64,000 nucleotides of DNA from Gemmatimonadota bacterium (lineage in GTDB: Bacteria > Gemmatimonadota > Gemmatimonadetes > Longimicrobiales > RSA9): assembly GCA_039715185.1 (NCBI GenBank), contig JBDLIA010000001.1, positions 1-64,000 of the forward strand, read 5' to 3'. A program made the position numbers and the translations under genes. The stretch's first letter is position 1. Each line of letters opens with the position of its first letter. Shown here one piece after another: positions 1 to 64,000 of this stretch. Under the pieces are notes generated by a model, which saw only the letters and a program-made list of their open reading frames with translations, was not told the origin of the DNA and ran no database searches.

Positions 1-810
1 ACGGCCGACCCCGACGTGGCCGCGACCGCGGCGGCAGCTGGCGTCGACCGAATCTTCGTGGACCTCGAGGAGCGCGGTAAGGCCCTGCGCCAGGCGGGTC
101 GGGACACGGTCATCAGCGGCCACACGCTGGAGGACGTATCCCGCGTCCGCGAGCGCGTCCCCGCCGGATCGCTCCTGGTCAGGATCAACCCGCCCCACGC
201 CGGTACCGCCGAAGAGGTGGAGTCGGCGCTCGCCGCGGGCGCCGACATCCTCATGCTGCCGATGTTCGAGTCGGTGGGCGAGGTAGTGTCTACGGCCGCC
301 TGCATCGGTGGACGAGTAGCCTTCGTACCCCTCGTGGAAACCGCCGCCGCGCTGCGGGCCGTACCGGATGTCGTGGCTGTACCGGGGGTCTCCGAGCTGT
401 ACATCGGACTCAACGACCTGCACTTCTCGCTCGGGCGAGACTTCCTGTTCGAGCCCCTCGCCGAGGGACTGCTGGACGCCGTTGCGGCGGCGTGCGCACA
501 AGCCGGCGTGCCCTTCGGGTTCGGTGGCGTCGCGCGCGTGGGTCAGGGCGACCTGCCCGCGGAGTGGATTCTGGGCGAGCACGTGCGGTTGGGCTCGACC
601 GCCGTCATCCTGTCGCGCGCGTTCACGCACGGCGCGGACGGCGGCCACATTCCGGGCGATGGATCCGCGCTTCGCCGCGAGCTGGACCGGCTCCGGGAAG
701 TCGAGGCCGAGCTCCGGCGGCGCACGCCGCAGGAGGTGAGCGGCAACCGTCGTCGGCTTGTCCGCCGAGTCAACGAGCTGGCGCGCGCGGCGCGCCCCAG
801 CCCCGGCTGA
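1..810 (+). CDS. HpcH/HpaI-type aldolase family protein, 5' truncated
   Basis: The frame is open from the first base, so the N-terminus lies upstream; about 269 residues are visible. Internal GTG codons (for example at 16) are unlikely to be the true start because family-like sequence is already under way. Recognisable TIM-barrel strands include VDLEERGK, LLVRINPP, ADILMLPMFES, AFVPLVETAAAL and ELYIGLNDLHFSLG. The glutamate of PLVET and the aspartate of GLNDL sit where HpcH/citrate-lyase-like enzymes bind their divalent metal (family knowledge). Members catalyse aldol addition or cleavage with pyruvate- or acetyl-CoA-type donors. The stop is 1 bp from the asnB start, in an operon of surface-glycan genes, so a role in making or decorating an unusual sugar is plausible. 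The substrate cannot be assigned. Confidence 0.75.
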   Translation, partial: TADPDVAATAAAAGVDRIFVDLEERGKALRQAGRDTVISGHTLEDVSRVRERVPAGSLLVRINPPHAGTAEEVESALAAGADILMLPMFESVGEVVSTAACIGGRVAFVPLVETAAALRAVPDVVAVPGVSELYIGLNDLHFSLGRDFLFEPLAEGLLDAVAAACAQAGVPFGFGGVARVGQGDLPAEWILGEHVRLGSTAVILSRAFTHGADGGHIPGDGSALRRELDRLREVEAELRRRTPQEVSGNRRRLVRRVNELARAARPSPG

Positions 811-811
811 T

Positions 812-2632
812 ATGTGCGGCATCTACGGCGCGTACGATCCTGAGGGACCGCCACCGGACGGGCGGGTGCTGGACGCGATGGGGCGTTCCATTTCGCACCG
901 GGGCCCCGACGACCGGGGCGTGTTCCTGGGCGATCGGTGCGCGCTCGGCAACGAAAGACTGTCGGTCATCGACCCGCTGGGAGGACACCAGCCCTTCGCA
1001 TCCGCGGACGGGTCCGTGGTGGTGGTTCAGAACGGCGAGATCTTCAACTACCTGGAACTCGCCGAGGACCTCAGGCGGGAGGGAACCCGTTTCGAAACCG
1101 CCTCTGACACCGAGGTGATCCTGCGCCTGTACGAGCGCTACGGCATCGACTTCCTGCGCATGCTGAACGGCATGTTCGCCATCGCGATCTGGGACGCGCG
1201 CGAACCCTGCCTGTGGCTGGCCCGGGATCGTATCGGCATCAAGCCGCTGTTCACCTGGCGAGACGCCGGCCGGGTTCATTTCGCCTCCGAAATCAAGGCG
1301 CTCCTGCGCGCGGGTCTCCACGCCGCCCCCGACTACCGCGCGTTGCACCATTTCCTGGGGTTCAACTACGTGCCGCCTCCGCTCACGGCGTTTCGCGGGG
1401 TGCGCCACGTCGTCCCCGGCTGCGTGGAGCGGTACGGACCGGACGGGCGCAGCGAACGACGCTGGTGGGATCTGATCCAGGACAGGGAAGCCGACGCTGC
1501 CGGGCCGGATTGGGGGGAGCGATTCCTCGAGATTCTGGCGGACGCCGTACGTATCCGCATGCGCGCCGACGTGCCCTACGGCGCCTTTCTCTCGGGCGGA
1601 GTCGACTCGTCCACCATCGTCGCCCTCATGGCCCGCCAGAGCGAGACACCCGTCCGGACGTTCTCGATCGGATTCGAGGACGAGCGTTTCGACGAGTCCC
1701 GTTACGCGGCTCAGGCGGCCGAGCGATTCGGCACGGTCCACACGCAGCGCGTCGTCGACCCGGACATGCTCGATTCGTGGCCCCTGGCGCTGTACCACTG
1801 CGACCAGCCGCACGGCGACGTGTCGTTTCTTCCCACGCTGCGCGTGTCCGAGCTGGCGGCCCGGGACGTGACGGTCGTGCTTACGGGCGATGGGGGCGAC
1901 GAGCTCTTCGCGGGCTACGACAAGTATCGGGATTTTTTCGCGGGTCCGACGCCGGACGGCGAGTTGGACTTTCGGGCGGCCTATTCCGAGGCGCTGGAGC
2001 TGTTTACGGCGGAGGGCAGGAGGTCGCTGTACGGAGCCGGGCCCCTGGCGGAATGGGCCGGCGAGTCCAACGCCGACTTTCTGGCTCCGTGGTTCGACGC
2101 CTCCCGCTCCCTCGACCGCGTAAACAGGGCCCTGCACATCGACATGAGCCTGCTGCTGCCGGGCAACAACCTGGTCAAGCCCGATCGGATGGGGATGGCC
2201 GTCTCGCTGGAGGCCCGGACGCCGCTTCTGGATCACCGGATGATGGAGTTCGCGTTTGGAACGCCGGGTCGGTGCAAGCTTCGGGGCGGTGTCACCAAGG
2301 TCGCCTTCAAGGATGCGGTGTCCGACCTGATCGGCGTCGACCTCGCGCATCGTCGCAAGCAGATGCTCACCGTGCCCATCGGAGAGTGGTTCCGGGGGAA
2401 GCTGGCGCCGTTTGTGCGCTCGGTCCTGCTGTCGGAGGAGTCCCGCGACCGAGCGCTGTTCGAGCCCCGAGCGGTCTCCGCTCTGATCGAGGCCCACGAG
2501 CGAGGGCACGAGAACAGAACGCGCGAACTCCGCGCTCTCCTGGCGGTCGAGCTGTGGGCGCGAGTATTCCTGGATCGAGCCTGCGAATCGCCCCCGGTGG
2601 CGGAGGAGATTCTGGGCGTCGGCATCGGTTGA
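812..2632 (+). CDS. asnB: Asparagine synthase (glutamine-hydrolysing) family amidotransferase
   Basis: 606 residues. The ATG at 812 gives MCGIYG, placing Cys2 as the N-terminal nucleophile of a class II glutamine amidotransferase domain (about residues 2-200), which requires exactly this start. The synthetase domain carries the PP-loop SGGVDSS (residues 261-267), GDGGDELFAGYDKY and the C-terminal signature EARTPLLDH. Free asparagine synthesis is the textbook reaction: ATP activation of aspartate, with ammonia channelled from glutamine. Stand-alone AsnB-like proteins in polysaccharide clusters often amidate a sugar carboxylate or other acid instead. Here it lies between an aldolase and an O-antigen ligase, so a glycan-modifying role is the preferred inference. 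All visible catalytic motifs are intact. Confidence 0.9.
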   Translation: MCGIYGAYDPEGPPPDGRVLDAMGRSISHRGPDDRGVFLGDRCALGNERLSVIDPLGGHQPFASADGSVVVVQNGEIFNYLELAEDLRREGTRFETASDTEVILRLYERYGIDFLRMLNGMFAIAIWDAREPCLWLARDRIGIKPLFTWRDAGRVHFASEIKALLRAGLHAAPDYRALHHFLGFNYVPPPLTAFRGVRHVVPGCVERYGPDGRSERRWWDLIQDREADAAGPDWGERFLEILADAVRIRMRADVPYGAFLSGGVDSSTIVALMARQSETPVRTFSIGFEDERFDESRYAAQAAERFGTVHTQRVVDPDMLDSWPLALYHCDQPHGDVSFLPTLRVSELAARDVTVVLTGDGGDELFAGYDKYRDFFAGPTPDGELDFRAAYSEALELFTAEGRRSLYGAGPLAEWAGESNADFLAPWFDASRSLDRVNRALHIDMSLLLPGNNLVKPDRMGMAVSLEARTPLLDHRMMEFAFGTPGRCKLRGGVTKVAFKDAVSDLIGVDLAHRRKQMLTVPIGEWFRGKLAPFVRSVLLSEESRDRALFEPRAVSALIEAHERGHENRTRELRALLAVELWARVFLDRACESPPVAEEILGVGIG

Positions 2633-2653
2633 GGTCGCCACCGTGAAGCGCCT

Positions 2654-3877
2654 ATGCTCTCGCTAGCCGTAGCTCCGTTGCAGCTGGCCGTTGCCTTCCT
2701 GGCGCCGGTAGCCGGGCTGCCGACCGCGCTCGCGCTCACCGTCGCGCTGATGCCACTGGGCAACGTCTATGTCGGCGGCGTGGCGCTCGGCGTCGTCGCC
2801 GCCTGGTACGCGGCGGCGGCATCTGCCCCAGGCGCGGACCGGCCGGTGCTCATGCCCGGGCTGCTGGTCTGGTTCTGGGGCGGGTGGATGGTGGTCGCCG
2901 CGGTTTCGACCGCGTTCAACGGCGCCACGCCACGTCAGGTCGGCCAACTGGCCGAATTCCTGTTCTACGGGGGCATCGCCACGCTCTCATACAACCTCGC
3001 GGCCTCCGTGGAGGGCGCGCGTCAGCGCATCCTCGCGGGCCTCATCGCCGCGGCGTGGCTGCTGGGGGTGGCGTCGATCGTCGCGGCGCGGGCGGAGGCC
3101 ACCGATCTGCTGTTCGGCCGCAACGAGGGCGCCTTCTTTCTCCTGCTGTCCGGTGTCGTGGTGCCGCTCGCCGTTCTGGAAGGAGGTCGCCTCCGACGGC
3201 GCTGGTTCGCGTGGGCCACGATCGGCGTCTCAGTGGGCGCCATAGTCGTATCCGATTCGCGGGCCGCGATGGCCGGGGCGGTTCTGTGCGGCGCGGGTTG
3301 GCTCGCGTGGCGGATCGCGATCGGCAGGCGGAGAGGCCTGTCCGCGCTCGTATTGAGCATCGGGGTCGCTGGTGGAGCTTTCTTCGTCGTCCTGCGCGGC
3401 CCGGCCTCACTCGTGCCCGGGGACTTCTCAACGCTGGAGCGGGTCGCCCTGCTACAGCAGAGCTATGCTCTTTTCCTCGAGCGGCCTCTGGTCGGACACG
3501 GCTGGAACGCGCTCGAGTCTCTGCTCCGGTCGTCCGTGTACACCGAGCTGGTATATCCCCATCCGCACAACACGTACGCGCGCTTCGCCGCGGAGCTCGG
3601 GGTGGCCGGACTCGGGCTCCTGCTCGTGCTTTACGGGGGGCTGTTCCTGCGCGGCCTGCGTGCTCACCGGGCGGGCCTCGAGGAAGCGGCCCTGCTGGCG
3701 CTCCTGCTCGCTCTCACGCTCAGCGCCATGTCCATGGTCGCGGTCGTCTTCTACGGCGCTAGCAGGGCGCTCGTCACGGCGGTGCTGCTCGGCGTGGCGT
3801 GCTCGTATCGCTCCGGCGAGGGTGATCGGCGCGCCGCCGACGGGCATGGCCGGGCGGGACCGGAGAGGGTGGGATGA
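2654..3877 (+). CDS. O-antigen ligase/polymerase (Wzy_C) family membrane protein
   Basis: 407 residues, highly hydrophobic, with about ten to twelve predicted membrane segments across the whole length. The large periplasmic loop near residues 290-320 contains HPHNTYARFAAELG, the histidine-asparagine region typical of Wzy_C/WaaL proteins. Such enzymes polymerise lipid-linked repeat units or transfer the finished chain to an acceptor at the periplasmic face of the inner membrane. The start is 21 bp after asnB, and the TGA overlaps the ATG of the next glycosyltransferase by 4 bp, indicating translational coupling. The sequence cannot separate a Wzy polymerase from a ligase. Confidence 0.8.
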   Translation: MLSLAVAPLQLAVAFLAPVAGLPTALALTVALMPLGNVYVGGVALGVVAAWYAAAASAPGADRPVLMPGLLVWFWGGWMVVAAVSTAFNGATPRQVGQLAEFLFYGGIATLSYNLAASVEGARQRILAGLIAAAWLLGVASIVAARAEATDLLFGRNEGAFFLLLSGVVVPLAVLEGGRLRRRWFAWATIGVSVGAIVVSDSRAAMAGAVLCGAGWLAWRIAIGRRRGLSALVLSIGVAGGAFFVVLRGPASLVPGDFSTLERVALLQQSYALFLERPLVGHGWNALESLLRSSVYTELVYPHPHNTYARFAAELGVAGLGLLLVLYGGLFLRGLRAHRAGLEEAALLALLLALTLSAMSMVAVVFYGASRALVTAVLLGVACSYRSGEGDRRAADGHGRAGPERVG

Positions 3878-4980
3878 AGATCCTGCAGGCGCGGTCCGGG
3901 TTCGAGGACAACGGCCCCGGCACGCAGGCGCTGACCATCTCGCGTGAGCTGCGGGATCGGGGGTACGAAGTGATCTTCGCCGCCGGTGGCGGCGACTATC
4001 TCGGGACCATCCGCGACGCCGGGTTCGACGTGGCGTTGATCCCCGCCATGCGCCGCGAGAAGCGCGACCCCGCGACCGTCGCTCGAGCGGCTTGGGCGCT
4101 GCGCCGGCTAATCCGCGAGCGCGGCATCGCAGTCGTTCATGCCCACAACGCGGCGGCCGCCCTCACCGCGTGGGCGGGCTCGCGATTGGGCGGGAGCGGC
4201 GTGCGGCTGGTGCACTCCGTCCGTGGCATCGAGCTGCGGGCTTCGCACCGGTGGCGGAACTGGATATACCGCCGGTATCCGGCCGAATTGCTGGCGGTTT
4301 CCCAGTACACGCGCGACAAGCTGCTCGAAGTGGGAGCCGATTCGGCGCGCATCAGGGTGTCCTACAACGGGGTGGATACGCGGCGTTTCGATCCGGATAG
4401 CGTGAGCGGGGCCGACGTCCGCCGTAAATACGGCCTCGGCGACGGGGTCGTCGCCGGGCACGTGGGCTCCATGAAGACGCGCGCGAAGGGACAACACGTG
4501 TTGATTCGCGCCTTGGGACGGCTCCGCGAGCGCGTCCCTGACCTGCGGATTCTTCTCGTCGGGGACGGCGTGGAGCGGCCTCGGTTGGAGGAGCTGGCGC
4601 GGGCCGAGGGCGTGGCGGACAGGGTCGTCTTCGTGGGGCGCAGATTCGACGCCGAGCGCTTCCACGCGGTGTTCGACGTCTACGCTCAGCCGTCGGTGTG
4701 GGGCGAGATGTTTCCCAACTCCATCCTCGAGGCGATGGCCATGGCCACGCCCTGGGTGGGTAGCCGACTCGGCGGCCTGGCCGAGCTGACCGCGAACGGG
4801 CGCGCCGGAACACTCGTCGAACCGGGCGACGTGGACGCGCTTGCCGACGCGCTCCAGAGGCTTGCGCTGGATCCACGGGAGCGCGCGGAGAGAGGATCAG
4901 CGGGCCGCGCGGAGGTGCGGGAGCGCTTCTCGGTCGGCGCGGTGGTGGACGGCATCGTGGCCGCGTACACCGATGAGTGA
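3874..4980 (+). CDS. Glycosyltransferase family 4 protein
   Basis: 368 residues with a GT-B fold. The N-terminal domain has GPGTQALTISRELRDRGYEV, typical of GT4 acceptor domains. The C-terminal nucleotide-sugar domain has VGSMKTRAKGQHVLIRAL, then GEMFPNSILEAMAMATP containing the spaced acidic pair that contacts the donor, and GGLAELTANGRAGTLVEPGD. It probably adds a hexose from a UDP- or GDP-sugar to a lipid-linked oligosaccharide in the cytoplasm. It overlaps the upstream ligase by ATGA and the downstream sugar transferase by 8 bp, so it belongs to the same operon. Donor and linkage cannot be predicted. Confidence 0.85.
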   Translation: MKILQARSGFEDNGPGTQALTISRELRDRGYEVIFAAGGGDYLGTIRDAGFDVALIPAMRREKRDPATVARAAWALRRLIRERGIAVVHAHNAAAALTAWAGSRLGGSGVRLVHSVRGIELRASHRWRNWIYRRYPAELLAVSQYTRDKLLEVGADSARIRVSYNGVDTRRFDPDSVSGADVRRKYGLGDGVVAGHVGSMKTRAKGQHVLIRALGRLRERVPDLRILLVGDGVERPRLEELARAEGVADRVVFVGRRFDAERFHAVFDVYAQPSVWGEMFPNSILEAMAMATPWVGSRLGGLAELTANGRAGTLVEPGDVDALADALQRLALDPRERAERGSAGRAEVRERFSVGAVVDGIVAAYTDE

Positions 4981-5596
4981 GGGTCCCGACTCACGTTTCT
5001 CGGGTGCTCCGCCGGGCGCCGGCGGGTGGTTTGGGGATTTGGCCGTTCGTGCGTTGGACGTAGCGGTCGCCGCCGCGGCACTGGTCGTTCTGGCGCCCGC
5101 GCTGCTCGCGATCGCGGCGTGGATCCGCATGGACTCTGTCGGCCCAGCGCTGTTCAGACAGCGCCGCGTGGGACTCCACGGCGCGTCATTCGAGTTACTG
5201 AAGTTCCGCTCCATGACCCAAGGCGCCGCGCGCATCGGCCCGCTCTCGACGAGTCCCAGGGACCCCAGGATAACGAGGGCGGGTGCGATCCTGAGGGGGA
5301 CCAGCGTGGACGAGTTGCCTCAGCTTCTCAACGTGCTGGCGGGACACATGAGCCTGGTTGGGCCACGCCCCGACTTGCCTCACCAGATCGCCGCGCTCTC
5401 GCCGGAGGACCGGTCCGCGCGCTGCTCGGTGCGGCCCGGGTTGACGGGTTTGGCCCAGGTCGAGAACAGGCACGGCGGGACGCCGCAGGAGCGGCTGGGC
5501 TGGGACCTCGATTACGCCGCGCGAAGATCAATCTGGCTCAACGCGCGGATCGTGGCCCGGACGTTGGGCGCGATGGTCACCAAGCGATCGTACTGA
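4973..5596 (+). CDS. Initiating sugar transferase (polyprenyl-phosphate phosphoglycosyltransferase)
   Basis: 207 residues from the ATG at 4973, which overlaps the end of the preceding gene. One N-terminal hydrophobic segment (about residues 27-48) is followed by the bacterial sugar transferase domain: LFRQRRVGLHGASFELLKFRSM, DELPQLLNVLAGHMSLVGPRPD and RPGLTGLAQV. The aspartate-glutamate pair in the VDELPQ region is the catalytic dyad of monotopic phosphoglycosyltransferases. This enzyme transfers a sugar-1-phosphate to undecaprenyl phosphate and starts repeat-unit assembly. Its length matches short WcaJ/PglC-like proteins that lack the extra N-terminal membrane domain. It is the best marker that this cluster builds a lipid-linked glycan. 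Confidence 0.88.
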   Translation: MSEGPDSRFSGAPPGAGGWFGDLAVRALDVAVAAAALVVLAPALLAIAAWIRMDSVGPALFRQRRVGLHGASFELLKFRSMTQGAARIGPLSTSPRDPRITRAGAILRGTSVDELPQLLNVLAGHMSLVGPRPDLPHQIAALSPEDRSARCSVRPGLTGLAQVENRHGGTPQERLGWDLDYAARRSIWLNARIVARTLGAMVTKRSY

Positions 5597-5598
5597 GC

Positions 5599-6825
5599 GT
5601 GCCTGAACGGTCTACGGTCCTCTTCGTCGCGTACGGCGGCGGGCACGTCAGGACGCTATTGCCCGTCGCACGGTCGCTCTACAGCCGCAGCCGTCAGGCG
5701 GTTCGGTTCATGGCTCTCACGACCGCCGGCGCCGTGGTCGAGGGAGCGGGCCTCCCCACCGAGGGGTTTCGCCACTTGCCAGAGGCCCGTGACGCCCGCG
5801 TGGCGGAGACGGGCCGGAGGCTTGCTGCATCCCTGCCTTCGAGCGTCGTGAGCGAGGCAGAGTCGGTCGCCTATCTAGGGCTGTCCTACCTCGACATGGA
5901 GGCGCGACTGGGGCACGCCGCCGCAGCCCGCCGTTACGACGAACTCGGTAGGCAAGCGTTCCTTCAACTGGGCGTCTTCCGCCGAGAGTTCGCCCGCCGC
6001 CGGCCGGACCTGGTGGTGGCCACCAACTCGCCGCGCGCGGAGCGCGCCGCGTTGGAGGTGGCCGGCGAGTTGGGGATCCCGTCGATCTGCGTCGTCGACC
6101 TCTTCGGCACGCGCGAGGCGCGGCGGCTGGCCCGACCGGGCTACGGCCGGCGCCTGTGCGTTCTCTCGGAGGCAGTGCGTGAGGCGATGGTTGGCGCGGG
6201 GAGGCCGCCCGAGGAGGTAGTCGTTACCGGCAACCCCGCGTTCGACGCTCTGCTCGGCGCCGAGACGCGAGCTGCCGGGTCCGCGCTCCGGTCGCGCAAA
6301 GGCTGGGGCGACTCGCCGGTGATCCTGTGGGCGACCCAGCCGCTGCCCCGCGCAGCAGAGCAGGCCGCCTATGCGCGCCGGATCGACGCGCGCGTGCGAG
6401 CGCTAGCCCGGGCGCGTCCGGACTGGACGTTGGTGGTGCGGCGTCACCCGAGCGAGGCGAGGGACGATCGGCCGGACCTCGGCGCCCTCGAACAGAGCGC
6501 GCGCGAGGAGCCCCTGGCCGAGCTTCTTCACGCGGTGGACGTGGTCGTGACGATGGGTTCCACGGTCGGCCTGGAGGCGGCACTCGCCGGGCGTCGGGTG
6601 GTCCAGATCCTGGGCTCCACCTACTCCGCTGATGTGCCCTACGCCGAAGAGGGGATCGCCATCGCCGCGCCCGACCCGGAAAGTCTGGAGCTGGCGGTCG
6701 AGCGGGCCCTGGACTCACCGGCAGCGGCCGACCCCGGTCTCATGGGCGACGGGCGGGCGACCAGCCGCGTCGTCGATGAGATTGATACCCTCTTGAAGGC
6801 GTCGCGCCGTGGAGCGGACCGGTGA
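5599..6825 (+). CDS. Glycosyltransferase/UDP-GlcNAc 2-epimerase-fold protein
   Basis: 408 residues from GTG 5599, 2 bp after the sugar transferase stop. The start VLFVAYGGGHVRTLLPVARSL is a GT-B glycine-rich loop. The middle has RRPDLVVATNSPRAERAALEVA, and the C-terminal half has VVVTGNPAFDALLG and VDVVVTMGSTVGLEAALAGRRV, the pattern of nucleotide-sugar-binding domains in MurG-, LpxB- and WecB-like proteins. It could be a glycosyltransferase or a hydrolysing or non-hydrolysing 2-epimerase; the motifs do not decide. It overlaps the flippase start by GTGA, so it is coupled to the same glycan operon. Confidence 0.65.
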   Translation: MPERSTVLFVAYGGGHVRTLLPVARSLYSRSRQAVRFMALTTAGAVVEGAGLPTEGFRHLPEARDARVAETGRRLAASLPSSVVSEAESVAYLGLSYLDMEARLGHAAAARRYDELGRQAFLQLGVFRREFARRRPDLVVATNSPRAERAALEVAGELGIPSICVVDLFGTREARRLARPGYGRRLCVLSEAVREAMVGAGRPPEEVVVTGNPAFDALLGAETRAAGSALRSRKGWGDSPVILWATQPLPRAAEQAAYARRIDARVRALARARPDWTLVVRRHPSEARDDRPDLGALEQSAREEPLAELLHAVDVVVTMGSTVGLEAALAGRRVVQILGSTYSADVPYAEEGIAIAAPDPESLELAVERALDSPAAADPGLMGDGRATSRVVDEIDTLLKASRRGADR

Positions 6826-8117
6826 GCGCGGGGGACCGACTCATCTTCAGGGGGGCGGCGGTCAGCTACGTAATTCGGGTGCTGGGGGTCGGGGCCGGCC
6901 TGGGGCTGCACGTGGCGTTGGCGCGCTGGCTCGGAGAGTCCGAGTACGGAGGGTACGCGTTCGTCACTTCGGTTCTGCCCATAGTGGGAATCCTGGCCAC
7001 CCTGGGGCTGCCGATGGCCGCTGTGCGCTTCTGGCCGGAATACGGGGCGGCATCGGACTCGGCGCGCCTGGCCGGGTTCCACGCCTTTTCCACGCGCGCG
7101 GTGATCGGGGCGGGCGCCGCTGGCCTGCTCCTGACCCTGCTGGCGGTGCCGTTCCTGGGAGCCGAGGGAAACGTCATCCGACGGTCCACCCTGGTCGCGT
7201 CGCCCCTCATCCCGATTCTCGCGCTCATTCGCTATCGGCAGGAGGCTCTCCGAGGGCTGAAGAGGATCGCCGCCTCTCAGGCGTTCGAGCAGGTCATACT
7301 GCCCGTAGGCATCCTGCTCGCCGCTGGCGCCTGGATCCTCGGCGGCAGGTCGCTGGACGCGCCGACGGTGATCCTCATTCACCTGGGGGTCGCCGCGGCC
7401 GGTATCGTCGGCCTGGGCCGGCTCCTCCGGCGGGACATCCCGGATGCGGTGCCCGCCTGGACCAGACAGGACATGCGCGTGTGGTTGGCGGTGTCGTTGC
7501 CGCTCATGGGATCGACCTTCGTGTCGGGTTTCATGCCGCGCGCCGCGCCGCTCTTTCTCGGCATCCAGGGGAGTCCCGCCTCGGTGGCGCATTACGTCGC
7601 CGCCTTCAAACTGGCCACGGTGCTGAAGTTCTCGCTCAGCGCCGTCAACGCGATCCTGGCTCCGACGGTTGCCGAGCGCTACGGCCGCGGAGACCGCGCG
7701 GCCTTGCAGGCAGAGGTGAGCCGGACGGTGCGACGGGCGTTCGCCATCACGGTGCCCATCGCGCTGGCGATCGTCGCGTTTCGCGGACCCTTGCTGAGCC
7801 TGTTCGGAGAAGGCTTCGTGGTGGGGAGCCGCGTTCTGCTCATCCTCGTGGGAGCCGAGCTCGTAAACGTCGCGGCCGGACCCGTCGGTCCCCTGCTCAC
7901 CATGACCGGCCACCAGAGGTTCTATCTCGGGGTTCTGAGCGCCGTCGCGGCGGTCACGGCCGGCGCCATGCCGCTGGCGATCGCCGCGGGAGGCATAGAA
8001 GGCGCAGCCTGGGTCGCGCTGCTGGCCGCGGTCCTCTGGAACGGCATCCTGGCGGCCGGCACGATCCGGCGCACCGGCATAGCCCCCTACCTCACCGTTG
8101 GGCGGCGGTCCGCGTGA
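6822..8117 (+). CDS. Wzx-type oligosaccharide flippase (MOP superfamily)
   Basis: 431 residues with roughly 12 to 14 hydrophobic helices. The N-terminus LIFRGAAVSYVIRVLGVGAGLG followed by ALARWLGESEYGGYAFV is characteristic of polysaccharide biosynthesis (PF01943-like) flippases. It would flip undecaprenyl-pyrophosphate-linked repeat units to the periplasm for the Wzy-like protein encoded at 2654. The GTG start overlaps the preceding stop, and the stop overlaps the sulfotransferase start by 4 bp. A MurJ-type lipid II flippase is a less likely alternative given the neighbourhood. Confidence 0.82.
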   Translation: MSAGDRLIFRGAAVSYVIRVLGVGAGLGLHVALARWLGESEYGGYAFVTSVLPIVGILATLGLPMAAVRFWPEYGAASDSARLAGFHAFSTRAVIGAGAAGLLLTLLAVPFLGAEGNVIRRSTLVASPLIPILALIRYRQEALRGLKRIAASQAFEQVILPVGILLAAGAWILGGRSLDAPTVILIHLGVAAAGIVGLGRLLRRDIPDAVPAWTRQDMRVWLAVSLPLMGSTFVSGFMPRAAPLFLGIQGSPASVAHYVAAFKLATVLKFSLSAVNAILAPTVAERYGRGDRAALQAEVSRTVRRAFAITVPIALAIVAFRGPLLSLFGEGFVVGSRVLLILVGAELVNVAAGPVGPLLTMTGHQRFYLGVLSAVAAVTAGAMPLAIAAGGIEGAAWVALLAAVLWNGILAAGTIRRTGIAPYLTVGRRSA

Positions 8118-8917
8118 GTGGGTCTCTGCCGACGGATGAATCGGCGGCGGCCGGCGCCGCCGCGCCGTTCGCGATCATCACCGGGATGCACCGCTCCAAC
8201 ACGTCGCTGCTCGCCCGGGTGCTGAATCACGCGGGGCTGGCCGTGGGTGACCAACTGATCGGCGCCAACGAGTTCAACCCGTACGGCCATTACGAGGACG
8301 ATCCCATCGCGCGTTGGCACAAGGAGGTGCTGGCGCGTAGGGGCCTGGGCTGGCGGGTTCTGACCGACCCCCGAATCAGGGTCGACCCCGAGGAATTCCA
8401 GGGCGCGGTCCGCTACGTGGAAGCCCGTCGCGCTCGGGCATCCGGACCCTGGGGGTTCAAGGTGCCGCACGCGGTGCTGGCGCTGGACGCGTGGGCGAGA
8501 TTCCCCGAGGCGCGCTTCGCGTTCATCTTCCGGCACCCGCGGGAGGTGATCGGTTCGCTGCTCCGTCGCGCCGGCATCCAGCTGTACTACAAGCCGTACT
8601 ATCCGGGCCAGGCCATGCGCACGTACGTCGTCTACAACAGGCTCATTCGCGATTTCCGCCGGGCGCACCCCGCGCGCTCGTACCTGATCGACAACCGCGA
8701 CCTGCTGGTCGATCCGGCCGGCGTGGTCGCCCATCTGTCGGAGCGCCTGGGTCTCGGCGCGTTGTCCCTTCGAGAGGGCGGCCTGGTCGATCGCGGGCTG
8801 ACCGGGCGAACACACGGCGGCCTGCCGGAGCTCGTCGCCGCCGGTCTCTCTCGAGCCCGGGCGCCGAAGGTGGTATACCGTGAACTGGTAGCGTTGAGCG
8901 ACTCCGCCGGACGCTAG
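8114..8917 (+). CDS. Sulfotransferase family protein
   Basis: 267 residues from GTG 8114. The N-terminal segment FAIITGMHRSNTSLLARVL is the 5'-phosphosulfate-binding loop, in which GMHRSGTS is the usual form. FAFIFRHPREVIGSLLRRAG is the 3'-phosphate-binding region with the conserved Arg and Ser. Members transfer sulfate from PAPS to hydroxyl groups. As the last gene of the coupled run 812-8917 it probably sulfates the glycan made by this cluster. No PAPS synthesis genes are in the window, so activated sulfate would come from elsewhere. Confidence 0.78.
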   Translation: MSGSLPTDESAAAGAAAPFAIITGMHRSNTSLLARVLNHAGLAVGDQLIGANEFNPYGHYEDDPIARWHKEVLARRGLGWRVLTDPRIRVDPEEFQGAVRYVEARRARASGPWGFKVPHAVLALDAWARFPEARFAFIFRHPREVIGSLLRRAGIQLYYKPYYPGQAMRTYVVYNRLIRDFRRAHPARSYLIDNRDLLVDPAGVVAHLSERLGLGALSLREGGLVDRGLTGRTHGGLPELVAAGLSRARAPKVVYRELVALSDSAGR

Positions 8918-8980
8918 CGTGAGTCCGGGTGCCAGCCCCCGACGCTAGAGTTTTGGGGCCGTCGTGGGTAGCTTCTGGAC

Positions 8981-11179
8981 ATGAGCACCGCGCCTGCCAC
9001 CGTCCCGGGCGGCGGGCTGGAGTCACTCCCCCCGCGCCTTCGAAAAGCCGTCGAGCCCGTCGCAGACCGGCTCGATGTGGACCTCGTCGCGCGCGCGTAC
9101 CGGTTCGCCGAGGGTGCTCACGGCGAGCAGAAGCGGGCCTCCGGCGAGGAGTACTCGGTACACCTCGTGGAGGTGGCCCGGATACTCGCCGATCTGCACC
9201 TGGACACGTCCACCGTCGCGGCCGCGCTGATACACGACGTGGTGGAGGACACGGGCGTAGGTATCGACGATATCCGCGCCGAGTTCGGGGACGACGTCGC
9301 GCTCATCGTCGACGGCGTCACCAAGATCGGCAAGGTGCGCTTTCGTACCAGTACCGAGCAGCAGGTGGAGAACTACCGCAAGCTGCTCCTGTCGATGGCG
9401 CAGGACGCGAGGGTCATCCTCGTAAAGCTGGCCGATCGCGTCCACAACATGCGTACGCTCGACCACCTGAAGGAGGAAAAGCGGCGCCGCATCGCGCTCG
9501 AAACCCGGGAGATCTACGCCCCGCTCGCGCACCGCCTGGGAATGGCGCAAATCAAGTGGGAGTTGGAGGACCTCTGCTTCAAGCACCTGGAGCCGGAGGC
9601 CTACGTGGACCTCGTCGGCAACGTGCGCGAGAAGCGCGCCGAGCGGGAGAAGCTCATCGAGCAGTTCCGGGTCCCCCTGGTCGAGGAGCTCGAGGAGGCG
9701 GGAATCCCGTGTGAGGTGTACGGGCGGCCGAAACACCTGTGGTCCATCCACCGCAAGATGCAGCAGCGGCAGGCCTCCTACGAGGAAATCTACGACCTCA
9801 TGGCGATCCGGGTCGTGACCGACAACGTCGCCAACTGCTATCACGCGCTGGGCATCATCCACAACCGCTGGACGCCTCTCCAGGAGCGCTTCCACGACTA
9901 CATCGCAACGCCCAAGTCGAACATGTATCGGTCACTTCACACGACCGTGTTCGGGTCGGGCGGGCGGCTCTATGAGATCCAGATCCGCACCGCCGAGATG
10001 CACCGCACGGCGGAGTACGGGATCGCCGCGCACTGGCGCTACAAGGAGGGGAGCGGCACCGGAAACGAGGTCGACGACACGCTGAGCTGGTTCAGGCAGG
10101 TTCTGGAGTGGCAGCAGGACACCCGCGAGCCGGAGGAGTTCATGGAGTTCCTCCGCATCGACCTGTTCCAGGATGAGATCTTCGTGTTCACGCCGCGCGG
10201 CGACGTGAAGCAGCTTCCCAAGGGCGCGACGCCCATCGACTTCGCCTTCGCGGTCCACACCGAGGTGGGGCTGCACTGTTCGGGCTCACGCGTGAACGGG
10301 CGCATCGCGCCGCTGTCCCGACGGTTGCGCAACGGAGATACGGTCGAGGTCCTGACGGACGCGAAGCAGAAACCTTCGCGCGACTGGCTCGGGTTCGTCA
10401 AGACGGCCCGGGCGCGCCAGAAGATCCGGCAGTGGATCAAGCAGGAGGAACTGGACTCCTCCGTGGCCCTCGGCAAGGAGATCTTCGAGCGCGAGCTCAA
10501 GAGGGCGCGCCGTTCGAAGCCGTCGGACGCCGAGTTCGCGGAGGCGGCGAAGGCCCTGTCGCTACCCACGGTGGACCACGTGCTCGCGGCGCTGGGCCGG
10601 GGAGAGTTGGGTATCGCCGCGATCATGCGCGAGCTCTTCGACGTGGAGGCGCCGCCGCGCCGCCCGCCCTCGGCGTTCGAGCGGCTCGTCGAGCGCGTCC
10701 GCAAATCCGGCAAGGGCGTGCGTATTCAGGGTCTCGAAAACCTGATGGTGCGCTACTCGCAATGCTGTCAGCCGGTGCCCGGGGACGAGGTGATCGGATT
10801 CATCACGCGGGGCCGGGGCATTTCCATCCACAGGACGGACTGTCCGAACGTTCTGCACCTGTCGCGCAACCCGGACCGGCGCGTCGAGATCGAGTGGAAG
10901 GCGGAGAGCGGGGATCGTTTCTTCGTACGCCTGGAGGTGGACGGGGACGACCGGCGCGGGTTGCTCTCGGACATCTCCAAGGCGATCACCGAGACCGGAA
11001 CGAACATCCAGTCCGCCGAAATCAAGGCGGTCGAGGGCGGTATGACCGGGTCCTTCGTCGTCGAGGTGCAGAACCTGGATCACCTCAAGAAGGTGATGCG
11101 GCGCATCCGCGCCGTGGAGGGAGTGCTGTCGGCCGAGCGACGCGAGCACTTCAACGAGGCCGACCTGGAGTCCGATTGA
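8981..11179 (+). CDS. rel: Bifunctional (p)ppGpp synthetase/hydrolase
   Basis: 732 residues, the usual length. Domain order: HD hydrolase (about residues 45-200) with YSVHLVEVARI, the HD pair at 85-86 followed by VVEDT, and ADRVHNMRTL; synthetase (about 235-350) with YDLMAIRVV, the ATP/GDP-contacting stretch ending SNMYRSLHTTV, and EIQIRT; TGS (about 390-450); a helical/zinc-finger region with CCQPVPGD; and a C-terminal ACT domain (about 650-715). The metal-binding hydrolase residues appear intact, so both making and degrading (p)ppGpp are expected. The 63 bp upstream hold no convincing promoter. The stop overlaps a TTG start of the aminotransferase, an unusual partner for this gene. Confidence 0.96.
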   Translation: MSTAPATVPGGGLESLPPRLRKAVEPVADRLDVDLVARAYRFAEGAHGEQKRASGEEYSVHLVEVARILADLHLDTSTVAAALIHDVVEDTGVGIDDIRAEFGDDVALIVDGVTKIGKVRFRTSTEQQVENYRKLLLSMAQDARVILVKLADRVHNMRTLDHLKEEKRRRIALETREIYAPLAHRLGMAQIKWELEDLCFKHLEPEAYVDLVGNVREKRAEREKLIEQFRVPLVEELEEAGIPCEVYGRPKHLWSIHRKMQQRQASYEEIYDLMAIRVVTDNVANCYHALGIIHNRWTPLQERFHDYIATPKSNMYRSLHTTVFGSGGRLYEIQIRTAEMHRTAEYGIAAHWRYKEGSGTGNEVDDTLSWFRQVLEWQQDTREPEEFMEFLRIDLFQDEIFVFTPRGDVKQLPKGATPIDFAFAVHTEVGLHCSGSRVNGRIAPLSRRLRNGDTVEVLTDAKQKPSRDWLGFVKTARARQKIRQWIKQEELDSSVALGKEIFERELKRARRSKPSDAEFAEAAKALSLPTVDHVLAALGRGELGIAAIMRELFDVEAPPRRPPSAFERLVERVRKSGKGVRIQGLENLMVRYSQCCQPVPGDEVIGFITRGRGISIHRTDCPNVLHLSRNPDRRVEIEWKAESGDRFFVRLEVDGDDRRGLLSDISKAITETGTNIQSAEIKAVEGGMTGSFVVEVQNLDHLKKVMRRIRAVEGVLSAERREHFNEADLESD

Positions 11180-12321
11180 GCGTTCCCTTCCTGGACCTGC
11201 GGGCTCAATACGGCGGCCTGCGCGAAGAGTTGGACGCCGCGGTGGCGCGCGTGGTGCACGACCAACGCTTCATCCTCGGCCCGGAGGTTGAGGGGCTGGA
11301 GGAGGAGGTGGCCGCCTATCTGGGAGTCCCTCGTGCGGTGGGCTGCGCGAGCGGAACCGACGCCCTGCTGCTCTCCCTGCGCGCCCTGGGGCTGGAGCCG
11401 GGGGCCGAAGTGGTGGTGCCGGCGTTCACCTTCTTCGCGACCGCGGGCGCCGTGTGGAACGCAGGCCTGAAGCCGGTCTTCGCGGACGTGGACGAAGACA
11501 GCCTCAACCTCACCGCGGCTTCCATGGAGGCGGTGCTCACGGAGCGCACGCGAGCCGTCATCGTCGTCCACCTCTACGGACGAATGGCGGACATGGACCC
11601 CATCCTGGCGCTGTGCCGGGAGCGGGGGATCGCCGTGATCGAGGACGCCGCGCAGGCGTTCGGGGCCCGCGGCGCAGTCGGGACCCGGTACGAGAGCGCG
11701 GGGACGGTGGGCGATATCGGCTGCCTGTCGTTCTTTCCGACCAAGATCCTGGGGTGCTACGGGGACGCCGGCATGGTCGTTACCTCCGATGACCTTCTCG
11801 CTGAGCGTGTGGCCAAGCTGAGGGTCCACGGCGGACGGCAGATGTACCACCACGAAATGGTGGGCACCAACTCCAGATTGGACGCGCTCCAGGCGGCGGT
11901 CCTGCGCACCAAGCTGCCCCGAGTGGACCGTTGGATAGAGCAGCGTGCCGCCGTGGCCGACCGCTACATGGAGGCGCTCGCGGAGGCCCCCGTGACGTTG
12001 CCGCCGCCCCCGCCGTCCATGGGCGGACGCGACGTGCACAACGTGTTCACGGTGAAGGTCGAGGAGCGCGACTCGGTGCGGGCCGGGCTCGAGGCGCGCG
12101 GAGTAGCCAGTCAGGTGTACTACCCGGTACCGCTGCACCTGCAGGCGTGCTTCGCCTCGCTCGGCTACGGGCCGGGGGTCTTTCCCGTGAGCGAGCGGGC
12201 CGCCGAGTTGGTACTGAGCTTGCCCATCTATCCGGAGATGCCCGTCACCGACGTGGATGCGGTGGTGACGGCGCTGTTGGACGCGGCCGTGCCAACGAGC
12301 GGCGCGCAACACCACAGGTAG
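11176..12321 (+). CDS. DegT/DnrJ/EryC1/StrS-family sugar aminotransferase
   Basis: 381 residues from TTG 11176, overlapping the rel stop (TTGA). The opening VPFLDLRAQY is the family's typical N-terminus, and only this start includes it. PLP-binding features are GCASGTDALLLSLRAL, EDAAQAFGA and the Schiff-base lysine K190 in FFPTKILGCYGDAG. Later motifs such as GTNSRLDALQAAVLRTKL match sugar aminotransferases. It converts a keto-deoxy nucleotide sugar to an amino sugar using glutamate. It lies 10 bp before ugd, so it likely supplies an amino sugar for the surface glycan. The substrate is unknown. Confidence 0.9.
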   Translation: MSVPFLDLRAQYGGLREELDAAVARVVHDQRFILGPEVEGLEEEVAAYLGVPRAVGCASGTDALLLSLRALGLEPGAEVVVPAFTFFATAGAVWNAGLKPVFADVDEDSLNLTAASMEAVLTERTRAVIVVHLYGRMADMDPILALCRERGIAVIEDAAQAFGARGAVGTRYESAGTVGDIGCLSFFPTKILGCYGDAGMVVTSDDLLAERVAKLRVHGGRQMYHHEMVGTNSRLDALQAAVLRTKLPRVDRWIEQRAAVADRYMEALAEAPVTLPPPPPSMGGRDVHNVFTVKVEERDSVRAGLEARGVASQVYYPVPLHLQACFASLGYGPGVFPVSERAAELVLSLPIYPEMPVTDVDAVVTALLDAAVPTSGAQHHR

Positions 12322-12331
12322 CGATACGCGC

Positions 12332-13666
12332 ATGGACATTACGGTCATCGGCACCGGATACGTGGGATTGGTCGTAGCGACCTGTTTCGCCGAGTCGGGC
12401 AACGAAGTCACGGGCGCCGACCTCGACGAAAACAAGATCGGTCTGCTTCGGCGAGGGCAGTCTCCCATCTACGAGCCGGGCCTCGAGCCTTTGCTGCAGC
12501 GCAATCTGGACCAGGGGCGGCTCCGTTTCACGACCGACGTAGCAGCCGCTGTCCGGCAGGCCGACGTCGTCGTGATCGCCGTCGGCACCCCTCCTGACGA
12601 GGACGGCAGCGCCGATGTGACCCACGTCCTGGACGTCGCGCGCACGATAGGCGCGCACATGGACCGGGAGAAGGTCGTGGTCACCAAGAGCACGATTCCC
12701 GTAGGGACCTCGGATCGCGTGCGCGATACGATTGCGGCGCTGTCGCCACACCCGGTGCACGTGGCCTTCAACCCTGAATTCCTGAAGGAGGGCAGCGCCG
12801 TCTCGGATTTCATGAAGCCGAGCCGCGTGATCATCGGGACCGATTCGGAGAAGGCGAGGGATGTTCTGGAGGACCTGCACGAGCCGTTCGTGCGCAGCGG
12901 CAACCCCATCCTGCACATGGACGTTCGGTCCGCGGAGATCACCAAGTACGCCGCCAACGCCATGCTGGCGACGCGTATCTCGTTCATGAACACCGTCGCT
13001 CGGCTCTGCGACGCGGTCGGCGCCGACGTATCGCACGTGCGCAAGGGCATGGGGTCGGACGACAGGATAGGGCCGCGCTTCCTGTTTCCCGGCGTCGGCT
13101 ATGGGGGTAGCTGTTTCCCGAAGGACGTGAAGGCGCTGGCCGCGTCTCTTCGCAAGAACGGCGTCGACTCGGCCATCCTGGACTCGGTCGAGCAGGTGAA
13201 CGAGGGGCAAAAGCGGCTGCTGCTGGACATCGTCGACGAACTGTTCCCGGAGGGTCTGGCGGGCTGCTCGGCGGCGGTGTGGGGGCTCAGCTTCAAGCCG
13301 GGCACCGACGACGTGCGTGAGGCGCCTTCGCTGGTCCTCATCGAAGGGCTTTTGGCCCGCGGCGGAGAGGTCCGCGTGCACGACTTCCAGGCCTTGGAGG
13401 AGGTCCGCCGACTCCTCGGCGACAGGGTGACGTACTGGGAACACAACTACGACGCGCTGGACGGGGCGGATCTTCTTGCGGTGGTGACCGAGTGGCAGCC
13501 CTACCGCCGTCCCGACTTCGAGCGCATGCGGACCGCCATGCGCCGCCCTCTCGTGCTGGACGGTCGCAACCTCTACGAGCCGGATCGGATCCGGGCTCAC
13601 GGGTTCGAATATCGCGGCGTGGGTCGGGGTTCGGCGCCGACTCGCGCGACGGCGCCAGCGGGGTAG
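12332..13666 (+). CDS. ugd: UDP-glucose 6-dehydrogenase
   Basis: 444 residues. The N-terminal NAD-binding fold reads ITVIGTGYVGLVVATCFAES. The active-site cysteine is C261 in YGGSCFPKDVKAL, with the helper lysine in the same motif. The C-terminal UDP-binding domain contains AVWGLSFKPGTDDVREAPS. It oxidises UDP-glucose twice to UDP-glucuronate. It converges with the minus-strand UDP-glucuronate decarboxylase gene, leaving a 21-bp gap (13667-13687). Its product is the expected substrate of both minus-strand enzymes, so the three genes form a compact UDP-sugar module. Confidence 0.96.
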   Translation: MDITVIGTGYVGLVVATCFAESGNEVTGADLDENKIGLLRRGQSPIYEPGLEPLLQRNLDQGRLRFTTDVAAAVRQADVVVIAVGTPPDEDGSADVTHVLDVARTIGAHMDREKVVVTKSTIPVGTSDRVRDTIAALSPHPVHVAFNPEFLKEGSAVSDFMKPSRVIIGTDSEKARDVLEDLHEPFVRSGNPILHMDVRSAEITKYAANAMLATRISFMNTVARLCDAVGADVSHVRKGMGSDDRIGPRFLFPGVGYGGSCFPKDVKALAASLRKNGVDSAILDSVEQVNEGQKRLLLDIVDELFPEGLAGCSAAVWGLSFKPGTDDVREAPSLVLIEGLLARGGEVRVHDFQALEEVRRLLGDRVTYWEHNYDALDGADLLAVVTEWQPYRRPDFERMRTAMRRPLVLDGRNLYEPDRIRAHGFEYRGVGRGSAPTRATAPAG

Positions 13667-13687
13667 CACAGGAGGCAGCCGCGCCGC

Positions 13688-14644
13688 CTACAGCGTGCGC
13701 GCCTTTGCGTCCTCTTCGCGCACGAGGTCCCTGAGGTAGGGAATCGTGCGCTCGAGACCCTCGCGCAGGGATACGCGCGGTTCCCAGCCAAGCAGCTCTC
13801 GGGCACGTGAGATGTCCGGCTGCCGGACCCTGGGATCGTCTTCCGGCAACGGGAGCCTGCTGATGGTCCCGCCGCCCACGAGCGCCGTCACCATGTGGGC
13901 CAGTTCCAGCACCGAGCACTCCGCCGGGTTGCCGATGTTGACCGGCTCGTGGTGCTCGGACATGAAGAGGCGGTAGAGACCCTCCACCTCGTCCTCCACA
14001 TAGCAGAACGAGCGCGTCTGCGAGCCGTCTCCGTACACGCTCAAGGGTTCGCCGCGCAGAGCCTGCACGATGAAGTTGGACACGACGCGGCCGTCGCCGG
14101 GTCTCATGCGTGGGCCGTAGGTGTTGAAGATGCGAGCGATCCTGGTGTCCACGCCGTGCGCCCGGTGGTACGCCATCGTCATGGCTTCGGCGAAGCGCTT
14201 TGCCTCGTCGTACACGCCGCGCGGTCCGACCGGGTTGACGTTGCCCCAGTACGACTCGGGCTGAGGATGCACCTCGGGGTCGCCGTAGACCTCCGAGGTG
14301 GAGGCCAGCAGGTAGCGGGCGCCCGCCTTTTTTGCCAGACCGAGCGTGTTGTGCGTACCCAGGCTCCCCACCTTCAGCGTTTGGATGGGGAGCTCGAGGT
14401 AATCCACGGGACTGGCCGGGCTCGCGAAGTGGAGTACTCCCTGGATCGTCGACCGTACGTCCATGTAGGTCGTCACGTCGTGATGGACGAGGCGGAAGCG
14501 CGGCTCGTTGGAGAGGTGGGCCAGGTTGCGCTCGGTGCCCGTGATGAGGTTGTCCACACCGATCACTTCATGGCCGCCGGCCAGGAAGCGGTCGCACAGG
14601 TGGGATCCGAGGAAGCCCGCGACTCCCGTGATCAGGACGCGCAC
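13688..14644 (-). CDS. uxs: UDP-glucuronate decarboxylase (UDP-xylose synthase)
   Basis: 318 residues from GTG 14644, which begins [20 protein letters not shown]; the frame continues upstream without family similarity. Diagnostic UXS motifs are present: [40 protein letters not shown] followed by [16 protein letters not shown] (YxxxK catalytic pair), and [11 protein letters not shown]. It oxidises and decarboxylates UDP-glucuronate to UDP-xylose with NAD recycled. It lies 25 bp downstream of the 4-epimerase gene on the same strand and is convergent with ugd. A dTDP-glucose dehydratase function is less likely given the motifs. Confidence 0.92.
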
Positions 14645-14669
14645 GAGCGCCCGGCTATCGAAGCTGCGA

Positions 14670-15647
14670 TCACGGCTGCGCCGGCCGGCGCTCGCGCAGC
14701 CACTCCACCATCCGTGGCACGCCCTCTTCCACGCCCACGCGCGGAGCGTAGCCCAGCAGCCGGGCGGCCTTGTCGATGTCGGCGTGCGTGCGCCGGACGT
14801 CGCCCGGCTGGGCGTCCAAGCGCGAGATGGAGGGGGCCGCACCCACGGCTTCCCCGATGAGCTCTATGAGTCGCGACAGGGACGTGGTGCGGTTGCCGCC
14901 CAGGTTTAAGATGTCGAACCCGGCTTGCGCCGCCTCCGTGTAGTCCAGGGCGGCCACCGTACCGGCGACGATGTCCCCGACCCAGGTGTAGTCGCGCGCG
15001 CTGGAGCCGTCGCCGAACACCGGGATCGGCTCACCGCGGAGCATGAGCTCGGCGAACTTGCGAATGGCCAGATCCGGGCGTTGCCGGGGGCCGTACACGG
15101 TAAAATAGCGCAGCGCGAGGACGGACCCGCCGTGGAGGTGCTGGTGCGCGTGACACAGGAGTTCGCCGCCGCGCTTGGTGGCCGCGTACGGGGAGATCGG
15201 GCGTTCTACGGGGTCGTCCTCGGAGAAAGGAACCTTGCCGTTGTCGCCGTAAACGGAGGACGACGAGCCGAACACGATGCGCCCCACTCCGCGCTCGCGG
15301 GCCGCCTCCAGAATCGCCTGGGTACCGAGCAGATTGGCTCGGGCGTACTCAAAGGGGTGGGCGATGGACGGCCGTACGCCGGCCTTCGCGGCCAGGTGGA
15401 CGACGGCATCGAACGATTCGGGCCCCAGCGCCCGGTCGAGCGCCTCCGAATCGGCGCAGTCCACCTCCAGCAGCGAGAACGAGGAGTGGCCGCGGGCTCG
15501 TTCCAGATTGGCGCGCTTTTCGGCCGGCGAGTAGAAGGGGTCGAAGTTGTCGACGCCTACCACGCTGTCGCCGCGCTCCAGAAGCTCTTCGGCAAGATGA
15601 CTACCGACGAACCCGGCCGCCCCGGTGAGGAGAATCCGCGCACCCAT
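14670..15647 (-). CDS. NAD-dependent epimerase, probable UDP-glucuronate 4-epimerase
   Basis: 325 residues from ATG 15647 ([20 protein letters not shown]). The segment [20 protein letters not shown] and [20 protein letters not shown] are typical of UDP-glucuronate/UDP-glucose 4-epimerases of the GAE/WbpP-like group. The catalytic pair is in [11 protein letters not shown] (YxxxK), preceded by [14 protein letters not shown]. The likely reaction is UDP-glucuronate to UDP-galacturonate. First gene of a two-gene minus-strand operon with uxs, divergent from the PHP phosphatase gene at 15764 across a 116-bp region. A general UDP-hexose epimerase remains possible. Confidence 0.85.
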
Positions 15648-15763
15648 GGCGCCGGGAATAGCGCGATCCACCCCCGCGGCGCAAGCCGCCCTGGCGTCCT
15701 CGAGGCGTCGACGGCAGCTTCGACGCCCATGAATCTCCTCGACAACAACGGCGGCCGGCACGG

Positions 15764-16543
15764 GTGATCGACATCCACGCGCACCTCATGCCCGCGGTGG
15801 ATGACGGGGCGGTCGACGACGACCAGGCCGCCGCCGCCCTGGCGCGGCTGCGCGCCGACGGTTTCATCGCGGTGACCGCGACCCCTCATCTCGACGCGTC
15901 CCTGGCGGCTCAACCAGCCGCCTGGGAAGCTCGGCTCGCGACCTTCGACCGGGCCTGGCAGCGACTCGGGGAAATCGCCAGCGAGGCCGCGCCCGGTCTG
16001 GAGCTGTACCGCGGCGTCGAGCTGATGCTGGATACGCCCGAGCCGGATGCATCGGACGGGCGCCTCCGGCTGGACGGCGGCGCCGCGTTGCTGATCGAGT
16101 TTCCCAGGCTCGGCGTGCCCCCGAGCATGCCGGCGGCGCTCGACGGGCTAGGCGCGCGCGGGCTGCGTCCGGTGATCGCCCACCCGGAGCGCTACGACGT
16201 GTCGCTGGCGGGAGGCGCCGAGCGCTGGCGGGCCACGGGCGCGGCGCTGGCGGTCAACGGTCGCGCGCTCCTCGGTCACTACGGCAGCGCGGCTCGGGCG
16301 GCCGCCCTAACGCTTTTCGAGCGGGGCCTGGTCGACCTGGTGGCGACCGACTACCACGCCCGCGGCGAGACGGGCGCGCCCGAAGTGCGCGAGCTCCTGG
16401 AGCGGGCGGCGGGCGCGGAGGTAGCCCACCTCCTGGTGAACGAGAACCCGCGGCTTCTGCTGGCCGGAGAGGCGCCCCTGCGGGTACCGCCTGTCCGCTT
16501 GCGCGGAGGTCTGCTGAGGCGACTGCGCGGGTTGTTCGACTAG
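15764..16543 (+). CDS. CpsB/YwqE-type tyrosine-protein phosphatase (PHP domain)
   Basis: 259 residues from GTG 15764. The start [19 protein letters not shown] is the metal-binding DIHxHxLP..DDG signature of CpsB/CapC/YwqE phosphatases, followed by [27 protein letters not shown] and [10 protein letters not shown], which supply further metal ligands. These manganese-dependent enzymes dephosphorylate the tyrosine-rich tail of bacterial tyrosine kinases that control capsule export and chain length. The matching kinase/Wzc is not in the window; it may lie left of it. Its position among UDP-sugar genes supports a polysaccharide-control role. Confidence 0.85.
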
Positions 16544-16592
16544 CGCCGGTGGGCCGCAACCCAGGCGAGGGGTAGGGGTATCCGAGTCCGCG

Positions 16593-18590
16593 ATGGCGAC
16601 CTTCGATCTACAACTCCCGTTTTCCCTGAGCGGGGATCAGCCTCAGGCGATCGAGCAGCTGGTCCGCGGCTTGAGGACCGGCGACGGGCGCCAAACGCTG
16701 CTCGGTGTCACCGGCTCGGGCAAGACCGTGACGATGGCCTCGGCGATCGCGGAGTTCGGCAGGCCCACGCTGGTCATGAGCCACAACAAGACGCTCGCCG
16801 CCCAGTTGTACGGGGAGCTGCGCCAGTTCTTTCCGCGCAACGCGGTCGAGTACTTCATCTCCTACTACGACTACTACCAGCCCGAAGCGTACGTACCGAC
16901 GACGGACACCTACATCGAGAAGGACTCGTCCATCAATCCGGACATCGAGAAGCTGAGGCTGCGCACCACGTCTTCGCTCATGGAGCGGGAGGACGTGGTG
17001 GTGGTGGCGAGCATCTCGTGCATCTACGGTCTCGGCGACCCGGCGACCTACAGGTCGCTGATGTTGACGCTGGACGTCGGCCAGGAGATCGGGCGAAGGG
17101 GGATCCTCGAGGGCCTCGTCAGGATCCAGTACGCGCGCAACGACATAGACTTCCAGCGTGGCACCTTCCGCGTGCGCGGGGACGTGGTGGAGATCTTCCC
17201 GGCGTACGAGGAGCAGGCCGTTCGGGTGGAGCTCTGGGGCGAGGAGATCGAGCGCATTTCGCGCTTCGACCCGCTCACCGGTGACGTGATCACGAGGCTG
17301 CCGCGCGCGGCCATCTACCCGGCCACACACTTCGTGACCGACAGGTCCCGTGTGGAGGTTGCGGTGGAGCGCATCCGCGCGGAACTGGAAGAGCGCCTGC
17401 TCGAGCTGCGCGGGAGCGACCGCCTGCTGGAGGCACAGCGGCTGGAGCAGCGCACCAACTTCGACGTGGAGATGCTGCTCGAGATCGGCACGTGCGCGGG
17501 GGTGGAGAACTACTCGCGGCACCTCACGGGCAGGGAGGAAGGCGAGCGGCCGGCCTGCCTGTTCGACTACTTCCCGGACGACATGCTGGTCATCGTCGAC
17601 GAGTCGCACCAGTCGATCCCGCAGATCCGGGGCATGTTCAACGGGGATCGATCGCGCAAGCAGACGTTGGTGGATTTCGGGTTCCGGCTGCCCAGCGCGC
17701 TGGACAACCGGCCGCTGCACTTCCAGGAGTGGGAGGAGCTGGTCCCGCGCGCCGTGTTCGTGTCCGCAACGCCGGGGGACTACGAGCTGGCGGCGTCCGA
17801 GGGTGTGGTGGTCGAGCAGCTCATACGGCCGACCGGGCTGCTGGATCCGGAGATCGACGTACGCCCGGTGCGCGGCCAGATCGACGACCTGCTCGGCGAG
17901 ATCAGGACGCGCGAGGATCGCGGCGAGCGCGTGCTCGTGACCACACTGACCAAGCGCATGGCCGAGGATCTGACCGACTACCTCCAGCAGGTGGGTGTGC
18001 GCGTGCGCTACATGCACTCGGAGGTGGACGCGATCGAGCGCATCGAGATCATCCGCGACCTCAGGCTCGGGCGCTTCGATGTCCTGGTCGGAATAAACCT
18101 GTTGCGGGAGGGCCTGGACCTGCCCGAGGTGTCGCTGGTGGCGATCCTGGACGCGGACAAGGAAGGCTTCCTGCGCGACGCCCGCTCGCTGATCCAGACC
18201 GTCGGTCGCGCCGCCCGCAACGAGGGCGGGACGGCGATCATGTACGCGGACCGGGTCACCCGCTCGATGCGGCAATGCATCGAGGAGACGGATCGACGCC
18301 GGGAGGTGCAGGCGGTCTACAACGCCGAGCACGGGATCGTCCCGCAGACGATCCGCAAGAGCGTTGAGGAGACCTTGCTGGCCACGCGCGTGGCCGACGC
18401 CAGGGGGCTCGGGGGCTCGGGTCAGCAGGTGGCCGAGGCGGCGACGACGTACGCCGACGAGGCCAACCTGGAGGAGTGGGCCAAGATCCTCGAGGCCGAG
18501 ATGCGCGAAGCCTCCGAGGCGCTCAACTTCGAGCGCGCCGCCAAGCTCCGAGACCAGCTGGTGGAGGTCCAGGCCAAGCTCGCTTCGTGA
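16593..18590 (+). CDS. uvrB: Excinuclease ABC subunit B
   Basis: 665 residues, standard length. Walker A is [12 protein letters not shown]. The damage-probing beta-hairpin follows [20 protein letters not shown]. Walker B is [12 protein letters not shown]. Helicase motifs V and VI are in [15 protein letters not shown] and QTVGRAARN, and the C-terminal UVR domain that contacts UvrC is near residues 625-660. It loads at DNA lesions with UvrA and recruits UvrC. A purine-rich stretch (GAGGGGTAGGGG, about 16567-16578) precedes the ATG. Its stop overlaps the tsaE start. Confidence 0.98.
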
Positions 18591-19105
18591 GCGAGGGCAA
18601 GGCCGATGTCCTGGACGCGGTCGTCGACCAGGCGACCCTGGAGGCCTGGGCGGCCGAGGTGGGGCGGCTGGCGCACCGACCCCTGACCGTCTGCCTGCAC
18701 GGCCCGCTCGGTGCCGGCAAGTCGGTCGTGGCCAGGGCTGTCGCGCGAGGCGCCGGGGTGCGTGGGGCCATGCCTTCCCCCACCTTCAATCTGCGCTTCT
18801 CCTACCGCCTTCCGGGCGGCGGATACCTGCTGCACATCGACCTGTATCGCCTCTCCCCCAGCGAGATCTGGGATGTCGGCTGGGAGGACGTCGGCGCGGC
18901 GGGTATCGTGGCCCTCGTCGAGTGGGCCGAGCGGGCCCGCCGGCTGCTTCCGGAGGACCGCTGGGACGTCCGGTTGAGCCCCGTTCAGGGGCTCGCTGCG
19001 CGCCGCAGGCTCGAGGTAAGGCGGCTCGGCGACGCTCCCCCGATCCCGAGCCTGCCCGTGGCGGAGCGGCACGCGGCCGGAAGCGGGGCTAGCGGCGGAG
19101 CCTGA
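18587..19105 (+). CDS. tsaE: tRNA threonylcarbamoyladenosine biosynthesis ATPase TsaE
   Basis: 172 residues from GTG 18587, overlapping the uvrB stop by 4 bp. Walker A is [25 protein letters not shown] and HIDLYRL are the conserved TsaE motifs, and VEWAERA is the Walker-B-like region. TsaE is the ATPase of the TsaB-TsaD-TsaE complex that completes t6A37 in ANN-decoding tRNAs. TsaB is encoded nearby at 20862 with a minus-strand gene in between. The last 17 bp overlap the 3' end of the convergent Wzi-like gene. The C-terminal 25 residues (after RRLEVRRLG) look unconserved. Confidence 0.93.
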
Positions 19106-20669
19106 CCGTACCGCCGGCGAGGATTCGAACCAGCCTCCAGTCGGAGTCCCCGAATTCTCCCAGGGCGTCGATCTTCAACGCGGTTCGCGACGATAAATCC
19201 GCCGTCAGTCGGAGTCGACCGCCGTAACTCCCTCCTGAGCGCGCCGGTGCGTAGAGGTTTTCCGCGCGGCGCCGGCGGAAGAAGACGTCCGCCGCCGCGG
19301 CGAGCCTGGCGCCCGCGTCCACGTCCAGGCCCAGCCGGGTCTCGTGGCCCTGTCCGCCCAGCGCGTGGCCCAGAGCCTCTCCGTCCACCGTCCAGCCCCC
19401 GGGGAAGAACCCGTGCCAGTACCACGGCGGATTGCCGCAACACGAGCCCGCCAGATACACGTGCTCGACGGTGACGGACAAGGCGGCGAGAAAGGGAAGG
19501 CCGGCGACCCGCGCACCGGTGATCAGACCCGGCACCTGGGCCCAACTGCCCGCCGAGTCCTCCGCACCCCACTCCACGTAGACGGCCACGGGCCATCGGC
19601 CCAACGGCGGCAAGAACGAAATGTCGACGGCCGCGAGTTGGTTCTCGAACGGCGGCGGCGTGTCGCGCAGGCCGGCCAGCACGCGCGCGAAGTCCCCGAG
19701 GTCGAAGCCGCCGTTGCCCCGCCCGCCGAACATCGCGGCACGAGACGCGGCGATCGACAGCCTCGGATGCGGCGTCAGGGAGAGCCGCCCGCCCCACAGC
19801 CATGGGTCCACCCGCTCTCGGCTCCGCTCCAGCGGCGCCAGAAACGTCTCCAAGCGGAGGTCTCCCAGGTGCCGCAGGACCCACGGGAGGCGCATGGGCC
19901 GTCGCAGGGAAAAGCCCGCGCCGCGGACGGGCACGTCGCCCCGGAAGATCAGCGAGCCCGACCGACCGGGTCCGTAGCGCGGCGTGAACTGGCCGCCCCA
20001 CACGGTCAGCGGGCCCGCGCCGACGGCCGCGAAGTACGAGTCAGCGCCTCGTCCGGTGGCGCCCTCTCGTCCGGACACCGCGAGAGACACGGGGCCGAGC
20101 TTGGCCAGGGCGAACCCGACGGGGCGTAGCGAGGTGGCGTTGGGCCGTGGGATCGCCGGTATCTCGTCGCGAAAGCCGAATTTGCCGTCCGACAGCGTGA
20201 GCGTGCCGGACCTGGTCGCCAGCGCCCCGCTGGTCACGCGCAGGCCGGCGCCGAAGTCCCCGAACGGGCCGATCGGGCCGAAGATTCCGGGGGCGTCCCC
20301 GCTCGCGAACTCGGCGATAAGCCGGTCGAGTGAAGCGCGCGCCGACTCGCGGTCACCGGACGCGCCGCTGTCGGCGGCTGCGGCCAGCACCAGCGCGACT
20401 TCCTGCAGTCGTACCCACCCCGAGCCGTGGTCGATCGCCCCCGTCGTGGGCGACCGAACCTGGTGCGCGAGCGCCGCGCGCGCGGCCCAGTGATCGCGCG
20501 CCAGGAGGATTTCGGTTCCGGCCCCCACAGCCGACGTCGGGGATTGCGGCGCCAGCTGGCAGGGGCTCAGCGCGAGGCCCAGGAGCCCGACCGCCAGGCG
20601 CGCCAAGCGCCGGCCGGTCCTCGGGCTTCCTGCCGGGAGGGCACGCCGGCGCGTTCCGCGGTCGATCAT
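19089..20669 (-). CDS. Capsule assembly Wzi-like outer-membrane barrel protein
   Basis: 526 residues from ATG 20669 (an ATG 54 bp further upstream adds a non-signal-like extension). The N-terminus has arginines followed by ARLAVGLLGLALSP, a plausible signal peptide. The body is Gly-rich with alternating hydrophobic beta-strands. FAAVGAGPLTVWGGQFTPRY and GPGRSGSLIFRGD resemble the Wzi motif in which a tryptophan-glycine-rich strand precedes a PGxxxSLILS segment; the C-terminus ends [10 protein letters not shown], strand-like. Wzi holds capsule at the outer surface. The assignment rests on these patterns and on neighbouring glycan genes, so it is moderate. Convergent with tsaE (17-bp overlap) and divergent from tsaB. 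Confidence 0.6.
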   Translation of the reverse strand: MIDRGTRRRALPAGSPRTGRRLARLAVGLLGLALSPCQLAPQSPTSAVGAGTEILLARDHWAARAALAHQVRSPTTGAIDHGSGWVRLQEVALVLAAAADSGASGDRESARASLDRLIAEFASGDAPGIFGPIGPFGDFGAGLRVTSGALATRSGTLTLSDGKFGFRDEIPAIPRPNATSLRPVGFALAKLGPVSLAVSGREGATGRGADSYFAAVGAGPLTVWGGQFTPRYGPGRSGSLIFRGDVPVRGAGFSLRRPMRLPWVLRHLGDLRLETFLAPLERSRERVDPWLWGGRLSLTPHPRLSIAASRAAMFGGRGNGGFDLGDFARVLAGLRDTPPPFENQLAAVDISFLPPLGRWPVAVYVEWGAEDSAGSWAQVPGLITGARVAGLPFLAALSVTVEHVYLAGSCCGNPPWYWHGFFPGGWTVDGEALGHALGGQGHETRLGLDVDAGARLAAAADVFFRRRRAENLYAPARSGGSYGGRLRLTADLSSRTALKIDALGEFGDSDWRLVRILAGGTVRLRR

Positions 20670-20735
20670 GCGCCCGAAGGTGAACCCGCGGCGGTGGGAG
20701 GGACAAGCGCCGTTGCCGCGCACGGATCGTCCGAC

Positions 20736-20830
20736 CTAGTGTACCGTAGCGGAAGTTGGGTGTGCACCGAAGCGCTCGCGGGATGCAGCGCGCGCTGAAT
20801 GCCATCGAAACTTCTGTTACGGTGCACAAG
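20736..20830. repeat. Palindromic repeat element, copy 1 (95 bp, 22-bp terminal inverted repeats)
   Basis: The left arm 20736-20757 (CTAGTGTACCGTAGCG then GAAGTT) and the right arm 20809-20830 match in inverted orientation at 18 of 22 positions. The interior 20777-20803 matches the reverse complement of 55649-55675 at 26 of 27 positions. The flank 20747-20776 matches the reverse complement of the 55751-55780 region at about 24 of 30. It lies between the divergently transcribed Wzi-like gene and tsaB, ending 31 bp before the tsaB start. It contains no open frame of note. It behaves like a small MITE/REP-type element rather than a gene. Confidence 0.75.
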
Positions 20831-20861
20831 CTTGGCGACCGATCCCAGCGGCCGAATCCCG

Positions 20862-21530
20862 ATGCTACTCGCGATAGATACAGCGGCGCCCGTCGCCAAC
20901 CTTGCGTTGGGCCTCGGCGAACGTTTGGTGGCCGAGCGCTCGGCCGCGGTCGACACGTCCCGGTCGGAGGCTCTGCTGCCCACGCTCGACGCGATGTTCA
21001 CCTCGGCGGGGGTGACGCCTGGCCTTCTGACGGGGGTGGTCGTGGGAGGCGGGCCCGGATCCTACACGGGCATCAGAATCGCCGCCGCGGCTGCGAAGGG
21101 CCTGACCCAGGCGCTGGGGTTGCCGCTGTACGCGCACGGTAGCCTGGAGGCCATGAGCGCCGGCGCCGACATCGGCGGACGGCCGGTGTGTTCCGTCATC
21201 CCCGCGCGCCGTGGCGAGGTGTTCATGGCGTGCCACCTGCGCCGGGCCGACGGCCTGTCGATCGTGCATGCGGACGCCCTCATCGGCGTCGCAGAAGTCG
21301 CCGGGTTGGCCGGCGCGTACGACGCCGTGGTCGTGGGTCCCGTGGCTGCAGCCTACGCCGCCGCGCTGCGCGACGCGGGAGTCGAGGTGGACCAGGCTCT
21401 TGGCGAGCACCGGGCGCGTGGCCTGCTCGATTTGCACCGTTGGCGCGGGGACGCGGGCCTGGTCGCCGATCCGCTCGGCTGGGAGCCGGTATATCTGCGT
21501 CCGGCAGTCGATGGCGAGCACGCTTCCTGA
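20862..21530 (+). CDS. tsaB: tRNA threonylcarbamoyladenosine biosynthesis protein TsaB
   Basis: 222 residues from ATG 20862, which begins MLLAIDTAAPVANLALG, the typical ASKHA-fold opening; an upstream in-frame start at 20799 would lie inside the repeat element. GGGPGSYTGIRIAAAAAKGL is the strongly conserved TsaB motif. TsaB is the scaffold of the t6A complex with TsaD and TsaE. tsaD itself is not in the window. The following rimI gene starts inside this one (20-bp overlap), giving the common tsaE/tsaB/rimI grouping. Confidence 0.95.
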   Translation: MLLAIDTAAPVANLALGLGERLVAERSAAVDTSRSEALLPTLDAMFTSAGVTPGLLTGVVVGGGPGSYTGIRIAAAAAKGLTQALGLPLYAHGSLEAMSAGADIGGRPVCSVIPARRGEVFMACHLRRADGLSIVHADALIGVAEVAGLAGAYDAVVVGPVAAAYAAALRDAGVEVDQALGEHRARGLLDLHRWRGDAGLVADPLGWEPVYLRPAVDGEHAS

Positions 21531-22017
21531 AGGCCGGGCGCTGCCCGGAGACGGAGCCGAGCGACTCGTGCTTCGCCCGATGAGCGAGCATGACGTAGCG
21601 GGCGTCGTCGACATCGAGCGGGACACCTTCACCATGCCGTGGTCGGCGGATACCTTTTCGGGACTGATCGCGCGCGCGGACGCCGAGTGTTTCGTGGCGG
21701 AATCCGCGGGCACCCTGATGGGGTACGCCGTATTCTGGTGGGCGCATGGAGAGGCGGAGCTCGGCGACATCGCGGTGTCGGCGAGGCACCGCGGACGCGG
21801 GGTCGGCACGGCGCTCCTTCGATCGGTGATCGAGGACGCCCGAGGCCGCGGCGTGCGCCGTGTGTTCCTCGAGGTCCGTGAGGGCAACGCCGACGCGATC
21901 AGCCTCTACCGTCGATTCGGTTTTCGGGAAGTGGGCAGGCGCCCGGACTACTACCGGCAACCCAGAGAGGACGCGCTCGTAATGGTACGCTCATTCACCC
22001 CCTCGAGGGCTCGTTGA
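21511..22017 (+). CDS. rimI: Ribosomal protein S18-alanine N-acetyltransferase
   Basis: 168 residues from ATG 21511, within the end of tsaB. GNAT-fold motifs: [20 protein letters not shown], then [21 protein letters not shown] containing the acetyl-CoA pyrophosphate loop RGRGVG, and [20 protein letters not shown] followed by [12 protein letters not shown]. This is the RimI pattern; it acetylates the N-terminal alanine of ribosomal protein S18. The tsaB-rimI pairing is common in bacteria and supports the name. The first 18 residues precede the recognisable domain. A 4-bp TTGA overlap couples it to hemB. Confidence 0.9.
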
Positions 22018-22985
22018 GCGGTTTTCCCATCGTGCGGCCGCGACGGCTTCGCCGAACGGCGGCCCTGCGGCGCCTGGTGCGAGAGACGGTCGTCTCCGCG
22101 GACGATCTCGTCCTGCCGCTGTTCGTCGTCCCTGGGGAGGGGGTACGCAAGGCGGTTCAGTCCATGCCCGGTGTCGATCAGACCTCCGTCGATGGCGTCC
22201 TGGCCGACGCTGAATCGGCCGCCCGGCTCGGCGTGCCCGCCGTGCTGCTCTTCGGGATCCCCGAAACCAAGGACGACCAGGGATCTTCATCCTGGGCCGA
22301 AGACGGCGTCGTGCAGCGGGCGGTGCGCGTGCTGAAGGGGGAGCTTCCGGAGCTCGTCGTCATCACCGACGTGTGCCTGTGCGAGTACACGTCGCACGGG
22401 CACTGCGGGGTTCTGGATGGCGAGTCCGTAGACAACGACCGCACGCTCCCGTTGCTCGCCCGGCAGGCCGTGAGTCACGCCGCGGCCGGAGCTGATATCG
22501 TCGCTCCCAGTGACATGATGGATGGGCGGGTGGGAGAGATCCGAGCTACGCTCGACGCCCAGGGGTTCGTCGACACCGCCATCCTGTCTTACGCGGCAAA
22601 GTTCGCTTCGGCGTTCTACGGCCCGTTTCGCGACGCCGCGGAGAGCGCCCCGGCGATCGGCGATCGGCGCTCGTATCAGATGGACGCAGCCAACGCCGAA
22701 GAGGCACTGCGCGAGGTGGAGTTGGATCTGGTCGAGGGCGCAGACGCCGTGATGGTCAAACCTGCGCTGGCGTACCTGGACATCGTCTGGCGGGTCAAGG
22801 AAGCGACGGGCTACCCGGTCTGCGCCTATCACGTTTCGGGGGAATACGCCGCGATCATGGCCGCCGCGGAGCGTGGCTGGCTCGACGAGTCTGCGGCGAT
22901 GAGGGAGGCCCTGCTGTCGATCAAGCGTGCCGGAGCCGACCTGATCGTGAGTTACTGGGCGCGTCAGTTCGCCCGGGGCGAGTGA
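22014..22985 (+). CDS. hemB: Delta-aminolevulinic acid dehydratase (porphobilinogen synthase)
   Basis: 323 residues from TTG 22014, overlapping the rimI stop. Two Schiff-base lysines are visible: K196 in SYAAKFAS and K249 in VMVKPAL. The metal site is the cysteine type, [13 protein letters not shown], so a zinc-dependent enzyme is expected rather than the magnesium aspartate type. It condenses two 5-aminolevulinate molecules to porphobilinogen. hemA lies 2.2 kb downstream and hemL at 54321. [12 protein letters not shown]-like and RRSYQMD motifs are also present. Full length. Confidence 0.97.
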
Positions 22986-23040
22986 GGGTGAACTCCGGCC
23001 CGGCGCTCGGGAGAGGAGATTTCGCGCGCGCACGCGTGAA

Positions 23041-23070
23041 TTGACCTCGTCGGCGGTGTTCCCCTATCTT
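23041..23070 (+). promoter_or_regulatory. Promoter for the LysM gene
   Basis: TTGACC at 23041 and TATCTT at 23065 are separated by 18 bp, about 115 bp upstream of the ATG at 23186. It lies in the 200-bp gap after hemB. The same -10 (TATCTT) occurs at the 44938 promoter. No terminator is seen between hemB and this site. Confidence 0.6.
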
Positions 23071-23185
23071 CTCATATTGGCGCGTTTTCTTCCGGTTGGA
23101 GCCGCGATTGGTCGTGGCGCCGGAGGAGCGGTTCGCGGTCGGACCGGCCGTCTCACGGGTGGACGCTGGGTTGGGAGGTGGACAG

Positions 23186-24238
23186 ATGAGAATGAGGAGT
23201 GCGCTGGTGGCGCTCCTGCTGATGGCCGCTCCGCTGGTCGCGCAGGAGAGCCGGAACCACGAGGTGCGCAAGGGCGACACCCTTTGGGATCTGGCCGGGC
23301 ATTTTTACGGCGATCCGTTTCTTTGGCCGTGCATTCATCGGGCAAACGAGGGTCTTGTCGCGAATCCGCACCTGATCCTTCCCACGTGGAACCTCACGAT
23401 TCCGCCTCCGGGCTCGGATTGTCGGGAGGGCGGACTCGTCGCCGAAGCCGCCCCGTCGCCGCGCGCGGGCTTTTCCCGCACCGTGTTCTATCCCAGGCCG
23501 GACGACGCCGACGCCGGCCTGTTCCTGGAAGACGTGGCAGGGGGACCGATCGTCTCGGCGCGCGAGTTCCTGGCCGCTCCGTGGCTCTCCGGCGCGGCAT
23601 TGCCGGTCGAGCGTGGCCGGGTGCTGGAGACCCTGGGGCGCGAAGCGCCGGGAAGCCAACTACCGGAGACGGCTCACCCGCACGAGACGGTCTATCTGTC
23701 GGGACAAGGAGACGCTCCGGAGATCGGAGAACGGCTCCTGGTGGTGCGCTATGGCAGGGAGGTTGCGGGGCACGGGGTGGTCGTCTCCCCGCGCGCCGTC
23801 GCCGCGGTGACGTCGGTGGACGGAGACGTCTGGATGACCCGAATAATCGCGCAGTTCGACGAGGTCCGAACCGGGGATCGCGCGATCTCCATGACCGCCG
23901 CGCCGGATCTCGGGACGGGCCGCCCGGTTACGGTGGAGGACGGCAGCGTGGGTCGGCTCCTGGGCTTCGTGCGCAACCACCCGCTGCCGGGATCTCCCGA
24001 CATCGGGTTCGTGGACCTCGGCGATCCGGCGGGGGTGAGGGTCGGCGATCTGATCGGCTTGATCATGCCGGAGCGCCCGGCGCGCGAGGATCAAACCCGC
24101 ACCTTGCCGCCCGAACTCGTGGCCGAGTCGAGGGTGATTCGGGTGCACGAGGGAAGCGCCACGGTGCGCGTTCTGAAAGTCGCGGAACCGGTGCTGGAAT
24201 CCGGCATGGTAGCCCAGGTTCTTCGCCGCATGCCGTGA
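23186..24238 (+). CDS. LysM domain-containing exported protein
   Basis: 350 residues from ATG 23186, preceded by GGGAGGTGG; the frame is open further upstream but only this start gives a signal peptide (MRMRSALVALLLMAAPLVAQ). A LysM domain occupies about residues 24-72 (NHEVRKGDTLWDLAGHFYGD, then NPHLILPTWNLTIPP). The rest, roughly 75-350, has no domain I recognise; it is rich in beta-type segments such as RVLKVAEPVLESGMVAQVL. LysM binds peptidoglycan, so a periplasmic envelope protein is likely. Similar long LysM proteins occur in several diderm phyla without a defined role. Confidence 0.8.
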   Translation: MRMRSALVALLLMAAPLVAQESRNHEVRKGDTLWDLAGHFYGDPFLWPCIHRANEGLVANPHLILPTWNLTIPPPGSDCREGGLVAEAAPSPRAGFSRTVFYPRPDDADAGLFLEDVAGGPIVSAREFLAAPWLSGAALPVERGRVLETLGREAPGSQLPETAHPHETVYLSGQGDAPEIGERLLVVRYGREVAGHGVVVSPRAVAAVTSVDGDVWMTRIIAQFDEVRTGDRAISMTAAPDLGTGRPVTVEDGSVGRLLGFVRNHPLPGSPDIGFVDLGDPAGVRVGDLIGLIMPERPAREDQTRTLPPELVAESRVIRVHEGSATVRVLKVAEPVLESGMVAQVLRRMP

Positions 24239-24284
24239 TCCAGCGGCACGGGCTGGCGCGCGGTTCGGCCTTCGAGGACGGATC

Positions 24285-24314
24285 GACGGCGGGCGCCCCT
24301 TGGCGCCCGCCGTC
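24285..24314 (+). terminator. Perfect 13-bp hairpin between the LysM gene and ccsA
   Basis: GACGGCGGGCGCC (24285-24297) pairs perfectly with 24302-24314 around a CCTT loop. It lacks a T-run, so a classic intrinsic terminator is not certain. It ends 3 nt before the ATG at 24318, so it could also mask ribosome access to the ccsA-like gene. Confidence 0.5.
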
Positions 24315-24317
24315 GCG

Positions 24318-25145
24318 ATGGGTCACGTGATCGTAGCCGCGCACACCCTCGCCCTGGTCGCGTACCTGGTCAGCGCGCTGCTGCTGGTGAGCTCGCTGGC
24401 GCGGGGGCGGCGGCAGGTGCCGTGGACGGCATCCGCCGCGCTGGCGGTGGGCGCGGTCGCGCACATCGGCGGGATCCTGGCGTACGTCACGGTTTTCGGC
24501 GAACTGCCACTCGCCGGCATCGGACCTTCGCTGTCCACGCTGGGTCTCGTCGTCGCCTTGTTCGTGCTGGGCGCGGCGTCGTTGGGCGAGGCCCGACCTC
24601 TGGGCATCGCGGTGGTGCCGGTCGCGGCGGTGCTCGTGGGCAGCGCTCTGGCGCTCGGGATCTCTCCGAGCGGAGCGGGAGGGTACTTCGGCAGCCGCCC
24701 CTGGTTCTATCTGCACGTCCTCCTCGCTTTCGCCGGCTACGCCGGGCTGGCCCTTGCTTCGGGCGCCGGGTTGCTCTACCTGCTCCAATTGCGTGAGCTG
24801 AAGGACAAGCGATTCGGCAAGGTGTTCAGGTTCCTGCCGTCGCTCGACAAGCTGGAGGACGTGGGCCGCCGGGCCCTGGTCGTGGGCCTTACGGCGCTTA
24901 CCATCGGCCTGGCGCTGGCCTGGGCATGGACTGTGCGCTTCGAGGGTTCGCTCCAGTTGGGCGAGCCCAAGGTCGCCTGGGCCATCGGTACGTGGTTCGT
25001 GATGGCGATCGCGCTCGGCTTCCGCGGCGGGGGCCCGCACCGGGAGCGTTGGGGCGCGGCCCTGAGCGTCGCGGGATTCGTATTGGTCGTCGTCGCCTAC
25101 CTGGTCATGCGGCTGGGCATGATAGGGGAAGGAGGCTTCTTCTAA
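24318..25145 (+). CDS. CcsA/HemX-like cytochrome c assembly membrane protein
   Basis: 275 residues from ATG 24318 (a TTG at 24300 falls in the loop of a hairpin and is less likely). About eight hydrophobic segments. GGYFGSRPWFYLHVLLAFAG and the following AGYAGLALASGAGLLYLLQL resemble the CcsA/HemX family, with a conserved histidine (WFYLHVLLAF). The gene sits 31 bp before hemA, the classical HemX location; HemX-type proteins affect HemA levels, whereas CcsA/ResC acts in haem delivery to apocytochromes. The sequence does not decide between them. Confidence 0.72.
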   Translation: MGHVIVAAHTLALVAYLVSALLLVSSLARGRRQVPWTASAALAVGAVAHIGGILAYVTVFGELPLAGIGPSLSTLGLVVALFVLGAASLGEARPLGIAVVPVAAVLVGSALALGISPSGAGGYFGSRPWFYLHVLLAFAGYAGLALASGAGLLYLLQLRELKDKRFGKVFRFLPSLDKLEDVGRRALVVGLTALTIGLALAWAWTVRFEGSLQLGEPKVAWAIGTWFVMAIALGFRGGGPHRERWGAALSVAGFVLVVVAYLVMRLGMIGEGGFF

Positions 25146-25176
25146 TGGTTGCGCCCCTCGCGCGGAGGCCGCGGTC

Positions 25177-26472
25177 GTGAACGGCCCACTGGTCGTCGGC
25201 GTTAGCCATCACACCGCGCCGGTGGAGGTGCGCGAACGCATGGCGCTGGGCGAGTCGGACGCCCGGTCCGCGCTGCGCGAGATCGTGGCGGCCGGGGCGG
25301 CCGAGGCGATCGTCCTATCGACCTGCAACCGCACCGAGTTCTACTTCGCCGGGGCGTCCGAGGGCGCCGAGGCGCGCGCCGAGCGCATTCTCGCCGAGCG
25401 GTCCGGGATGACCGTCGAGCAGACCGTCTGCTACGTGTACAGACACCACGATCGGTCGGCCGCAGAACACCTGTTCCGCGTCGCGTCCAGCCTCGATTCC
25501 ATGATCGTCGGCGAGGCTCAGATCCAGGGTCAGGTCAAGGCCGCGCTGCGCGAGGCCCGCGACCTGGCGACTCCACGCGTCGTGGGCCCGGTGCTGGCCC
25601 GCCTGTTCGAGCAGGCCGCTAAGGCGGGCGCACGCGTGAGATCGGAGACCTCTCTGGGCAACGGCGCGGCTTCGGTGGCTTCCGCGGCGGTGCAGCTCGC
25701 CAGAAAGATCTTCGGCACCCTTGCGGGGAAGCGGGCGCTGGTCGTGGGTGCGGGCGAGATGAGCAAGCTGGCGCTGGCCTCCTTCGCGGCCGAGGGCCTG
25801 CAGGACATCGCCGTGGCCAACCGGAGCGCCGGCCGCGCGGAGGAACTGGCGCGCCGAGTCGGCGGCCGGGCGATTCCGTACGAGGCGATGTGGTCCGATC
25901 TGGAGCACCTGGACATCGTCGTCACGGCGACCGGGGCGCCGCATCGCATCCTGGGGCCTGAGGAGCTCGAGGCGGCATTGCCCGGTGGCCCGCGGCGACC
26001 TCTGTTCCTTCTCGACATCGCGCTTCCGCGTGATGTGGATGTCGCCGTCGCCGACATGGACAATGTCTTCCTGTACGACATCGACGACCTGCAGCTGATC
26101 GTAGGCGACAACCTGGAGCGTCGGCGCGCGGCGATTCCCGGGGCGGAGCGAATCATCGGCGAGGAGGTCGATCGGTTCTGGGACTGGTACGCCGCGCTGG
26201 ACGTGGTGCCGGTATTGCGTGGCATCCGAACGCGCGGCGAGGAGCTTCGCGAAGCCGAGCTGCGGCGGGCGTTGAGCAAGCTCGCGCATCTGGAGCCGGC
26301 GGACGTGGCCGAGGTCGAGCGCCTGACCAGGCAGCTGCTGGCCAAGCTGATCCACGATCCGACGGTGCGGCTGAAAGAGGCCGCCAGCAACGGGCGTGGC
26401 CCCACGGTGATCGAAGCGGCGCGGTATCTGTTCGCGGTGGACGAGGACGGGGAGGGGAAAGGGAAGGGGTAG
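25177..26472 (+). CDS. hemA: Glutamyl-tRNA reductase
   Basis: 431 residues from GTG 25177. The catalytic nucleophile is C50 in VLSTCNRTEFYF. Other signatures are VGVSHHTAPVEVRER, SLDSMIVGEAQIQGQVK, the NADPH fold ALVVGAGEMSKLAL followed by VANRSAGRAEELA, and a C-terminal dimerisation helix (LTRQLLAKLIHDPTVRLKEA). It reduces glutamyl-tRNA(Glu) to glutamate-1-semialdehyde, the substrate of HemL (54321). The C-terminus ends in a Glu/Gly/Lys-rich tail. This shows tetrapyrroles are made by the C5 route. Confidence 0.97.
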   Translation: MNGPLVVGVSHHTAPVEVRERMALGESDARSALREIVAAGAAEAIVLSTCNRTEFYFAGASEGAEARAERILAERSGMTVEQTVCYVYRHHDRSAAEHLFRVASSLDSMIVGEAQIQGQVKAALREARDLATPRVVGPVLARLFEQAAKAGARVRSETSLGNGAASVASAAVQLARKIFGTLAGKRALVVGAGEMSKLALASFAAEGLQDIAVANRSAGRAEELARRVGGRAIPYEAMWSDLEHLDIVVTATGAPHRILGPEELEAALPGGPRRPLFLLDIALPRDVDVAVADMDNVFLYDIDDLQLIVGDNLERRRAAIPGAERIIGEEVDRFWDWYAALDVVPVLRGIRTRGEELREAELRRALSKLAHLEPADVAEVERLTRQLLAKLIHDPTVRLKEAASNGRGPTVIEAARYLFAVDEDGEGKGKG

Positions 26473-26484
26473 AGGCGGAGCGGA

Positions 26485-27441
26485 ATGGGGAACAAAGTGC
26501 TGGTCACAGGCGGGGCCGGGTTTATCGGCTCGCACGTCGCGGACGCCTATCTGGCGCGGGGTGATCGGGTGTGGATCGTCGACGATCTTTCGTCTGGAAG
26601 ACCATCCAACATCCCGAGCGGGGCGGACTTTCGACAACTCGACATTCGCGCTCCGGGGGTCGCCGAGTTGTTTGTGGAGGTCGGCGGGTTCGACATCGTC
26701 AACCACCACGCGGCGCAGATAGACGTCCGCCGATCCGTGGCCGACCCGCGCCACGACGCGTCCGTCAACGTGGACGGCGTGCTCAATCTGTTGGAGGCCT
26801 GCCGGGCCCACGGCGTGGGCCGCTTCCTGATGATCTCCTCGGGCGGAGTCGTATACGGCGCCGCGCGGACCCGACCCACGGCGGAGACGGCGGCGAAGCA
26901 ACCGGAATCCCCGTACGGCGTGACCAAGCTCGCCGCCGAGTTCTACCTCTGGTACTACCACCGCGTGCACGCGATGGACTACGCGGCTCTACGGTACTCC
27001 AACGTGTACGGACCGAGGCAGGATCCGCACGGGGAAGCGGGCGTGGTGGCGATCTTCGGGAACCGGGTGCTGGACGGTAACCCCATGACCGTCTTCGGCG
27101 ATGGCGGGCAGACGCGCGACTACCTCTACGTGGGCGACGCCGTGGCCGCGAACATGATCGTCTCGGACGCGGAGCTTCCCTCGACGGATCATCTGGACGG
27201 CCGCGCGTTCAACGTGGGCACGAGCGTGGAGACGTCGGTGAACGAACTCGCCGCGGCGGTGATGAGCGCCGGGGGCAACGACGTGCCCGTCGAGCACGCG
27301 CCGGAGCGCCCCGGCGAGTTGCGCCACTCCAGCCTCGATGCGTCGCGGATCCGAGGGCTCGGCTGGGCTCCCGCGGTGGACCTCCTGGGGGGTCTCCAAC
27401 AGACGATAGGCCACATCGCCGGAGAGAGGGGGGCGGCGTGA
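26485..27441 (+). CDS. galE: NAD-dependent epimerase, probable UDP-glucose 4-epimerase
   Basis: 318 residues. The Rossmann loop is VLVTGGAGFIGSHVADAYL, followed by VDDLSSGRPSNIP; NHHAAQIDVRRSVADPRHDA, the catalytic YGVTK (in ESPYGVTKLAAE) and RYSNVYGPRQDPHGEAGVV match GalE-like SDR epimerases. It likely interconverts UDP-glucose and UDP-galactose; substrate specificity is not certain. It follows hemA by 12 bp and overlaps tolQ by GTGA, an unexpected junction between a sugar epimerase and the Tol-Pal operon. Confidence 0.88.
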   Translation: MGNKVLVTGGAGFIGSHVADAYLARGDRVWIVDDLSSGRPSNIPSGADFRQLDIRAPGVAELFVEVGGFDIVNHHAAQIDVRRSVADPRHDASVNVDGVLNLLEACRAHGVGRFLMISSGGVVYGAARTRPTAETAAKQPESPYGVTKLAAEFYLWYYHRVHAMDYAALRYSNVYGPRQDPHGEAGVVAIFGNRVLDGNPMTVFGDGGQTRDYLYVGDAVAANMIVSDAELPSTDHLDGRAFNVGTSVETSVNELAAAVMSAGGNDVPVEHAPERPGELRHSSLDASRIRGLGWAPAVDLLGGLQQTIGHIAGERGAA

Positions 27442-28154
27442 CGGACGTGGCCCAGGTGGGCGGACGGGCCCCGCAGGGGGCGCTCGACATGATCCTGGGT
27501 GGCGGATTGCCAACCAAGGTCATCCTGGCGCTGCTGCTCGCGGCGTCCCTGCTGAGCTGGATAGTCATTCTCTGGAAGGCGGGCCAGTTCCGCCGCCTGA
27601 AGCAGGCGGGGCTGCGCTTCGTGGCGGCGATGGATCGCGCGGTGCGGCTCGAGGACGCCTACCAGACGGTGCACCGGCTGCCGGACAGCCCGTACGCCCG
27701 CGTCTTTCGTCAGGGCATCAACTTCTTCAACGAGCTGCGACCGGGGGCCCTCAAGGCAGATGCGCCGCCGACCGCGGGCCTTTCCGAGGCGCAGTTGCAC
27801 GCGCTCAGACTGGTTCTGGAGAAGGAGCAGGCCGAAGAACGAGACGAGTTGTCGGCGGGCGTTCTCTGGCTGGCGGTCATCGGCACCGTGTCGCCGCTCC
27901 TGGGACTACTCGGGACGGTGATCGGCATCATGGACGCGTTCCTGGGCATCACCGCGACGGGCTCGGCGCACATCGGCGCGGTGGCCCCCGGCGTGGCCGA
28001 GGCGCTGGTCACGACGGTCGCCGGGCTCGCCGTCGCGATCCCCGCCGTAATCGCCTACAACTATTTCGTCACCAAGCTGAACCTGTTCGAAGGCGAGCTG
28101 GAGGGCTTCGCGAGCGAATTCATCGGCACGTTGGCCAGAGAGGGCCGGCTGTGA
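27438..28154 (+). CDS. tolQ: TolQ (MotA/TolQ/ExbB proton channel family)
   Basis: 238 residues from GTG 27438. Three transmembrane helices: about residues 30-50 (VILALLLAASLLSWIVILWK), 140-170 (GVLWLAVIGTVSPLLGLLGT) and 185-210 (VAPGVAEALVTTVAGLAVAI). The last two carry the conserved Thr/Pro/Gly residues of the proton channel. With TolR it uses proton motive force to energise TolA and maintain outer-membrane invagination at division. It is first in a contiguous tolQ-R-A-B-pal-cpoB locus and overlaps both galE and tolR by 4 bp. Confidence 0.94.
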   Translation: MTDVAQVGGRAPQGALDMILGGGLPTKVILALLLAASLLSWIVILWKAGQFRRLKQAGLRFVAAMDRAVRLEDAYQTVHRLPDSPYARVFRQGINFFNELRPGALKADAPPTAGLSEAQLHALRLVLEKEQAEERDELSAGVLWLAVIGTVSPLLGLLGTVIGIMDAFLGITATGSAHIGAVAPGVAEALVTTVAGLAVAIPAVIAYNYFVTKLNLFEGELEGFASEFIGTLAREGRL

Positions 28155-28555
28155 GGCGGCGGCAGCGTCTGCCCACCATGGCCGAGATCAGCGTCACGAG
28201 CCTGGTAGACGTTGCGTTCACGCTGCTCGTCATTTTCATCATCACGGCGCCCATCATGCAGGGAGGCGTCGAGTTGGACTTGCCGCGGGCGGATTCGGCG
28301 CCGCTCGCGGGGGCGGAGGGAGTGATAGTGTCGATCGAGCGCAGCGGCGCGATCCACCTCGGCGAGGTCCCGGTGGAGGGGGTGGACGAGTTGGTGAGCT
28401 TGTACCCGGACTACGTTCGCAACCAAGGCGCGGAAACGGTTTACCTGAGGGCCGACGGCGGCGTCGACTACGAGCGAGTCGCGGTCGTCCTGGGGACGTT
28501 GATGCGGCTGGACGTGGCCGCGGTCAACCTGGTGGTGGAGCCGCGCATCGAGTGA
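28151..28555 (+). CDS. tolR: TolR (ExbD/TolR family)
   Basis: 134 residues from GTG 28151. One N-terminal membrane helix (about 18-36, VTSLVDVAFTLLVIFIITAP) carries the essential aspartate of the proton pathway in SLVDVAF. It is followed by a periplasmic domain with VELDLPRADSAPL and a C-terminal VYLRADGGVDYERVAVVLGT, the usual ExbD/TolR motif. Partner of TolQ in the energised complex. The stop is followed by a 130-bp gap before tolA. Confidence 0.94.
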   Translation: MRRRQRLPTMAEISVTSLVDVAFTLLVIFIITAPIMQGGVELDLPRADSAPLAGAEGVIVSIERSGAIHLGEVPVEGVDELVSLYPDYVRNQGAETVYLRADGGVDYERVAVVLGTLMRLDVAAVNLVVEPRIE

Positions 28556-28685
28556 GCGAGGCGCTACGCGCCGGGCCGACGGAACAGCCGGCGCGCGTGC
28601 GGAGGTAGAAGGGACCGTGGCGGGTGGAGCGATTGAACGGATGAACGGCGGAGCAGGCGGTGTCTGAGAGAGACCGGAGGGCGGC

Positions 28686-29384
28686 GTGAGTGGGGCCGGC
28701 GGAGCGCGGCGCGCGCGTGGCGTGCGCCCCGGCAAGCCGGCCATCGCGGCGTCCGTGGTCGGACACGTCGGCTTCCTGGCGGCCGCGGTCATGACGTCGC
28801 TCGGATCGCACGAGGAGCTGCCGGCGTTCGAGGTCTACAGGGTGGAGCTGGTGTCGCCGCCGCCGCAGGAGGCCGGGCCGGCGACCCCGCCGGCGTCCGA
28901 GCCCGAGCCGGTGGTCGCCCCGGAGCCCGAACCCGAGCCCGAGGCCGAGATCCCGGAGCGAGAGGCACCGCCCGAGGAGGCGCCGCCCGAACCCGAAGAG
29001 TCGCCGGAGCCCGAGCCCAGCCGCGGCGCGAATCCCGATCCGGAGAGCCCCGGCGGAGACGACATCGAAGTAAGCATCGACGGCGCGGACTTCGCGGACC
29101 CCGCGTACCTGCAGAACATCATCCGGCAGAATCGTCGCTACTTCCGCTGGACGGGCGACCCGGGCCTGCGCGCGTGCGTGTACTTCGAGATTCTTCGCGA
29201 CGGCGGAGTGCAGGCCATTCGCGTGGCCCGCGGCTCCGGTAACTTCCGTTTCGATCTCGCCGCCCGCGGCGCCGTGGAAGCGGCGGGATCGCGCAACGCC
29301 TACGGCGCGCTCCCCGCGAGCTGGCCCCACGATCTGCTGCCCGTGCAGTTTTCCTTTTCATCGAACCGGCTGGAAGCGTGCTGA
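28686..29384 (+). CDS. tolA: TolA/TonB-like energy transducer
   Basis: 232 residues from GTG 28686. A short basic N-terminus precedes one membrane helix (about 20-38, AIAASVVGHVGFLAAAVMTS). Residues 55-115 are a Pro/Glu-rich linker (repeated EPEPE, PPEEAPPE), in place of the Ala/Lys helix of enterobacterial TolA. A small C-terminal domain (about 130-225; ILRDGGVQAIRVARGSGNF) is TonB/TolA-like. The linker would span the periplasm and the C-domain would contact TolB or Pal. Position in the locus supports TolA over TonB. Confidence 0.82.
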   Translation: MSGAGGARRARGVRPGKPAIAASVVGHVGFLAAAVMTSLGSHEELPAFEVYRVELVSPPPQEAGPATPPASEPEPVVAPEPEPEPEAEIPEREAPPEEAPPEPEESPEPEPSRGANPDPESPGGDDIEVSIDGADFADPAYLQNIIRQNRRYFRWTGDPGLRACVYFEILRDGGVQAIRVARGSGNFRFDLAARGAVEAAGSRNAYGALPASWPHDLLPVQFSFSSNRLEAC

Positions 29385-30736
29385 CATCGACCCGCATCCC
29401 GATCGCCGCTCTGCGCGCCGCCTTCCTGGTGGCCCTGGTGGCCGTACCGCGGCCCGCGCTGGGGCAGCAAGACGACATCCCGACCGGGGTCAGAATCGGG
29501 CTCATCTACCAGTCGACGCCGCGCGACCGGCTCGCCGTACGCCCGTTCGGCGCACCCGCGAGCCTCGCTGACGCCGCGCGCGCGGCGCGCGACGTCGTCG
29601 AGCAGGACCTCGACTTCAGCGATCGCTATGAGCTGATGCGTGTGCCGGCGGGCCTCAGCGATGGATCGGTCGACTACGCTCCGTGGAACGACCTGGGCGT
29701 TATGTGGTTGCTCACCGGCTCGGTCGAGCAGGACGGCCCCGGGGCGTTGCTGCGCGTCACGCTGCACGACGTGGTCTTTGGACGCATCAAGGAGATCCGG
29801 GCCTTTCGGCTGCCGCTGTCCGACGAGCGCGGCCTTCGCAGCGCCGCGCACACCGTGTCCGATGAGGTGGTCCGCTGGACGACCGGACAGCCGGGCGCGG
29901 CCGCGAGCCGCATCGCCGCCGTGCGGCGCCGCTCCGACGGCGGTTTCGAGCTCGTGCTCGTGGATTCCGACGGCGCTGGTTTGGAGGTCGCGGAGCGTAG
30001 CGGGGGACTGCTGTACTCGCCCAGTTGGGCGCCCGATGGCAGCCGCATCCTGTACACTGTGCAGGGAGGGCGGGGCTGGCAGTTGCGCGAGCGCTCGCTC
30101 TCGGGTGGAAGCGCGCTGGTCGACGAGCGGCCGTTCCTGATAACGCCGTCCTACGCACCCGATGGAGAGGAGATTTCCTTCGCCACGGCGCTGGGCGATG
30201 ATGTCCAGATCTTCCGTTACAACGCTCGGCGACGGTGCTGTCTGAGTCGCCAGGTCGCGGGCCCGCGGGATGACCTGTCTCCGACCTGGGCGCCGGACGG
30301 GCGCCGCATCGCGTTCCAGTCCAATCGACTTGTGCAGCCGCACATCTACGTGGCCGATGCGGACGGCGAGAACGCCGAGCTGCTGTCGCCTTACGTGTAC
30401 GACGAGCCCGGGTACTACACGTCGCCGGACTGGTCTCCGACGGGATCATTGGTCACGTTCCACGGACGGTCGCGGGGTGAGTTCCAGGTCATGGTCGCCG
30501 ACGCGGACCGCCCCGGCGCGACAGTGCGGCAGTTGACCGCGGACGGCGTCAGCGAGGATCCGAGTTGGGCTCCGGACGGCAGGCATATCGTGTTCTCGGG
30601 CCGTCGTGGAGGCAGGCAGGGATTGTACGTGATCGATGCCGTCACCGGGCGCATCCGTCCGGTATTGTTGGGCGACGGCTACCAGCTACCGGACTGGAGC
30701 CCGGCGCTCGCGAGTGCCGCCGATTTCGCGCCCTGA
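29378..30736 (+). CDS. tolB: Tol-Pal system beta-propeller protein TolB
   Basis: 452 residues from GTG 29378, overlapping the tolA end. A signal peptide (LRAAFLVALVAVPRPALGQQ) is followed by an N-terminal domain (about 35-175) and a C-terminal six-bladed propeller with repeated blades of the form SWAPDGSRILY, SYAPDGEEISFA, TWAPDGRRIAFQS, DWSPTGSLVTFH and SWAPDGRHIVFSG. TolB shuttles between TolA and Pal in the periplasm. Length and blade pattern match the family. Confidence 0.95.
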   Translation: MLTSTRIPIAALRAAFLVALVAVPRPALGQQDDIPTGVRIGLIYQSTPRDRLAVRPFGAPASLADAARAARDVVEQDLDFSDRYELMRVPAGLSDGSVDYAPWNDLGVMWLLTGSVEQDGPGALLRVTLHDVVFGRIKEIRAFRLPLSDERGLRSAAHTVSDEVVRWTTGQPGAAASRIAAVRRRSDGGFELVLVDSDGAGLEVAERSGGLLYSPSWAPDGSRILYTVQGGRGWQLRERSLSGGSALVDERPFLITPSYAPDGEEISFATALGDDVQIFRYNARRRCCLSRQVAGPRDDLSPTWAPDGRRIAFQSNRLVQPHIYVADADGENAELLSPYVYDEPGYYTSPDWSPTGSLVTFHGRSRGEFQVMVADADRPGATVRQLTADGVSEDPSWAPDGRHIVFSGRRGGRQGLYVIDAVTGRIRPVLLGDGYQLPDWSPALASAADFAP

Positions 30737-30761
30737 ACGTGGGCGCTACCGATAGCCCGTA

Positions 30762-30806
30762 GCGCGCCCGGAGGGCGCGCGCGGAACAGGGGGCTTTGCC
30801 GCCCCC
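30762..30806 (+). promoter_or_regulatory. Two GC hairpins in the tolB-pal gap
   Basis: GCGCGCCC/GGGCGCGC (30762-30769 with 30773-30780) and GGGGGC/GCCCCC (30789-30794 with 30801-30806) form tandem stem-loops in the 92-bp gap. Neither is followed by a T-run. They may stabilise or partly terminate the upstream transcript so that pal is expressed differently. Confidence 0.35.
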
Positions 30807-30828
30807 GACGTGACACCCTGGGGAGGGG

Positions 30829-31398
30829 ATGAAGCAGATGTGGAAGAAGATGCTGGCGCTGACCGTGCCGTTCGTCCTGGTGGCCGCGTGCGGGGGCAAC
30901 CCCGAGCCGCCACCGCCGCTGCCGGAACCCGTGCAAGAGGCGCCGCCGCCTCCGCCCGCGGCCGACGACGGCGCCGACGCAGCGGCGGCCGAGGCCGCTG
31001 CCCGAGAGGCGGCGATCCGGCGCGCGATCGAGGATCTCACCTTGCCGGTCTACTTCGGATACGACCAGTTCTCGCTCGAGTCCGAAGCGCAGGCGTTGTT
31101 GCGCCGGAAGGCCGACGTGCTGCGGGCGAACGAGGAGGTGAGGGTCCGCATCCAGGGGCACGCGGACGAGCGTGGATCCATCGAGTACAACCTCGCTCTT
31201 GGCATGCGGCGAGCCACCGCGGCGCGTGATTTCCTGACCAACTTCGGCCTTCAGGCGAGCCGCTTCGAGGTCATCAGCTTCGGTGAGGAGCGGCCCGCCG
31301 ATACGGGGACCACGGAGGCCGCGTACGCTCGCAACAGACGAGCCGAGTTCGAGCTGACGGCGGGTCGCGACGCGATCCGGCCGCCGAACTCCCCGTGA
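30829..31398 (+). CDS. pal: Peptidoglycan-associated lipoprotein Pal
   Basis: 189 residues; the ATG is preceded by GGGAGGGG. The lipoprotein signal is MKQMWKKMLALTVPFVLVAAC with lipidation at Cys21. A Pro/Glu/Ala-rich linker (about 22-70) precedes the OmpA-like peptidoglycan-binding domain (about 75-180) with YFGYDQFSLESEAQALL and RIQGHADERGSIEYNLALGM, including the Asp and Arg that hold meso-diaminopimelate. Pal tethers the outer membrane to peptidoglycan and interacts with TolB. It overlaps the cpoB start by GTGA. Confidence 0.96.
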   Translation: MKQMWKKMLALTVPFVLVAACGGNPEPPPPLPEPVQEAPPPPPAADDGADAAAAEAAAREAAIRRAIEDLTLPVYFGYDQFSLESEAQALLRRKADVLRANEEVRVRIQGHADERGSIEYNLALGMRRATAARDFLTNFGLQASRFEVISFGEERPADTGTTEAAYARNRRAEFELTAGRDAIRPPNSP

Positions 31399-32198
31399 CG
31401 CCCGCTCGGGCCCGGCCCGGTCTTCTCCCGCGGCCGTCCGTCGGGCGGCGCGCTCGGGCGGGAGCCGTGCTGGGTCTCGTGGCCATTGTCGTGGCCGGCT
31501 GCGCCACCAAGCGGGATGTGAAGGATGTGCGGGCCGAGATACGGTCTGTGATGGCCCGCCAGGATTCCATCCTCGTGCTGCTCCAGAACGAGCACGCGGC
31601 GGTGCGCGATTCGGTGCGCTCGGTGGGGGAAGAGATCGTCACGTCTCGGGGCGAGCTGCGCAATCAGCTGCTCGGCATCGAGCAACAGCTGGTCCAGATC
31701 CAGGAGCTGACCGGCCAGAGTCAGCGCCGTCTGAACCAGCTGCGCGAGGATATTACGCAGCGGGAGCGAGTCGCGCCTCCACCCGCACCGGGCGAGGACA
31801 CGGCGGAGGGAGCGTCGGGTGTCGACGGCGCCGAGCTGTACGTCGCGGGGATGGAGCAGTTGCAGAGAGGAGCCTCCGAAACGGCCAGGCTCGCCTTCGA
31901 GCAGCTGATCCGTGAGAACCCCGAGCACCCGCAGGCGCCCGACGCGCAGTTCGGAATCGGCGAGAGTCATTACCAGGAGCAGGACCTGGACGCCGCCCTG
32001 GAAGCGTTCGACCGCGTGGTGCAGCTGTACCCCGATTCGCCGCGGGCTCCGGCCGCGTTGTATCGCGCTGGAATCGTATCGGAAGAGCGCGGAAACATCG
32101 AAGAGGCAAGGGGTTACTTCAACCGCGTCACCTCGGGGTATCCGCGGTCGGAGCAGGCCCGGCTCGCGAGCGAAAAGCTCCAGTCCCTCTCACGCTGA
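31395..32198 (+). CDS. cpoB: Tol-Pal-associated TPR lipoprotein CpoB/YbgF
   Basis: 267 residues from GTG 31395. A long, Arg-rich N-terminus precedes a lipobox (LVAIVVAGC, Cys about 36), so this version looks lipid-anchored where E. coli CpoB is soluble. Residues 45-125 form a coiled coil (DVRAEIRSVMARQDSILVLL onwards). Residues 140-265 hold three TPRs with the hallmark AELYVAGMEQLQRGASETAR and PDAQFGIGESHYQEQDLDAA. CpoB links peptidoglycan synthesis to Tol-driven constriction. Last gene of the Tol-Pal locus. Confidence 0.88.
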   Translation: MTPARARPGLLPRPSVGRRARAGAVLGLVAIVVAGCATKRDVKDVRAEIRSVMARQDSILVLLQNEHAAVRDSVRSVGEEIVTSRGELRNQLLGIEQQLVQIQELTGQSQRRLNQLREDITQRERVAPPPAPGEDTAEGASGVDGAELYVAGMEQLQRGASETARLAFEQLIRENPEHPQAPDAQFGIGESHYQEQDLDAALEAFDRVVQLYPDSPRAPAALYRAGIVSEERGNIEEARGYFNRVTSGYPRSEQARLASEKLQSLSR

Positions 32199-32252
32199 GT
32201 CCGGGTCCGGGGCGGCGGCTGGCGCCGCTCCGGGCGCCCGCGTGGAGAAACA

Positions 32253-32750
32253 ATGCGCTGTCCATTCTGTGGCGAAACGGAAGATCGCGTCGTCGACTCG
32301 CGGACGAGTCGAGAGGGGCGAGCCGTTCGCCGCCGGCGCGAGTGCCTGGCCTGCGAACGGCGCTTCACCACTTACGAGTACGTGGAGGAGCGTCCGCTAC
32401 AGGTACTCAAGTCGGGCGGCACCTCCGAGCCGTACGATCGCGCCAAGCTCGTGCGCGCCATTCAACTGCCGTGCGCCAAGCGCCCCGTGACCCCGGATGA
32501 GATCGAGGCCATGGTGGACTCGGTGGAGGACGAGCTGGAGGCGGCCGGCACCGGCCAGGTCGAGAGCCGCAGGATCGGCGAGCTGGTCATGGATCGCCTG
32601 CAGCAGCGGGACCACGTGGCCTACGTGAGGTTCGCCTCCGTGTATCGCGAGTTCGAGGACATCGACGCGTTCCGAGAAGAGCTGGAGGAGCTTCGGTCGC
32701 GGCAGGCCCTGGAGGCCCTGGAGGCCGACCAGGCGCGGCTGCCGTTCTGA
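32253..32750 (+). CDS. nrdR: Transcriptional repressor NrdR
   Basis: 165 residues. A zinc ribbon at the N-terminus is formed by CPFC (residues 3-6) and CLAC (about 31-34), in MRCPFCGETEDRVVDSRTSR and RRRECLACERRFTTYEYVEE. An ATP-cone domain follows (about 45-135; LQVLKSGGTSEPYDRAKLVR). NrdR binds ATP or dATP and represses ribonucleotide reductase genes. No nrd gene is in the window. The C-terminus is Glu/Leu-rich. It starts 54 bp after cpoB; that gap holds only a short GC hairpin. Confidence 0.96.
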   Translation: MRCPFCGETEDRVVDSRTSREGRAVRRRRECLACERRFTTYEYVEERPLQVLKSGGTSEPYDRAKLVRAIQLPCAKRPVTPDEIEAMVDSVEDELEAAGTGQVESRRIGELVMDRLQQRDHVAYVRFASVYREFEDIDAFREELEELRSRQALEALEADQARLPF

Positions 32751-32767
32751 GCCGCGGGCTCTGAGCC

Positions 32768-33577
32768 ATGGCTCTGCTCGAGAAGCTGCGCGCGCGGGCG
32801 CGGGGCGCCGACCCGGACGCAATGCCCTTCCTGGACCATCTGGAGGAGCTGCGGCGCCGCATCCTCTGGATCCTGGCCGCGCTGGCCGTAGGCTTCTTCA
32901 TAGGCCTGTGGGTGGTCACCCATTTCCAGGTCCTTCAGCTCCTCATCACGCCCATCGAGCCGTTGCTGGGCGACACCAAGCTCAAGTATCTCAGCCCCAC
33001 GGACCCGTTCTTCATCACCCTCAAGCTGGCCGCCGTGGTGGGGCTGTTGCTCGTCCTGCCGCTGGTGGTGTACCACGTGTGGGCTTTCTTTGCGCCGGCG
33101 CTTCTGCCGTCGGAACGGCGCTCAATAGTGCCGGCGCTCTACCTCGGCCTCGTCCTGTTCGCGGCGGGCGTCGCGCTGGCCTACTTCCTGGCGCTGCCCA
33201 TCACGCTGCGCTTTACCATGAGCTTCCAGGGAGAGAGCCTGGAGCAGGCCATCGTGATCGGGCCGTATTTGGCGATAGTGGTGCGACTGTTGCTGGCCTT
33301 CGGGGCTATCTTCGAGCTGCCGGTCGTGATGCTCGTGCTGGCCACGCTGGGTCTCGTTTCGTCCGCGGGATTGAAGGAGAAGCGGCGCTATGCGATCGTG
33401 GCGATCGCGCTCGTCGCGAGCATCATCACGCCGGGCGATGTGGTGGTGCTGACCGTATTCCTCATGGTGCCTCTCGTGCTTCTCTACGAACTGAGCATCG
33501 GCCTTACGCGCATGGTGGAACGCCGGCGTACGCAGGCGTCCATGCCGGATCCGGACCAGTGGATGGGGGCGTCGTGA
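32768..33577 (+). CDS. tatC: Sec-independent protein translocase TatC
   Basis: 269 residues. The N-terminal cytoplasmic motif MPFLDHLEELRRRILWILAA contains the conserved Leu-Glu-Glu-Leu-Arg twin-arginine contact. Six hydrophobic helices follow, with LKYLSPTDPFFITLKLAAVV and the conserved periplasmic Pro/Phe region ending YHVWAFFAPALLPSERR. TatC is the substrate receptor for folded proteins carrying twin-arginine signals. tatA lies about 9 kb downstream at 42530. It overlaps the LptD-like gene by GTGA. Confidence 0.96.
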   Translation: MALLEKLRARARGADPDAMPFLDHLEELRRRILWILAALAVGFFIGLWVVTHFQVLQLLITPIEPLLGDTKLKYLSPTDPFFITLKLAAVVGLLLVLPLVVYHVWAFFAPALLPSERRSIVPALYLGLVLFAAGVALAYFLALPITLRFTMSFQGESLEQAIVIGPYLAIVVRLLLAFGAIFELPVVMLVLATLGLVSSAGLKEKRRYAIVAIALVASIITPGDVVVLTVFLMVPLVLLYELSIGLTRMVERRRTQASMPDPDQWMGAS

Positions 33578-36429
33578 GCGGGTGGCGGCTCGCGTTACTC
33601 GTGATCGTCCTCGCGTCGGTCCCCGCGGGGGTCACGGCGCAGGGTGATCCGGCCGACAGCGCCGCGGCCGGGCCCGACACGATCGCGGCGGATACCGTCC
33701 TCACGCCCCGCGACCGGGCATTGCTGCGCCTGCGCGCGCTGAGGCCGGCGGACGGCGGCGTCGACCTCGGCGAGGCAGGTGACAGCGCCCCGGCGCCGTT
33801 GGGGATAACGCCGGTCGGGCCAGGTACGCCGGTGCAGGCCACGCCCATCGAGTTCGACTCGATCATGCGTGGGCTGCTGGCGCTCCCAGGCTTCCGTGCG
33901 CTGGCGTACGCGGGGGAATCCGCCGACCTGGACATGGACAGTGCGCTCGTCCGGCTGCTCGGTCCGGAGGCTCGCGTGGACCAGGAGGGCCGGGGGCTGG
34001 TGGCCGATTCGCTCGTGGAGTACGACCTGGACACAGAGGTCGTGTGCGGCTACGGGGCGCCGACTTTCACCGGCGGGGGCGACGCGCCGGTGATTTCGAG
34101 TCGAGTGTGCTACAACGTGCCCCGCAGGCTCGGCGTGGCCCTCGACGCCCAGACGACCTTCCGGCAGACCGCGGAATGGCGCGTCTTCGGTGACGAGATG
34201 TACCCCGTCGCCAATTCACGCGTATTCGTCACCGACGCCGAGTTCACGTCCTGCGACCACGAGGTCCCGCACTACCACTTCGCGGCGCGCGAGGTGAAGG
34301 TGGTCCGGGATTCGGTGCTGGTCGCGCGCGACGTCACGCTGAACTTCATGGACGTGCCGGTTTTCTGGCTGCCGTTCATGGTGCAGAGCATGCGGCAGGG
34401 TCGGAAGAGCGGTCTCCTTACGCCGCGCTTCGGCCTGCAGGACGTCGCGCGCACGTCCAGCGGCTACCAGCGACGACTCACCGATGTGGGCTTCTACTGG
34501 GCGATCAGCGACCACCTGGGCGCGGCGCTGGCGTTCGACTGGTTCAGCGACAACTACGTGGCCCTGCGCGGCGACTTCGAGTACCGGTGGCTGCGCCAGT
34601 TCCTGCGGGGCAACGTCGTCTACAAGCAGTTCTGGCGCACCGAAGGCGGCCGGGAGCTGACCCTGCGCAGCAACAACTCCTGGCGTCCGGACGAGCGGAC
34701 CACCGTGAGCGCCAGCGCCAACTTCGTCTCCTCGGAGGATTTCGTCCGCCGCAACACGTTCGACCCGCGCGAGCTCAATCGATCGATTCTCTCCACGGGT
34801 TCGTTGCGCAGGACCTTCGACTGGGGTTCTGCGACAGCCAGCGCCACCCGCAATCAGTTCCTGGACGACGGCCGAGTGGAGACCACGCTGCCAGATGCGG
34901 GGATCACGCTGTCCAACGTCGCGCTTTTCGGCAGGCCGGGGGGGTTCTCCGGTAGCTGGGGAGGCGGCGTGAGCTTCCGCAACGTCGAGGTGGACGTCGA
35001 CGAGTCCGCGGACCTCGCCAGCCGGTCGCAGGACCGCGAGACCCGCACCGCGTCCGCGTCCAGCGCGTTCCGGCTCGGCGGCCTTTCCATCGACCAGCGC
35101 TTCTCGCTGAACAGGCAGACCCTGTCGCCCCGCGACGTGACGATCTTTGCGACGGACACGCTGTCCAGCGACTCTACCTTCGTGCTGGACGGGAGCTTCG
35201 AGGAGCGCGCGAACTGGTCGGCCGGGCTGAACTACCAGCAGCGGCTCGTGGGGACCAGCACGCTGCGCCCGAGCCTCTCCCTGACGCAGGACTTCCTGCG
35301 CAACGACAGCACTGCGATAGACAGGGTCGCGGGCCCGCTGAGGCTGGTGTTCAGGACCGACCTGCAGAGCCCCATGTACGGGTTCTTTCCGGGCGTCGGG
35401 CCCATCGAGCGCTTCCGCCACAAGTTCACCCCCAGCGTCAGCTACAATTACTCGCCGGCGCCGACCCTCAGCGCGCTCCAGGAGACGGTTTTCGGCGCGT
35501 CGGCCGCGGGTCGGGAGCAGAACCAGATACAGGTACGGCTGCAGCAGACGTTCGAGGCGAAGTACAGGGGCGACGGCGCCGAGACCGAGAGCGCCGAGCC
35601 GGACCCCGCGGAGGCCCTGGCCGGCCCGACCGACGGGGAGCCGCGCCGCCTGCCGCAGGCCCGGAAGCTGATGCTCCTGTCGGTGGCGACGAGCGCGGTG
35701 GCTTACGACTTCGTCGAGGCGCGCGAGGGCGGTGACGGCCTCACCACCACCAGCGTGACCAACAGCTTCACGTCGGATCTGCTGCGCGGTCTTCAGTTCC
35801 AGACGGCCCACGACCTGTTTCGTCCCGACACCACGCCCACCGGCGAGACCGACCGCACCTTCGATCTGCACCTGAGCCGCGTGACCGCTTCCTTTTCGGT
35901 GGACAACAATTTCTTCCTGTTCCGCTGGCTCGGTCTGGGCGATCGGCCCGACGAGGCGCGCCAGCGCGAGCGGCTGGACGAGGCGGGCGTCGACGAGGGC
36001 GGCGAGGTCGACGAGCTGGAGGGGGAGAGCACGCTCGACGACGACAGGACCGCGCTGACGACGGGCGGATTCCGGGCGCCCAGGGCCACGGGCGGTGTCG
36101 GTTCCTGGCGGGCGCAACTCAACTACAGCCTGACCCGGCCCCGTGACACGACCGCGCAGGACGAGCTCCAGATGCTCACCGGCTCGGTGACCTTCCGGCC
36201 CACGCAGCAGTGGTCGGCCTCATGGCAGACCGGCTACAACTTCACGGACAAGGCGTTCGCCGACCACGTGGTTCGCCTCACCCGCGATCTGCACCGCTGG
36301 GAAGCCAACTTCGACTTCGTGCGCACGCAGAACGGCAACTTCAGCTTCGAGTTCCGGGTGGCGTTGCGCGACCAGCGCGACCTGGAGCTGGACTACGAGC
36401 AGAGGAGCGACCCCCGGAGGGTGCAGTGA
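33574..36429 (+). CDS. LptD/OstA-like outer-membrane lipopolysaccharide assembly protein
   Basis: 951 residues from GTG 33574 with a signal peptide (WRLALLVIVLASVPAGVTAQ). An N-terminal region (about 30-190) precedes the jelly-roll-like segment with ADSLVEYDLDTEVVCGYGAP and CDHEVPHYHFAAREVKVVRD, then FMDVPVFWLPFMVQSM, which resembles the LptD motif where PVFY-type sequences connect to the barrel. Residues from about 300 onward have alternating strand character with many aromatic residues. Long acidic loops (about 790-830) interrupt the barrel. LptD inserts LPS into the outer leaflet. Two cysteine pairs may form disulfides (two Cys near 150-172; one near 229). No LptE-like gene is adjacent. 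Confidence 0.82.
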   Translation: MSGWRLALLVIVLASVPAGVTAQGDPADSAAAGPDTIAADTVLTPRDRALLRLRALRPADGGVDLGEAGDSAPAPLGITPVGPGTPVQATPIEFDSIMRGLLALPGFRALAYAGESADLDMDSALVRLLGPEARVDQEGRGLVADSLVEYDLDTEVVCGYGAPTFTGGGDAPVISSRVCYNVPRRLGVALDAQTTFRQTAEWRVFGDEMYPVANSRVFVTDAEFTSCDHEVPHYHFAAREVKVVRDSVLVARDVTLNFMDVPVFWLPFMVQSMRQGRKSGLLTPRFGLQDVARTSSGYQRRLTDVGFYWAISDHLGAALAFDWFSDNYVALRGDFEYRWLRQFLRGNVVYKQFWRTEGGRELTLRSNNSWRPDERTTVSASANFVSSEDFVRRNTFDPRELNRSILSTGSLRRTFDWGSATASATRNQFLDDGRVETTLPDAGITLSNVALFGRPGGFSGSWGGGVSFRNVEVDVDESADLASRSQDRETRTASASSAFRLGGLSIDQRFSLNRQTLSPRDVTIFATDTLSSDSTFVLDGSFEERANWSAGLNYQQRLVGTSTLRPSLSLTQDFLRNDSTAIDRVAGPLRLVFRTDLQSPMYGFFPGVGPIERFRHKFTPSVSYNYSPAPTLSALQETVFGASAAGREQNQIQVRLQQTFEAKYRGDGAETESAEPDPAEALAGPTDGEPRRLPQARKLMLLSVATSAVAYDFVEAREGGDGLTTTSVTNSFTSDLLRGLQFQTAHDLFRPDTTPTGETDRTFDLHLSRVTASFSVDNNFFLFRWLGLGDRPDEARQRERLDEAGVDEGGEVDELEGESTLDDDRTALTTGGFRAPRATGGVGSWRAQLNYSLTRPRDTTAQDELQMLTGSVTFRPTQQWSASWQTGYNFTDKAFADHVVRLTRDLHRWEANFDFVRTQNGNFSFEFRVALRDQRDLELDYEQRSDPRRVQ

Positions 36430-37958
36430 GCCAGCCGCTCGTTCTGAGCGGCAACTCCCTCAATCTCGCCGACATCGAGGCCGTCGCCTTGCGCGCCGGC
36501 AGCGACATCCGCCTAGCGGACGAGGCGCGGCGCCGCGTCGCGGCGTCGCGCGCCGTGGTGGACGCGGCGCTGGCCGAGGGACGGGTCGTCTACGGCGTGA
36601 ACACCGGGTTCGGCGCGCTGTCCGACGTGGTGATTCCCGAGGCCGACATAGAGCCGCTGCAGCTCAACCTGATCAGGAGCCACGCCGCCGGGGTGGGCGA
36701 TCCACTTGGCCCTGAGGCCACGCGCGCGGTCCTGCTGCTGCGCGCCAATACCCTCGCGGCCGGCGTTTCCGGCGTGCGCGTCGAGCTCGTGGAGGCGCTC
36801 CTCGCGCTGCTGCGCCACGACATCCTTCCGCGCATCCCGCGCCTGGGGAGCGTGGGCGCGTCCGGGGACCTGGCGCCCCTGGCGCACGCCGCGCTGGCGG
36901 TGATCGGGGAGGGCCAGGTCAGAAGCGGGGTCGACGCCTGGGAGCCGGCGGCCGAGGCCTTGCGCCGGGCGGGCATCGAACCCGTGCGCTTGAGCGCCAA
37001 GGAGGGCCTGGCGCTCATAAACGGGACGCAAGTGCACACCGCCATCGGCGCGCTGGCGCTGCTGGCCGCCGAGCGCGCCGTGGACAGCGCGGACGTAACC
37101 GGGGCGCTCAGCCTGGACGCGCTGCGCGGTACGCCGGACGCGTTCGCCCCGGAGATCCAGGACGTGCGTCCGCACGCGGGCCAGCGGGTCACCGCGGCGA
37201 GGCTCCGGGGCCTGCTGGACGGCTCGGAAATCCGCGAGTCGCATCGTTCGGGCGATGCGCGGGTCCAGGACGCCTACTCGCTGCGTTGCATGCCCCAGGT
37301 TCATGGCGCGTCGCGTCAGTTGCTCGGATACGTGCGGGAGGTGCTCGCGGTCGAGGTCAACAGCGCCACCGATAATCCGCTGGTGTTTGCGGAATCGGGT
37401 CGCGTCCTGAGCGGCGGCAACTTCCACGGCCAGATCGTGTCTCAGGCGCTGGACCTGGTGCCGATCGCATGCGCCGATCTGTGCGCGATCAGCGAGCGGC
37501 GCGTCGCGAGACTCGTCGACCCGGCCATGTCCGGCCTGCCCGCCTTTCTGACGGAGCGGCCGGGCGTGCAGTCGGGGCTCATGATGGTGCAGATCGGGGC
37601 GGCCGCGCTGGTGTCGGACGCTCGCCGGCTGGCGGTTCCGGCGAGCGTCGACTCCATCCCCACGGACAACAACAAGGAGGACCACGTGTCGATGGGCGTC
37701 GGCGCCGCGCTGAAGGCCGCGCGCTGCGTGGACATCCTCGAGACCGTTCTGGGCATGGAGCTGCTCGCGGCCTGTCAGGCGCTGGACTTTCTCGCGCCCC
37801 TGCGCAGCGGACGGCTCGTGGAGGAGGCGCGCTCGGCGCTCCGCGGGCTCGTGCCCAGGCTCGAGGAGGACCGCTATCTGGCGCCCGACATTGAAGCGGC
37901 CGCCAACCTCGTCGCGAGCGGGTCGCTGGCGGACGTCGCCCGACGCGCCGGCTTGTAG
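36426..37958 (+). CDS. hutH: Histidine ammonia-lyase
   Basis: 510 residues from GTG 36426, overlapping the LptD-like stop. The MIO cofactor triad is A145-S146-G147 in GSVGASGDLAPLAH. VYGVNTGFGALSDVVI carries the active-site tyrosine, and QDAYSLRCMPQVHGASRQ and DNPLVFAESGRVLSGGNFHG are diagnostic for HutH. It deaminates histidine to urocanate. Length matches the family. hutU and hutI are not adjacent; ftcD follows 31 bp downstream, so the pathway may be split across the genome. Confidence 0.96.
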   Translation: MSQPLVLSGNSLNLADIEAVALRAGSDIRLADEARRRVAASRAVVDAALAEGRVVYGVNTGFGALSDVVIPEADIEPLQLNLIRSHAAGVGDPLGPEATRAVLLLRANTLAAGVSGVRVELVEALLALLRHDILPRIPRLGSVGASGDLAPLAHAALAVIGEGQVRSGVDAWEPAAEALRRAGIEPVRLSAKEGLALINGTQVHTAIGALALLAAERAVDSADVTGALSLDALRGTPDAFAPEIQDVRPHAGQRVTAARLRGLLDGSEIRESHRSGDARVQDAYSLRCMPQVHGASRQLLGYVREVLAVEVNSATDNPLVFAESGRVLSGGNFHGQIVSQALDLVPIACADLCAISERRVARLVDPAMSGLPAFLTERPGVQSGLMMVQIGAAALVSDARRLAVPASVDSIPTDNNKEDHVSMGVGAALKAARCVDILETVLGMELLAACQALDFLAPLRSGRLVEEARSALRGLVPRLEEDRYLAPDIEAAANLVASGSLADVARRAGL

Positions 37959-37982
37959 ACGCGGCGCGGATCGGCTTATCTT
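37953..37982 (+). promoter_or_regulatory. Possible promoter for a leaderless ftcD transcript
   Basis: TTGTAG at 37953 and TATCTT at 37977 are separated by 18 bp. Seven bases (GGGTGCC) separate the -10 from the ATG at 37990, so a transcript starting at the usual distance would begin at or next to the A of ATG. The -35 is imperfect and lies at the hutH stop codon. Confidence 0.4.
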
Positions 37983-37989
37983 GGGTGCC

Positions 37990-38934
37990 ATGCCCCGCCG
38001 GCTCATGGAGGCGGTCCCGAACCTCAGCGAAGGCAGGGACTTGTCGGTGGTGGAGGCTGCGGTGGAGGCGGTGCTGGACGCCGGGGCGGAGGTCCTCGAC
38101 TGGTCGGCCGACGCGGATCACAATCGTTCGGTCCTGACGCTGCTCGGGGCGCCCGATACGCTCGCGACGGCGGCCCTCGCGTTGGCCGGGGTCGCCGTCG
38201 AGCGGATCGACCTCAAGCGACACGAGGGAGTCCACCCGCGGGTGGGGGCGCTCGACGTACTGCCTTTCGTCCCGATCCTGGGCGCCACCATGGACGACGC
38301 CCGTCGCCTCGCGTGGCGGGTGGGGGAAGCGCTGGCTCGGGAGTTCGCACTCCCGGTCTACTATTACGCGGAGGCTTCGCGGCCCCCGGGGCGGCGGCTC
38401 GCGGAGCTGCGGCGCGGTGGCTTCGAGGCGCTCGCGGCGGGCTGGCCGGCGGGTCGCGTCCCGGATGTCGCGCCAGCCGTAACGGGGCGCGCGGGTGCGC
38501 ATCCGAGCGCCGGGGTTGTGTGCGTGGGTGCGCGCCCGCTTCTGCTGGCGTGGAACGTGGAGTTGCGGGGCGTCGGGCTCCCCGAGGCCGCCGCCGTCGC
38601 GGGTTCTATCCGCGAGAGCGGGGGCGGCTTCACCGGGGTCCGGGCGCTCGCATTCGCCCTGAAGAAAGGCGACGCAGTACAGTTGTCGATGAACATTGAG
38701 GATCTCGAGGCTACGGACCCGATGGACGTCTACCGCCGGGTCGAGGAATTGGTCGCCGGGGCGGGCGGCGAGGTGGGTCCCGCCGAGGTGATCGGGATGC
38801 TGCCGGATCGCTTGCTGCTGGGAGCGGCGGCCGAGCGACTGGGACTTGGAGACGTAGAGCCGGGGCGCGCGCTTTCGGCGCGCGTGCTGCAGGGGCTCGC
38901 ACGACGCTGGGTGGCTGGGGAACCCTCGCACTGA
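37990..38934 (+). CDS. ftcD: Glutamate formimidoyltransferase
   Basis: 314 residues from ATG 37990. MEAVPNLSEGRDLSVVEAAV, DWSADADHNRSVLTLLGAP, RHEGVHPRVGALDVLPFVPI and VQLSMNIEDLEATDPMDVY are conserved formiminotransferase segments, including the His residues of the active site. It transfers the formimino group of formimino-glutamate, the product of histidine degradation, to tetrahydrofolate. The cyclodeaminase half found in fused FtcD proteins is absent. Adjacent hutH supports the assignment. No ribosome-binding site is visible within 15 bp of the start, consistent with the leaderless promoter proposed here. Confidence 0.93.
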   Translation: MPRRLMEAVPNLSEGRDLSVVEAAVEAVLDAGAEVLDWSADADHNRSVLTLLGAPDTLATAALALAGVAVERIDLKRHEGVHPRVGALDVLPFVPILGATMDDARRLAWRVGEALAREFALPVYYYAEASRPPGRRLAELRRGGFEALAAGWPAGRVPDVAPAVTGRAGAHPSAGVVCVGARPLLLAWNVELRGVGLPEAAAVAGSIRESGGGFTGVRALAFALKKGDAVQLSMNIEDLEATDPMDVYRRVEELVAGAGGEVGPAEVIGMLPDRLLLGAAAERLGLGDVEPGRALSARVLQGLARRWVAGEPSH

Positions 38935-38941
38935 GGTAGGG

Positions 38942-41158
38942 ATGAGTTCCACGATCAAGCTGAAGGACGAGGCCAGGAGCTTCGAACAGCAAGAGGACTG
39001 GGGCCGGGCCATCGAGCTCTATCGGCGCGCGCTCGAGCAGGAGGCGGGAGACGCCGAGCTCGGCCTGTACAATCGCATCGGTGATCTCTACCTGCGGCTC
39101 GGCGAGCCGGCCTCCGCGGTCGAGTACTACGTCAACGCCGCGGACAAGTACGCCGAGGCGGGTTTTTTGAACAACGCCATAGCGCTCTGCAACAAGGCGC
39201 TTCGCTACGAGCCGGAACGGATCCCGCTCTACGAGAAGCTCGGCCGGCTCTGTGCCGAGCAAGGCTTTTTGACGGACGCGCGCCGGTGGATCCTGGAGTA
39301 CGCGGAGCGCCTGGTCGGGGCGGGCCAGATGGACCAGTCGCTGGCCGCGCTGCAGGAGTTCGCCGAGCTGTCGCAGGACGCCGACGTGTGGGCGCAACTG
39401 GGGCGGCAGTACGCCGCGCTGGAGCGTTCGCAAGAGGCGCTGGGCGCGTTCGGGCAGGCCGCCCGTGGCTACCTGGACACGGGACAGCCGGACCTGGCGG
39501 AGGAGGTGGCCGAAACGGCTCGCGAGTTGAATCCGGCGTTCGAGCCGGCTGCTGCACCCGTCCCGGGTGAGCAGGAGGAATGGGCGGCCGACCCGTCTTC
39601 GCTGGACCCGGAGGCTCTGGCGCGGCCGTACGAGGCCGACCTCGCACAGGACACGTCCGAGGTGGAGGAGTCGGTCCCGGAGGAATCGGACGGACCGGCC
39701 GTCGCCGACCTGGCGCTGGAGTCGAGCGGCCCCGAGGCGGAGGACGTGGCGGCAGGCCTGGAGGCCTCGCCGCTGGAGACCATGGAGGAGCACGGTGCCG
39801 GCGACTTTGCCGCGCCGTCCCACGACGCTCCCGGTGAGCCGCTCGAGACTACGTACGAGCCTGCCGTCGCCGAGCCTGTCGACGTCGAGGAGGCCGGCCC
39901 GCTCCCGCTCCTGGGGGACGAGCCGCCCATGGCGATGCCCGAGTGGACCGACGTGGCCGTGGGCGGGGTCGCCGACGAGGATGCGCCCGCGGCCTCGGAT
40001 GAGGTCGACGCCTATACTGTGCCGATAGTCGCTGACGCCGAAGATGCGGTGGAGCCCGAGGCCTACGAGGCGCCCGACGCTCGCGACGACATGGGCTTCA
40101 GCACCCCCATCATCGTCGACGACCTGCCCGACCCGGCCGACGCCGTGCTGGAACGGGCAACGGCGTCCGACGATGATTACGCGGCCGAGGCGGACAGCGA
40201 TCCGTTGGCCGGCCTGCCCACGCTTACGGACGAGCCGGAGGACGCCGCAGACACCGTACCCGAAGAGTTCCTGGCTCCTAGAACCCCCGAAGACAGGGCC
40301 CGCGGCCTGATCGAAGAGGGCCGCGAGGACGACGCTCTCGACATCCTGGAGCACGCCGCGGGCGCGGCTGAGGAGCGGGACGCCACGCGCGAGGCGCTGC
40401 GGCTGGCGGAGTTCATGGTGGAGCTCGCCCCACGTAGCGTGCGCGCCCTGCGACTGCGCGCCGAAGCCGCCCAGCGGGCGAACGATCGAGATCGGCTGAT
40501 CCCGGCCTACATGGCGCTCGCGGACCGCCTGCACGAGACGGGTGACCCCGAAGCGGCGCGCGGCTACTACGAGCTCGTGGTCGATCTGGATCCGGGTCAC
40601 GCCGAGGCGCGCGGCGCTCTGGCGCCGGACGGCGCTGCGCAGGGAGGCGACTACGTCGACCTCGCGGAGCTCGTGGGAGGGGACGCCGAGGACACCACGC
40701 GATTCGTCGTCGAGGAAGAAGCGCCGTCCGGAGACGAGGACCAGGACTTCCACGAGATGCTCTCGCAGTTCCGGTCCAAGGTCACCGAGCACGTCGCGGT
40801 GGAGGATACCGCGAGCCATTACGACCTGGGCATCGCGTTCAAGGAGATGGGGCTTCTGGACGAGGCCATAGCCGAATTCCAGACCGCGCTGCGCTTCGGG
40901 ACGGTGCGGCTCAAGGTGTACGAAGAACTGGGCCAGTGCTTCATGGAGAAGGGGGATTTCACGATCGCTGAGAAACTCCTGCGTCAGGGGACGGCCGAGC
41001 CGGCCTCGGACCCCACCGAGCTGCTCGGCGTGAACTACCACCTGGGCCGCTGTTACGAGGAGTTGGGGAGGCCAGGTGACGCGCGCGATGCGTACGAGCG
41101 AGTGCTGTCACTCGACATCGACTTCGAGGACGTATCCGAAAGGCTGGCGCGGCTTTGA
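38942..41158 (+). CDS. Large acidic TPR-repeat protein
   Basis: 738 residues. Residues 1-205 contain tandem TPRs (WGRAIELYRRALEQEAGDAE, LYNRIGDLYLRLGEPASAVE, NNAIALCNKALRYEPERIPL, QFAELSQDADVW-type). Residues about 205-445 are a Glu/Asp/Ala/Pro-rich low-complexity region with few basic residues. Residues 450-735 return to TPRs (RARGLIEEGREDDALDILEH, YDLGIAFKEMGLLDEAIAEF, LGRCYEELGRPGDARDAYER). There is no signal peptide, so a cytoplasmic scaffold is likely. Function unknown. It resembles in layout the TPR protein at 45126. It precedes the polyprenyl synthase gene. Confidence 0.75.
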   Translation: MSSTIKLKDEARSFEQQEDWGRAIELYRRALEQEAGDAELGLYNRIGDLYLRLGEPASAVEYYVNAADKYAEAGFLNNAIALCNKALRYEPERIPLYEKLGRLCAEQGFLTDARRWILEYAERLVGAGQMDQSLAALQEFAELSQDADVWAQLGRQYAALERSQEALGAFGQAARGYLDTGQPDLAEEVAETARELNPAFEPAAAPVPGEQEEWAADPSSLDPEALARPYEADLAQDTSEVEESVPEESDGPAVADLALESSGPEAEDVAAGLEASPLETMEEHGAGDFAAPSHDAPGEPLETTYEPAVAEPVDVEEAGPLPLLGDEPPMAMPEWTDVAVGGVADEDAPAASDEVDAYTVPIVADAEDAVEPEAYEAPDARDDMGFSTPIIVDDLPDPADAVLERATASDDDYAAEADSDPLAGLPTLTDEPEDAADTVPEEFLAPRTPEDRARGLIEEGREDDALDILEHAAGAAEERDATREALRLAEFMVELAPRSVRALRLRAEAAQRANDRDRLIPAYMALADRLHETGDPEAARGYYELVVDLDPGHAEARGALAPDGAAQGGDYVDLAELVGGDAEDTTRFVVEEEAPSGDEDQDFHEMLSQFRSKVTEHVAVEDTASHYDLGIAFKEMGLLDEAIAEFQTALRFGTVRLKVYEELGQCFMEKGDFTIAEKLLRQGTAEPASDPTELLGVNYHLGRCYEELGRPGDARDAYERVLSLDIDFEDVSERLARL

Positions 41159-41183
41159 CAGCCCCGGGCACCGCGCGTAACTT
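41155..41183 (+). promoter_or_regulatory. Strong sigma-70-type promoter for the polyprenyl synthase gene
   Basis: TTGACA at 41155 (a consensus -35) and TAACTT at 41178 with a 17-bp spacer. The -35 overlaps the TGA of the upstream TPR gene, and the ATG at 41224 is 40 bp downstream. The following GG matches the other TA(T/A)CTTGG -10 elements of this window. Confidence 0.75.
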
Positions 41184-41223
41184 GGCCGCCCTTTCCGATC
41201 CCCAACGGAGAAGCTCGGAACCG

Positions 41224-42210
41224 ATGCTGAGGACCGTCCCGTCGGGGCTGGCCGCGATTCAGGACCCCGTCCGGGAAGTCCTCGAAAGCGTCGTGCGGGA
41301 GATGCGGCGCATCGCGGTGTCGGACTACCGGCCTCTGTCCGAGGTCGGGGACTACATCCTGCTGAAGCGGGGCAAGCTCTTCAGACCGACGCTCGTTCTG
41401 CTCGCGAGTCAGGCCGAGGGCGGAGATCTGGCCGACGCCCGCACGGTCGCAGCGCTGGTCGAACTCGTCCACCTCGCCACGCTGGTTCACGACGACGCCG
41501 TCGACCATTCCGTCATGCGTCGGGGCATGCCGACGGTCAACGCGCTCTGGAATCATCGGACGGCGATCATCATGGGCGACTTCCTGTACAGCCGTTCGGT
41601 GAGCGAACTGTCCGATCTGGGCGACATGGAGCGGATCGGGGTGCTCGCGAGGGCCGCGAACCGCATGAGCGTTGGCGAGCTACGGGCGCTGCACTCGGCG
41701 GACGCGCTGGACCTGTCCGAAGAAGCCTACTACCGGTTGATCGCGGCCAAGACGGCCTCGTTGATCGCGGCCTCTTGCGAACTGGGTTCGCTGTGCGGTG
41801 GCGGCGCGAACCGGGAAACGCTGAGGCGGTTCGGCCACGACCTGGGCATGGCTTTCCAGATCGTGGACGACGTGATCGACTATACCGCCACGGAGAGGGC
41901 CACCGGCAAGCCCAGCGGCCACGACCTCCGGGAGCACAAGGTCACCCTCCCGCTGATCGAAGCGTTGCCGGAGATGTCCGACGCCGAGCGGAACACGATC
42001 GAGGGCTTCTTCGCCGATCCCGAGCCCACCGATGACGGGATCGAAGAGGTCATTTCACTGGTGACCGCCAGGGGCGGCGTCGATCGAGCGAAGAGGCGCG
42101 CCGAGGAATACGGTCGCAGGGCCAGCGCCTCGCTGGCCGACGTGCCGCCCGGAGCGCCGGCGGAGGCGCTCGGCCTGGCCGTGTCCTACGTCGTCGGCAG
42201 GCGTTCCTGA
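41224..42210 (+). CDS. Polyprenyl diphosphate synthase (trans-isoprenyl)
   Basis: 328 residues from ATG 41224, preceded by CGGAG; an upstream TTG at 41155 falls in a promoter -35 and is rejected. First aspartate-rich motif LVHDDAVDHS (D90, D91, D94), second FQIVDDVIDYT (D215, D216, D219), and KRGKLFRPTLVLLAS matches the all-trans enzymes. It elongates farnesyl- or geranylgeranyl-diphosphate, giving the side chain of a quinone; product length cannot be read from this. Followed by DUF4321 and tatA genes at 1 and 12 bp. Confidence 0.93.
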   Translation: MLRTVPSGLAAIQDPVREVLESVVREMRRIAVSDYRPLSEVGDYILLKRGKLFRPTLVLLASQAEGGDLADARTVAALVELVHLATLVHDDAVDHSVMRRGMPTVNALWNHRTAIIMGDFLYSRSVSELSDLGDMERIGVLARAANRMSVGELRALHSADALDLSEEAYYRLIAAKTASLIAASCELGSLCGGGANRETLRRFGHDLGMAFQIVDDVIDYTATERATGKPSGHDLREHKVTLPLIEALPEMSDAERNTIEGFFADPEPTDDGIEEVISLVTARGGVDRAKRRAEEYGRRASASLADVPPGAPAEALGLAVSYVVGRRS

Positions 42211-42211
42211 C

Positions 42212-42517
42212 GTGGCCGGCCTGGGAATCGGCGGATCGGCGATCGCGCCGCGGCGCATGGCGGGCCGACGCGCGTTCTGGGTGATCGTGGCAGGGCTGGT
42301 GGTGGGGGCGTTGCTCACCCGCGTCGTTGTGCTGTTCATGCCCGAAAGCGCCACCCGGACGTTGCTGACGACGTCCGCCTCGGCGTCTCTCGGGCCCCTC
42401 GGGGTGGACGTCGGGGCGATCGCGCTGGTGCTCGGCCCCTTGACGTTGAACGTCAACCTTCTGAGCCTTGTAGGTGTACTGGGAGCGGCCCTGGTGGCGC
42501 GTTCCTGGCTTTACTGA
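42212..42517 (+). CDS. DUF4321-like small membrane protein
   Basis: 101 residues from GTG 42212, 1 bp after the polyprenyl synthase stop. Two hydrophobic segments, about 22-42 (FWVIVAGLVVGALLTRVVVL) and 75-98 (LNVNLLSLVGVLGAALVARS), with the LGPLTLNVNLLSLVGVLGA C-terminal pattern typical of DUF4321 (PF14209). The family is widespread, and its role is unknown. The predicted topology is two helices with a short outer loop. The gene lies 12 bp before tatA. Confidence 0.7.
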   Translation: MAGLGIGGSAIAPRRMAGRRAFWVIVAGLVVGALLTRVVVLFMPESATRTLLTTSASASLGPLGVDVGAIALVLGPLTLNVNLLSLVGVLGAALVARSWLY

Positions 42518-42529
42518 CGGAGGACCATC

Positions 42530-42823
42530 ATGCCATTCGGTCTCGGCCCTACCGAGCTGATCGTCATTCTGCTGATCGTACTGCTCGTGTTCGGGGCCAA
42601 GCGATTGCCGGAAATCGGAGCGTCTCTCGGCAAGGGCATTCGGGAGTTCAAGAGTTCCGTTTCCGAGATTCAGGCGGACGTGGCGAAAGCCACGGAGCCC
42701 GAGCGTAGGGAGGTTCAGCCCAATCAGGTGCGACCCTCGGTCGCGCCCCCGGCGGCTTCGGAGCCGGTCCGTCCCGCCGAGCCGCAGGCCGCGGAGCCGA
42801 CGAGTCCCGAGGCCGACGCTTAG
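42530..42823 (+). CDS. tatA: Twin-arginine translocase subunit TatA/E
   Basis: 97 residues. [20 protein letters not shown] is the membrane helix, followed by the hinge [20 protein letters not shown] and an amphipathic helix, the TatA pattern. The C-terminus is Pro/Glu-rich (about 60-97). TatA forms the protein-conducting part of the Tat machine with TatC (32768). A strong hairpin follows at 42849-42883. Confidence 0.93.
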
Positions 42824-42848
42824 TCAGCTTCGGTCCGACAGGTAGGAC

Positions 42849-42883
42849 GAGGGGCCCGGTGGCACGATGCCGCCGGGCCCCTC
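42849..42883 (+). terminator. Terminator hairpin downstream of tatA
   Basis: A stem of 16 bp (one G-U pair) joins 42849-42864 (GAGGGGCCCGGTGGCA) to 42868-42883 around a CGA loop. It is followed by only a short T-rich stretch (TCTTCC). It lies between the convergent tatA and ppiD-like genes and may serve both strands. Confidence 0.75.
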
Positions 42884-42933
42884 TTCCATCGGTCCGGAGC
42901 AGCACCGCCGGGCCATCGTGCTCGCGACGAACT

Positions 42934-42955
42934 CTAGTGTGCAACGGTACACTAG
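42934..42955. repeat. Palindromic repeat, copy 2 (22 bp)
   Basis: CTAGTGTGCAACGGTACACT followed by AG, an imperfect palindrome. Its reverse complement is identical over all 22 bp to 55787-55808. Positions 42952-42954 read TAG on the minus strand and form the stop codon of the ppiD-like gene. Confidence 0.85.
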
Positions 42956-44805
42956 CTTCCGAACAGACCGCCCTGGATCCCCTGATCCGTGTCGGCGGGG
43001 CGTAGGACCGCCTCCCGATTGTCCACGATTCTGGCCTCATCGCGCAGGTCGTTGAGGTAGGCGGTTACGATCCCTTGCCGGCGAATCTGTGACGCCCGGG
43101 CCCGCTGGAGATCCTTCTGGGACTCCCACTGGGCTCGATCGGCCTCCGTGCGCGCAACGAGCCGGACCAGCGCGAGCCGGCCGTCGGTCTCGAAGGGACC
43201 GCCTATCGCCCCTTCCTGGAGTCCGAAGGCGCCGCCGATGGCCTGCGTGGCCTGCCCCAGGCCCGACACGAAGTCGAGGCGGGTGAAGGGACCCGCGCTC
43301 GCTATCTGGTAGTCGTCATCCGCCAGAACCTGGAGGCTGCCAGCGTCGCGCGCCCGCTGGACCAGCTGCGCGGCGTCCGCCATAGCGAGCTCCAGCCTCT
43401 GCGCGGCGGCCAGTTGGGTCCTGATGCGGTCGGCGACATCGTCCAGCGGCCTGACGCCATCCTCGCGCTCGTCCAATATCTCGACCATGTAGAAGATGCC
43501 GTCGTTCTCGAACACGGGGCTGACCGGGATCTCGTCGCTCTCCGGATCCACGAACACCCAGTCTGCTGCCTCGTCCAACGGCCCGTACCCCGGTGCGGTG
43601 GGGCGATCGGCGGCGATTACCACCGTGCGCGCGGACAGCCCCAGGCGCGCGGCGGCCGAGTCGAGCGGCATGTTTTCCCCCAACTCCTCCAGTGAATCGG
43701 CCACGATGAGGAGCTGATCCTCCGCATCCGGGCCGAGCTCGATGGGGACGAGGATGTGCCGCGCGCTGGCCTCGTCGCCGTCGCGCTCGGTGACCTCGAT
43801 CACGTGGTAGCCGAAGCGGGAAAGGATGGGCTCGCCGACCTCTCCCACCGGCTGTGCGAAGACGGCCTCGTCGAACGCGGGTGCCATGTCTCCACGGTTG
43901 AACGAACCGAGGCTTCCGCCCGCCTGCGCGGACACGACATCCGAAGACTCGCGCGTGGCTACCTCCCCGAAGTCGGCGCCGTCCACGATCTCCTGGCGCG
44001 CCGCCTGGGCGCGCGCCAACGCCGCGGCCGTGTCCGCGGCCGCAGGCGTCTTGTCCACCGACGCTATGCGCAACTCGGCCGACGCCGCCTCCCGAAAGTC
44101 CTCGCGGTGCTCGCGGTAGTATTCGGCTACGTCGTCCTCCGTCACGTTGATGCGGTCGCCGGTCACGAGTCGCCCGGGCTCGACCAGGACGTATTCGATC
44201 TGTACCGCCTCGTTCCTGTCGCGGTAGTCCGTCCACAGCTCGCCGTCGGAGAGGAAAACCCCCGTGGAAAGTTGCTGCAGGAGCTTGGACTGAGGAATCC
44301 GGTCTCGGTAGTAGGCCTCGAGCTGGGCGAGCAGCCGGGGGTCCACGGCCGGAGAGGACAGGTAGTCGTGATACTTGGTCAGGTCGAAGCGCCCGTCGGT
44401 TTGGAAGAGCGCGTTCGTACGGAAATCGGGCGGCGGCGCGAACCTGGCCGCCTGCCGGACCTCATCGGCGCTGACGTCGATGTCTCGGCGCTGCAACTCC
44501 TGCCTGATGAGCACCTGCGAGATGAGCTGCTCCCACGTCTCGTCTTCGATCTCGCGCGCCTGCGCCGAAGTGAGAGGCCGCGCCTGAGCCTGCTGGCGGC
44601 GGTCGTACAGAAGCTGATACGTCGGGATCCACACCTCGTAGGAGATCGGGTCGCCGTTGACCTTTCCCATCTCGCCGCCGCCCAGACCGGCCGCGGTTTG
44701 CCCGCTGGCGTCCATGCCCCACTCGAACACCATCAGTGCCACGAACGCGAGGGCCGTGACGACCATGATCCACTTGGTCCACTCGCGCATCTTGTTCATC
44801 ACCAT
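42952..44805 (-). CDS. PpiD/SurA-like peptidylprolyl isomerase, membrane-anchored
   Basis: 617 residues from ATG 44805, chosen because an AGGGAAG ribosome-binding site lies 6-8 nt upstream and an N-terminal anchor follows (MVMNKMREWTKWIMVVTALA). One helix is followed by a SurA_N-like domain (about 30-225) and a PPIC-type rotamase domain (about 260-365; AGGSLGSFNRGDMAPAFDEA and FGYHVIEVTERDGD). The C-terminal half, residues 370-617, has no other recognised motif. PpiD-like proteins help fold exported proteins at the inner membrane surface. Its stop codon sits within a repeat element. Confidence 0.88.
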   Translation of the reverse strand: MVMNKMREWTKWIMVVTALAFVALMVFEWGMDASGQTAAGLGGGEMGKVNGDPISYEVWIPTYQLLYDRRQQAQARPLTSAQAREIEDETWEQLISQVLIRQELQRRDIDVSADEVRQAARFAPPPDFRTNALFQTDGRFDLTKYHDYLSSPAVDPRLLAQLEAYYRDRIPQSKLLQQLSTGVFLSDGELWTDYRDRNEAVQIEYVLVEPGRLVTGDRINVTEDDVAEYYREHREDFREAASAELRIASVDKTPAAADTAAALARAQAARQEIVDGADFGEVATRESSDVVSAQAGGSLGSFNRGDMAPAFDEAVFAQPVGEVGEPILSRFGYHVIEVTERDGDEASARHILVPIELGPDAEDQLLIVADSLEELGENMPLDSAAARLGLSARTVVIAADRPTAPGYGPLDEAADWVFVDPESDEIPVSPVFENDGIFYMVEILDEREDGVRPLDDVADRIRTQLAAAQRLELAMADAAQLVQRARDAGSLQVLADDDYQIASAGPFTRLDFVSGLGQATQAIGGAFGLQEGAIGGPFETDGRLALVRLVARTEADRAQWESQKDLQRARASQIRRQGIVTAYLNDLRDEARIVDNREAVLRPADTDQGIQGGLFGS

Positions 44806-44866
44806 CGGAAACTTCCCTGCAGAAAGGTGCGACAGGCGACACCCCATTGAGGGGGCGACGCCACAA

Positions 44867-44895
44867 ATTGTAAATCGGTTCACAGCAACGTTCAA
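44867..44895 (-). promoter_or_regulatory. Minus-strand promoter for the ppiD-like gene
   Basis: On the minus strand TTGAAC (44895-44890) and TACAAT (44872-44867) are 17 bp apart, about 60 bp before the ATG at 44805. The AT-rich -10 (TACAATTTG) is the best in the window. Confidence 0.7.
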
Positions 44896-44913
44896 GCCGT
44901 AGCGCGTTGTGCG

Positions 44914-44943
44914 TTGACATGCCGTCGAGGCGCCGTCTATCTT
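44914..44943 (+). promoter_or_regulatory. Promoter for the TPR-aroQ-accBC region
   Basis: TTGACA at 44914 and TATCTT at 44938 with an 18-bp spacer, the -10 followed by GGG. It faces away from the ppiD-like promoter 18 bp to its left. The ATG of the TPR gene is 182 bp downstream. Confidence 0.75.
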
Positions 44944-45125
44944 GGGCGGTCGCTCCCCCCCCGCCTCGTCCACGGGCCGAGGCACGCCGCCGACAGGCCG
45001 GGGCGCCGCGGTCCGCCGGGCCCGGACGGAGACGCGGCATCGGGCCGAAACGGTCCGACCAGGTCAGAAGCGCCGCGAGAGCTGCGCTCCGTACCGCTAC
45101 CGTAGTCTACGATTCTGCGAGAGGC

Positions 45126-47048
45126 ATGGCCGCAGCGAAAAACGACGAGATCGCGCGACTGGAGGCGTTGTACGCGGCGAACCCGCGTGGTCGCGTCTTT
45201 ACCCACCTCGCTGAAGCCCACCGCAAGAAGGGCGATCCCGAGCGCGCGCGTGAGATTCTTCGCTCGGGCATGCGCGACCACCCCGATTACCCCAGTGCCC
45301 ATGTAGTGCTCGGCAGGGTGCTGGAGGATGTGGGAGACGAGACCGGCGCGCGAGACGCCTTCCAGCGGGTCATCGAACTCGACCCCCACAACATGATCGC
45401 GCTGCGCAGACTCGCCGAGTCGGCTGACCGGGATGGGCGCGCGGATGAGGCGTTGCCGCATTGGGTGGCCTTGCAGGCGCTGGACCCCGGCGACGAACAA
45501 GCGGCCGCCAGAGTCGCGGCGCTCTCCGAACAGCCGGACGAGGTGGAGCACGAGCCGACGCCGGCGGAGGTGGACGAAGGACCCATCGACGACCTGGTCG
45601 CGTTCGACGGCTGGGGCGATCCGGAAGCCGCGCGAGAAGAGCCGCTGGCGGAATCAGTCCTGGACGCGCCCGGCGAGGGGCTCTCGCTGGTCGATCTGGA
45701 CGAGGCCGACCTGAGCCTTACCGTCGACGATTCGACGCTGGAGGCGCCGACGCTCGATCCGGAACCGATAAGCGCCGCCTGGCCCGACCTCGCGGACCCT
45801 GACGCCGCGGGCGGCGAGGGACAGGAACTGAGTGGCGTCGAGACGGAGACGCTGGCCGATCTCTACGCCGCCCAGGGACTCCACGCCAGGGCCGCCGCTG
45901 TCTACCGCCGGCTGCTCGAACGCTCGCCGATGGACGCCAGGCTGCAGGCCAAGCTGTACGAGGCGGAGGCGAGGGTCGTGGGCGGCGCCTCGGAGCCGGT
46001 GCGTCCCGAGTGGGGCGAGATCCACAGGCAGACCGCTGCGCCGGACGTGGAGTTGGCGGCGGGCCCGCAGGAGGTCGAGGCCGTGTCGGCCGAGGACGCA
46101 GAGGTCGACGTCGGCGCAGAGTTCGAGGTCGGCGTTGCCGAGTCCGAGGCGGCCACCGACCGGGTCGAACTGGAGACCCCCGAAGACGCCCCGGACGACA
46201 GGCTTGACGAACCGACGTTCGCCGATCCTCACGCGTACGGGCTGGACGAGGAGACCGAGCTGGGGGCCGCCTGGGTCGAGCCGGGCGCCTTGGGCGACGA
46301 GGACGCGCCCAGCGCGGAGCCGGACCCGGTCGACGGCATCGCTGTGGACGCCACGGCCGACGAAGGCGGAGAGCCCGGCGCCCTCTGGACCGGGGAGGAC
46401 TTCGGCGGCACGGCGTTCGAAGTCGACGGGAACGGCCCCGATCTGGCCGCGGAGGTCGCTGGCGGCGTGGACGAGACGCCACAGGCGGCGGAGGCCGAGG
46501 GTGGCGAGCCGGAGGAGCCTGGCGAAGACGCACCGCTGGAGGAAGCAGCGCTGTCCGCGGCGCTGGCGGGTGCGCTCGGGACGGAGGAGGTCAGGATCCG
46601 CGACGAGCTGCGCGGCCTGATAGCGTGGTCGAAGCCCGCGCAGGGTGCGCCGGAGGCAGACGCGCCCGCGCCAGTAGCGGAGGCCGAGCGCGCGCCGGCT
46701 GTGGAGGAGGTGCGGCCACCGCCGGCCGACGCCTCGGCGGCGCGCGGACCCGCTACCCTGGCGCCGGTCGACCTGGATGCGGAGCCGTGGGCGGACAGCC
46801 CGTCCTCCCTCGACATCGCCGGCGGGGACTCGATCCTGGAATTGGGGGAGGCGGACCTGGTGCGATCTTCCGGCCCGGCGGACACGGGCTCGCCGCAAGA
46901 GGAGGACGGCGAGATCGGCGAGATAGCGCGCTCGCTGCTGGACGCCTCGGTCGAACCGACGGCCGACGAGGCAGCCGAAAGCGCCGGATCGGAAGACGAC
47001 GAAGAGGTGGAGGTTTTCCGATCCTGGCTGCGGAGTCTCAAGAAGTGA
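45126..47048 (+). CDS. Acidic TPR-repeat protein
   Basis: 640 residues from ATG 45126; the in-frame extension to 44907 covers the promoter and is rejected. Residues 5-140 hold TPR repeats (RVFTHLAEAHRKKGDPERAR, AHVVLGRVLEDVGDETGARD, ALRRLAESADRDGRADEALP). A further TPR-like unit lies near 240-270 (TLADLYAAQGLHARAAAVYR). Most of the rest, about 145-235 and 280-610, is Glu/Asp/Ala/Pro low-complexity sequence. The C-terminus is VEVFRSWLRSLKK. No signal peptide. Layout parallels the TPR protein at 38942. The function is unknown; aroQ overlaps its end. Confidence 0.72.
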   Translation: MAAAKNDEIARLEALYAANPRGRVFTHLAEAHRKKGDPERAREILRSGMRDHPDYPSAHVVLGRVLEDVGDETGARDAFQRVIELDPHNMIALRRLAESADRDGRADEALPHWVALQALDPGDEQAAARVAALSEQPDEVEHEPTPAEVDEGPIDDLVAFDGWGDPEAAREEPLAESVLDAPGEGLSLVDLDEADLSLTVDDSTLEAPTLDPEPISAAWPDLADPDAAGGEGQELSGVETETLADLYAAQGLHARAAAVYRRLLERSPMDARLQAKLYEAEARVVGGASEPVRPEWGEIHRQTAAPDVELAAGPQEVEAVSAEDAEVDVGAEFEVGVAESEAATDRVELETPEDAPDDRLDEPTFADPHAYGLDEETELGAAWVEPGALGDEDAPSAEPDPVDGIAVDATADEGGEPGALWTGEDFGGTAFEVDGNGPDLAAEVAGGVDETPQAAEAEGGEPEEPGEDAPLEEAALSAALAGALGTEEVRIRDELRGLIAWSKPAQGAPEADAPAPVAEAERAPAVEEVRPPPADASAARGPATLAPVDLDAEPWADSPSSLDIAGGDSILELGEADLVRSSGPADTGSPQEEDGEIGEIARSLLDASVEPTADEAAESAGSEDDEEVEVFRSWLRSLKK

Positions 47049-47518
47049 AGATTGGCGTGCTTCACGGCCCGAATCTCAACCTCCTGGGAACGCGCGAGCC
47101 GACCTTGTACGGGACGGTGACGTTGGCCGAGATCGACGAGAGGGTCGCGCGCCTCGGCGGCGACCTGGGCGTCGAGGTTCTCGCGTTCCAGTCGAATCAC
47201 GAGGGCGAGTTGCTGGACTGGGTGCACGGCGCGGGACCCGAGAGCGCGGGCTTCGTGGTGAACGCCGGCGCCTACACACACACGAGCGTAGCGCTGCTGG
47301 ACGCCCTGAGGGGCGTTGGCCGGCCGTTCGTGGAGGTACACCTGACGAATACTCTGGCGCGCGCAGAAGTACGCCGACATTCCGTTCTGGCCGAACACGC
47401 GGTGGGCGTGATCGCCGGATTCGGCGCGCGCAGCTACGAGCTTGGTCTCCGCGCGCTGATCGACTACCTGCGCGAATCGACGTCCGGCCCAGCGGGGCCG
47501 ATGCCGGGGGGAGGATGA
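47045..47518 (+). CDS. aroQ: Type II 3-dehydroquinate dehydratase
   Basis: 157 residues from GTG 47045, overlapping the TPR stop. HGPNLNLLGTREPTLYGTVT carries the catalytic Arg and Tyr, QSNHEGELLDWVHGA is the flexible lid and helix, and NAGAYTHTSVALLDALR contains the catalytic histidine. It dehydrates 3-dehydroquinate in the shikimate pathway by the trans-elimination mechanism. Length matches the family. The ATGA overlap couples it to accB, the common aroQ-accB-accC arrangement. Confidence 0.96.
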   Translation: MKIGVLHGPNLNLLGTREPTLYGTVTLAEIDERVARLGGDLGVEVLAFQSNHEGELLDWVHGAGPESAGFVVNAGAYTHTSVALLDALRGVGRPFVEVHLTNTLARAEVRRHSVLAEHAVGVIAGFGARSYELGLRALIDYLRESTSGPAGPMPGGG

Positions 47519-47982
47519 GCATGCTGGATCTCGAGTTCCTGCGCGGCCTCATCGAGGCCGTGGACGAGAGCGGCATAGATTCGATCGAGATAACGCGGGC
47601 CGGCACGAGGATCCGCATTGGCAAGACGCCGCCGCCGGCGGCGGTGCCTGCGGCGCAGCACATCGCGGTCGCGGCACCGGCCGCGGAACCGACACCCGCG
47701 GCCTCCGAAGCCACGAACGGGGATGGGGCGTCCGATCCCGGTTGGGTCGAGGTGCACTCGCCCATGGTGGGCACCTTCTACCGCGCGCCGGCCCCCGAGG
47801 CACCGCCATACGTCGACGTCGGCACCCGAGTCTCCAAGGGTCAGACACTCTGTATCCTGGAGGCGATGAAGCTGATGAACGAAATGGAGGCCGAGCTGGA
47901 CGGAGTGGTGAAGGAGATCCTCGTCCAGAACGGAGACCCGGTCGAATACGGCCAGGCGCTCTTCCGGATCGAAGCTGCGTGA
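47515..47982 (+). CDS. accB: Biotin carboxyl carrier protein of acetyl-CoA carboxylase
   Basis: 155 residues. The N-terminus (about 1-40; LDLEFLRGLIEAVDESGIDS) is the AccB dimerisation region. An Ala/Pro-rich linker (about 45-75) leads to the biotinyl domain (about 80-155) with HSPMVGTFYRAPAPEAPPYV (the thumb) and the biotinylation site EAMKLMN at K119. It carries carboxybiotin between AccC and the transcarboxylase. accA and accD are not in the window. Confidence 0.97.
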   Translation: MSMLDLEFLRGLIEAVDESGIDSIEITRAGTRIRIGKTPPPAAVPAAQHIAVAAPAAEPTPAASEATNGDGASDPGWVEVHSPMVGTFYRAPAPEAPPYVDVGTRVSKGQTLCILEAMKLMNEMEAELDGVVKEILVQNGDPVEYGQALFRIEAA

Positions 47983-48012
47983 TCACCGGCGGTCATTGAG
48001 GCGCCGGCACCA

Positions 48013-49386
48013 ATGTTCTCAAAAGTCCTGATCGCCAACCGCGGAGAAATCGCCCTGCGGATCATTCGGGCGTGCCGCGAGTTGGGCTTACGCACGGTAG
48101 CCGTCTACAGCGAGGCCGACCGCGAGTCGCTCCACGTCCGGTTCGCGGACGAAGACGTGTGCGTCGGGCCGGCGTCGGCGAGAGAGAGCTACCTCAACGT
48201 TCCGCGGATCATCGCCGCCGCGGAGGTGACGGGAGCGGAGGCGATCCACCCCGGCTACGGCTTCCTCGCCGAAAACGCGGAGTTCGCCGAGATCTGCGAT
48301 CGGTCCGACATCACCTTCATCGGACCGCGCGCCGAACACATTCGGGCCATGGGGGACAAGGCCGCGGCCCGCCGAGCCATGGCCGCAGCGGGGGTCCCGA
48401 CCGTGCCCGGCACCGAGGACACGATCGAAGACGCCGCTGAGGCCCTCGAGGTGGCTCGCGAGATCGGTTTCCCGGTGATCGTCAAGGCGGCCGCGGGGGG
48501 CGGAGGGAAGGGCATGCGCGTGGTGGAGGACGAGGCGTCCTTCGCCGGGCAGCTGCAGATGGCCCGGGCCGAGGCGGAAGCCTCCTTCAACGACAGCTCG
48601 GTGTACGTCGAGAAATACCTGAGCCGGCCGCGGCACATCGAGTTCCAACTGATTGGCGACAGCCACGGGCGCGTGCTGCACCTGGGCGAGCGCGAGTGCT
48701 CCATCCAGCGGCGTCACCAGAAGCTGATAGAGGAATCGCCCAGCGTGGCGCTGACGCCCGAACTGCGCGAGCGCATGGGGAGCGCGGCCGTCGCCGGTGC
48801 GCGGGCCATCGGCTACGTGTCGGCCGGGACCATGGAGTTCCTCCTGACCGACTCGGGAGAGTTCTACTTCATGGAAATGAACACGCGCATCCAGGTCGAG
48901 CACCCGGTGACCGAGATGGTCACGGGGTACGACCTGATCAAGGAGATGATCCGCGTTGCGGCCGGCGAGCAGTTGACCATGGAGGATAAGTCCATCGAGC
49001 TGCGCGGCCACGCCATCGAATGCCGCATCAACGCGGAGGACCCGGCGCGCAACTTCGCTCCCAGCCCGGGCGTGATCGAGGCCATGCATCCGCCCGGCGG
49101 AATGGGCGTGCGGTTGGACACCCACGCGTACGGCGGCTACCTGGTGCCGCCGCACTACGACTCGCTGATCGCGAAGGTCATCGTGCACGGGGAGGACCGG
49201 GCTGAAGCCATCGCGCGGATGCGCTTCGCGCTGGAATCCTTCATTATCCAGGGGATCGACACGACGATACCGTTTCTGGGTGAGCTCATGCGGCACCCGG
49301 ACTTCGTGGCGGGCGACTTCGATACGAAGTGGCTGGAGCGGCTGATGGCGTCGTCGGGCGCCGCCGGCGGGCCGGCGGCAGGGTAG
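48013..49386 (+). CDS. accC: Biotin carboxylase
   Basis: 457 residues. N-terminal [20 protein letters not shown] and [20 protein letters not shown]; the ATP-grasp glycine-rich loop is [20 protein letters not shown]; catalytic [20 protein letters not shown] and [20 protein letters not shown]. It uses ATP and bicarbonate to carboxylate biotin on AccB. Length is standard. 30 bp separate it from accB. Residues after about 445 (Ala/Gly-rich) are unconserved. Confidence 0.98.
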
Positions 49387-49405
49387 GGAGGCGGGGAGGC
49401 ACCTC

Positions 49406-51706
49406 ATGCTCGACAGCGAACAGAGGCTCGAACTGGCGGGGCTCGCGCTCTTCGCGCTGACCCTCGTCCTCCTGCTGGCCCTCGTCCCCGCGAGTGCTCT
49501 GGGACTGGCACCCGATGCCAATCTCATGGGAGCCTTCGGGGGCCTGCTCGCGCGCGCGGCGCGCGGGTCGCTGGGCGCGGGCGCGTACCTGCTGCCGATC
49601 GGCGCGGCGATCGGCGGAGCGTACGGGTTCGGCTGGCTGGATCGCGAATCCGCGATCCGCTACGGCGCCCTCGCGGGCGGGCTGGCGTTGCTGCTTCCCA
49701 TGGCCCAGGGCCTGGGAGCGTTCGCGTCGGGCGCCCGACCTGTCGTCGCGGCCGCCGCCCCCGGCGGATACGTGGGCGCGGCGGCCGCGGCGGCGCTGGT
49801 GGCGATCCTGGGTGTCTTCGGTGCGGGCGTGGCGCTGCTGTTCCTGGCCCTCGCGCTGTTCGTGGCGACCCTGGGCTGGAACCCGGCCCGGCCGCTGGCC
49901 AGGGGCACCCTCAGCGCGGCCGCGCGGTCCGCGGCGGCCCTGCGGTCTGGAGCGGAGCGCCTGCGCGCCCGCTGGGCGGCGCGCCGCGAGCGACCGGAGC
50001 CGTCACCGTGGGCCGCGATCGAGGCGGGCGAGGGGGATCTGGATCCCCATCTGGACCCCGAACCGATCCTCGTGCTCGATCCCGAGCCCACCGCCCCCGC
50101 GAATGCGTCCAAAGCTCGCCCGGCGAAGGCGTCGTCGTCGACCGGCCAGGTGGAGCCGAGTCCTCCGCTGGACCTCCTCACCCCTCAACCGCCGCGTGAC
50201 GAGTCGCTGAGTGAGTCGGAGCTCGACCGCCTCGGTCAGATCCTCGTGGATACGCTGCAGACCTTTCGCGTGGAAGGGCGGATATCCGGGCGGACCACGG
50301 GGCCCGTCGTCACGCAATACGAGGTAGTGCCGGCGCCGGGCGTGAAGGTGGCGCGCATCGCCAACCTGGACGCCGACCTCGCGCTGGCCCTGCGGGCGCC
50401 AAGCGTGCGTATAGTGGCGCCCATTCCGGGCAAGGGCGCCGTGGGCGTGGAGGTCCCCAACCCGGTGCCCGAGGTGGTCTACCTCCGTGACATCCTTCGA
50501 TCCAAGCCCTTTTCGCGCGGCCGTGGCGCTCTGCCGCTGGCTCTCGGCAGGGACCTGGAGGGCACCCCGTACGTGGCCGATCTGGCGCGCATGCCGCACC
50601 TGCTGATCGCGGGCGCGACCGGATCGGGCAAGTCGGTGTGCGTGAACACGCTGATCACCAGCCTGGTGTACCGGCACGGGCCCGAGAGCCTGCGGCTGCT
50701 GCTGATCGACCCGAAGATGGTCGAGCTGAGCATGTACGCGGAGCTGCCGCACCTGCGGCATCCGGTCGTTACCGACCCCAAGGACGCGGCCTTCGTGCTC
50801 AAGTGGGCCGTGTACGAGATGGAGCGTCGCTACCAACTGCTGTCCGAGAACGGGGCCCGGTCGATAGCGGAATTCAACCGTCGCCTCGAAGGCGGGCAGA
50901 CGCTCAGGCGGGTCGAGCCCGACGGGCCCGAGGGCGATCCGGACCGCTGGTTCTACGAGGACGGTCCGTTGCCCTACGTGGTGGTCGTGGTCGACGAGCT
51001 GGCGGACCTCATGATGTCGGTACAGAACGAGATCGAGCGGCCGCTCGCGCAGCTCGCGCAGAAGGCGCGCGCGATCGGCATCCACCTGGTGGTCGCCACC
51101 CAGCGTCCGAGCGTGAACGTCATCACCGGACTGATCAAGGCCAACTTTCCTTGCAGGATCGCCTTCCGGGTGAGCTCCAAGGTGGATTCGCGCACGATCA
51201 TCGATCAGAACGGCGCCGACGCCTTGCTCGGGAACGGCGACATGCTGTTTCTGCCGCCGGGCCATGCCGATCCGGTACGCATTCAGGGTGCTTACATGCC
51301 CACCGAGGACACGGATCGACTGGTGAGTTGGTATCGCGAGCGGGCGCACGAGGTGCCCCCGGAGGCCAAGGAAGAGGACATTCTGGAGGTCGTCCGCGCG
51401 CGCGAGGTGGAAGCCGCCGCGGAGGAGCTGTCGGAGGCGCGCATGGAGGAGCGCGATCCCCTGTTCCGAGCCGCGGCCGAGGTCTGCGCCCAGTACGAGC
51501 AGGGCTCCACCTCACTTCTGCAGCGCCGGCTCCGCGTGGGATACGGCCGCGCCGCGCGCATCGTGGACCAGCTCCACGCCGCGGGCGTGCTGGGTCCGCC
51601 GGACGGTTCGAAGCCGCGGGAGGTGTTGGTGGGTCTGGACGCTATCGACCGCATCTGCAAGGAAGCCCAGGGCGGAGCGCCGGTCGAGCCGAAGCTCGAA
51701 GCCTGA
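49406..51706 (+). CDS. ftsK: DNA translocase FtsK/SpoIIIE
   Basis: 766 residues, preceded by GGGAGGCGGGGAGG 6 nt before the ATG. Four to five membrane helices occupy about residues 8-165; a linker spans about 165-270. The alpha/beta motor has VTQYEVVPAPGVKVARIANL, Walker A GATGSGKSV (about 409-417), VVVVDELADLMM as Walker B, and RIAFRVSSKVDSRTIIDQNG. A C-terminal gamma winged-helix domain (about 690-755; SLLQRRLRVGYGRAARIVDQ) reads KOPS sites. It pumps chromosome ends during division. The N-terminal membrane part is like SpoIIIE in length. Confidence 0.97.
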   Translation: MLDSEQRLELAGLALFALTLVLLLALVPASALGLAPDANLMGAFGGLLARAARGSLGAGAYLLPIGAAIGGAYGFGWLDRESAIRYGALAGGLALLLPMAQGLGAFASGARPVVAAAAPGGYVGAAAAAALVAILGVFGAGVALLFLALALFVATLGWNPARPLARGTLSAAARSAAALRSGAERLRARWAARRERPEPSPWAAIEAGEGDLDPHLDPEPILVLDPEPTAPANASKARPAKASSSTGQVEPSPPLDLLTPQPPRDESLSESELDRLGQILVDTLQTFRVEGRISGRTTGPVVTQYEVVPAPGVKVARIANLDADLALALRAPSVRIVAPIPGKGAVGVEVPNPVPEVVYLRDILRSKPFSRGRGALPLALGRDLEGTPYVADLARMPHLLIAGATGSGKSVCVNTLITSLVYRHGPESLRLLLIDPKMVELSMYAELPHLRHPVVTDPKDAAFVLKWAVYEMERRYQLLSENGARSIAEFNRRLEGGQTLRRVEPDGPEGDPDRWFYEDGPLPYVVVVVDELADLMMSVQNEIERPLAQLAQKARAIGIHLVVATQRPSVNVITGLIKANFPCRIAFRVSSKVDSRTIIDQNGADALLGNGDMLFLPPGHADPVRIQGAYMPTEDTDRLVSWYRERAHEVPPEAKEEDILEVVRAREVEAAAEELSEARMEERDPLFRAAAEVCAQYEQGSTSLLQRRLRVGYGRAARIVDQLHAAGVLGPPDGSKPREVLVGLDAIDRICKEAQGGAPVEPKLEA

Positions 51707-51803
51707 AGCGCGCGTCCGCGCGCGGAACGCGGTTCCGGGCAACGTGTACGATCGCCCCGATCGCCCGGTACTTGGCCGCGCGGCCTTCCACCTCCCGACA
51801 TCG

Positions 51804-52679
51804 ATGAACCGGATCCTCCCCATCCTGGCGTTCGTGGCTCTGCTCGCGTGCGGCCGGACCGACCCAGACGCCTCCGCGGCCGCTGAAGACGTGCGCGGGG
51901 CGACGGCGGCGACGCCCGATCCGGATTCTGTTCAGGCGCCGGCCGATCCCGCCGCGGTTGGGGAAGGCGAAACGCCGGGCGGATCGATCCCGGCTGCCGA
52001 GGCCGATTCCGCAGCGCCCGCGACCACGCCCCAAGACACCTCGCGAACCGAGGTTCAACCCGATCCGCAGCCGGCGACGGGCCAGGCAGGCGACCCGCAC
52101 GTGGTGCTGGACAGAGCCAGCGAGGCCTACGAGGCGCTCACGGCGGTGCGAGCGGATTTCCGCCAGGAGGCTCGCAACCCGATCCTCGGTCGGATCATCC
52201 GCAGCCGAGGCACCATCTACCAGCGGCAGCCCGACCTGTTTCTGATGCGGTTCGACGACCCCGCGGGGGACGTGATCGTGAGCGACGGAGCGCACCTGTG
52301 GGTGTTCTACCCCAGCGTCGATTCGCTCCAGGTGCTGCGCCTGCCCTCGGCCGGAGGCGCGGGAGCGACCGACCTGCGCAGTCAGTTCATAGGCGACCCC
52401 GCGGAGAGGTTCGATGCTACGCTCGAGGGGAGCGAAGTCGTCGCGGGAAGGGAAGCCGACATACTGCGGCTGGAGCCCCACGCAGGGGCCGCCACCTACC
52501 GGTCGTTACGGGCCTGGATCGACCGGGAAGACGGGCTGGCTCGCCGCTTCGAGATCACCGAGACCAACGGACTCAAGCGGCACTTCGAGCTGTCCGATCT
52601 GCGCGTGAATCCGTCGCTGCCGGATTCCTTGTTCCGATTCACGCCGCCCGAGGGCGTGCGGATCGTGGACCGGGGCTGA
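51804..52679 (+). CDS. LolA-family outer-membrane lipoprotein carrier-like protein
   Basis: 291 residues from ATG 51804. The signal MNRILPILAFVALLAC places a lipidation cysteine at residue 16, although canonical LolA is a soluble periplasmic carrier. Residues 17-95 are an acidic Ala/Pro/Asp/Thr linker. The LolA-type half-barrel follows (about 95-290): LTAVRADFRQEARNPILGRI, GTIYQRQPDLFLMRFDDPAG and SDGAHLWVFYPSVDSLQVLR, then RFTPPEGVRIVDR at the C-terminus. A chaperone role for lipoproteins is likely but the anchored form may differ. rimO follows 4 bp later. Confidence 0.8.
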   Translation: MNRILPILAFVALLACGRTDPDASAAAEDVRGATAATPDPDSVQAPADPAAVGEGETPGGSIPAAEADSAAPATTPQDTSRTEVQPDPQPATGQAGDPHVVLDRASEAYEALTAVRADFRQEARNPILGRIIRSRGTIYQRQPDLFLMRFDDPAGDVIVSDGAHLWVFYPSVDSLQVLRLPSAGGAGATDLRSQFIGDPAERFDATLEGSEVVAGREADILRLEPHAGAATYRSLRAWIDREDGLARRFEITETNGLKRHFELSDLRVNPSLPDSLFRFTPPEGVRIVDRG

Positions 52680-52683
52680 CGTC

Positions 52684-54324
52684 GTGGCGGCCGGGGCGGG
52701 GGCTGAAGCGAGGGGCGCGGCCGGACGACGTCCGTCGCTACCGGTCATGGCCGGCGACCGAGTCCCCGCGGCCGCGCGGGTGCGCGGGCGGGAAGGAGGC
52801 GCGAACGCTAGGCTCGACGCGCCGGTGGTCGGCGTCGTCACGCTGGGCTGCGACAAGAACACGGTCGACAGCGAGCGACTGATGGGCACGCTGGCGGGTG
52901 CCGGCGCACGGGTCAGGGCCGGGTCGGAGGGGGCGGACGTGTTGATCGTCAATACGTGCGGGTTCATAGATGCCGCGCGTGAGGAGTCGGTCGACACGAT
53001 CCTGGAGGCGGTGCGGCTCAAGGAGGAAGGCCACGTCGGCGCGGTGGTGGCGCTGGGCTGCATGGTGCAGCGCTACGGCGCCGAGCTGAAGTCCGAGATA
53101 CCGGAGGTAGACCTCTTCCTCGGGCTGACCGAACTGGGCGACCTCGTCCCCCAATTGCGCGGCAGGGGGCTACTGCCCGAAGCGCCGGCCGTGCCGACCA
53201 TGGAGCGGCCGCTGCGCGCCCTGGCCGCGCCGGCGACCCACACCGCCCACCTGAAGATCAGCGAGGGCTGTGACCACGCGTGTGCGTTCTGCGCGATCCC
53301 CATGATGCGGGGGCGCCATCGGTCGACGCCGATGTCCCTCCTGTTGGCGGAAGCGCGGGAGCTCGAGGCGCGCGGCGTCGTCGAGTTGTCCATCGTGAGC
53401 CAGGACACCACCTGGTACGGCCGCGACTGGGTGCGCGCCGCGGCAGGAGCGGAACGCGGGCCGCGCCCCGCTGGCACTGCGGCCGCAGGTGCCGCCTCCG
53501 GGGACGGGATCTCGCCGCTGTACGTGGGCAGATCGTTCGCCGGCATGGCGGGTTCCCACGCCGCCCCGACGCCCGCTTCGGCGGCGCTCCCCATGGACCT
53601 GCCCGAGGGGCCGCTGCCCCGGCACGGCCTGCTTCCGCACCTGCTAGAGCGACTCGTTGCCGAGACGTCTATTCCCTGGCTGCGGCTGTTCTACATGTAC
53701 CCGTCGGGAATCACCCCGGAGCTGGTGGAGCTCATCGCCGGGTCGCGGCGTATCCTGCCGTATCTGGACATGCCTCTGCAGCACGCGTCCGACCGCATGC
53801 TGGCGCTGATGCGTCGACCCGAGCGCCGCGAGGTGATCCGGGAGCGGGTCGGTTGGCTGCGCGACGCGATCGACGACCTTTCCTTGCGCACTACCGTGAT
53901 CCTCGGGTTCCCGGGCGAGACGGACCAGGACGTGGATCGGCTCGTCGAGCTGCTCGAAGAGATCCGCTTTGATTACCTGGGGGCCTTCGCGTACTCGGCG
54001 GAGGAGGGCACTCCCGCCGCGAGCATGCCCGGCCGCGTGCCGGACGCCCAGGTGCGCGAGCGCATGGAGCGGGTTCTGGACGTGCAGCGTGGCATCACCC
54101 ACGAGCGTAACCTCGAGCGGGTGGGCGCGGCGCGCACGGTGCTCATCGACGAGGCCGCCGATGCCGCTACCGGAACTCACGCCATCGGCCGACTGGCCGC
54201 GCAGGCGCCGGAGGTCGATGGGGTGGTCTACGTCGGGGGCGAGACCGCCGCCCGGCCCGGCGACTTTGTGAGCGTCCGCGTGACCGGCGCGGACGAACAC
54301 GATCTCTCGGCGGAGCCAGCATGA
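52684..54324 (+). CDS. rimO: Ribosomal protein S12 methylthiotransferase
   Basis: 546 residues from GTG 52684 (4 bp after the previous stop); ATG 52747 is an alternative that would give 525. The UPF0004 cluster cysteines are in VTLGCDKNT, NTCGFIDAAREESVDTI and ALGCMVQRYG; the radical-SAM triad CDHACAFC is C196, C200 and C203. The C-terminal TRAM domain is about 465-540. Residues about 250-315, between QDTTWYGRDW and HLLERLV, are a Gly/Ala/Pro-rich insertion that ordinary RimO lacks. It methylthiolates an aspartate of ribosomal protein S12. The stop overlaps hemL by 4 bp. Confidence 0.93.
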   Translation: MAAGAGAEARGAAGRRPSLPVMAGDRVPAAARVRGREGGANARLDAPVVGVVTLGCDKNTVDSERLMGTLAGAGARVRAGSEGADVLIVNTCGFIDAAREESVDTILEAVRLKEEGHVGAVVALGCMVQRYGAELKSEIPEVDLFLGLTELGDLVPQLRGRGLLPEAPAVPTMERPLRALAAPATHTAHLKISEGCDHACAFCAIPMMRGRHRSTPMSLLLAEARELEARGVVELSIVSQDTTWYGRDWVRAAAGAERGPRPAGTAAAGAASGDGISPLYVGRSFAGMAGSHAAPTPASAALPMDLPEGPLPRHGLLPHLLERLVAETSIPWLRLFYMYPSGITPELVELIAGSRRILPYLDMPLQHASDRMLALMRRPERREVIRERVGWLRDAIDDLSLRTTVILGFPGETDQDVDRLVELLEEIRFDYLGAFAYSAEEGTPAASMPGRVPDAQVRERMERVLDVQRGITHERNLERVGAARTVLIDEAADAATGTHAIGRLAAQAPEVDGVVYVGGETAARPGDFVSVRVTGADEHDLSAEPA

Positions 54325-55616
54325 AACCCGACCACGCGTCGAGCGCGGACCTGTTCGAGCGAGCGGTGCGAAGAATCCCCGGCGGCGTGAACTCGCCGGT
54401 GCGGGCGTTTCGCAGCGTGGGCGGCGAGCCGTTTTTCGTCGCCGCGGGTGAGGGGTCGGTGCTGCGAGACGTGGAAGGGCGCGAGTACATCGACTACGTG
54501 CAGAGCTGGGGGGCCCTGATCCTCGGGCACGCCGCGCCCGAGGTGGTCGACGCGGTGCGCGAGGCGGCCGCCAGGGGCACGAGCTTCGGCGCGCCCTGCC
54601 CGGCCGAGGTGGAGTTGGCCGAGCTGGTCACCGAGCTCGTGCCCTCCGTCGACAAGATCCGGTTCACCAGCAGCGGAACCGAGGCTACGATGTCCGCGCT
54701 CCGGTTGGCCCGAGGAGTCACCGGTCGAGACGTGGTGCTCAAGTTCGCGGGGTGCTACCACGGCCACGGCGACTCCTTTCTCGTGCAGGCGGGTAGCGGC
54801 GTCGCGACGCTCGGCCTGCCCGACTCGCCGGGTGTGCCCGCCGCGTTGGCGGAGCTGACGCTCACCGTTCCCTTCAACGACCTGGAGGCAGTACGCCGCG
54901 CCTTCGGGGACTTCGGTGGTCGCATAGCCTGCGTCATCGTCGAGCCCGTGGTGGGCAACGCCGGTTTCGTTCCGCCCGTGGACGGATTCCTTCCGGGCCT
55001 GAGGGAGGCGTGCTCCGATCACGAGGCCCTGCTCATCTTCGACGAGGTGATGACCGGGTTCCGCGTCGCGCTGGGCGGCGCCCAGGAGCGCTTCGGCGTG
55101 CGGCCGGATCTCACCACGCTGGGGAAGGTCGTGGGTGGAGGCCTTCCCGTCGGGGCTTTCGGCGGCTCGGCGGAGCTCATGGACCAGGTCGCGCCGGTGG
55201 GGCCCGTCTACCAGGCCGGCACGTTGTCGGGCAACCCGCTCGCGATGGCCGCGGGCCTGGCGCAGCTGCGCGCGCTCGTCAGGGACCGCCTGCACGCCGA
55301 CCTGGAGTCTCGGGGCCGACGTCTGGTCGCGGGCCTGGTGGAGGCCGCTGCGCGGGCCGGGCTCCCCGCGTGGGGTGGGGCGCTGGGCGGCATGTGGGGG
55401 GTCCACCTGACCGACGGACCGGTGCGCGACTTCGAGGCGGCCGGGGCGGTGGACCGGGCGCTGTTCGGACGCTTCTTCCACGCCTGTCTCCGGCGCGGGA
55501 TCTTCTTCGCGCCCTCACCGTTCGAGGCCGGATTCCTGGGCCGCGCGCACACCGATGAGCAGATCGACGTCACGCTCGAGGTGGCGCGCGAGGCCTTCGC
55601 CGAGGCCGCAGCGTGA
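54321..55616 (+). CDS. hemL: Glutamate-1-semialdehyde 2,1-aminomutase
   Basis: 431 residues. The PLP lysine is K269 in TTLGKVVGGGLPVGAFGG. IPGGVNSPVRAF, SSGTEATMSALRLARGVTGR, KFAGCYHGHGDSFLVQAGSG and FDEVMTGFRVALGGAQERFG are diagnostic of HemL. It converts glutamate-1-semialdehyde to 5-aminolevulinate, working with HemA (25177) and feeding HemB (22014). Overlaps rimO by ATGA. The stop is directly followed by a repeat element at 55622. Confidence 0.97.
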   Translation: MKPDHASSADLFERAVRRIPGGVNSPVRAFRSVGGEPFFVAAGEGSVLRDVEGREYIDYVQSWGALILGHAAPEVVDAVREAAARGTSFGAPCPAEVELAELVTELVPSVDKIRFTSSGTEATMSALRLARGVTGRDVVLKFAGCYHGHGDSFLVQAGSGVATLGLPDSPGVPAALAELTLTVPFNDLEAVRRAFGDFGGRIACVIVEPVVGNAGFVPPVDGFLPGLREACSDHEALLIFDEVMTGFRVALGGAQERFGVRPDLTTLGKVVGGGLPVGAFGGSAELMDQVAPVGPVYQAGTLSGNPLAMAAGLAQLRALVRDRLHADLESRGRRLVAGLVEAAARAGLPAWGGALGGMWGVHLTDGPVRDFEAAGAVDRALFGRFFHACLRRGIFFAPSPFEAGFLGRAHTDEQIDVTLEVAREAFAEAAA

Positions 55617-55621
55617 GGGCG

Positions 55622-55808
55622 CTAGTGTACCGTTGCAGAAGTCCCGCAGGCATTCGGCGCGCGCTGCATCCCGCGGATGCGGCGTTGGAGCTCCTTGCCG
55701 TAGCGACGGCTACGGCGCGTCGTTCCGCCTTGCCCCGCGTGCGCAATCACGCGCCTCGGTGCACACGGGACTTCCGCGCCGGCACACTAGTGTACCGTTG
55801 CACACTAG
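55622..55808. repeat. Palindromic repeat element, copy 3, with an extra 22-bp end unit
   Basis: An element of about 169 bp (55622-55790) has related ends: left CTAGTGTACCGTTGCAGAAG and right 55767-55790, which match in inverted orientation at about 20 of 24 positions. It shares 55649-55675 (26 of 27, inverted) and a further 30-bp block with copy 1 at 20736, but has about 85 bp extra in the middle, including the hairpin GCCGTAGC/GCTACGGC (55697-55704 with 55709-55716). A second end unit, 55787-55808, overlaps its right end and is identical to the reverse complement of 42934-42955. No transposase lies nearby. Confidence 0.8.
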
Positions 55809-57067
55809 GTGCGGTCGCGGTCGCGCTGCTGGCCTCGGCGTGCTCGCCGGCGGGGCCGCGAGCGCAGCGCGGAGAGCCGACGGTCGCGGCCCCCGGAGCG
55901 AGGGCGCCCATCGACGTGGGAGCGGACGTCGACGCGGCCGGGCCCCAGGTCGCCGTGGGCCTCAAGGCGGGCGCCGCTGAGGTGACCATCGCCAGCGGCG
56001 GCCCGATGCTTCTGGGTGAACCGAGCGGGTCCGGGTCCGACCGGCGCGCCACCGGGCCGTGCGTCGCGACCGCCGAAGGTGGCGCGGTGAGCGTGCGCTG
56101 CGCCGACGGGCTGCGGCTCCGGTCGCGGGGTGAGGCGGTGCGTCTGCGGCCGGGTTCCGGGGGCGTTCTGCGCGTGGACGATAGGCCGTACGACGGGGAC
56201 CTCCTGGTCCGGGTTGGGGCCGACGGGCTCACGGTCGTCAACACGCTGGCGCTCGAGACCTATTTGCTGGGCGTCGTGCCGCACGAAATCGGCGCCCGGC
56301 CCGTCGAGGAGATCGAGGCGGTGAAGGCCCAGGCCGTCGCCGCGAGAACGTACGCCATCGCCCACCGCGGCAGGCGCAGGAGCCTCGGATTCGACTACTG
56401 GGCCAACTCCAACGATCAGGTGTACCGAGGCTTGGAGGGGCAGGACCCGGTGGCTGCCCGGGCGGTGCGGGAGACGCGCGGCGAGATCGTCGAGTACGAA
56501 GGCGAGGCGATCCTCGCCTTCTATCACTCTACGTGCGGTGGCAGGACCGCCGCGATCGACCAGGTCTGGCGCCGCGGTCCGCTTCCATACCTGCGCTCCG
56601 TGTCGGATCTTCGCGAGGATGGAACCGCCTGGTGCGAGAGCTCGAACCGCTTCCGCTGGAGCCAGCGCTGGAATTGGAGCGAGTTGGGGGAGATCCTGGA
56701 GGAAACCGTCGGCTGGGCTCCGGGGACCGTGCTCCGCGAGATGCGCATCCGCGGCCGCACTCGATCCGGGCGTGTCGCAGAGCTCCAGATAGCCGGAGAC
56801 GCGGGGACCACGTCGGTGTACGGGGATTCGGTGCGTTGGGCGCTGCGTCCGGAGGCGGGCCGGATTCTCAACAGCTCCCTCATTTTCGACGTGGAAACGG
56901 GCGCAGGCGAGAGCGGCGAGCGCTACCTGGAGGTGCACGGGGGTGGCTGGGGCCACGGGATCGGGATGTGTCAGGTGGGCGCGATGGCGCGAGCGCGTTT
57001 CGGGCAGGGTTACGAGAGGATCCTGGGGACCTACTACCCGGGTACGGACATCAAGCGGATCTACTGA
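55790..57067 (+). CDS. SpoIID/LytB domain-containing lipoprotein
   Basis: 425 residues from GTG 55790, which places a basic N-terminus before LGAVAVALLASAC, a lipobox with Cys18. The frame is open back to GTG 55613, but that stretch is repeat DNA and would bury the signal. The SpoIID-type domain (about 135-330) contains NTLALETYLLGVVPHEIGAR with the catalytic glutamate, KAQAVAARTYAIAHRGRRR and YHSTCGGRTAAIDQVW; the C-terminus has GWGHGIGMCQVGAMARARFG. SpoIID is a lytic transglycosylase acting on denuded peptidoglycan glycans; non-sporulating bacteria use relatives in cell-wall remodelling. The start codon comes from the repeat. Confidence 0.8.
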   Translation: MYRCTLGAVAVALLASACSPAGPRAQRGEPTVAAPGARAPIDVGADVDAAGPQVAVGLKAGAAEVTIASGGPMLLGEPSGSGSDRRATGPCVATAEGGAVSVRCADGLRLRSRGEAVRLRPGSGGVLRVDDRPYDGDLLVRVGADGLTVVNTLALETYLLGVVPHEIGARPVEEIEAVKAQAVAARTYAIAHRGRRRSLGFDYWANSNDQVYRGLEGQDPVAARAVRETRGEIVEYEGEAILAFYHSTCGGRTAAIDQVWRRGPLPYLRSVSDLREDGTAWCESSNRFRWSQRWNWSELGEILEETVGWAPGTVLREMRIRGRTRSGRVAELQIAGDAGTTSVYGDSVRWALRPEAGRILNSSLIFDVETGAGESGERYLEVHGGGWGHGIGMCQVGAMARARFGQGYERILGTYYPGTDIKRIY

Positions 57068-57080
57068 GGAGAAGGGGATC

Positions 57081-57812
57081 ATGGTGGCAAGGGGGAGAGT
57101 GGCGCGGACGACGGGACGCTCGCTGGCCATGGTGGCTGCGCTGGCGTTGGCGAGCGCGGGCTCGGCCGGGGCTCAAGGACTGGCCGAGTACGACTACGAG
57201 AACCTCAGCTTCCGCGGCATCGGTGTGCACGGCGGATACAACTGGGCCGACAAGGTGGAGGGCACCAACAGCTTCGGCTTCCGGGTCGATCTCGGCTATC
57301 TCGGACCCGGGGTGCGCATCGTGCCGACGCTCAACTACTGGAGCTCGGACCTGGAACGGAGCGAGCTGGAGGAGCTGGCGGCGCAGATCAGCGCGTTGCC
57401 GAGCATCAGCGATGAAGGGGTGGTCGTCACCGCCGACGATCTGGGCGGGATCGAGTGGAGCGACCTCGCGTTCGGACTGGACGCCCAGTACGTGTGGACC
57501 ACGCCGTGGCCGCTACTGACGTACCTGGGTGTGGGGGTCGGACTGCACTCCCTCAACGGCAAGGGATCGGCGATCGACGGGACCTTCGTAGAGGATCTGC
57601 TCGACTCGTTCGCGGCAGGCGTGTCGCCCGTCGCGGGCGTCGAGTACATGCTGCAGGAGCGCCTCCGCGTCTACGGGGAAGCGCGCTGGAACCTGCTCAG
57701 CGATCTGAATTTCGGGGGCTTCGCGGTGGGCGCGCAGTTCATGTTCCGCGGTCGGGATCCGACCGTCGTGGGGAGTGCCCCGGCGCCGCCGGCACCCCGT
57801 CGGGCGCGATGA
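57081..57812 (+). CDS. Outer-membrane beta-barrel-like protein
   Basis: 243 residues from ATG 57081, with GAGGAGAAGGGG upstream. The signal peptide is VARTTGRSLAMVAALALASA, ending near GSAGAQG. The mature part has alternating strands with Gly and aromatics (GVHGGYNWADKVEGTNSFGF, LTYLGVGVGLHSLNGKGSAI, GGFAVGAQFMFRGRD) and a C-terminal Pro/Ala/Arg tail. This pattern fits an eight- to ten-stranded small barrel of the OmpW/OprF-like size class. No specific family can be assigned. Its end overlaps the next gene by ATGA. Confidence 0.65.
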   Translation: MVARGRVARTTGRSLAMVAALALASAGSAGAQGLAEYDYENLSFRGIGVHGGYNWADKVEGTNSFGFRVDLGYLGPGVRIVPTLNYWSSDLERSELEELAAQISALPSISDEGVVVTADDLGGIEWSDLAFGLDAQYVWTTPWPLLTYLGVGVGLHSLNGKGSAIDGTFVEDLLDSFAAGVSPVAGVEYMLQERLRVYGEARWNLLSDLNFGGFAVGAQFMFRGRDPTVVGSAPAPPAPRRAR

Positions 57813-58816
57813 GCGGCAAGTTCCGCGTCGGAATCCTGGGCACTGGGGGGATCTCTCAGGTCGTTCACCTGCCCACGCTGACCCGCATGCGCGGGGTCGA
57901 GGTATCGTGCGTGGCGGACCGCGATGCCGCCAAGGCCGGCACGCTCGCCGAACGCTTCGGCGTGCCGGAGGCGCACGCCTCGGACGAGGATCTGCTGGGC
58001 GATGCGGGGCTGGACGCCGTGGTCGTGGCGACCCCCAGCCACCTGCACGAGGACCACGCGATCGCCGCGCTACGTGCCGGCAAGCACGTTCTCGTCGAGA
58101 AGCCCATCGCGCTCAGCGCAGAAGGGGCGAAGCGGGTCCTGGAGGCGGCGGAAGAGGCCGGCAAGGTCCTGATGGTAGCATTGAACAACCGGTATCGGCC
58201 GGACGCCAGGGCGCTCAGGCCGTTCATAAAGGGTGGCGAGCTCGGAGAGGTGTTCCACGTCCGCGTGGGTTCTCTCAAGCGCAAGACCCGGGCGGCGCGG
58301 CCCACCTGGCGCCACGATCCCGAGTCGGCGGGGGGCGGCGCGCTCATGGATCTGGGGGTACAAGCGCTGGATCTCGCCCTCTGGCTGCTCGGCTACCCGG
58401 GCGTCGAGCGGGTCGTGGCGCACGCGCACCGGCCGTCGGGCTCGACGGTCGAAGACGCGGCCTCCGCGCTCATGCGCTGCCAGGGAGGCGCGGCCATTTC
58501 GTTGAACGTGACGTGGAGCTTGTTCGAAGGGCGAGACCGACAGTACCTGGACGCGCTCGGCACCCAGGGTTCGGCTTCGCTGACCCCGCTTTCCGTGCAC
58601 AAGGAAGTCGAGCAGGGCGTGCTGGACGTCACTCCGCACGTGGCGCCGGGCCGCACCAACCTGTATACGAGTTCGTACCGCGAGATGCTCGCCGACTTCG
58701 TGCTGACCGCGAACGAGGATCGGGCGTACGTGGCACCGAGCGAGCAGATCGAGTTGATGGAGGTCATGGCCAGCGCGTATCGCTCCATCGAGCAGGGGGC
58801 GGAAGTCGTGCGCTGA
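57809..58816 (+). CDS. Gfo/Idh/MocA-family NAD(P)-dependent oxidoreductase
   Basis: 335 residues from ATG 57809. The Rossmann fold opens VGILGTGGISQVVHLPTL, with VVVATPSHLHEDHAIAALRA and the EKPIAL motif (VLVEKPIALSAEGAKRVLEA). The C-terminal alpha/beta domain includes GGGALMDLGVQALDLALWLL, whose aspartate and nearby residues form the substrate site. Such enzymes oxidise sugars or inositols at a hydroxyl. A link to the inositol module at 61767 or to glycan synthesis is possible but unproven. The gene is followed by a 182-bp intergenic region. Confidence 0.85.
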   Translation: MSGKFRVGILGTGGISQVVHLPTLTRMRGVEVSCVADRDAAKAGTLAERFGVPEAHASDEDLLGDAGLDAVVVATPSHLHEDHAIAALRAGKHVLVEKPIALSAEGAKRVLEAAEEAGKVLMVALNNRYRPDARALRPFIKGGELGEVFHVRVGSLKRKTRAARPTWRHDPESAGGGALMDLGVQALDLALWLLGYPGVERVVAHAHRPSGSTVEDAASALMRCQGGAAISLNVTWSLFEGRDRQYLDALGTQGSASLTPLSVHKEVEQGVLDVTPHVAPGRTNLYTSSYREMLADFVLTANEDRAYVAPSEQIELMEVMASAYRSIEQGAEVVR

Positions 58817-58842
58817 TTCGCTCGCGCCCGGTCGGCCGGCGG

Positions 58843-58871
58843 TTGTCGGCTTTCGTCACCTCGATTATTTT
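58843..58871 (+). promoter_or_regulatory. Possible promoter for rpmE
   Basis: TTGTCG at 58843 and TATTTT at 58866 with a 17-bp spacer, in the most AT-rich stretch of this gap. A transcript from here would carry the palindrome 58887-58947 in its leader, 50 nt before the rpmE start. Confidence 0.5.
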
Positions 58872-58886
58872 CTTCCGGCTTCGAGC

Positions 58887-58947
58887 CTAGTGGACTGTAA
58901 CGGATGATGGCTCGAGTGCTAGGTACTCATCTGTTACAGTCCATTGG
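58887..58947. repeat. Palindromic repeat, copy 4 (hairpin in the rpmE leader)
   Basis: The left arm 58887-58907 (CTAGTGGACTGTAACGGATG then A) and right arm 58927-58947 pair in inverted orientation at 18 of 21 positions around a 19-nt loop. Each arm shares the core consensus CWTCYGYWACRGTNCAY with the other copies but differs at several bases. In RNA it would form a long stem just upstream of rpmE. Confidence 0.75.
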
Positions 58948-58998
58948 TGATATGCGACGAACGCCCCGTACGGGGGGCGCAACAGGAGTGGAGGGGCC

Positions 58999-59277
58999 AT
59001 GAAGCAGGGTATCCACCCGGAATACAAGGCGACGCGCGTGCACTGTGCGTGCGGCAACTCGTTCGTTACGCGCAGCACGACGGACGATATCCACGTGGAG
59101 ATCTGCTCCGTGTGCCACCCGTTTTTCACCGGCAAGCAGAAGCTCGTGGACACCGCCGGGCGCGTCGAACGCTTCCGGCAGAAGTGGGGCGGAGGAAAGG
59201 CGGAGGCCACCCCCGCCGAGGAGCCGGAGTCCCCGGAGCCCTCGGAAACCCCGCAACAGGCCGGCGACGAGGCCTGA
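58999..59277 (+). CDS. rpmE: 50S ribosomal protein L31 (zinc-binding type)
   Basis: 92 residues; the ATG follows [32 protein letters not shown] is the L31 start, and four cysteines (C16, C18, C36, C39) form the zinc site, so this is the C+ form that can serve as a zinc store. The C-terminal 25 residues, Glu/Pro-rich, exceed the core family length. L31 bridges the 30S and 50S subunits. A well-formed terminator follows immediately and a palindrome precedes. Confidence 0.96.
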
Positions 59278-59291
59278 AGCGAGCGAGCTTG

Positions 59292-59316
59292 GAGCCGGGG
59301 AGACCCGGCTCTTTTT
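59292..59316 (+). terminator. Rho-independent terminator after rpmE
   Basis: GAGCCGGG (59292-59299) pairs with CCCGGCTC (59304-59311) around a GAGA tetraloop, followed at once by TTTTTG. It is the only classic hairpin-plus-T-run in the window. Confidence 0.9.
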
Positions 59317-59343
59317 GCTTGCCCGAGACCCAACTGCTCCGAG

Positions 59344-60438
59344 TTGACTCCCGGCGAATACGGCTTGCCCGACGACCTTGCCCGCGCGAACGAGCTCATC
59401 GCCCGACACGAGGCGCTGACCGCCCGCCTTGCCGACCCGGAGGTCCTGGGGGACCCCGCGATCCTGCGCGAGGTGGCGCGGGAGCACGCGGAGCTCTCCG
59501 ACGCCGCCGCCGTGGCTCGGGAGCTGCGCGACGCGCTCGGCGAGCTGGATCAGGCTCGGACTCTCCTCGACAGCGAGGACGAAGAGTTGGCCGCCATGGC
59601 CGCGACCGAAGTGGCCGAGCTGGAGGCGCGGGCCGCGGCCTCGGCCGAAACTCTGCGGCGGCACCTGACGCCGCCCGATCCGCTGGCGAACCGCGCGGCG
59701 GTCGTGGAGATTCGAGCGGGTACGGGGGGCGACGAGGCGGGCCTGTTCGCCGGCGACTTATACCGCATGTACCTCCGCTACGCGGAGATGCGGAAGTGGA
59801 CGATCGAGCTGATCAACGCCTCGGAGGGCGAGGTCGGTGGGTTCAAGGAGGTGGCCTTCCTGGTGCGTGGACGGGACGCTTACGGGAGCCTGCGTCACGA
59901 GTCGGGCGTGCACCGGGTTCAGCGAGTCCCCGCGACGGAGAGCCAGGGGCGCATCCACACGTCGGCCGCGACCGTGGCGGTTCTGCCCGAAGCGGAGGAA
60001 GTAGATATCGAGGTGCGGGACGAGGACCTGCGCATCGACGTGTTTCGCTCTTCGGGGCCGGGAGGGCAGTCGGTCAACACGACCGACTCCGCCGTGCGCA
60101 TTACCCACGTGCCTACCGGCGTCGTGGTCACCTGCCAGGACGAGAAGTCACAGCACAAGAACAAGGCCAAGGCCATGAAGGTGCTGCGCAGCCGGTTGCT
60201 CGACGCCAAGATCTCCGAGCAGGAGGCAGAGCGCTCCCGCGAGCGCAGGACGCAGGTCGGCACGGGCGACCGATCCGCCAAGATCAGGACCTACAACTTC
60301 CCTCAGGGACGGGTCACGGACCACCGCATCAACCTGACGCTGTACAGGCTGTCGGAGATTCTCGACGGTGATCTGGGTGGCCTGGTCGACGCGCTGAAGG
60401 AAGCGCGCGAGGCGGAGCAACTGGAAGCCGCCGGTTGA
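59344..60438 (+). CDS. prfA: Peptide chain release factor 1
   Basis: 364 residues from TTG 59344. The stop-codon recognition region contains the PAT tripeptide of RF1 ([19 protein letters not shown]), and the peptidyl hydrolysis motif GGQ is at 240-242 in [20 protein letters not shown]. It therefore reads UAA and [23 protein letters not shown] is conserved. It starts 27 bp after the rpmE terminator, and the TTG start is uncommon. The prmC gene, whose product methylates its GGQ glutamine, overlaps the end by 4 bp. Confidence 0.97.
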
Positions 60439-61307
60439 TCGCGCGAGGGGTTGGGCCGCGACCGATGACCGTCGGACGGGTCATCCGGGAGGTGGCCGCT
60501 CGCCTGGCGGCGCGGCACGCTGCCCACGAGGCGCGCTTTCTCGTGTCCGGCGTTCTGGGGCTCCGCACCGTCGACTTCGGAGCGCGATCTTCGCGCGCCG
60601 TGGACCAAGAGGGCTTGCGTCGAGTCGGCGACAGCGTGGAGCGGAGATTGGCCGGAGAGCCGCTCGCCTACATCCTGGGTAACGCGGCGTTTCGCGAGCT
60701 GGAGCTCTCGGTGGACGGGCGAGTGCTGATCCCCCGCCCCGAAACCGAGCTCGTCGTGGAGCAGGTGATGAAGCTGCCCGTGCCGGCGGCTGGGCGGGTG
60801 TTGGAGGTCGGAACCGGCAGCGGCGCGATCGCCCTCAGCCTGCTGCACGAAGGCCGCTTCCAGCGTGTCGTAGCTACCGACCTGTCCGCGGCGGCACTGG
60901 AGGTGGCGGCGGCCAACGCCGGGGCGTTGGGCCTGGCCGAGCGCGTGGACTTCCGGCTTGGAGATGCCTACGATCCCGTCGGGAGCGGCGAGACGTTCGA
61001 TGTGGTGGTCTCGAACCCTCCGTATGTCGCGGAGAGCGAGCGCGGCTTTCTCCCCGCGGAGGTGGAACGCTGGGAGCCCGCGACGGCGTTGTTCGCCGGC
61101 GATGGGCTCGCCGTGATCGGCCGCCTGGTCGCGGGGGCGGGGTCGGTGCTGGCTCCGGGCGGATGGCTCGTTCTGGAAATCGGCGCGGACCAGGGCGTTG
61201 CGGCGCGGGGGGCGTGCGTTGCTGCCGGCTTGAGGGGCGTCCGCGTGGTGCCGGATCTGGCCGGGCGGGATCGCATGGTCGTCGCGCGAGCCGCGCGAGG
61301 GGAATAG
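60435..61307 (+). CDS. prmC: Release factor glutamine methyltransferase
   Basis: 290 residues from TTG 60435 (TTGA overlap); ATG 60465 is an alternative that would remove 10 residues. An N-terminal helical domain (about 10-95) precedes the SAM-binding domain: [18 protein letters not shown], then the catalytic NPPY in [23 protein letters not shown] is conserved. It N5-methylates the glutamine of the release factor GGQ motif. The prfA-prmC order is a common operon. Confidence 0.95.
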
Positions 61308-61390
61308 GCAGCGGCGGGTAGCTGTGCGCGTGCCGGGGGGTCGTCGGGCTCCCGTGGTGGGCAAATCACCGGGACAGAGGACGAGGCTGC

Positions 61391-61759
61391 ATGGACTCCA
61401 GGGAAGGCACGTTGAGGAAGGCCGAGGAACTCGGGCGTCTGGTCGGGCAGAGCGACGAGTACAAGGCGCTGTTACGCGCGCGCGAGCGCATCGAAGCGGA
61501 GGAGTCCGTCTCGGATATGATCCGTTCGCTCGCCGAATTGGAAGAGCAGCTCGCGGCGGCGCTGCGCAGCGGCCAGACACCGGACCCGGAGACGACCGGA
61601 CGCTACGAGCAGGTGTTCGGAGAGCTCCAGGCGCACCCCGCCTACCAGGGCCTCGTGGCCGCGCAGGCCAACTTCGACAAGGTCATGACCGCGGTGAACG
61701 AGGCGATAGCGCAGGGCATGGATTCGGCCGCCCACTCGGGCATCATCCTGCCCTCCTGA
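61391..61759 (+). CDS. YlbF/YmcA-family protein
   Basis: 122 residues, with AGAGGACGAGG before the ATG. The protein is nearly all helical: RKAEELGRLVGQSDEYKALL, then RARERIEAEESVSDMIRSLA and ANFDKVMTAVNEAIAQGMDS, the Com_YlbF (PF06133) pattern. In Firmicutes YlbF and YmcA form a complex with YaaT that directs RNase Y; in a diderm its partner is unknown. No neighbour suggests a partner. It lies 84 bp after prmC and 8 bp before the phosphatidyltransferase gene. Confidence 0.7.
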   Translation: MDSREGTLRKAEELGRLVGQSDEYKALLRARERIEAEESVSDMIRSLAELEEQLAAALRSGQTPDPETTGRYEQVFGELQAHPAYQGLVAAQANFDKVMTAVNEAIAQGMDSAAHSGIILPS

Positions 61760-61766
61760 CACGATC

Positions 61767-62429
61767 GTGCAACTCGCTTCCCTGCGTGGCGTCGTCTACG
61801 GGATCATCGACCCGCTGACCAACTGGCTCGTGGCCCGAAGGGTTCACCCGAACCTGCTGACTACCTTGGGGTTCGCCGTGACGATCGCGGCCGCGCTGGC
61901 CTTCGATCAGAACATGGTCCGGAGCGCGGGGTTCCTCGTCCTGCTTGGAGGCTTCTTCGACATCGTCGACGGCCGCGTGGCGCGGCTGAGCGACCTCGGC
62001 AGCAAGTTCGGAGCGTTTTACGACTCGACCCTCGACAGGATCAGCGAGATCGTCGTGTACATGGGCATCCTGTCCCTGTACAACGACTACCGGGTCGAGT
62101 TGGGCGACGTGAGCATGATCTACCTCGTCATGGCCGCCATGGCCGGCTCCTTGATGGTCAGCTATACTCGCGCCCGCGCCGAGGTGATGGGACTGGACTG
62201 CCGCGTCGGCGTGATGCCGCGCGCCGAGCGCGTCGTGCTGATCGGCCTGGCATCTCTCGTGTTTGGCCAAGCCTGGAACGGGATCGCCCTCAAGGGCGTG
62301 ATCCTGCTTCTGGCGGTTCTGACGAACTTCACAGCTCTGCAGAGGATCGTGTGGGTATACCGCCAGGTGGGCGGCGTCCCGCTCGGGGCTCCGCCAGGGA
62401 CCCTCAAAGATGAGGAAGCCAGTGAGTAG
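61767..62429 (+). CDS. CDP-alcohol phosphatidyltransferase, probable phosphatidylinositol phosphate synthase
   Basis: 220 residues from GTG 61767 with about five or six membrane segments. The catalytic CDP-alcohol motif D-x2-DG-x2-AR-x8-G-x3-D-x3-D spans D65 to D90 (DIVDGRVARLSDLG then FYDSTLD). ino1 overlaps its 3' end by 20 bp and makes the inositol phosphate that such enzymes couple to CDP-diacylglycerol (or a related lipid). The inositol substrate is inferred from this context. A phosphatidylglycerophosphate synthase is the main alternative. Confidence 0.82.
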   Translation: MQLASLRGVVYGIIDPLTNWLVARRVHPNLLTTLGFAVTIAAALAFDQNMVRSAGFLVLLGGFFDIVDGRVARLSDLGSKFGAFYDSTLDRISEIVVYMGILSLYNDYRVELGDVSMIYLVMAAMAGSLMVSYTRARAEVMGLDCRVGVMPRAERVVLIGLASLVFGQAWNGIALKGVILLLAVLTNFTALQRIVWVYRQVGGVPLGAPPGTLKDEEASE

Positions 62430-63735
62430 TTTCGATGTTCGCCCGGCGAGCGGGCGTCTGGGGGTGCTGCTTCCGGGATTCGGCGCGGTCGCGACCACGT
62501 TCGTGGCCGGGGTCGAGCTGATCCGGAGAGGCCTCGCGGAGCCGTTCGGATCGGTCAGCCAGATGCAGCGCATCCGACTGGGGAAACGGACCGACGAACG
62601 GCAGCCCAAAATCAAGGACTTCGCGCCGTTGGCCAGCCTGGATGACCTCGTGTTCGGCGCCTGGGACCCGATCCCCGACAACGCGCTGGAGACCATCAGG
62701 AAGTCCGGCGTGCTGGAAGCCGCCCAGGTTGAGCCGGTGGCCGACGCGCTGGAGGCGCTCGCGCCCATGCCGGCGGTTTTCGACCCCGCCTACGTGAAGC
62801 GCTTGAACGGGCCCAACGTCAAGACCGGCGCCAACAAGCTGGAGTTGGGCGAGCAGCTGAGAGCGGACATCCGAGGCTTCAAGGAGTCCAACGGCTGTGA
62901 TCGCCTCGTGATGGTCTGGTGCGGCTCCACCGAGATCTTCATGAAGCCGGGCCCCGCGCACGAGTCGCTCGAGGCGTTCGAGGCCGCGATGGAGCGCAAC
63001 GATGACGCGATCGCGCCGTCCATGATCTACGCGTGGGCGGCCCTCAAGGAGGGCGTGCCGTTCGCCAACGGAGCGCCGAACCTCACCGTGGACACGCTGG
63101 CATTGCAGGAGTTGGCGGAAGCCAACGGCGTCGCCATCGCCGGGAAGGATTTCAAGACCGGCCAGACGCTGATGAAGACCATCATCGCGCCCGGCCTGAA
63201 GGCCAGAATGCTCGGCTTGAACGGGTGGTTCAGCACCAACATCCTGGGCAACCGTGACGGCGAGGTGCTGGACGACCCCGAGTCGTTCAAGACCAAGGAA
63301 GAGTCCAAGCTCGGCGCGCTCGAGTATATCCTCCAGCCGGATCTCTATCCCGAGTTGTACGAGGGTTTCTACCACAAGGTGCGGATCAACTACTATCCGC
63401 CGCGCGGGGACAACAAGGAGGGCTGGGACAACATCGACATCTTCGGCTGGCTGGGCTACCCCATGCAGATCAAGGTCGACTTCCTGTGCCGGGATTCCAT
63501 CCTGGCCGCCCCGATCGTCCTCGACCTCGCGCTGTTCATGGATCTTGCACAGCGGGCTGGCCTGAGTGGCACGCAGGAGTGGCTGTCGTTCTACTTCAAG
63601 GCCCCGATGACCGCTCCCGGCCTGTACCCGGAGCACGACATCTTCATCCAGCACACGAAGCTCAAGAACACGCTGCGGCACCTCATGGGAGAGGGCCAGA
63701 TCACGCACCTGGGCATGGAGTATTACGGCGAGTAG
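62410..63735 (+). CDS. ino1: Inositol-3-phosphate (myo-inositol-1-phosphate) synthase
   Basis: 441 residues from ATG 62410, overlapping the phosphatidyltransferase gene. VLLPGFGAVATTFVAGVELI is the NAD-binding fold; KDFKTGQTLMKTIIAPGLKA, then LGLNGWFSTNILGNRDGEVL and NYYPPRGDNKEGWDNIDIFG, are the conserved active-site segments, with lysines in the first and third. It isomerises glucose-6-phosphate to inositol-3-phosphate through NAD-linked oxidation and aldol closure. The length suits prokaryotic enzymes. The tmk frame begins near its end. Confidence 0.95.
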   Translation: MRKPVSSFDVRPASGRLGVLLPGFGAVATTFVAGVELIRRGLAEPFGSVSQMQRIRLGKRTDERQPKIKDFAPLASLDDLVFGAWDPIPDNALETIRKSGVLEAAQVEPVADALEALAPMPAVFDPAYVKRLNGPNVKTGANKLELGEQLRADIRGFKESNGCDRLVMVWCGSTEIFMKPGPAHESLEAFEAAMERNDDAIAPSMIYAWAALKEGVPFANGAPNLTVDTLALQELAEANGVAIAGKDFKTGQTLMKTIIAPGLKARMLGLNGWFSTNILGNRDGEVLDDPESFKTKEESKLGALEYILQPDLYPELYEGFYHKVRINYYPPRGDNKEGWDNIDIFGWLGYPMQIKVDFLCRDSILAAPIVLDLALFMDLAQRAGLSGTQEWLSFYFKAPMTAPGLYPEHDIFIQHTKLKNTLRHLMGEGQITHLGMEYYGE

Positions 63736-64000
63736 GGGGGCAGGGGAGCGGGGCCGCCTCCTCGTATTCGAGGGCCCGGACGGCTCGGGGAAGACCACGC
63801 AGGTCCGCTTGCTGCGCGACCGACTGGCGCGCGAGGGGATCCCGCACCTCTTCGTTCGCGAACCGGGCGGAACCGAGCTGGGGGAAGCGCTTCGGCCGGT
63901 GATCCTGCGCGGCGCCGAGATGAATCCCCGCTCGGAGCTACTGCTCTACCTGGCCGCGCGCGCCGCGCTGGTGGAGGAGAAGATCCTGCCCGCTCTCGCG
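63722..64000 (+). CDS. tmk: Thymidylate kinase, 3' truncated, start uncertain
   Basis: The visible part runs to the window end. RLLVFEGPDGSGKTTQVRLL is the P-loop, and FVREPGGTELGEALRPVIL matches the dTMP-binding REPGGT motif, which is diagnostic. It phosphorylates dTMP to dTDP. The frame is stopped by TGA at 63608 and contains no ATG, GTG or TTG between there and the P-loop. ATT at 63722 (overlapping ino1) is the only near-start codon close by, so the start given is a guess. A purine-rich stretch (63735-63753) precedes the core. Confidence 0.85.
   Translation, partial: MTASRGAGERGRLLVFEGPDGSGKTTQVRLLRDRLAREGIPHLFVREPGGTELGEALRPVILRGAEMNPRSELLLYLAARAALVEEKILPALA

Follow-up and report, generated by a model that had tools for sequence, protein, structure and literature searches.

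An aldolase and an amidotransferase in a glycan gene block of a Gemmatimonadota bacterium: a candidate route to a shewanellose-type branched sugar

What an HpcH-type aldolase and an AsnB-type amidotransferase may contribute to a surface glycan is the question raised by one end of contig JBDLIA010000001.1 of a Gemmatimonadota bacterium (assembly GCA_039715185.1). The window, the whole stretch of DNA that was analysed, is 64,000 nucleotides long. Its positions 1–8917 hold eight genes on the plus strand, as judged by ORF coordinates and Pfam matches:

1..810, + strand, ALD, predicted HpcH/HpaI-type pyruvate aldolase of a glycan-linked subfamily (PF03328, 4.4e-11; 5′ end cut)
812..2632, + strand, AsnB, glutamine-dependent amidotransferase (Asn_synthase, 4.3e-92, with GATase_7)
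2654..3877, + strand, Wzy_C-domain protein, O-antigen ligase or polymerase type (Pfam Wzy_C, 4.5e-14)
3874..4980, + strand, GT4 glycosyltransferase (Pfam Glyco_trans_1_4, 6.9e-34)
4973..5596, + strand, BacT, PglC-like initiating phosphoglycosyl transferase (Pfam Bac_transf, 4e-57)
5599..6825, + strand, YGGGH, GT-B glycosyltransferase (Pfam Epimerase_2, 1.4e-9, weak)
6822..8117, + strand, Wzx-type flippase (Pfam Polysacc_synt, 7.4e-13)
8114..8917, + strand, sulfotransferase (Pfam Sulfotransfer_3, 3.3e-12)

The junctions between these genes are, in order, a 1 bp gap, a 21 bp gap, a 4 bp overlap, an 8 bp overlap, a 2 bp gap and two 4 bp overlaps. The tightly packed eight-gene glycan block of the original prediction is thus present, with gaps of 1–21 bp and overlaps of 4–8 bp, and the HpcH-type aldolase, AsnB, sulfotransferase, flippase, initiating transferase and ligase (the Wzy_C protein) that it named each have a Pfam match. 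Base 1 of the window is the contig end, and the DNA upstream of gene 1 is missing from the assembly contig. Because of this cut, ALD is without about 7 N-terminal residues, its homologues starting that much earlier in the alignment. The block combines an initiating transferase, a flippase and a Wzy_C protein (genes 5, 7 and 3), as in a Wzx/Wzy-type locus. The sulfotransferase is a decoration outside the conserved core, and no sequence relative of it was found among solved structures at E 0.001. The genome has two Poly_export genes (PF02563); they lie on C29 and C21, and none is on the window's contig. A protein on contig C114, without a Pfam match, we tentatively read as a Wzz-like chain regulator.

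The eight genes may not be the whole block: a RelA/SpoT gene begins 63 bp downstream, and genes for a DegT aminotransferase and a UDP-glucose dehydrogenase come after it. The further sugar genes, identified by Pfam and of uncertain membership, are:

11170..16543, mixed strands, the region of these genes as a whole
within 11170..16543, + strand, DegT aminotransferase
12332–13666, + strand, UDP-glucose dehydrogenase
13688–14842 and 14670–15761, − strand, two epimerase/dehydratases
15764–16543, + strand, CpsB/CapC phosphatase

ALD matches the HpcH/HpaI family profile PF03328 (42.9 bits, cut-off 25) and does not reach the equivalog TIGR02311 (20.3 versus 368.8 bits). Two annotated records label it just "aldolase/citrate lyase family protein". 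Its best solved profile match is YfaU, called a 2-keto-3-deoxy sugar aldolase. An alignment of 64 ALD rows contains 24 invariant columns, including R61, E113 and D139. Residues E113 and D139 align with the metal-site motifs of YfaU and other solved HpcH/HpaI aldolases, and R61, which sits in the expected motif, may be the counterpart of the pyruvate-binding R70 of HpaI. For the catalytic histidine of HpaI, no evident counterpart was found in the ALD alignment. With its putative metal and pyruvate residues invariant, ALD is predicted to be a pyruvate aldolase. The top Foldseek matches of its predicted model (pLDDT 94.5) belong to the HpcH/HpaI family, one of them a pyruvate complex. In VIA-align the leading matches were pyruvate kinases (Z 18.5, rmsd 3.8, 216 aligned), tied with an HpcH protein (Z 17.8, rmsd 2.4, 186 aligned), a result that would speak for the superfamily fold only.

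ALD resembles the HpcH/HpaI class II pyruvate aldolases HpaI, HpcH and YfaU in fold, Pfam family and the metal-site Glu and Asp. However, its first acidic motif is followed by a conserved segment of its own, GK..RQ..(D/N)T, and it sits in a glycan-initiation context, whereas those enzymes belong to catabolism. By its sequence, ALD is a distinct aldolase subfamily with its own motif. A role as an acyl-CoA lyase was considered and rejected; acyl-CoA lyases were all that the single-sequence search matched, and they have the fold in common with ALD, but the profile ranks sugar and keto acid aldolases best and lyases weaker.

The pairing of ALD with AsnB was followed in the best 80 of 160 matching loci, selected by ALD alone. 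Not all of these loci are independent, the ALD rows of L012 and L013 being identical. In 35 of the 80, an AsnB is found no more than 5 kb from ALD. For two of the 35 (L027 and L081) the AsnB is of another kind, so that AsnB-type loci are counted as 33; among these, L022 and L055 have a partial AsnB only and were left out of the AsnB tree. The window AsnB and the 31 full-length partner AsnBs make one orthologue group, at 46–60% identity to the window protein, versus 32–35% for five other AsnBs in the loci. Second AsnBs, distinct from the partner group, occur in L037, L061 and L066. The window AsnB starts with MCGIYG and has an SGGVDS loop; the 37 AsnBs compared have CGI or CGL and SGG.DS. In a reciprocal search from AsnB, ALD was within 2 kb in all four non-seed genomes; these matches came from two orders, 3 in 394 and 1 in 390 genomes. 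The ALD–AsnB module is rare though scattered across several phyla. Chance pairing is rejected on the 35/80 loci, the single AsnB orthologue group and the reciprocal 4/4. The earlier suggestion that the two enzymes act together is well supported as a functional link: the pair is kept with glycan genes elsewhere, and the refuting condition set for that suggestion, a pair not conserved in this way, does not hold.

The usual core of these loci consists of a flippase, ALD, a PglC-like transferase, AsnB and one glycosyltransferase, YGGGH. The pyruvate-adding and amidating enzymes and the initiating transferase, genes 1, 2 and 5 of the window, are conserved together. BacT is often close by: 57 of the loci (best 80 of 160) have it no more than 5 kb from ALD. 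The flippase is MurJ-like in 30 of the 33 AsnB-type loci and belongs to the window's Wzx cluster in 2 (from the same best 80); the window's Wzy_C protein shares a cluster with those of L061 and L066. In other lineages a 2-hydroxyacid dehydrogenase replaces AsnB: 2-hydroxyacid or Ldh_2 dehydrogenases occur in 22 of the best 80 of 160 loci, together with AsnB once, and the nearest relative of the window's ALD (L065) has a dehydrogenase and no AsnB. The exchangeable partners of ALD are enzymes able to act on a 2-oxo acid.

Gene fusions place the ALD step at glycan initiation. The fusion partner of ALD is a 4,6-dehydratase in L017 and L018, BacT–GT4 in L032 and L034, GT4 in L048, L050, L051 and L072, and BacT in L071; the fusions in L017 and L034 were confirmed by Pfam. 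The initiating transferase, originally described as a standard neighbour, is present, yet it is so often beside ALD or fused to it that it is more than that. A PglF-type dehydratase was found in the examined flanks of 8 of the 33 AsnB-type loci (from the best 80 of 160) and in 3 of the 4 reciprocal genomes, and was absent from those of the other 25. PF02719 occurs in 50/51 genomes versus 7/14 controls; the genome of L021 had no PF02719 match at E 1e-60. In the window's genome, the UDP-4-keto sugar would be supplied by a LegB-like gene on C114 (462.8 bits, cut-off 475) and a PF02719 protein, a dehydratase of PglF size, on C29.

Our proposal, to which we give a probability of about 0.58, is that the cluster assembles a surface glycan on a lipid carrier, starting with a shewanellose-type sugar of nine carbons that is branched at C4 and bears a carboxamide. 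A 4,6-dehydratase (PglF/WbpM type or LegB) would convert UDP-GlcNAc to UDP-2-acetamido-2,6-dideoxy-hexos-4-ulose. ALD would then bind pyruvate on a divalent metal, and the enolate would add to the C4 ketone to give a CH2-CO-COOH branch. With glutamine and ATP, AsnB would turn the branch carboxylate into a carboxamide, which when hydrated is CH2-C(OH)2-CONH2. The PglC-like transferase would load the branched sugar phosphate onto undecaprenyl phosphate, YGGGH would add a legionaminic-type sugar, and the flippase and Wzy_C protein, here also GT4 and the sulfotransferase, would complete the glycan. What is observed is the gene content, the conservation of the pair across phyla, the fusions, the invariant residues and the co-occurrence with legionaminate genes; what ALD acts on and makes, whether amidation or loading comes first, and which donor YGGGH uses are inferred. 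Several findings speak against the reading: 25 AsnB-type loci without a PglF in the examined flanks, the L021 genome without a PF02719 match, a dehydrogenase and no AsnB in L065, NeuC below the cut-off in 7 AsnB-type genomes, no evident counterpart of the HpaI histidine, and pyruvate kinases level with HpcH proteins in VIA-align. The "amidated sugar acid" suggested at first comes close to this sugar with its carboxamide-ended three-carbon branch.

The bacillosamine pathway runs PglF–PglE–PglD–PglC. The proposed route is like it in that the dehydratase product is the branch point and a PglC-like transferase is present, and unlike it in that ALD and AsnB stand, in AsnB-type loci, where PglE and PglD would. 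DegT is found in 3 and PglD in 6 of the 33 AsnB-type loci (from the best 80 of 160); both are also present in several dehydrogenase-type loci (e.g. L038, L044, L054 and L070). YerE, in yersiniose branching, attaches a pyruvate-derived carbon branch to a 4-keto sugar nucleotide with thiamine diphosphate and loss of CO2. ALD would likewise branch a 4-keto sugar nucleotide from pyruvate, but would keep three carbons and use a metal.

Shewanellose was first considered as the product and then located in a passage of PMC4052302, which gives it as 2-acetamido-2,6-dideoxy-4-C-(3′-carboxamide-2′,2′-dihydroxypropyl)-D-galactose, reported together with an 8-epilegionaminic acid derivative; the structure paper cited there (reference 80) dates from 2002. 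In that passage the sugar is from Shewanella putrefaciens A6. Its branch is that of the proposed product, and its legionaminic-type companion is what the AsnB-type loci predict. In the passage the A6 sugar appears as a chemical structure only. The literature searched yielded no genes for shewanellose, no report of an ALD-type aldolase in glycan loci and none of a pyruvate aldolase acting on nucleotide-bound 4-keto sugars.

The legionaminic acid pathway (LegB, LegC, NeuC/LegG, NeuB/LegI, NeuA/LegF) is encoded on C114 of the window's genome and in many AsnB-type loci; it would supply what is presumed to be the second sugar rather than the branched one. NeuA/NeuB were found in none of the 45 ALD loci without AsnB (best 80 of 160). 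In a genome-wide profile count, NeuC_NnaA, a marker of legionaminate synthesis, was over the cut-off in 27/34 AsnB-type versus 2/16 dehydrogenase-type genomes; of the 7 AsnB-type genomes below it, one has the gene split over two contigs. The local NeuA/NeuB link was known before the shewanellose passage was found, and only the genome-wide NeuC count came later. The C114 end and the window start showed no exact overlap of 10–199 bases in either orientation, and we do not claim that they adjoin. The genome had no N-acetyl sugar amidotransferase over the cut-off (19 versus 203.2 bits), and for this reason we do not predict that its legionaminate carries an amidino group.

YGGGH, unnamed in the original prediction, is a conserved member of the module, present in 25 of the 33 AsnB-type loci (from the best 80 of 160). 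Its 25-row alignment has invariant Y12, G13, H16 and H283-P284. PMC6388019 describes an HP motif in sialyltransferases of bacteria and in the NulO transferases of Tannerella; H283-P284 is such a motif, a weak sign since other GT-B enzymes can have HP. The best Foldseek matches of the predicted model (pLDDT 92.1) are UDP-GlcNAc 2-epimerases and transferases of the GT-B fold, and they give no indication of the donor. We propose that YGGGH adds the legionaminic-type sugar.

It is unlikely that ALD instead joins pyruvate to a small free aldehyde and that the resulting hydroxy-oxo acid, once amidated by AsnB or reduced by a 2-hydroxyacid dehydrogenase, decorates a sugar in acyl or ether linkage. 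HpcH/HpaI enzymes do act on small aldehydes, AcylT33 occurs in 8 of the 33 AsnB-type loci (from the best 80 of 160), and Acyl_transf_3 is near some loci. However, an unsystematic look at the gene content of the loci recognised no ligase or CoA-activating gene as a constant partner, the fusion partners of ALD are a dehydratase and glycosyltransferases and not acyltransferases, and a terminal carboxamide would be odd on an acid that needs activation for acylation. The "unusual acyl substituent" named at the outset stays as a rival that gained no specific support.

WbpS-type AsnB amidotransferases of polysaccharide loci are thought to amidate uronic acids. That the present AsnB does so, with ALD in a separate step, seems quite improbable, despite the second AsnBs in three loci and the UDP-glucose dehydrogenase at 12332–13666. 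No relative of this dehydrogenase was found in the examined flanks of the 33 AsnB-type loci (phmmer E 1e-20; from the best 80 of 160), the partner AsnBs are one group tied to ALD and apart from the second AsnBs, and the reciprocal search found ALD every time. In the window itself, the dehydrogenase does speak against the shewanellose-type reading, as AsnB could amidate a uronic acid here. That ALD makes a free 2-keto-3-deoxy sugar acid, NeuB-like but from pyruvate and then CMP-activated, is very doubtful: YfaU as the best solved match and nonulosonate genes near some loci would fit, but NeuB is already there for the purpose in loci such as L015, L033, L053 and L116, ALD accompanies the initiating transferase, and the 45 loci without AsnB have no NeuA/NeuB.

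For the shewanellose-type reading, a wider statement stands at even odds in our judgement: a pyruvate-aldolase subfamily acts on nucleotide-bound 4-keto sugars and founds C4-branched nine-carbon sugars in several phyla, finished by amidation (AsnB; shewanellose), by reduction (2-hydroxyacid or Ldh_2 dehydrogenase) or possibly by PLP chemistry (a fused decarboxylase-like domain with a class IV aminotransferase). If true, it would provide candidate genes for a known sugar, shewanellose, and, for carbon-branched sugars built on nucleotide carriers, an aldol route that depends on a metal. Glycan loci with ALD would gain meaning, and branched sugars would become predictable from genomes.

The glycan block occupies positions 1–8917 of the window and comprises eight genes, all on the plus strand, with junctions ranging from an 8 bp overlap to a 21 bp gap. 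The Pfam assignments, in gene order, are:

1–810, +, HpcH/HpaI-type pyruvate aldolase (ALD)
812–2632, +, glutamine-dependent amidotransferase (AsnB)
third gene, +, Wzy_C protein
fourth gene, +, GT4 glycosyltransferase
4973–5596, +, PglC-like initiating phosphoglycosyl transferase (BacT)
5599–6825, +, GT-B glycosyltransferase (YGGGH, named from its motif; the Pfam match to Epimerase_2 is weak)
seventh gene, +, Wzx flippase
eighth gene, +, sulfotransferase

The contig, 111,757 bp long, terminates at base 1, which leaves ALD about seven residues short. A RelA/SpoT (p)ppGpp enzyme gene (8981–11179) starts 63 bp past the sulfotransferase gene and runs into the beginning of a DegT aminotransferase gene, which puts a stringent-response gene within the glycan region. 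Downstream of it, further sugar genes reach position 16543.

As judged from its sequence, ALD is a distinct subfamily of its own. Genome contigs were scanned with ALD alone, and the best 80 of 160 relatives, with 39–55% identity, were retained. A 64-sequence alignment has 24 invariant columns, among them R61, E113 and D139. E113 and D139 align to motifs of solved HpcH/HpaI aldolases, and R61 is presumably the counterpart of the pyruvate-binding arginine of HpaI. The predicted model (pLDDT 94.5) has HpcH/HpaI aldolases as its top Foldseek matches, one a pyruvate complex, at modest TM-scores of 0.56–0.58. Counting the window's own genome, ALD was found in 4 of 395 sampled genomes of the phylum at E 1e-20 and in 7 of 146 sampled relatives at E 1e-10. 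A 2-hydroxyacid dehydrogenase adjoins ALD in four of the six non-self relatives (L002–L005), and no AsnB was found on these four short loci or on the longer stretches containing them.

The neighbours of the 80 loci were clustered and annotated with profiles built from those clusters. On the same strand and within 5 kb of ALD, these best 80 of 160 carry BacT (57), AsnB (35), a MurJ-like flippase (32) and a 2-hydroxyacid or Ldh_2 dehydrogenase (22); AsnB and the dehydrogenase coincide in L081 only, and 24 loci have neither. The window AsnB shares 46–60% identity with 31 partner AsnBs of full length and 32–35% with five others in the 80 loci (those encoded in L027 and L081, and second copies in L037, L061 and L066). 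Adding L022 and L055, whose AsnBs are partial, gives 33 AsnB-type loci, labelled Pseudomonadota, Nitrospinota, Myxococcota, Bacillota, Bacteroidota and Planctomycetota, with one lacking a phylum label. Their usual order is MurJ, ALD, BacT, AsnB, YGGGH. YGGGH is present in 25 of the 33, versus a single one of the 45 loci lacking AsnB (L026, whose contig stops just past ALD). The Wzy_C and Wzx clusters of the window also occur in L061 and L066.

A reciprocal search with AsnB as query covered two orders (394 and 390 genomes) and may miss cases, since at most three candidates were scored per genome. Of the seven genomes it returned, G430, G445 and G433 had served as seeds, and G519, G812, G694 and G1068 were additional. 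In each of these four, ALD and BacT lie no more than 2 kb from AsnB, with YGGGH at up to about 6 kb; a PglF-type dehydratase is present on the 19–20 kb stretches of three. The pairing of aldolase and amidotransferase, first noted in the window alone, is kept with glycan genes in other genomes, as seen from either partner.

Other genes also recur. Three genes occur jointly in AsnB-type loci L013, L014, L016, L020, L037 and L061: one for a methyltransferase, one for a sulfotransferase and one for a ~455-residue protein (c25, no Pfam match). The window sulfotransferase is not a member of that sulfotransferase cluster. PF14907 (NTP_transf_5), an uncharacterised nucleotidyltransferase, recurs near ALD in L025, L034, L038, L048 and others, in Bacteroidota and Clostridia loci.

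On the ALD tree the AsnB label requires 3 changes, compared with 26.5 in shuffles. The window ALD, whose row was flagged for its letter composition, pairs with L065 (Thioalkalivibrio, dehydrogenase type, without AsnB; support 98/86), and the two adjoin L017/L018 and L026/L040 (99/93). All lie in the AsnB-rich half of the tree, the base of which is weak (85/15). Near the window's ALD lineage, finishing enzymes have apparently been swapped.

Fusions, read stop-to-stop from mostly metagenomic assemblies, join ALD to a dehydratase (L017, L018; L017 confirmed by Pfam), to GT4 (L048, L050, L051, L072), to BacT (L071), or to BacT and GT4 in one frame of about 890–910 residues (L032, L034; L034 confirmed by Pfam). 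These fusions to dehydratase, BacT and GT4 place ALD early in glycan assembly. In L039, L042, L075, L076 and L078 the frame with ALD spans about 700–735 residues; in L039, the one put to Pfam, the remainder corresponds to a PLP decarboxylase-like domain (Orn/DAP/Arg decarboxylase fold), and the next gene encodes a class IV aminotransferase. A 2-oxo acid could be the substrate of ALD's varied partner enzymes, and we infer that ALD is what makes it.

The coupling of a metal-dependent pyruvate aldolase to a dehydratase making 4-keto sugars suggests aldol addition of pyruvate at C4 of that sugar. AsnB would then amidate the branch, giving CH2-C(OH)2-CONH2 on a 2-acetamido-2,6-dideoxy sugar. This predicted product has the structure published for shewanellose, a sugar originally described from Shewanella putrefaciens A6 alongside a derivative of 8-epilegionaminic acid (PMC4052302). 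The assignment to shewanellose is suggested by the chemical logic together with the fusions and the co-occurrence. In the window's genome AsnB might instead yield an amidated uronic acid, a possible product given the UDP-glucose dehydrogenase gene downstream of the block; however, the examined flanks of the 33 AsnB-type loci contain no relative of this dehydrogenase.

A PF02719 dehydratase, which shewanellose-type synthesis would need, is found in 50 of 51 genomes (absent from that of L021) versus 7 of 14 controls, a presence that is necessary but not specific. In examined flanks, NeuA or NeuB occurs in 11/35 AsnB loci versus 0/45 others, and WbpG, HisF or HisH in 16/35 versus 0/45. Because the local NeuA/NeuB link preceded the shewanellose idea, a genome-wide NeuC count is the cleaner check. 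NeuC_NnaA exceeds the cut-off in 27 of 34 AsnB-type genomes (L027 counted), 2 of 16 dehydrogenase-type genomes (drawn from the 21 that remain once L081 is left out) and 2 of 14 controls, a contrast to which shared ancestry may contribute, as the two types differ taxonomically. The AsnB-type exceptions are L012, L021, L043, L055 (gene split over two contigs), L064, L073 and L086. Co-occurrence with nonulosonate genes and an HP motif suggest a legionaminic-type sugar as the putative YGGGH donor.

By homology, the window's genome contains what the shewanellose-type proposal needs. A PglF-size dehydratase is on contig C29. Contig C114 (8,584 bp) carries LegC and NeuC above their cut-offs, NeuB- and NeuA-like genes under theirs, a LegB-like gene at 462.8 bits (cut-off 475), a PglD-like gene and a CBS/nucleotidyltransferase gene truncated at the contig end. 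Between NeuC and NeuA (4147–5124) lies a gene resembling a Wzz-type chain-length protein, with no Pfam match at E 1e-5. No joining of C114 to the window was found, and no amidino-transfer gene scored above cut-off in this genome.

The same locus is present on two plasmids, NZ_CP049039.1 of Pseudohalocynthiibacter aestuariivivens and NZ_CP106737.1 of Roseovarius pelagicus (L116, L117). It holds AsnB, ALD, NeuB, MurJ, NeuA, NeuC, a PglD-like gene, DegT, WbpG, HisF, HisH, two PglC-like transferases and YGGGH; the cluster profiles, run on the first plasmid, match its annotation. YGGGH is the sole annotated glycosyltransferase in a gene table incomplete by its own description. Such a gene set fits a repeat of two sugars, one branched and the other an amidinated nonulosonate. 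The plasmid ALD is one protein accession, WP_165198424.1, in both genera. With an entire AsnB-ALD-nonulosonate locus plasmid-borne and its ALD shared in this way, recent transfer of the glycan type is suggested.
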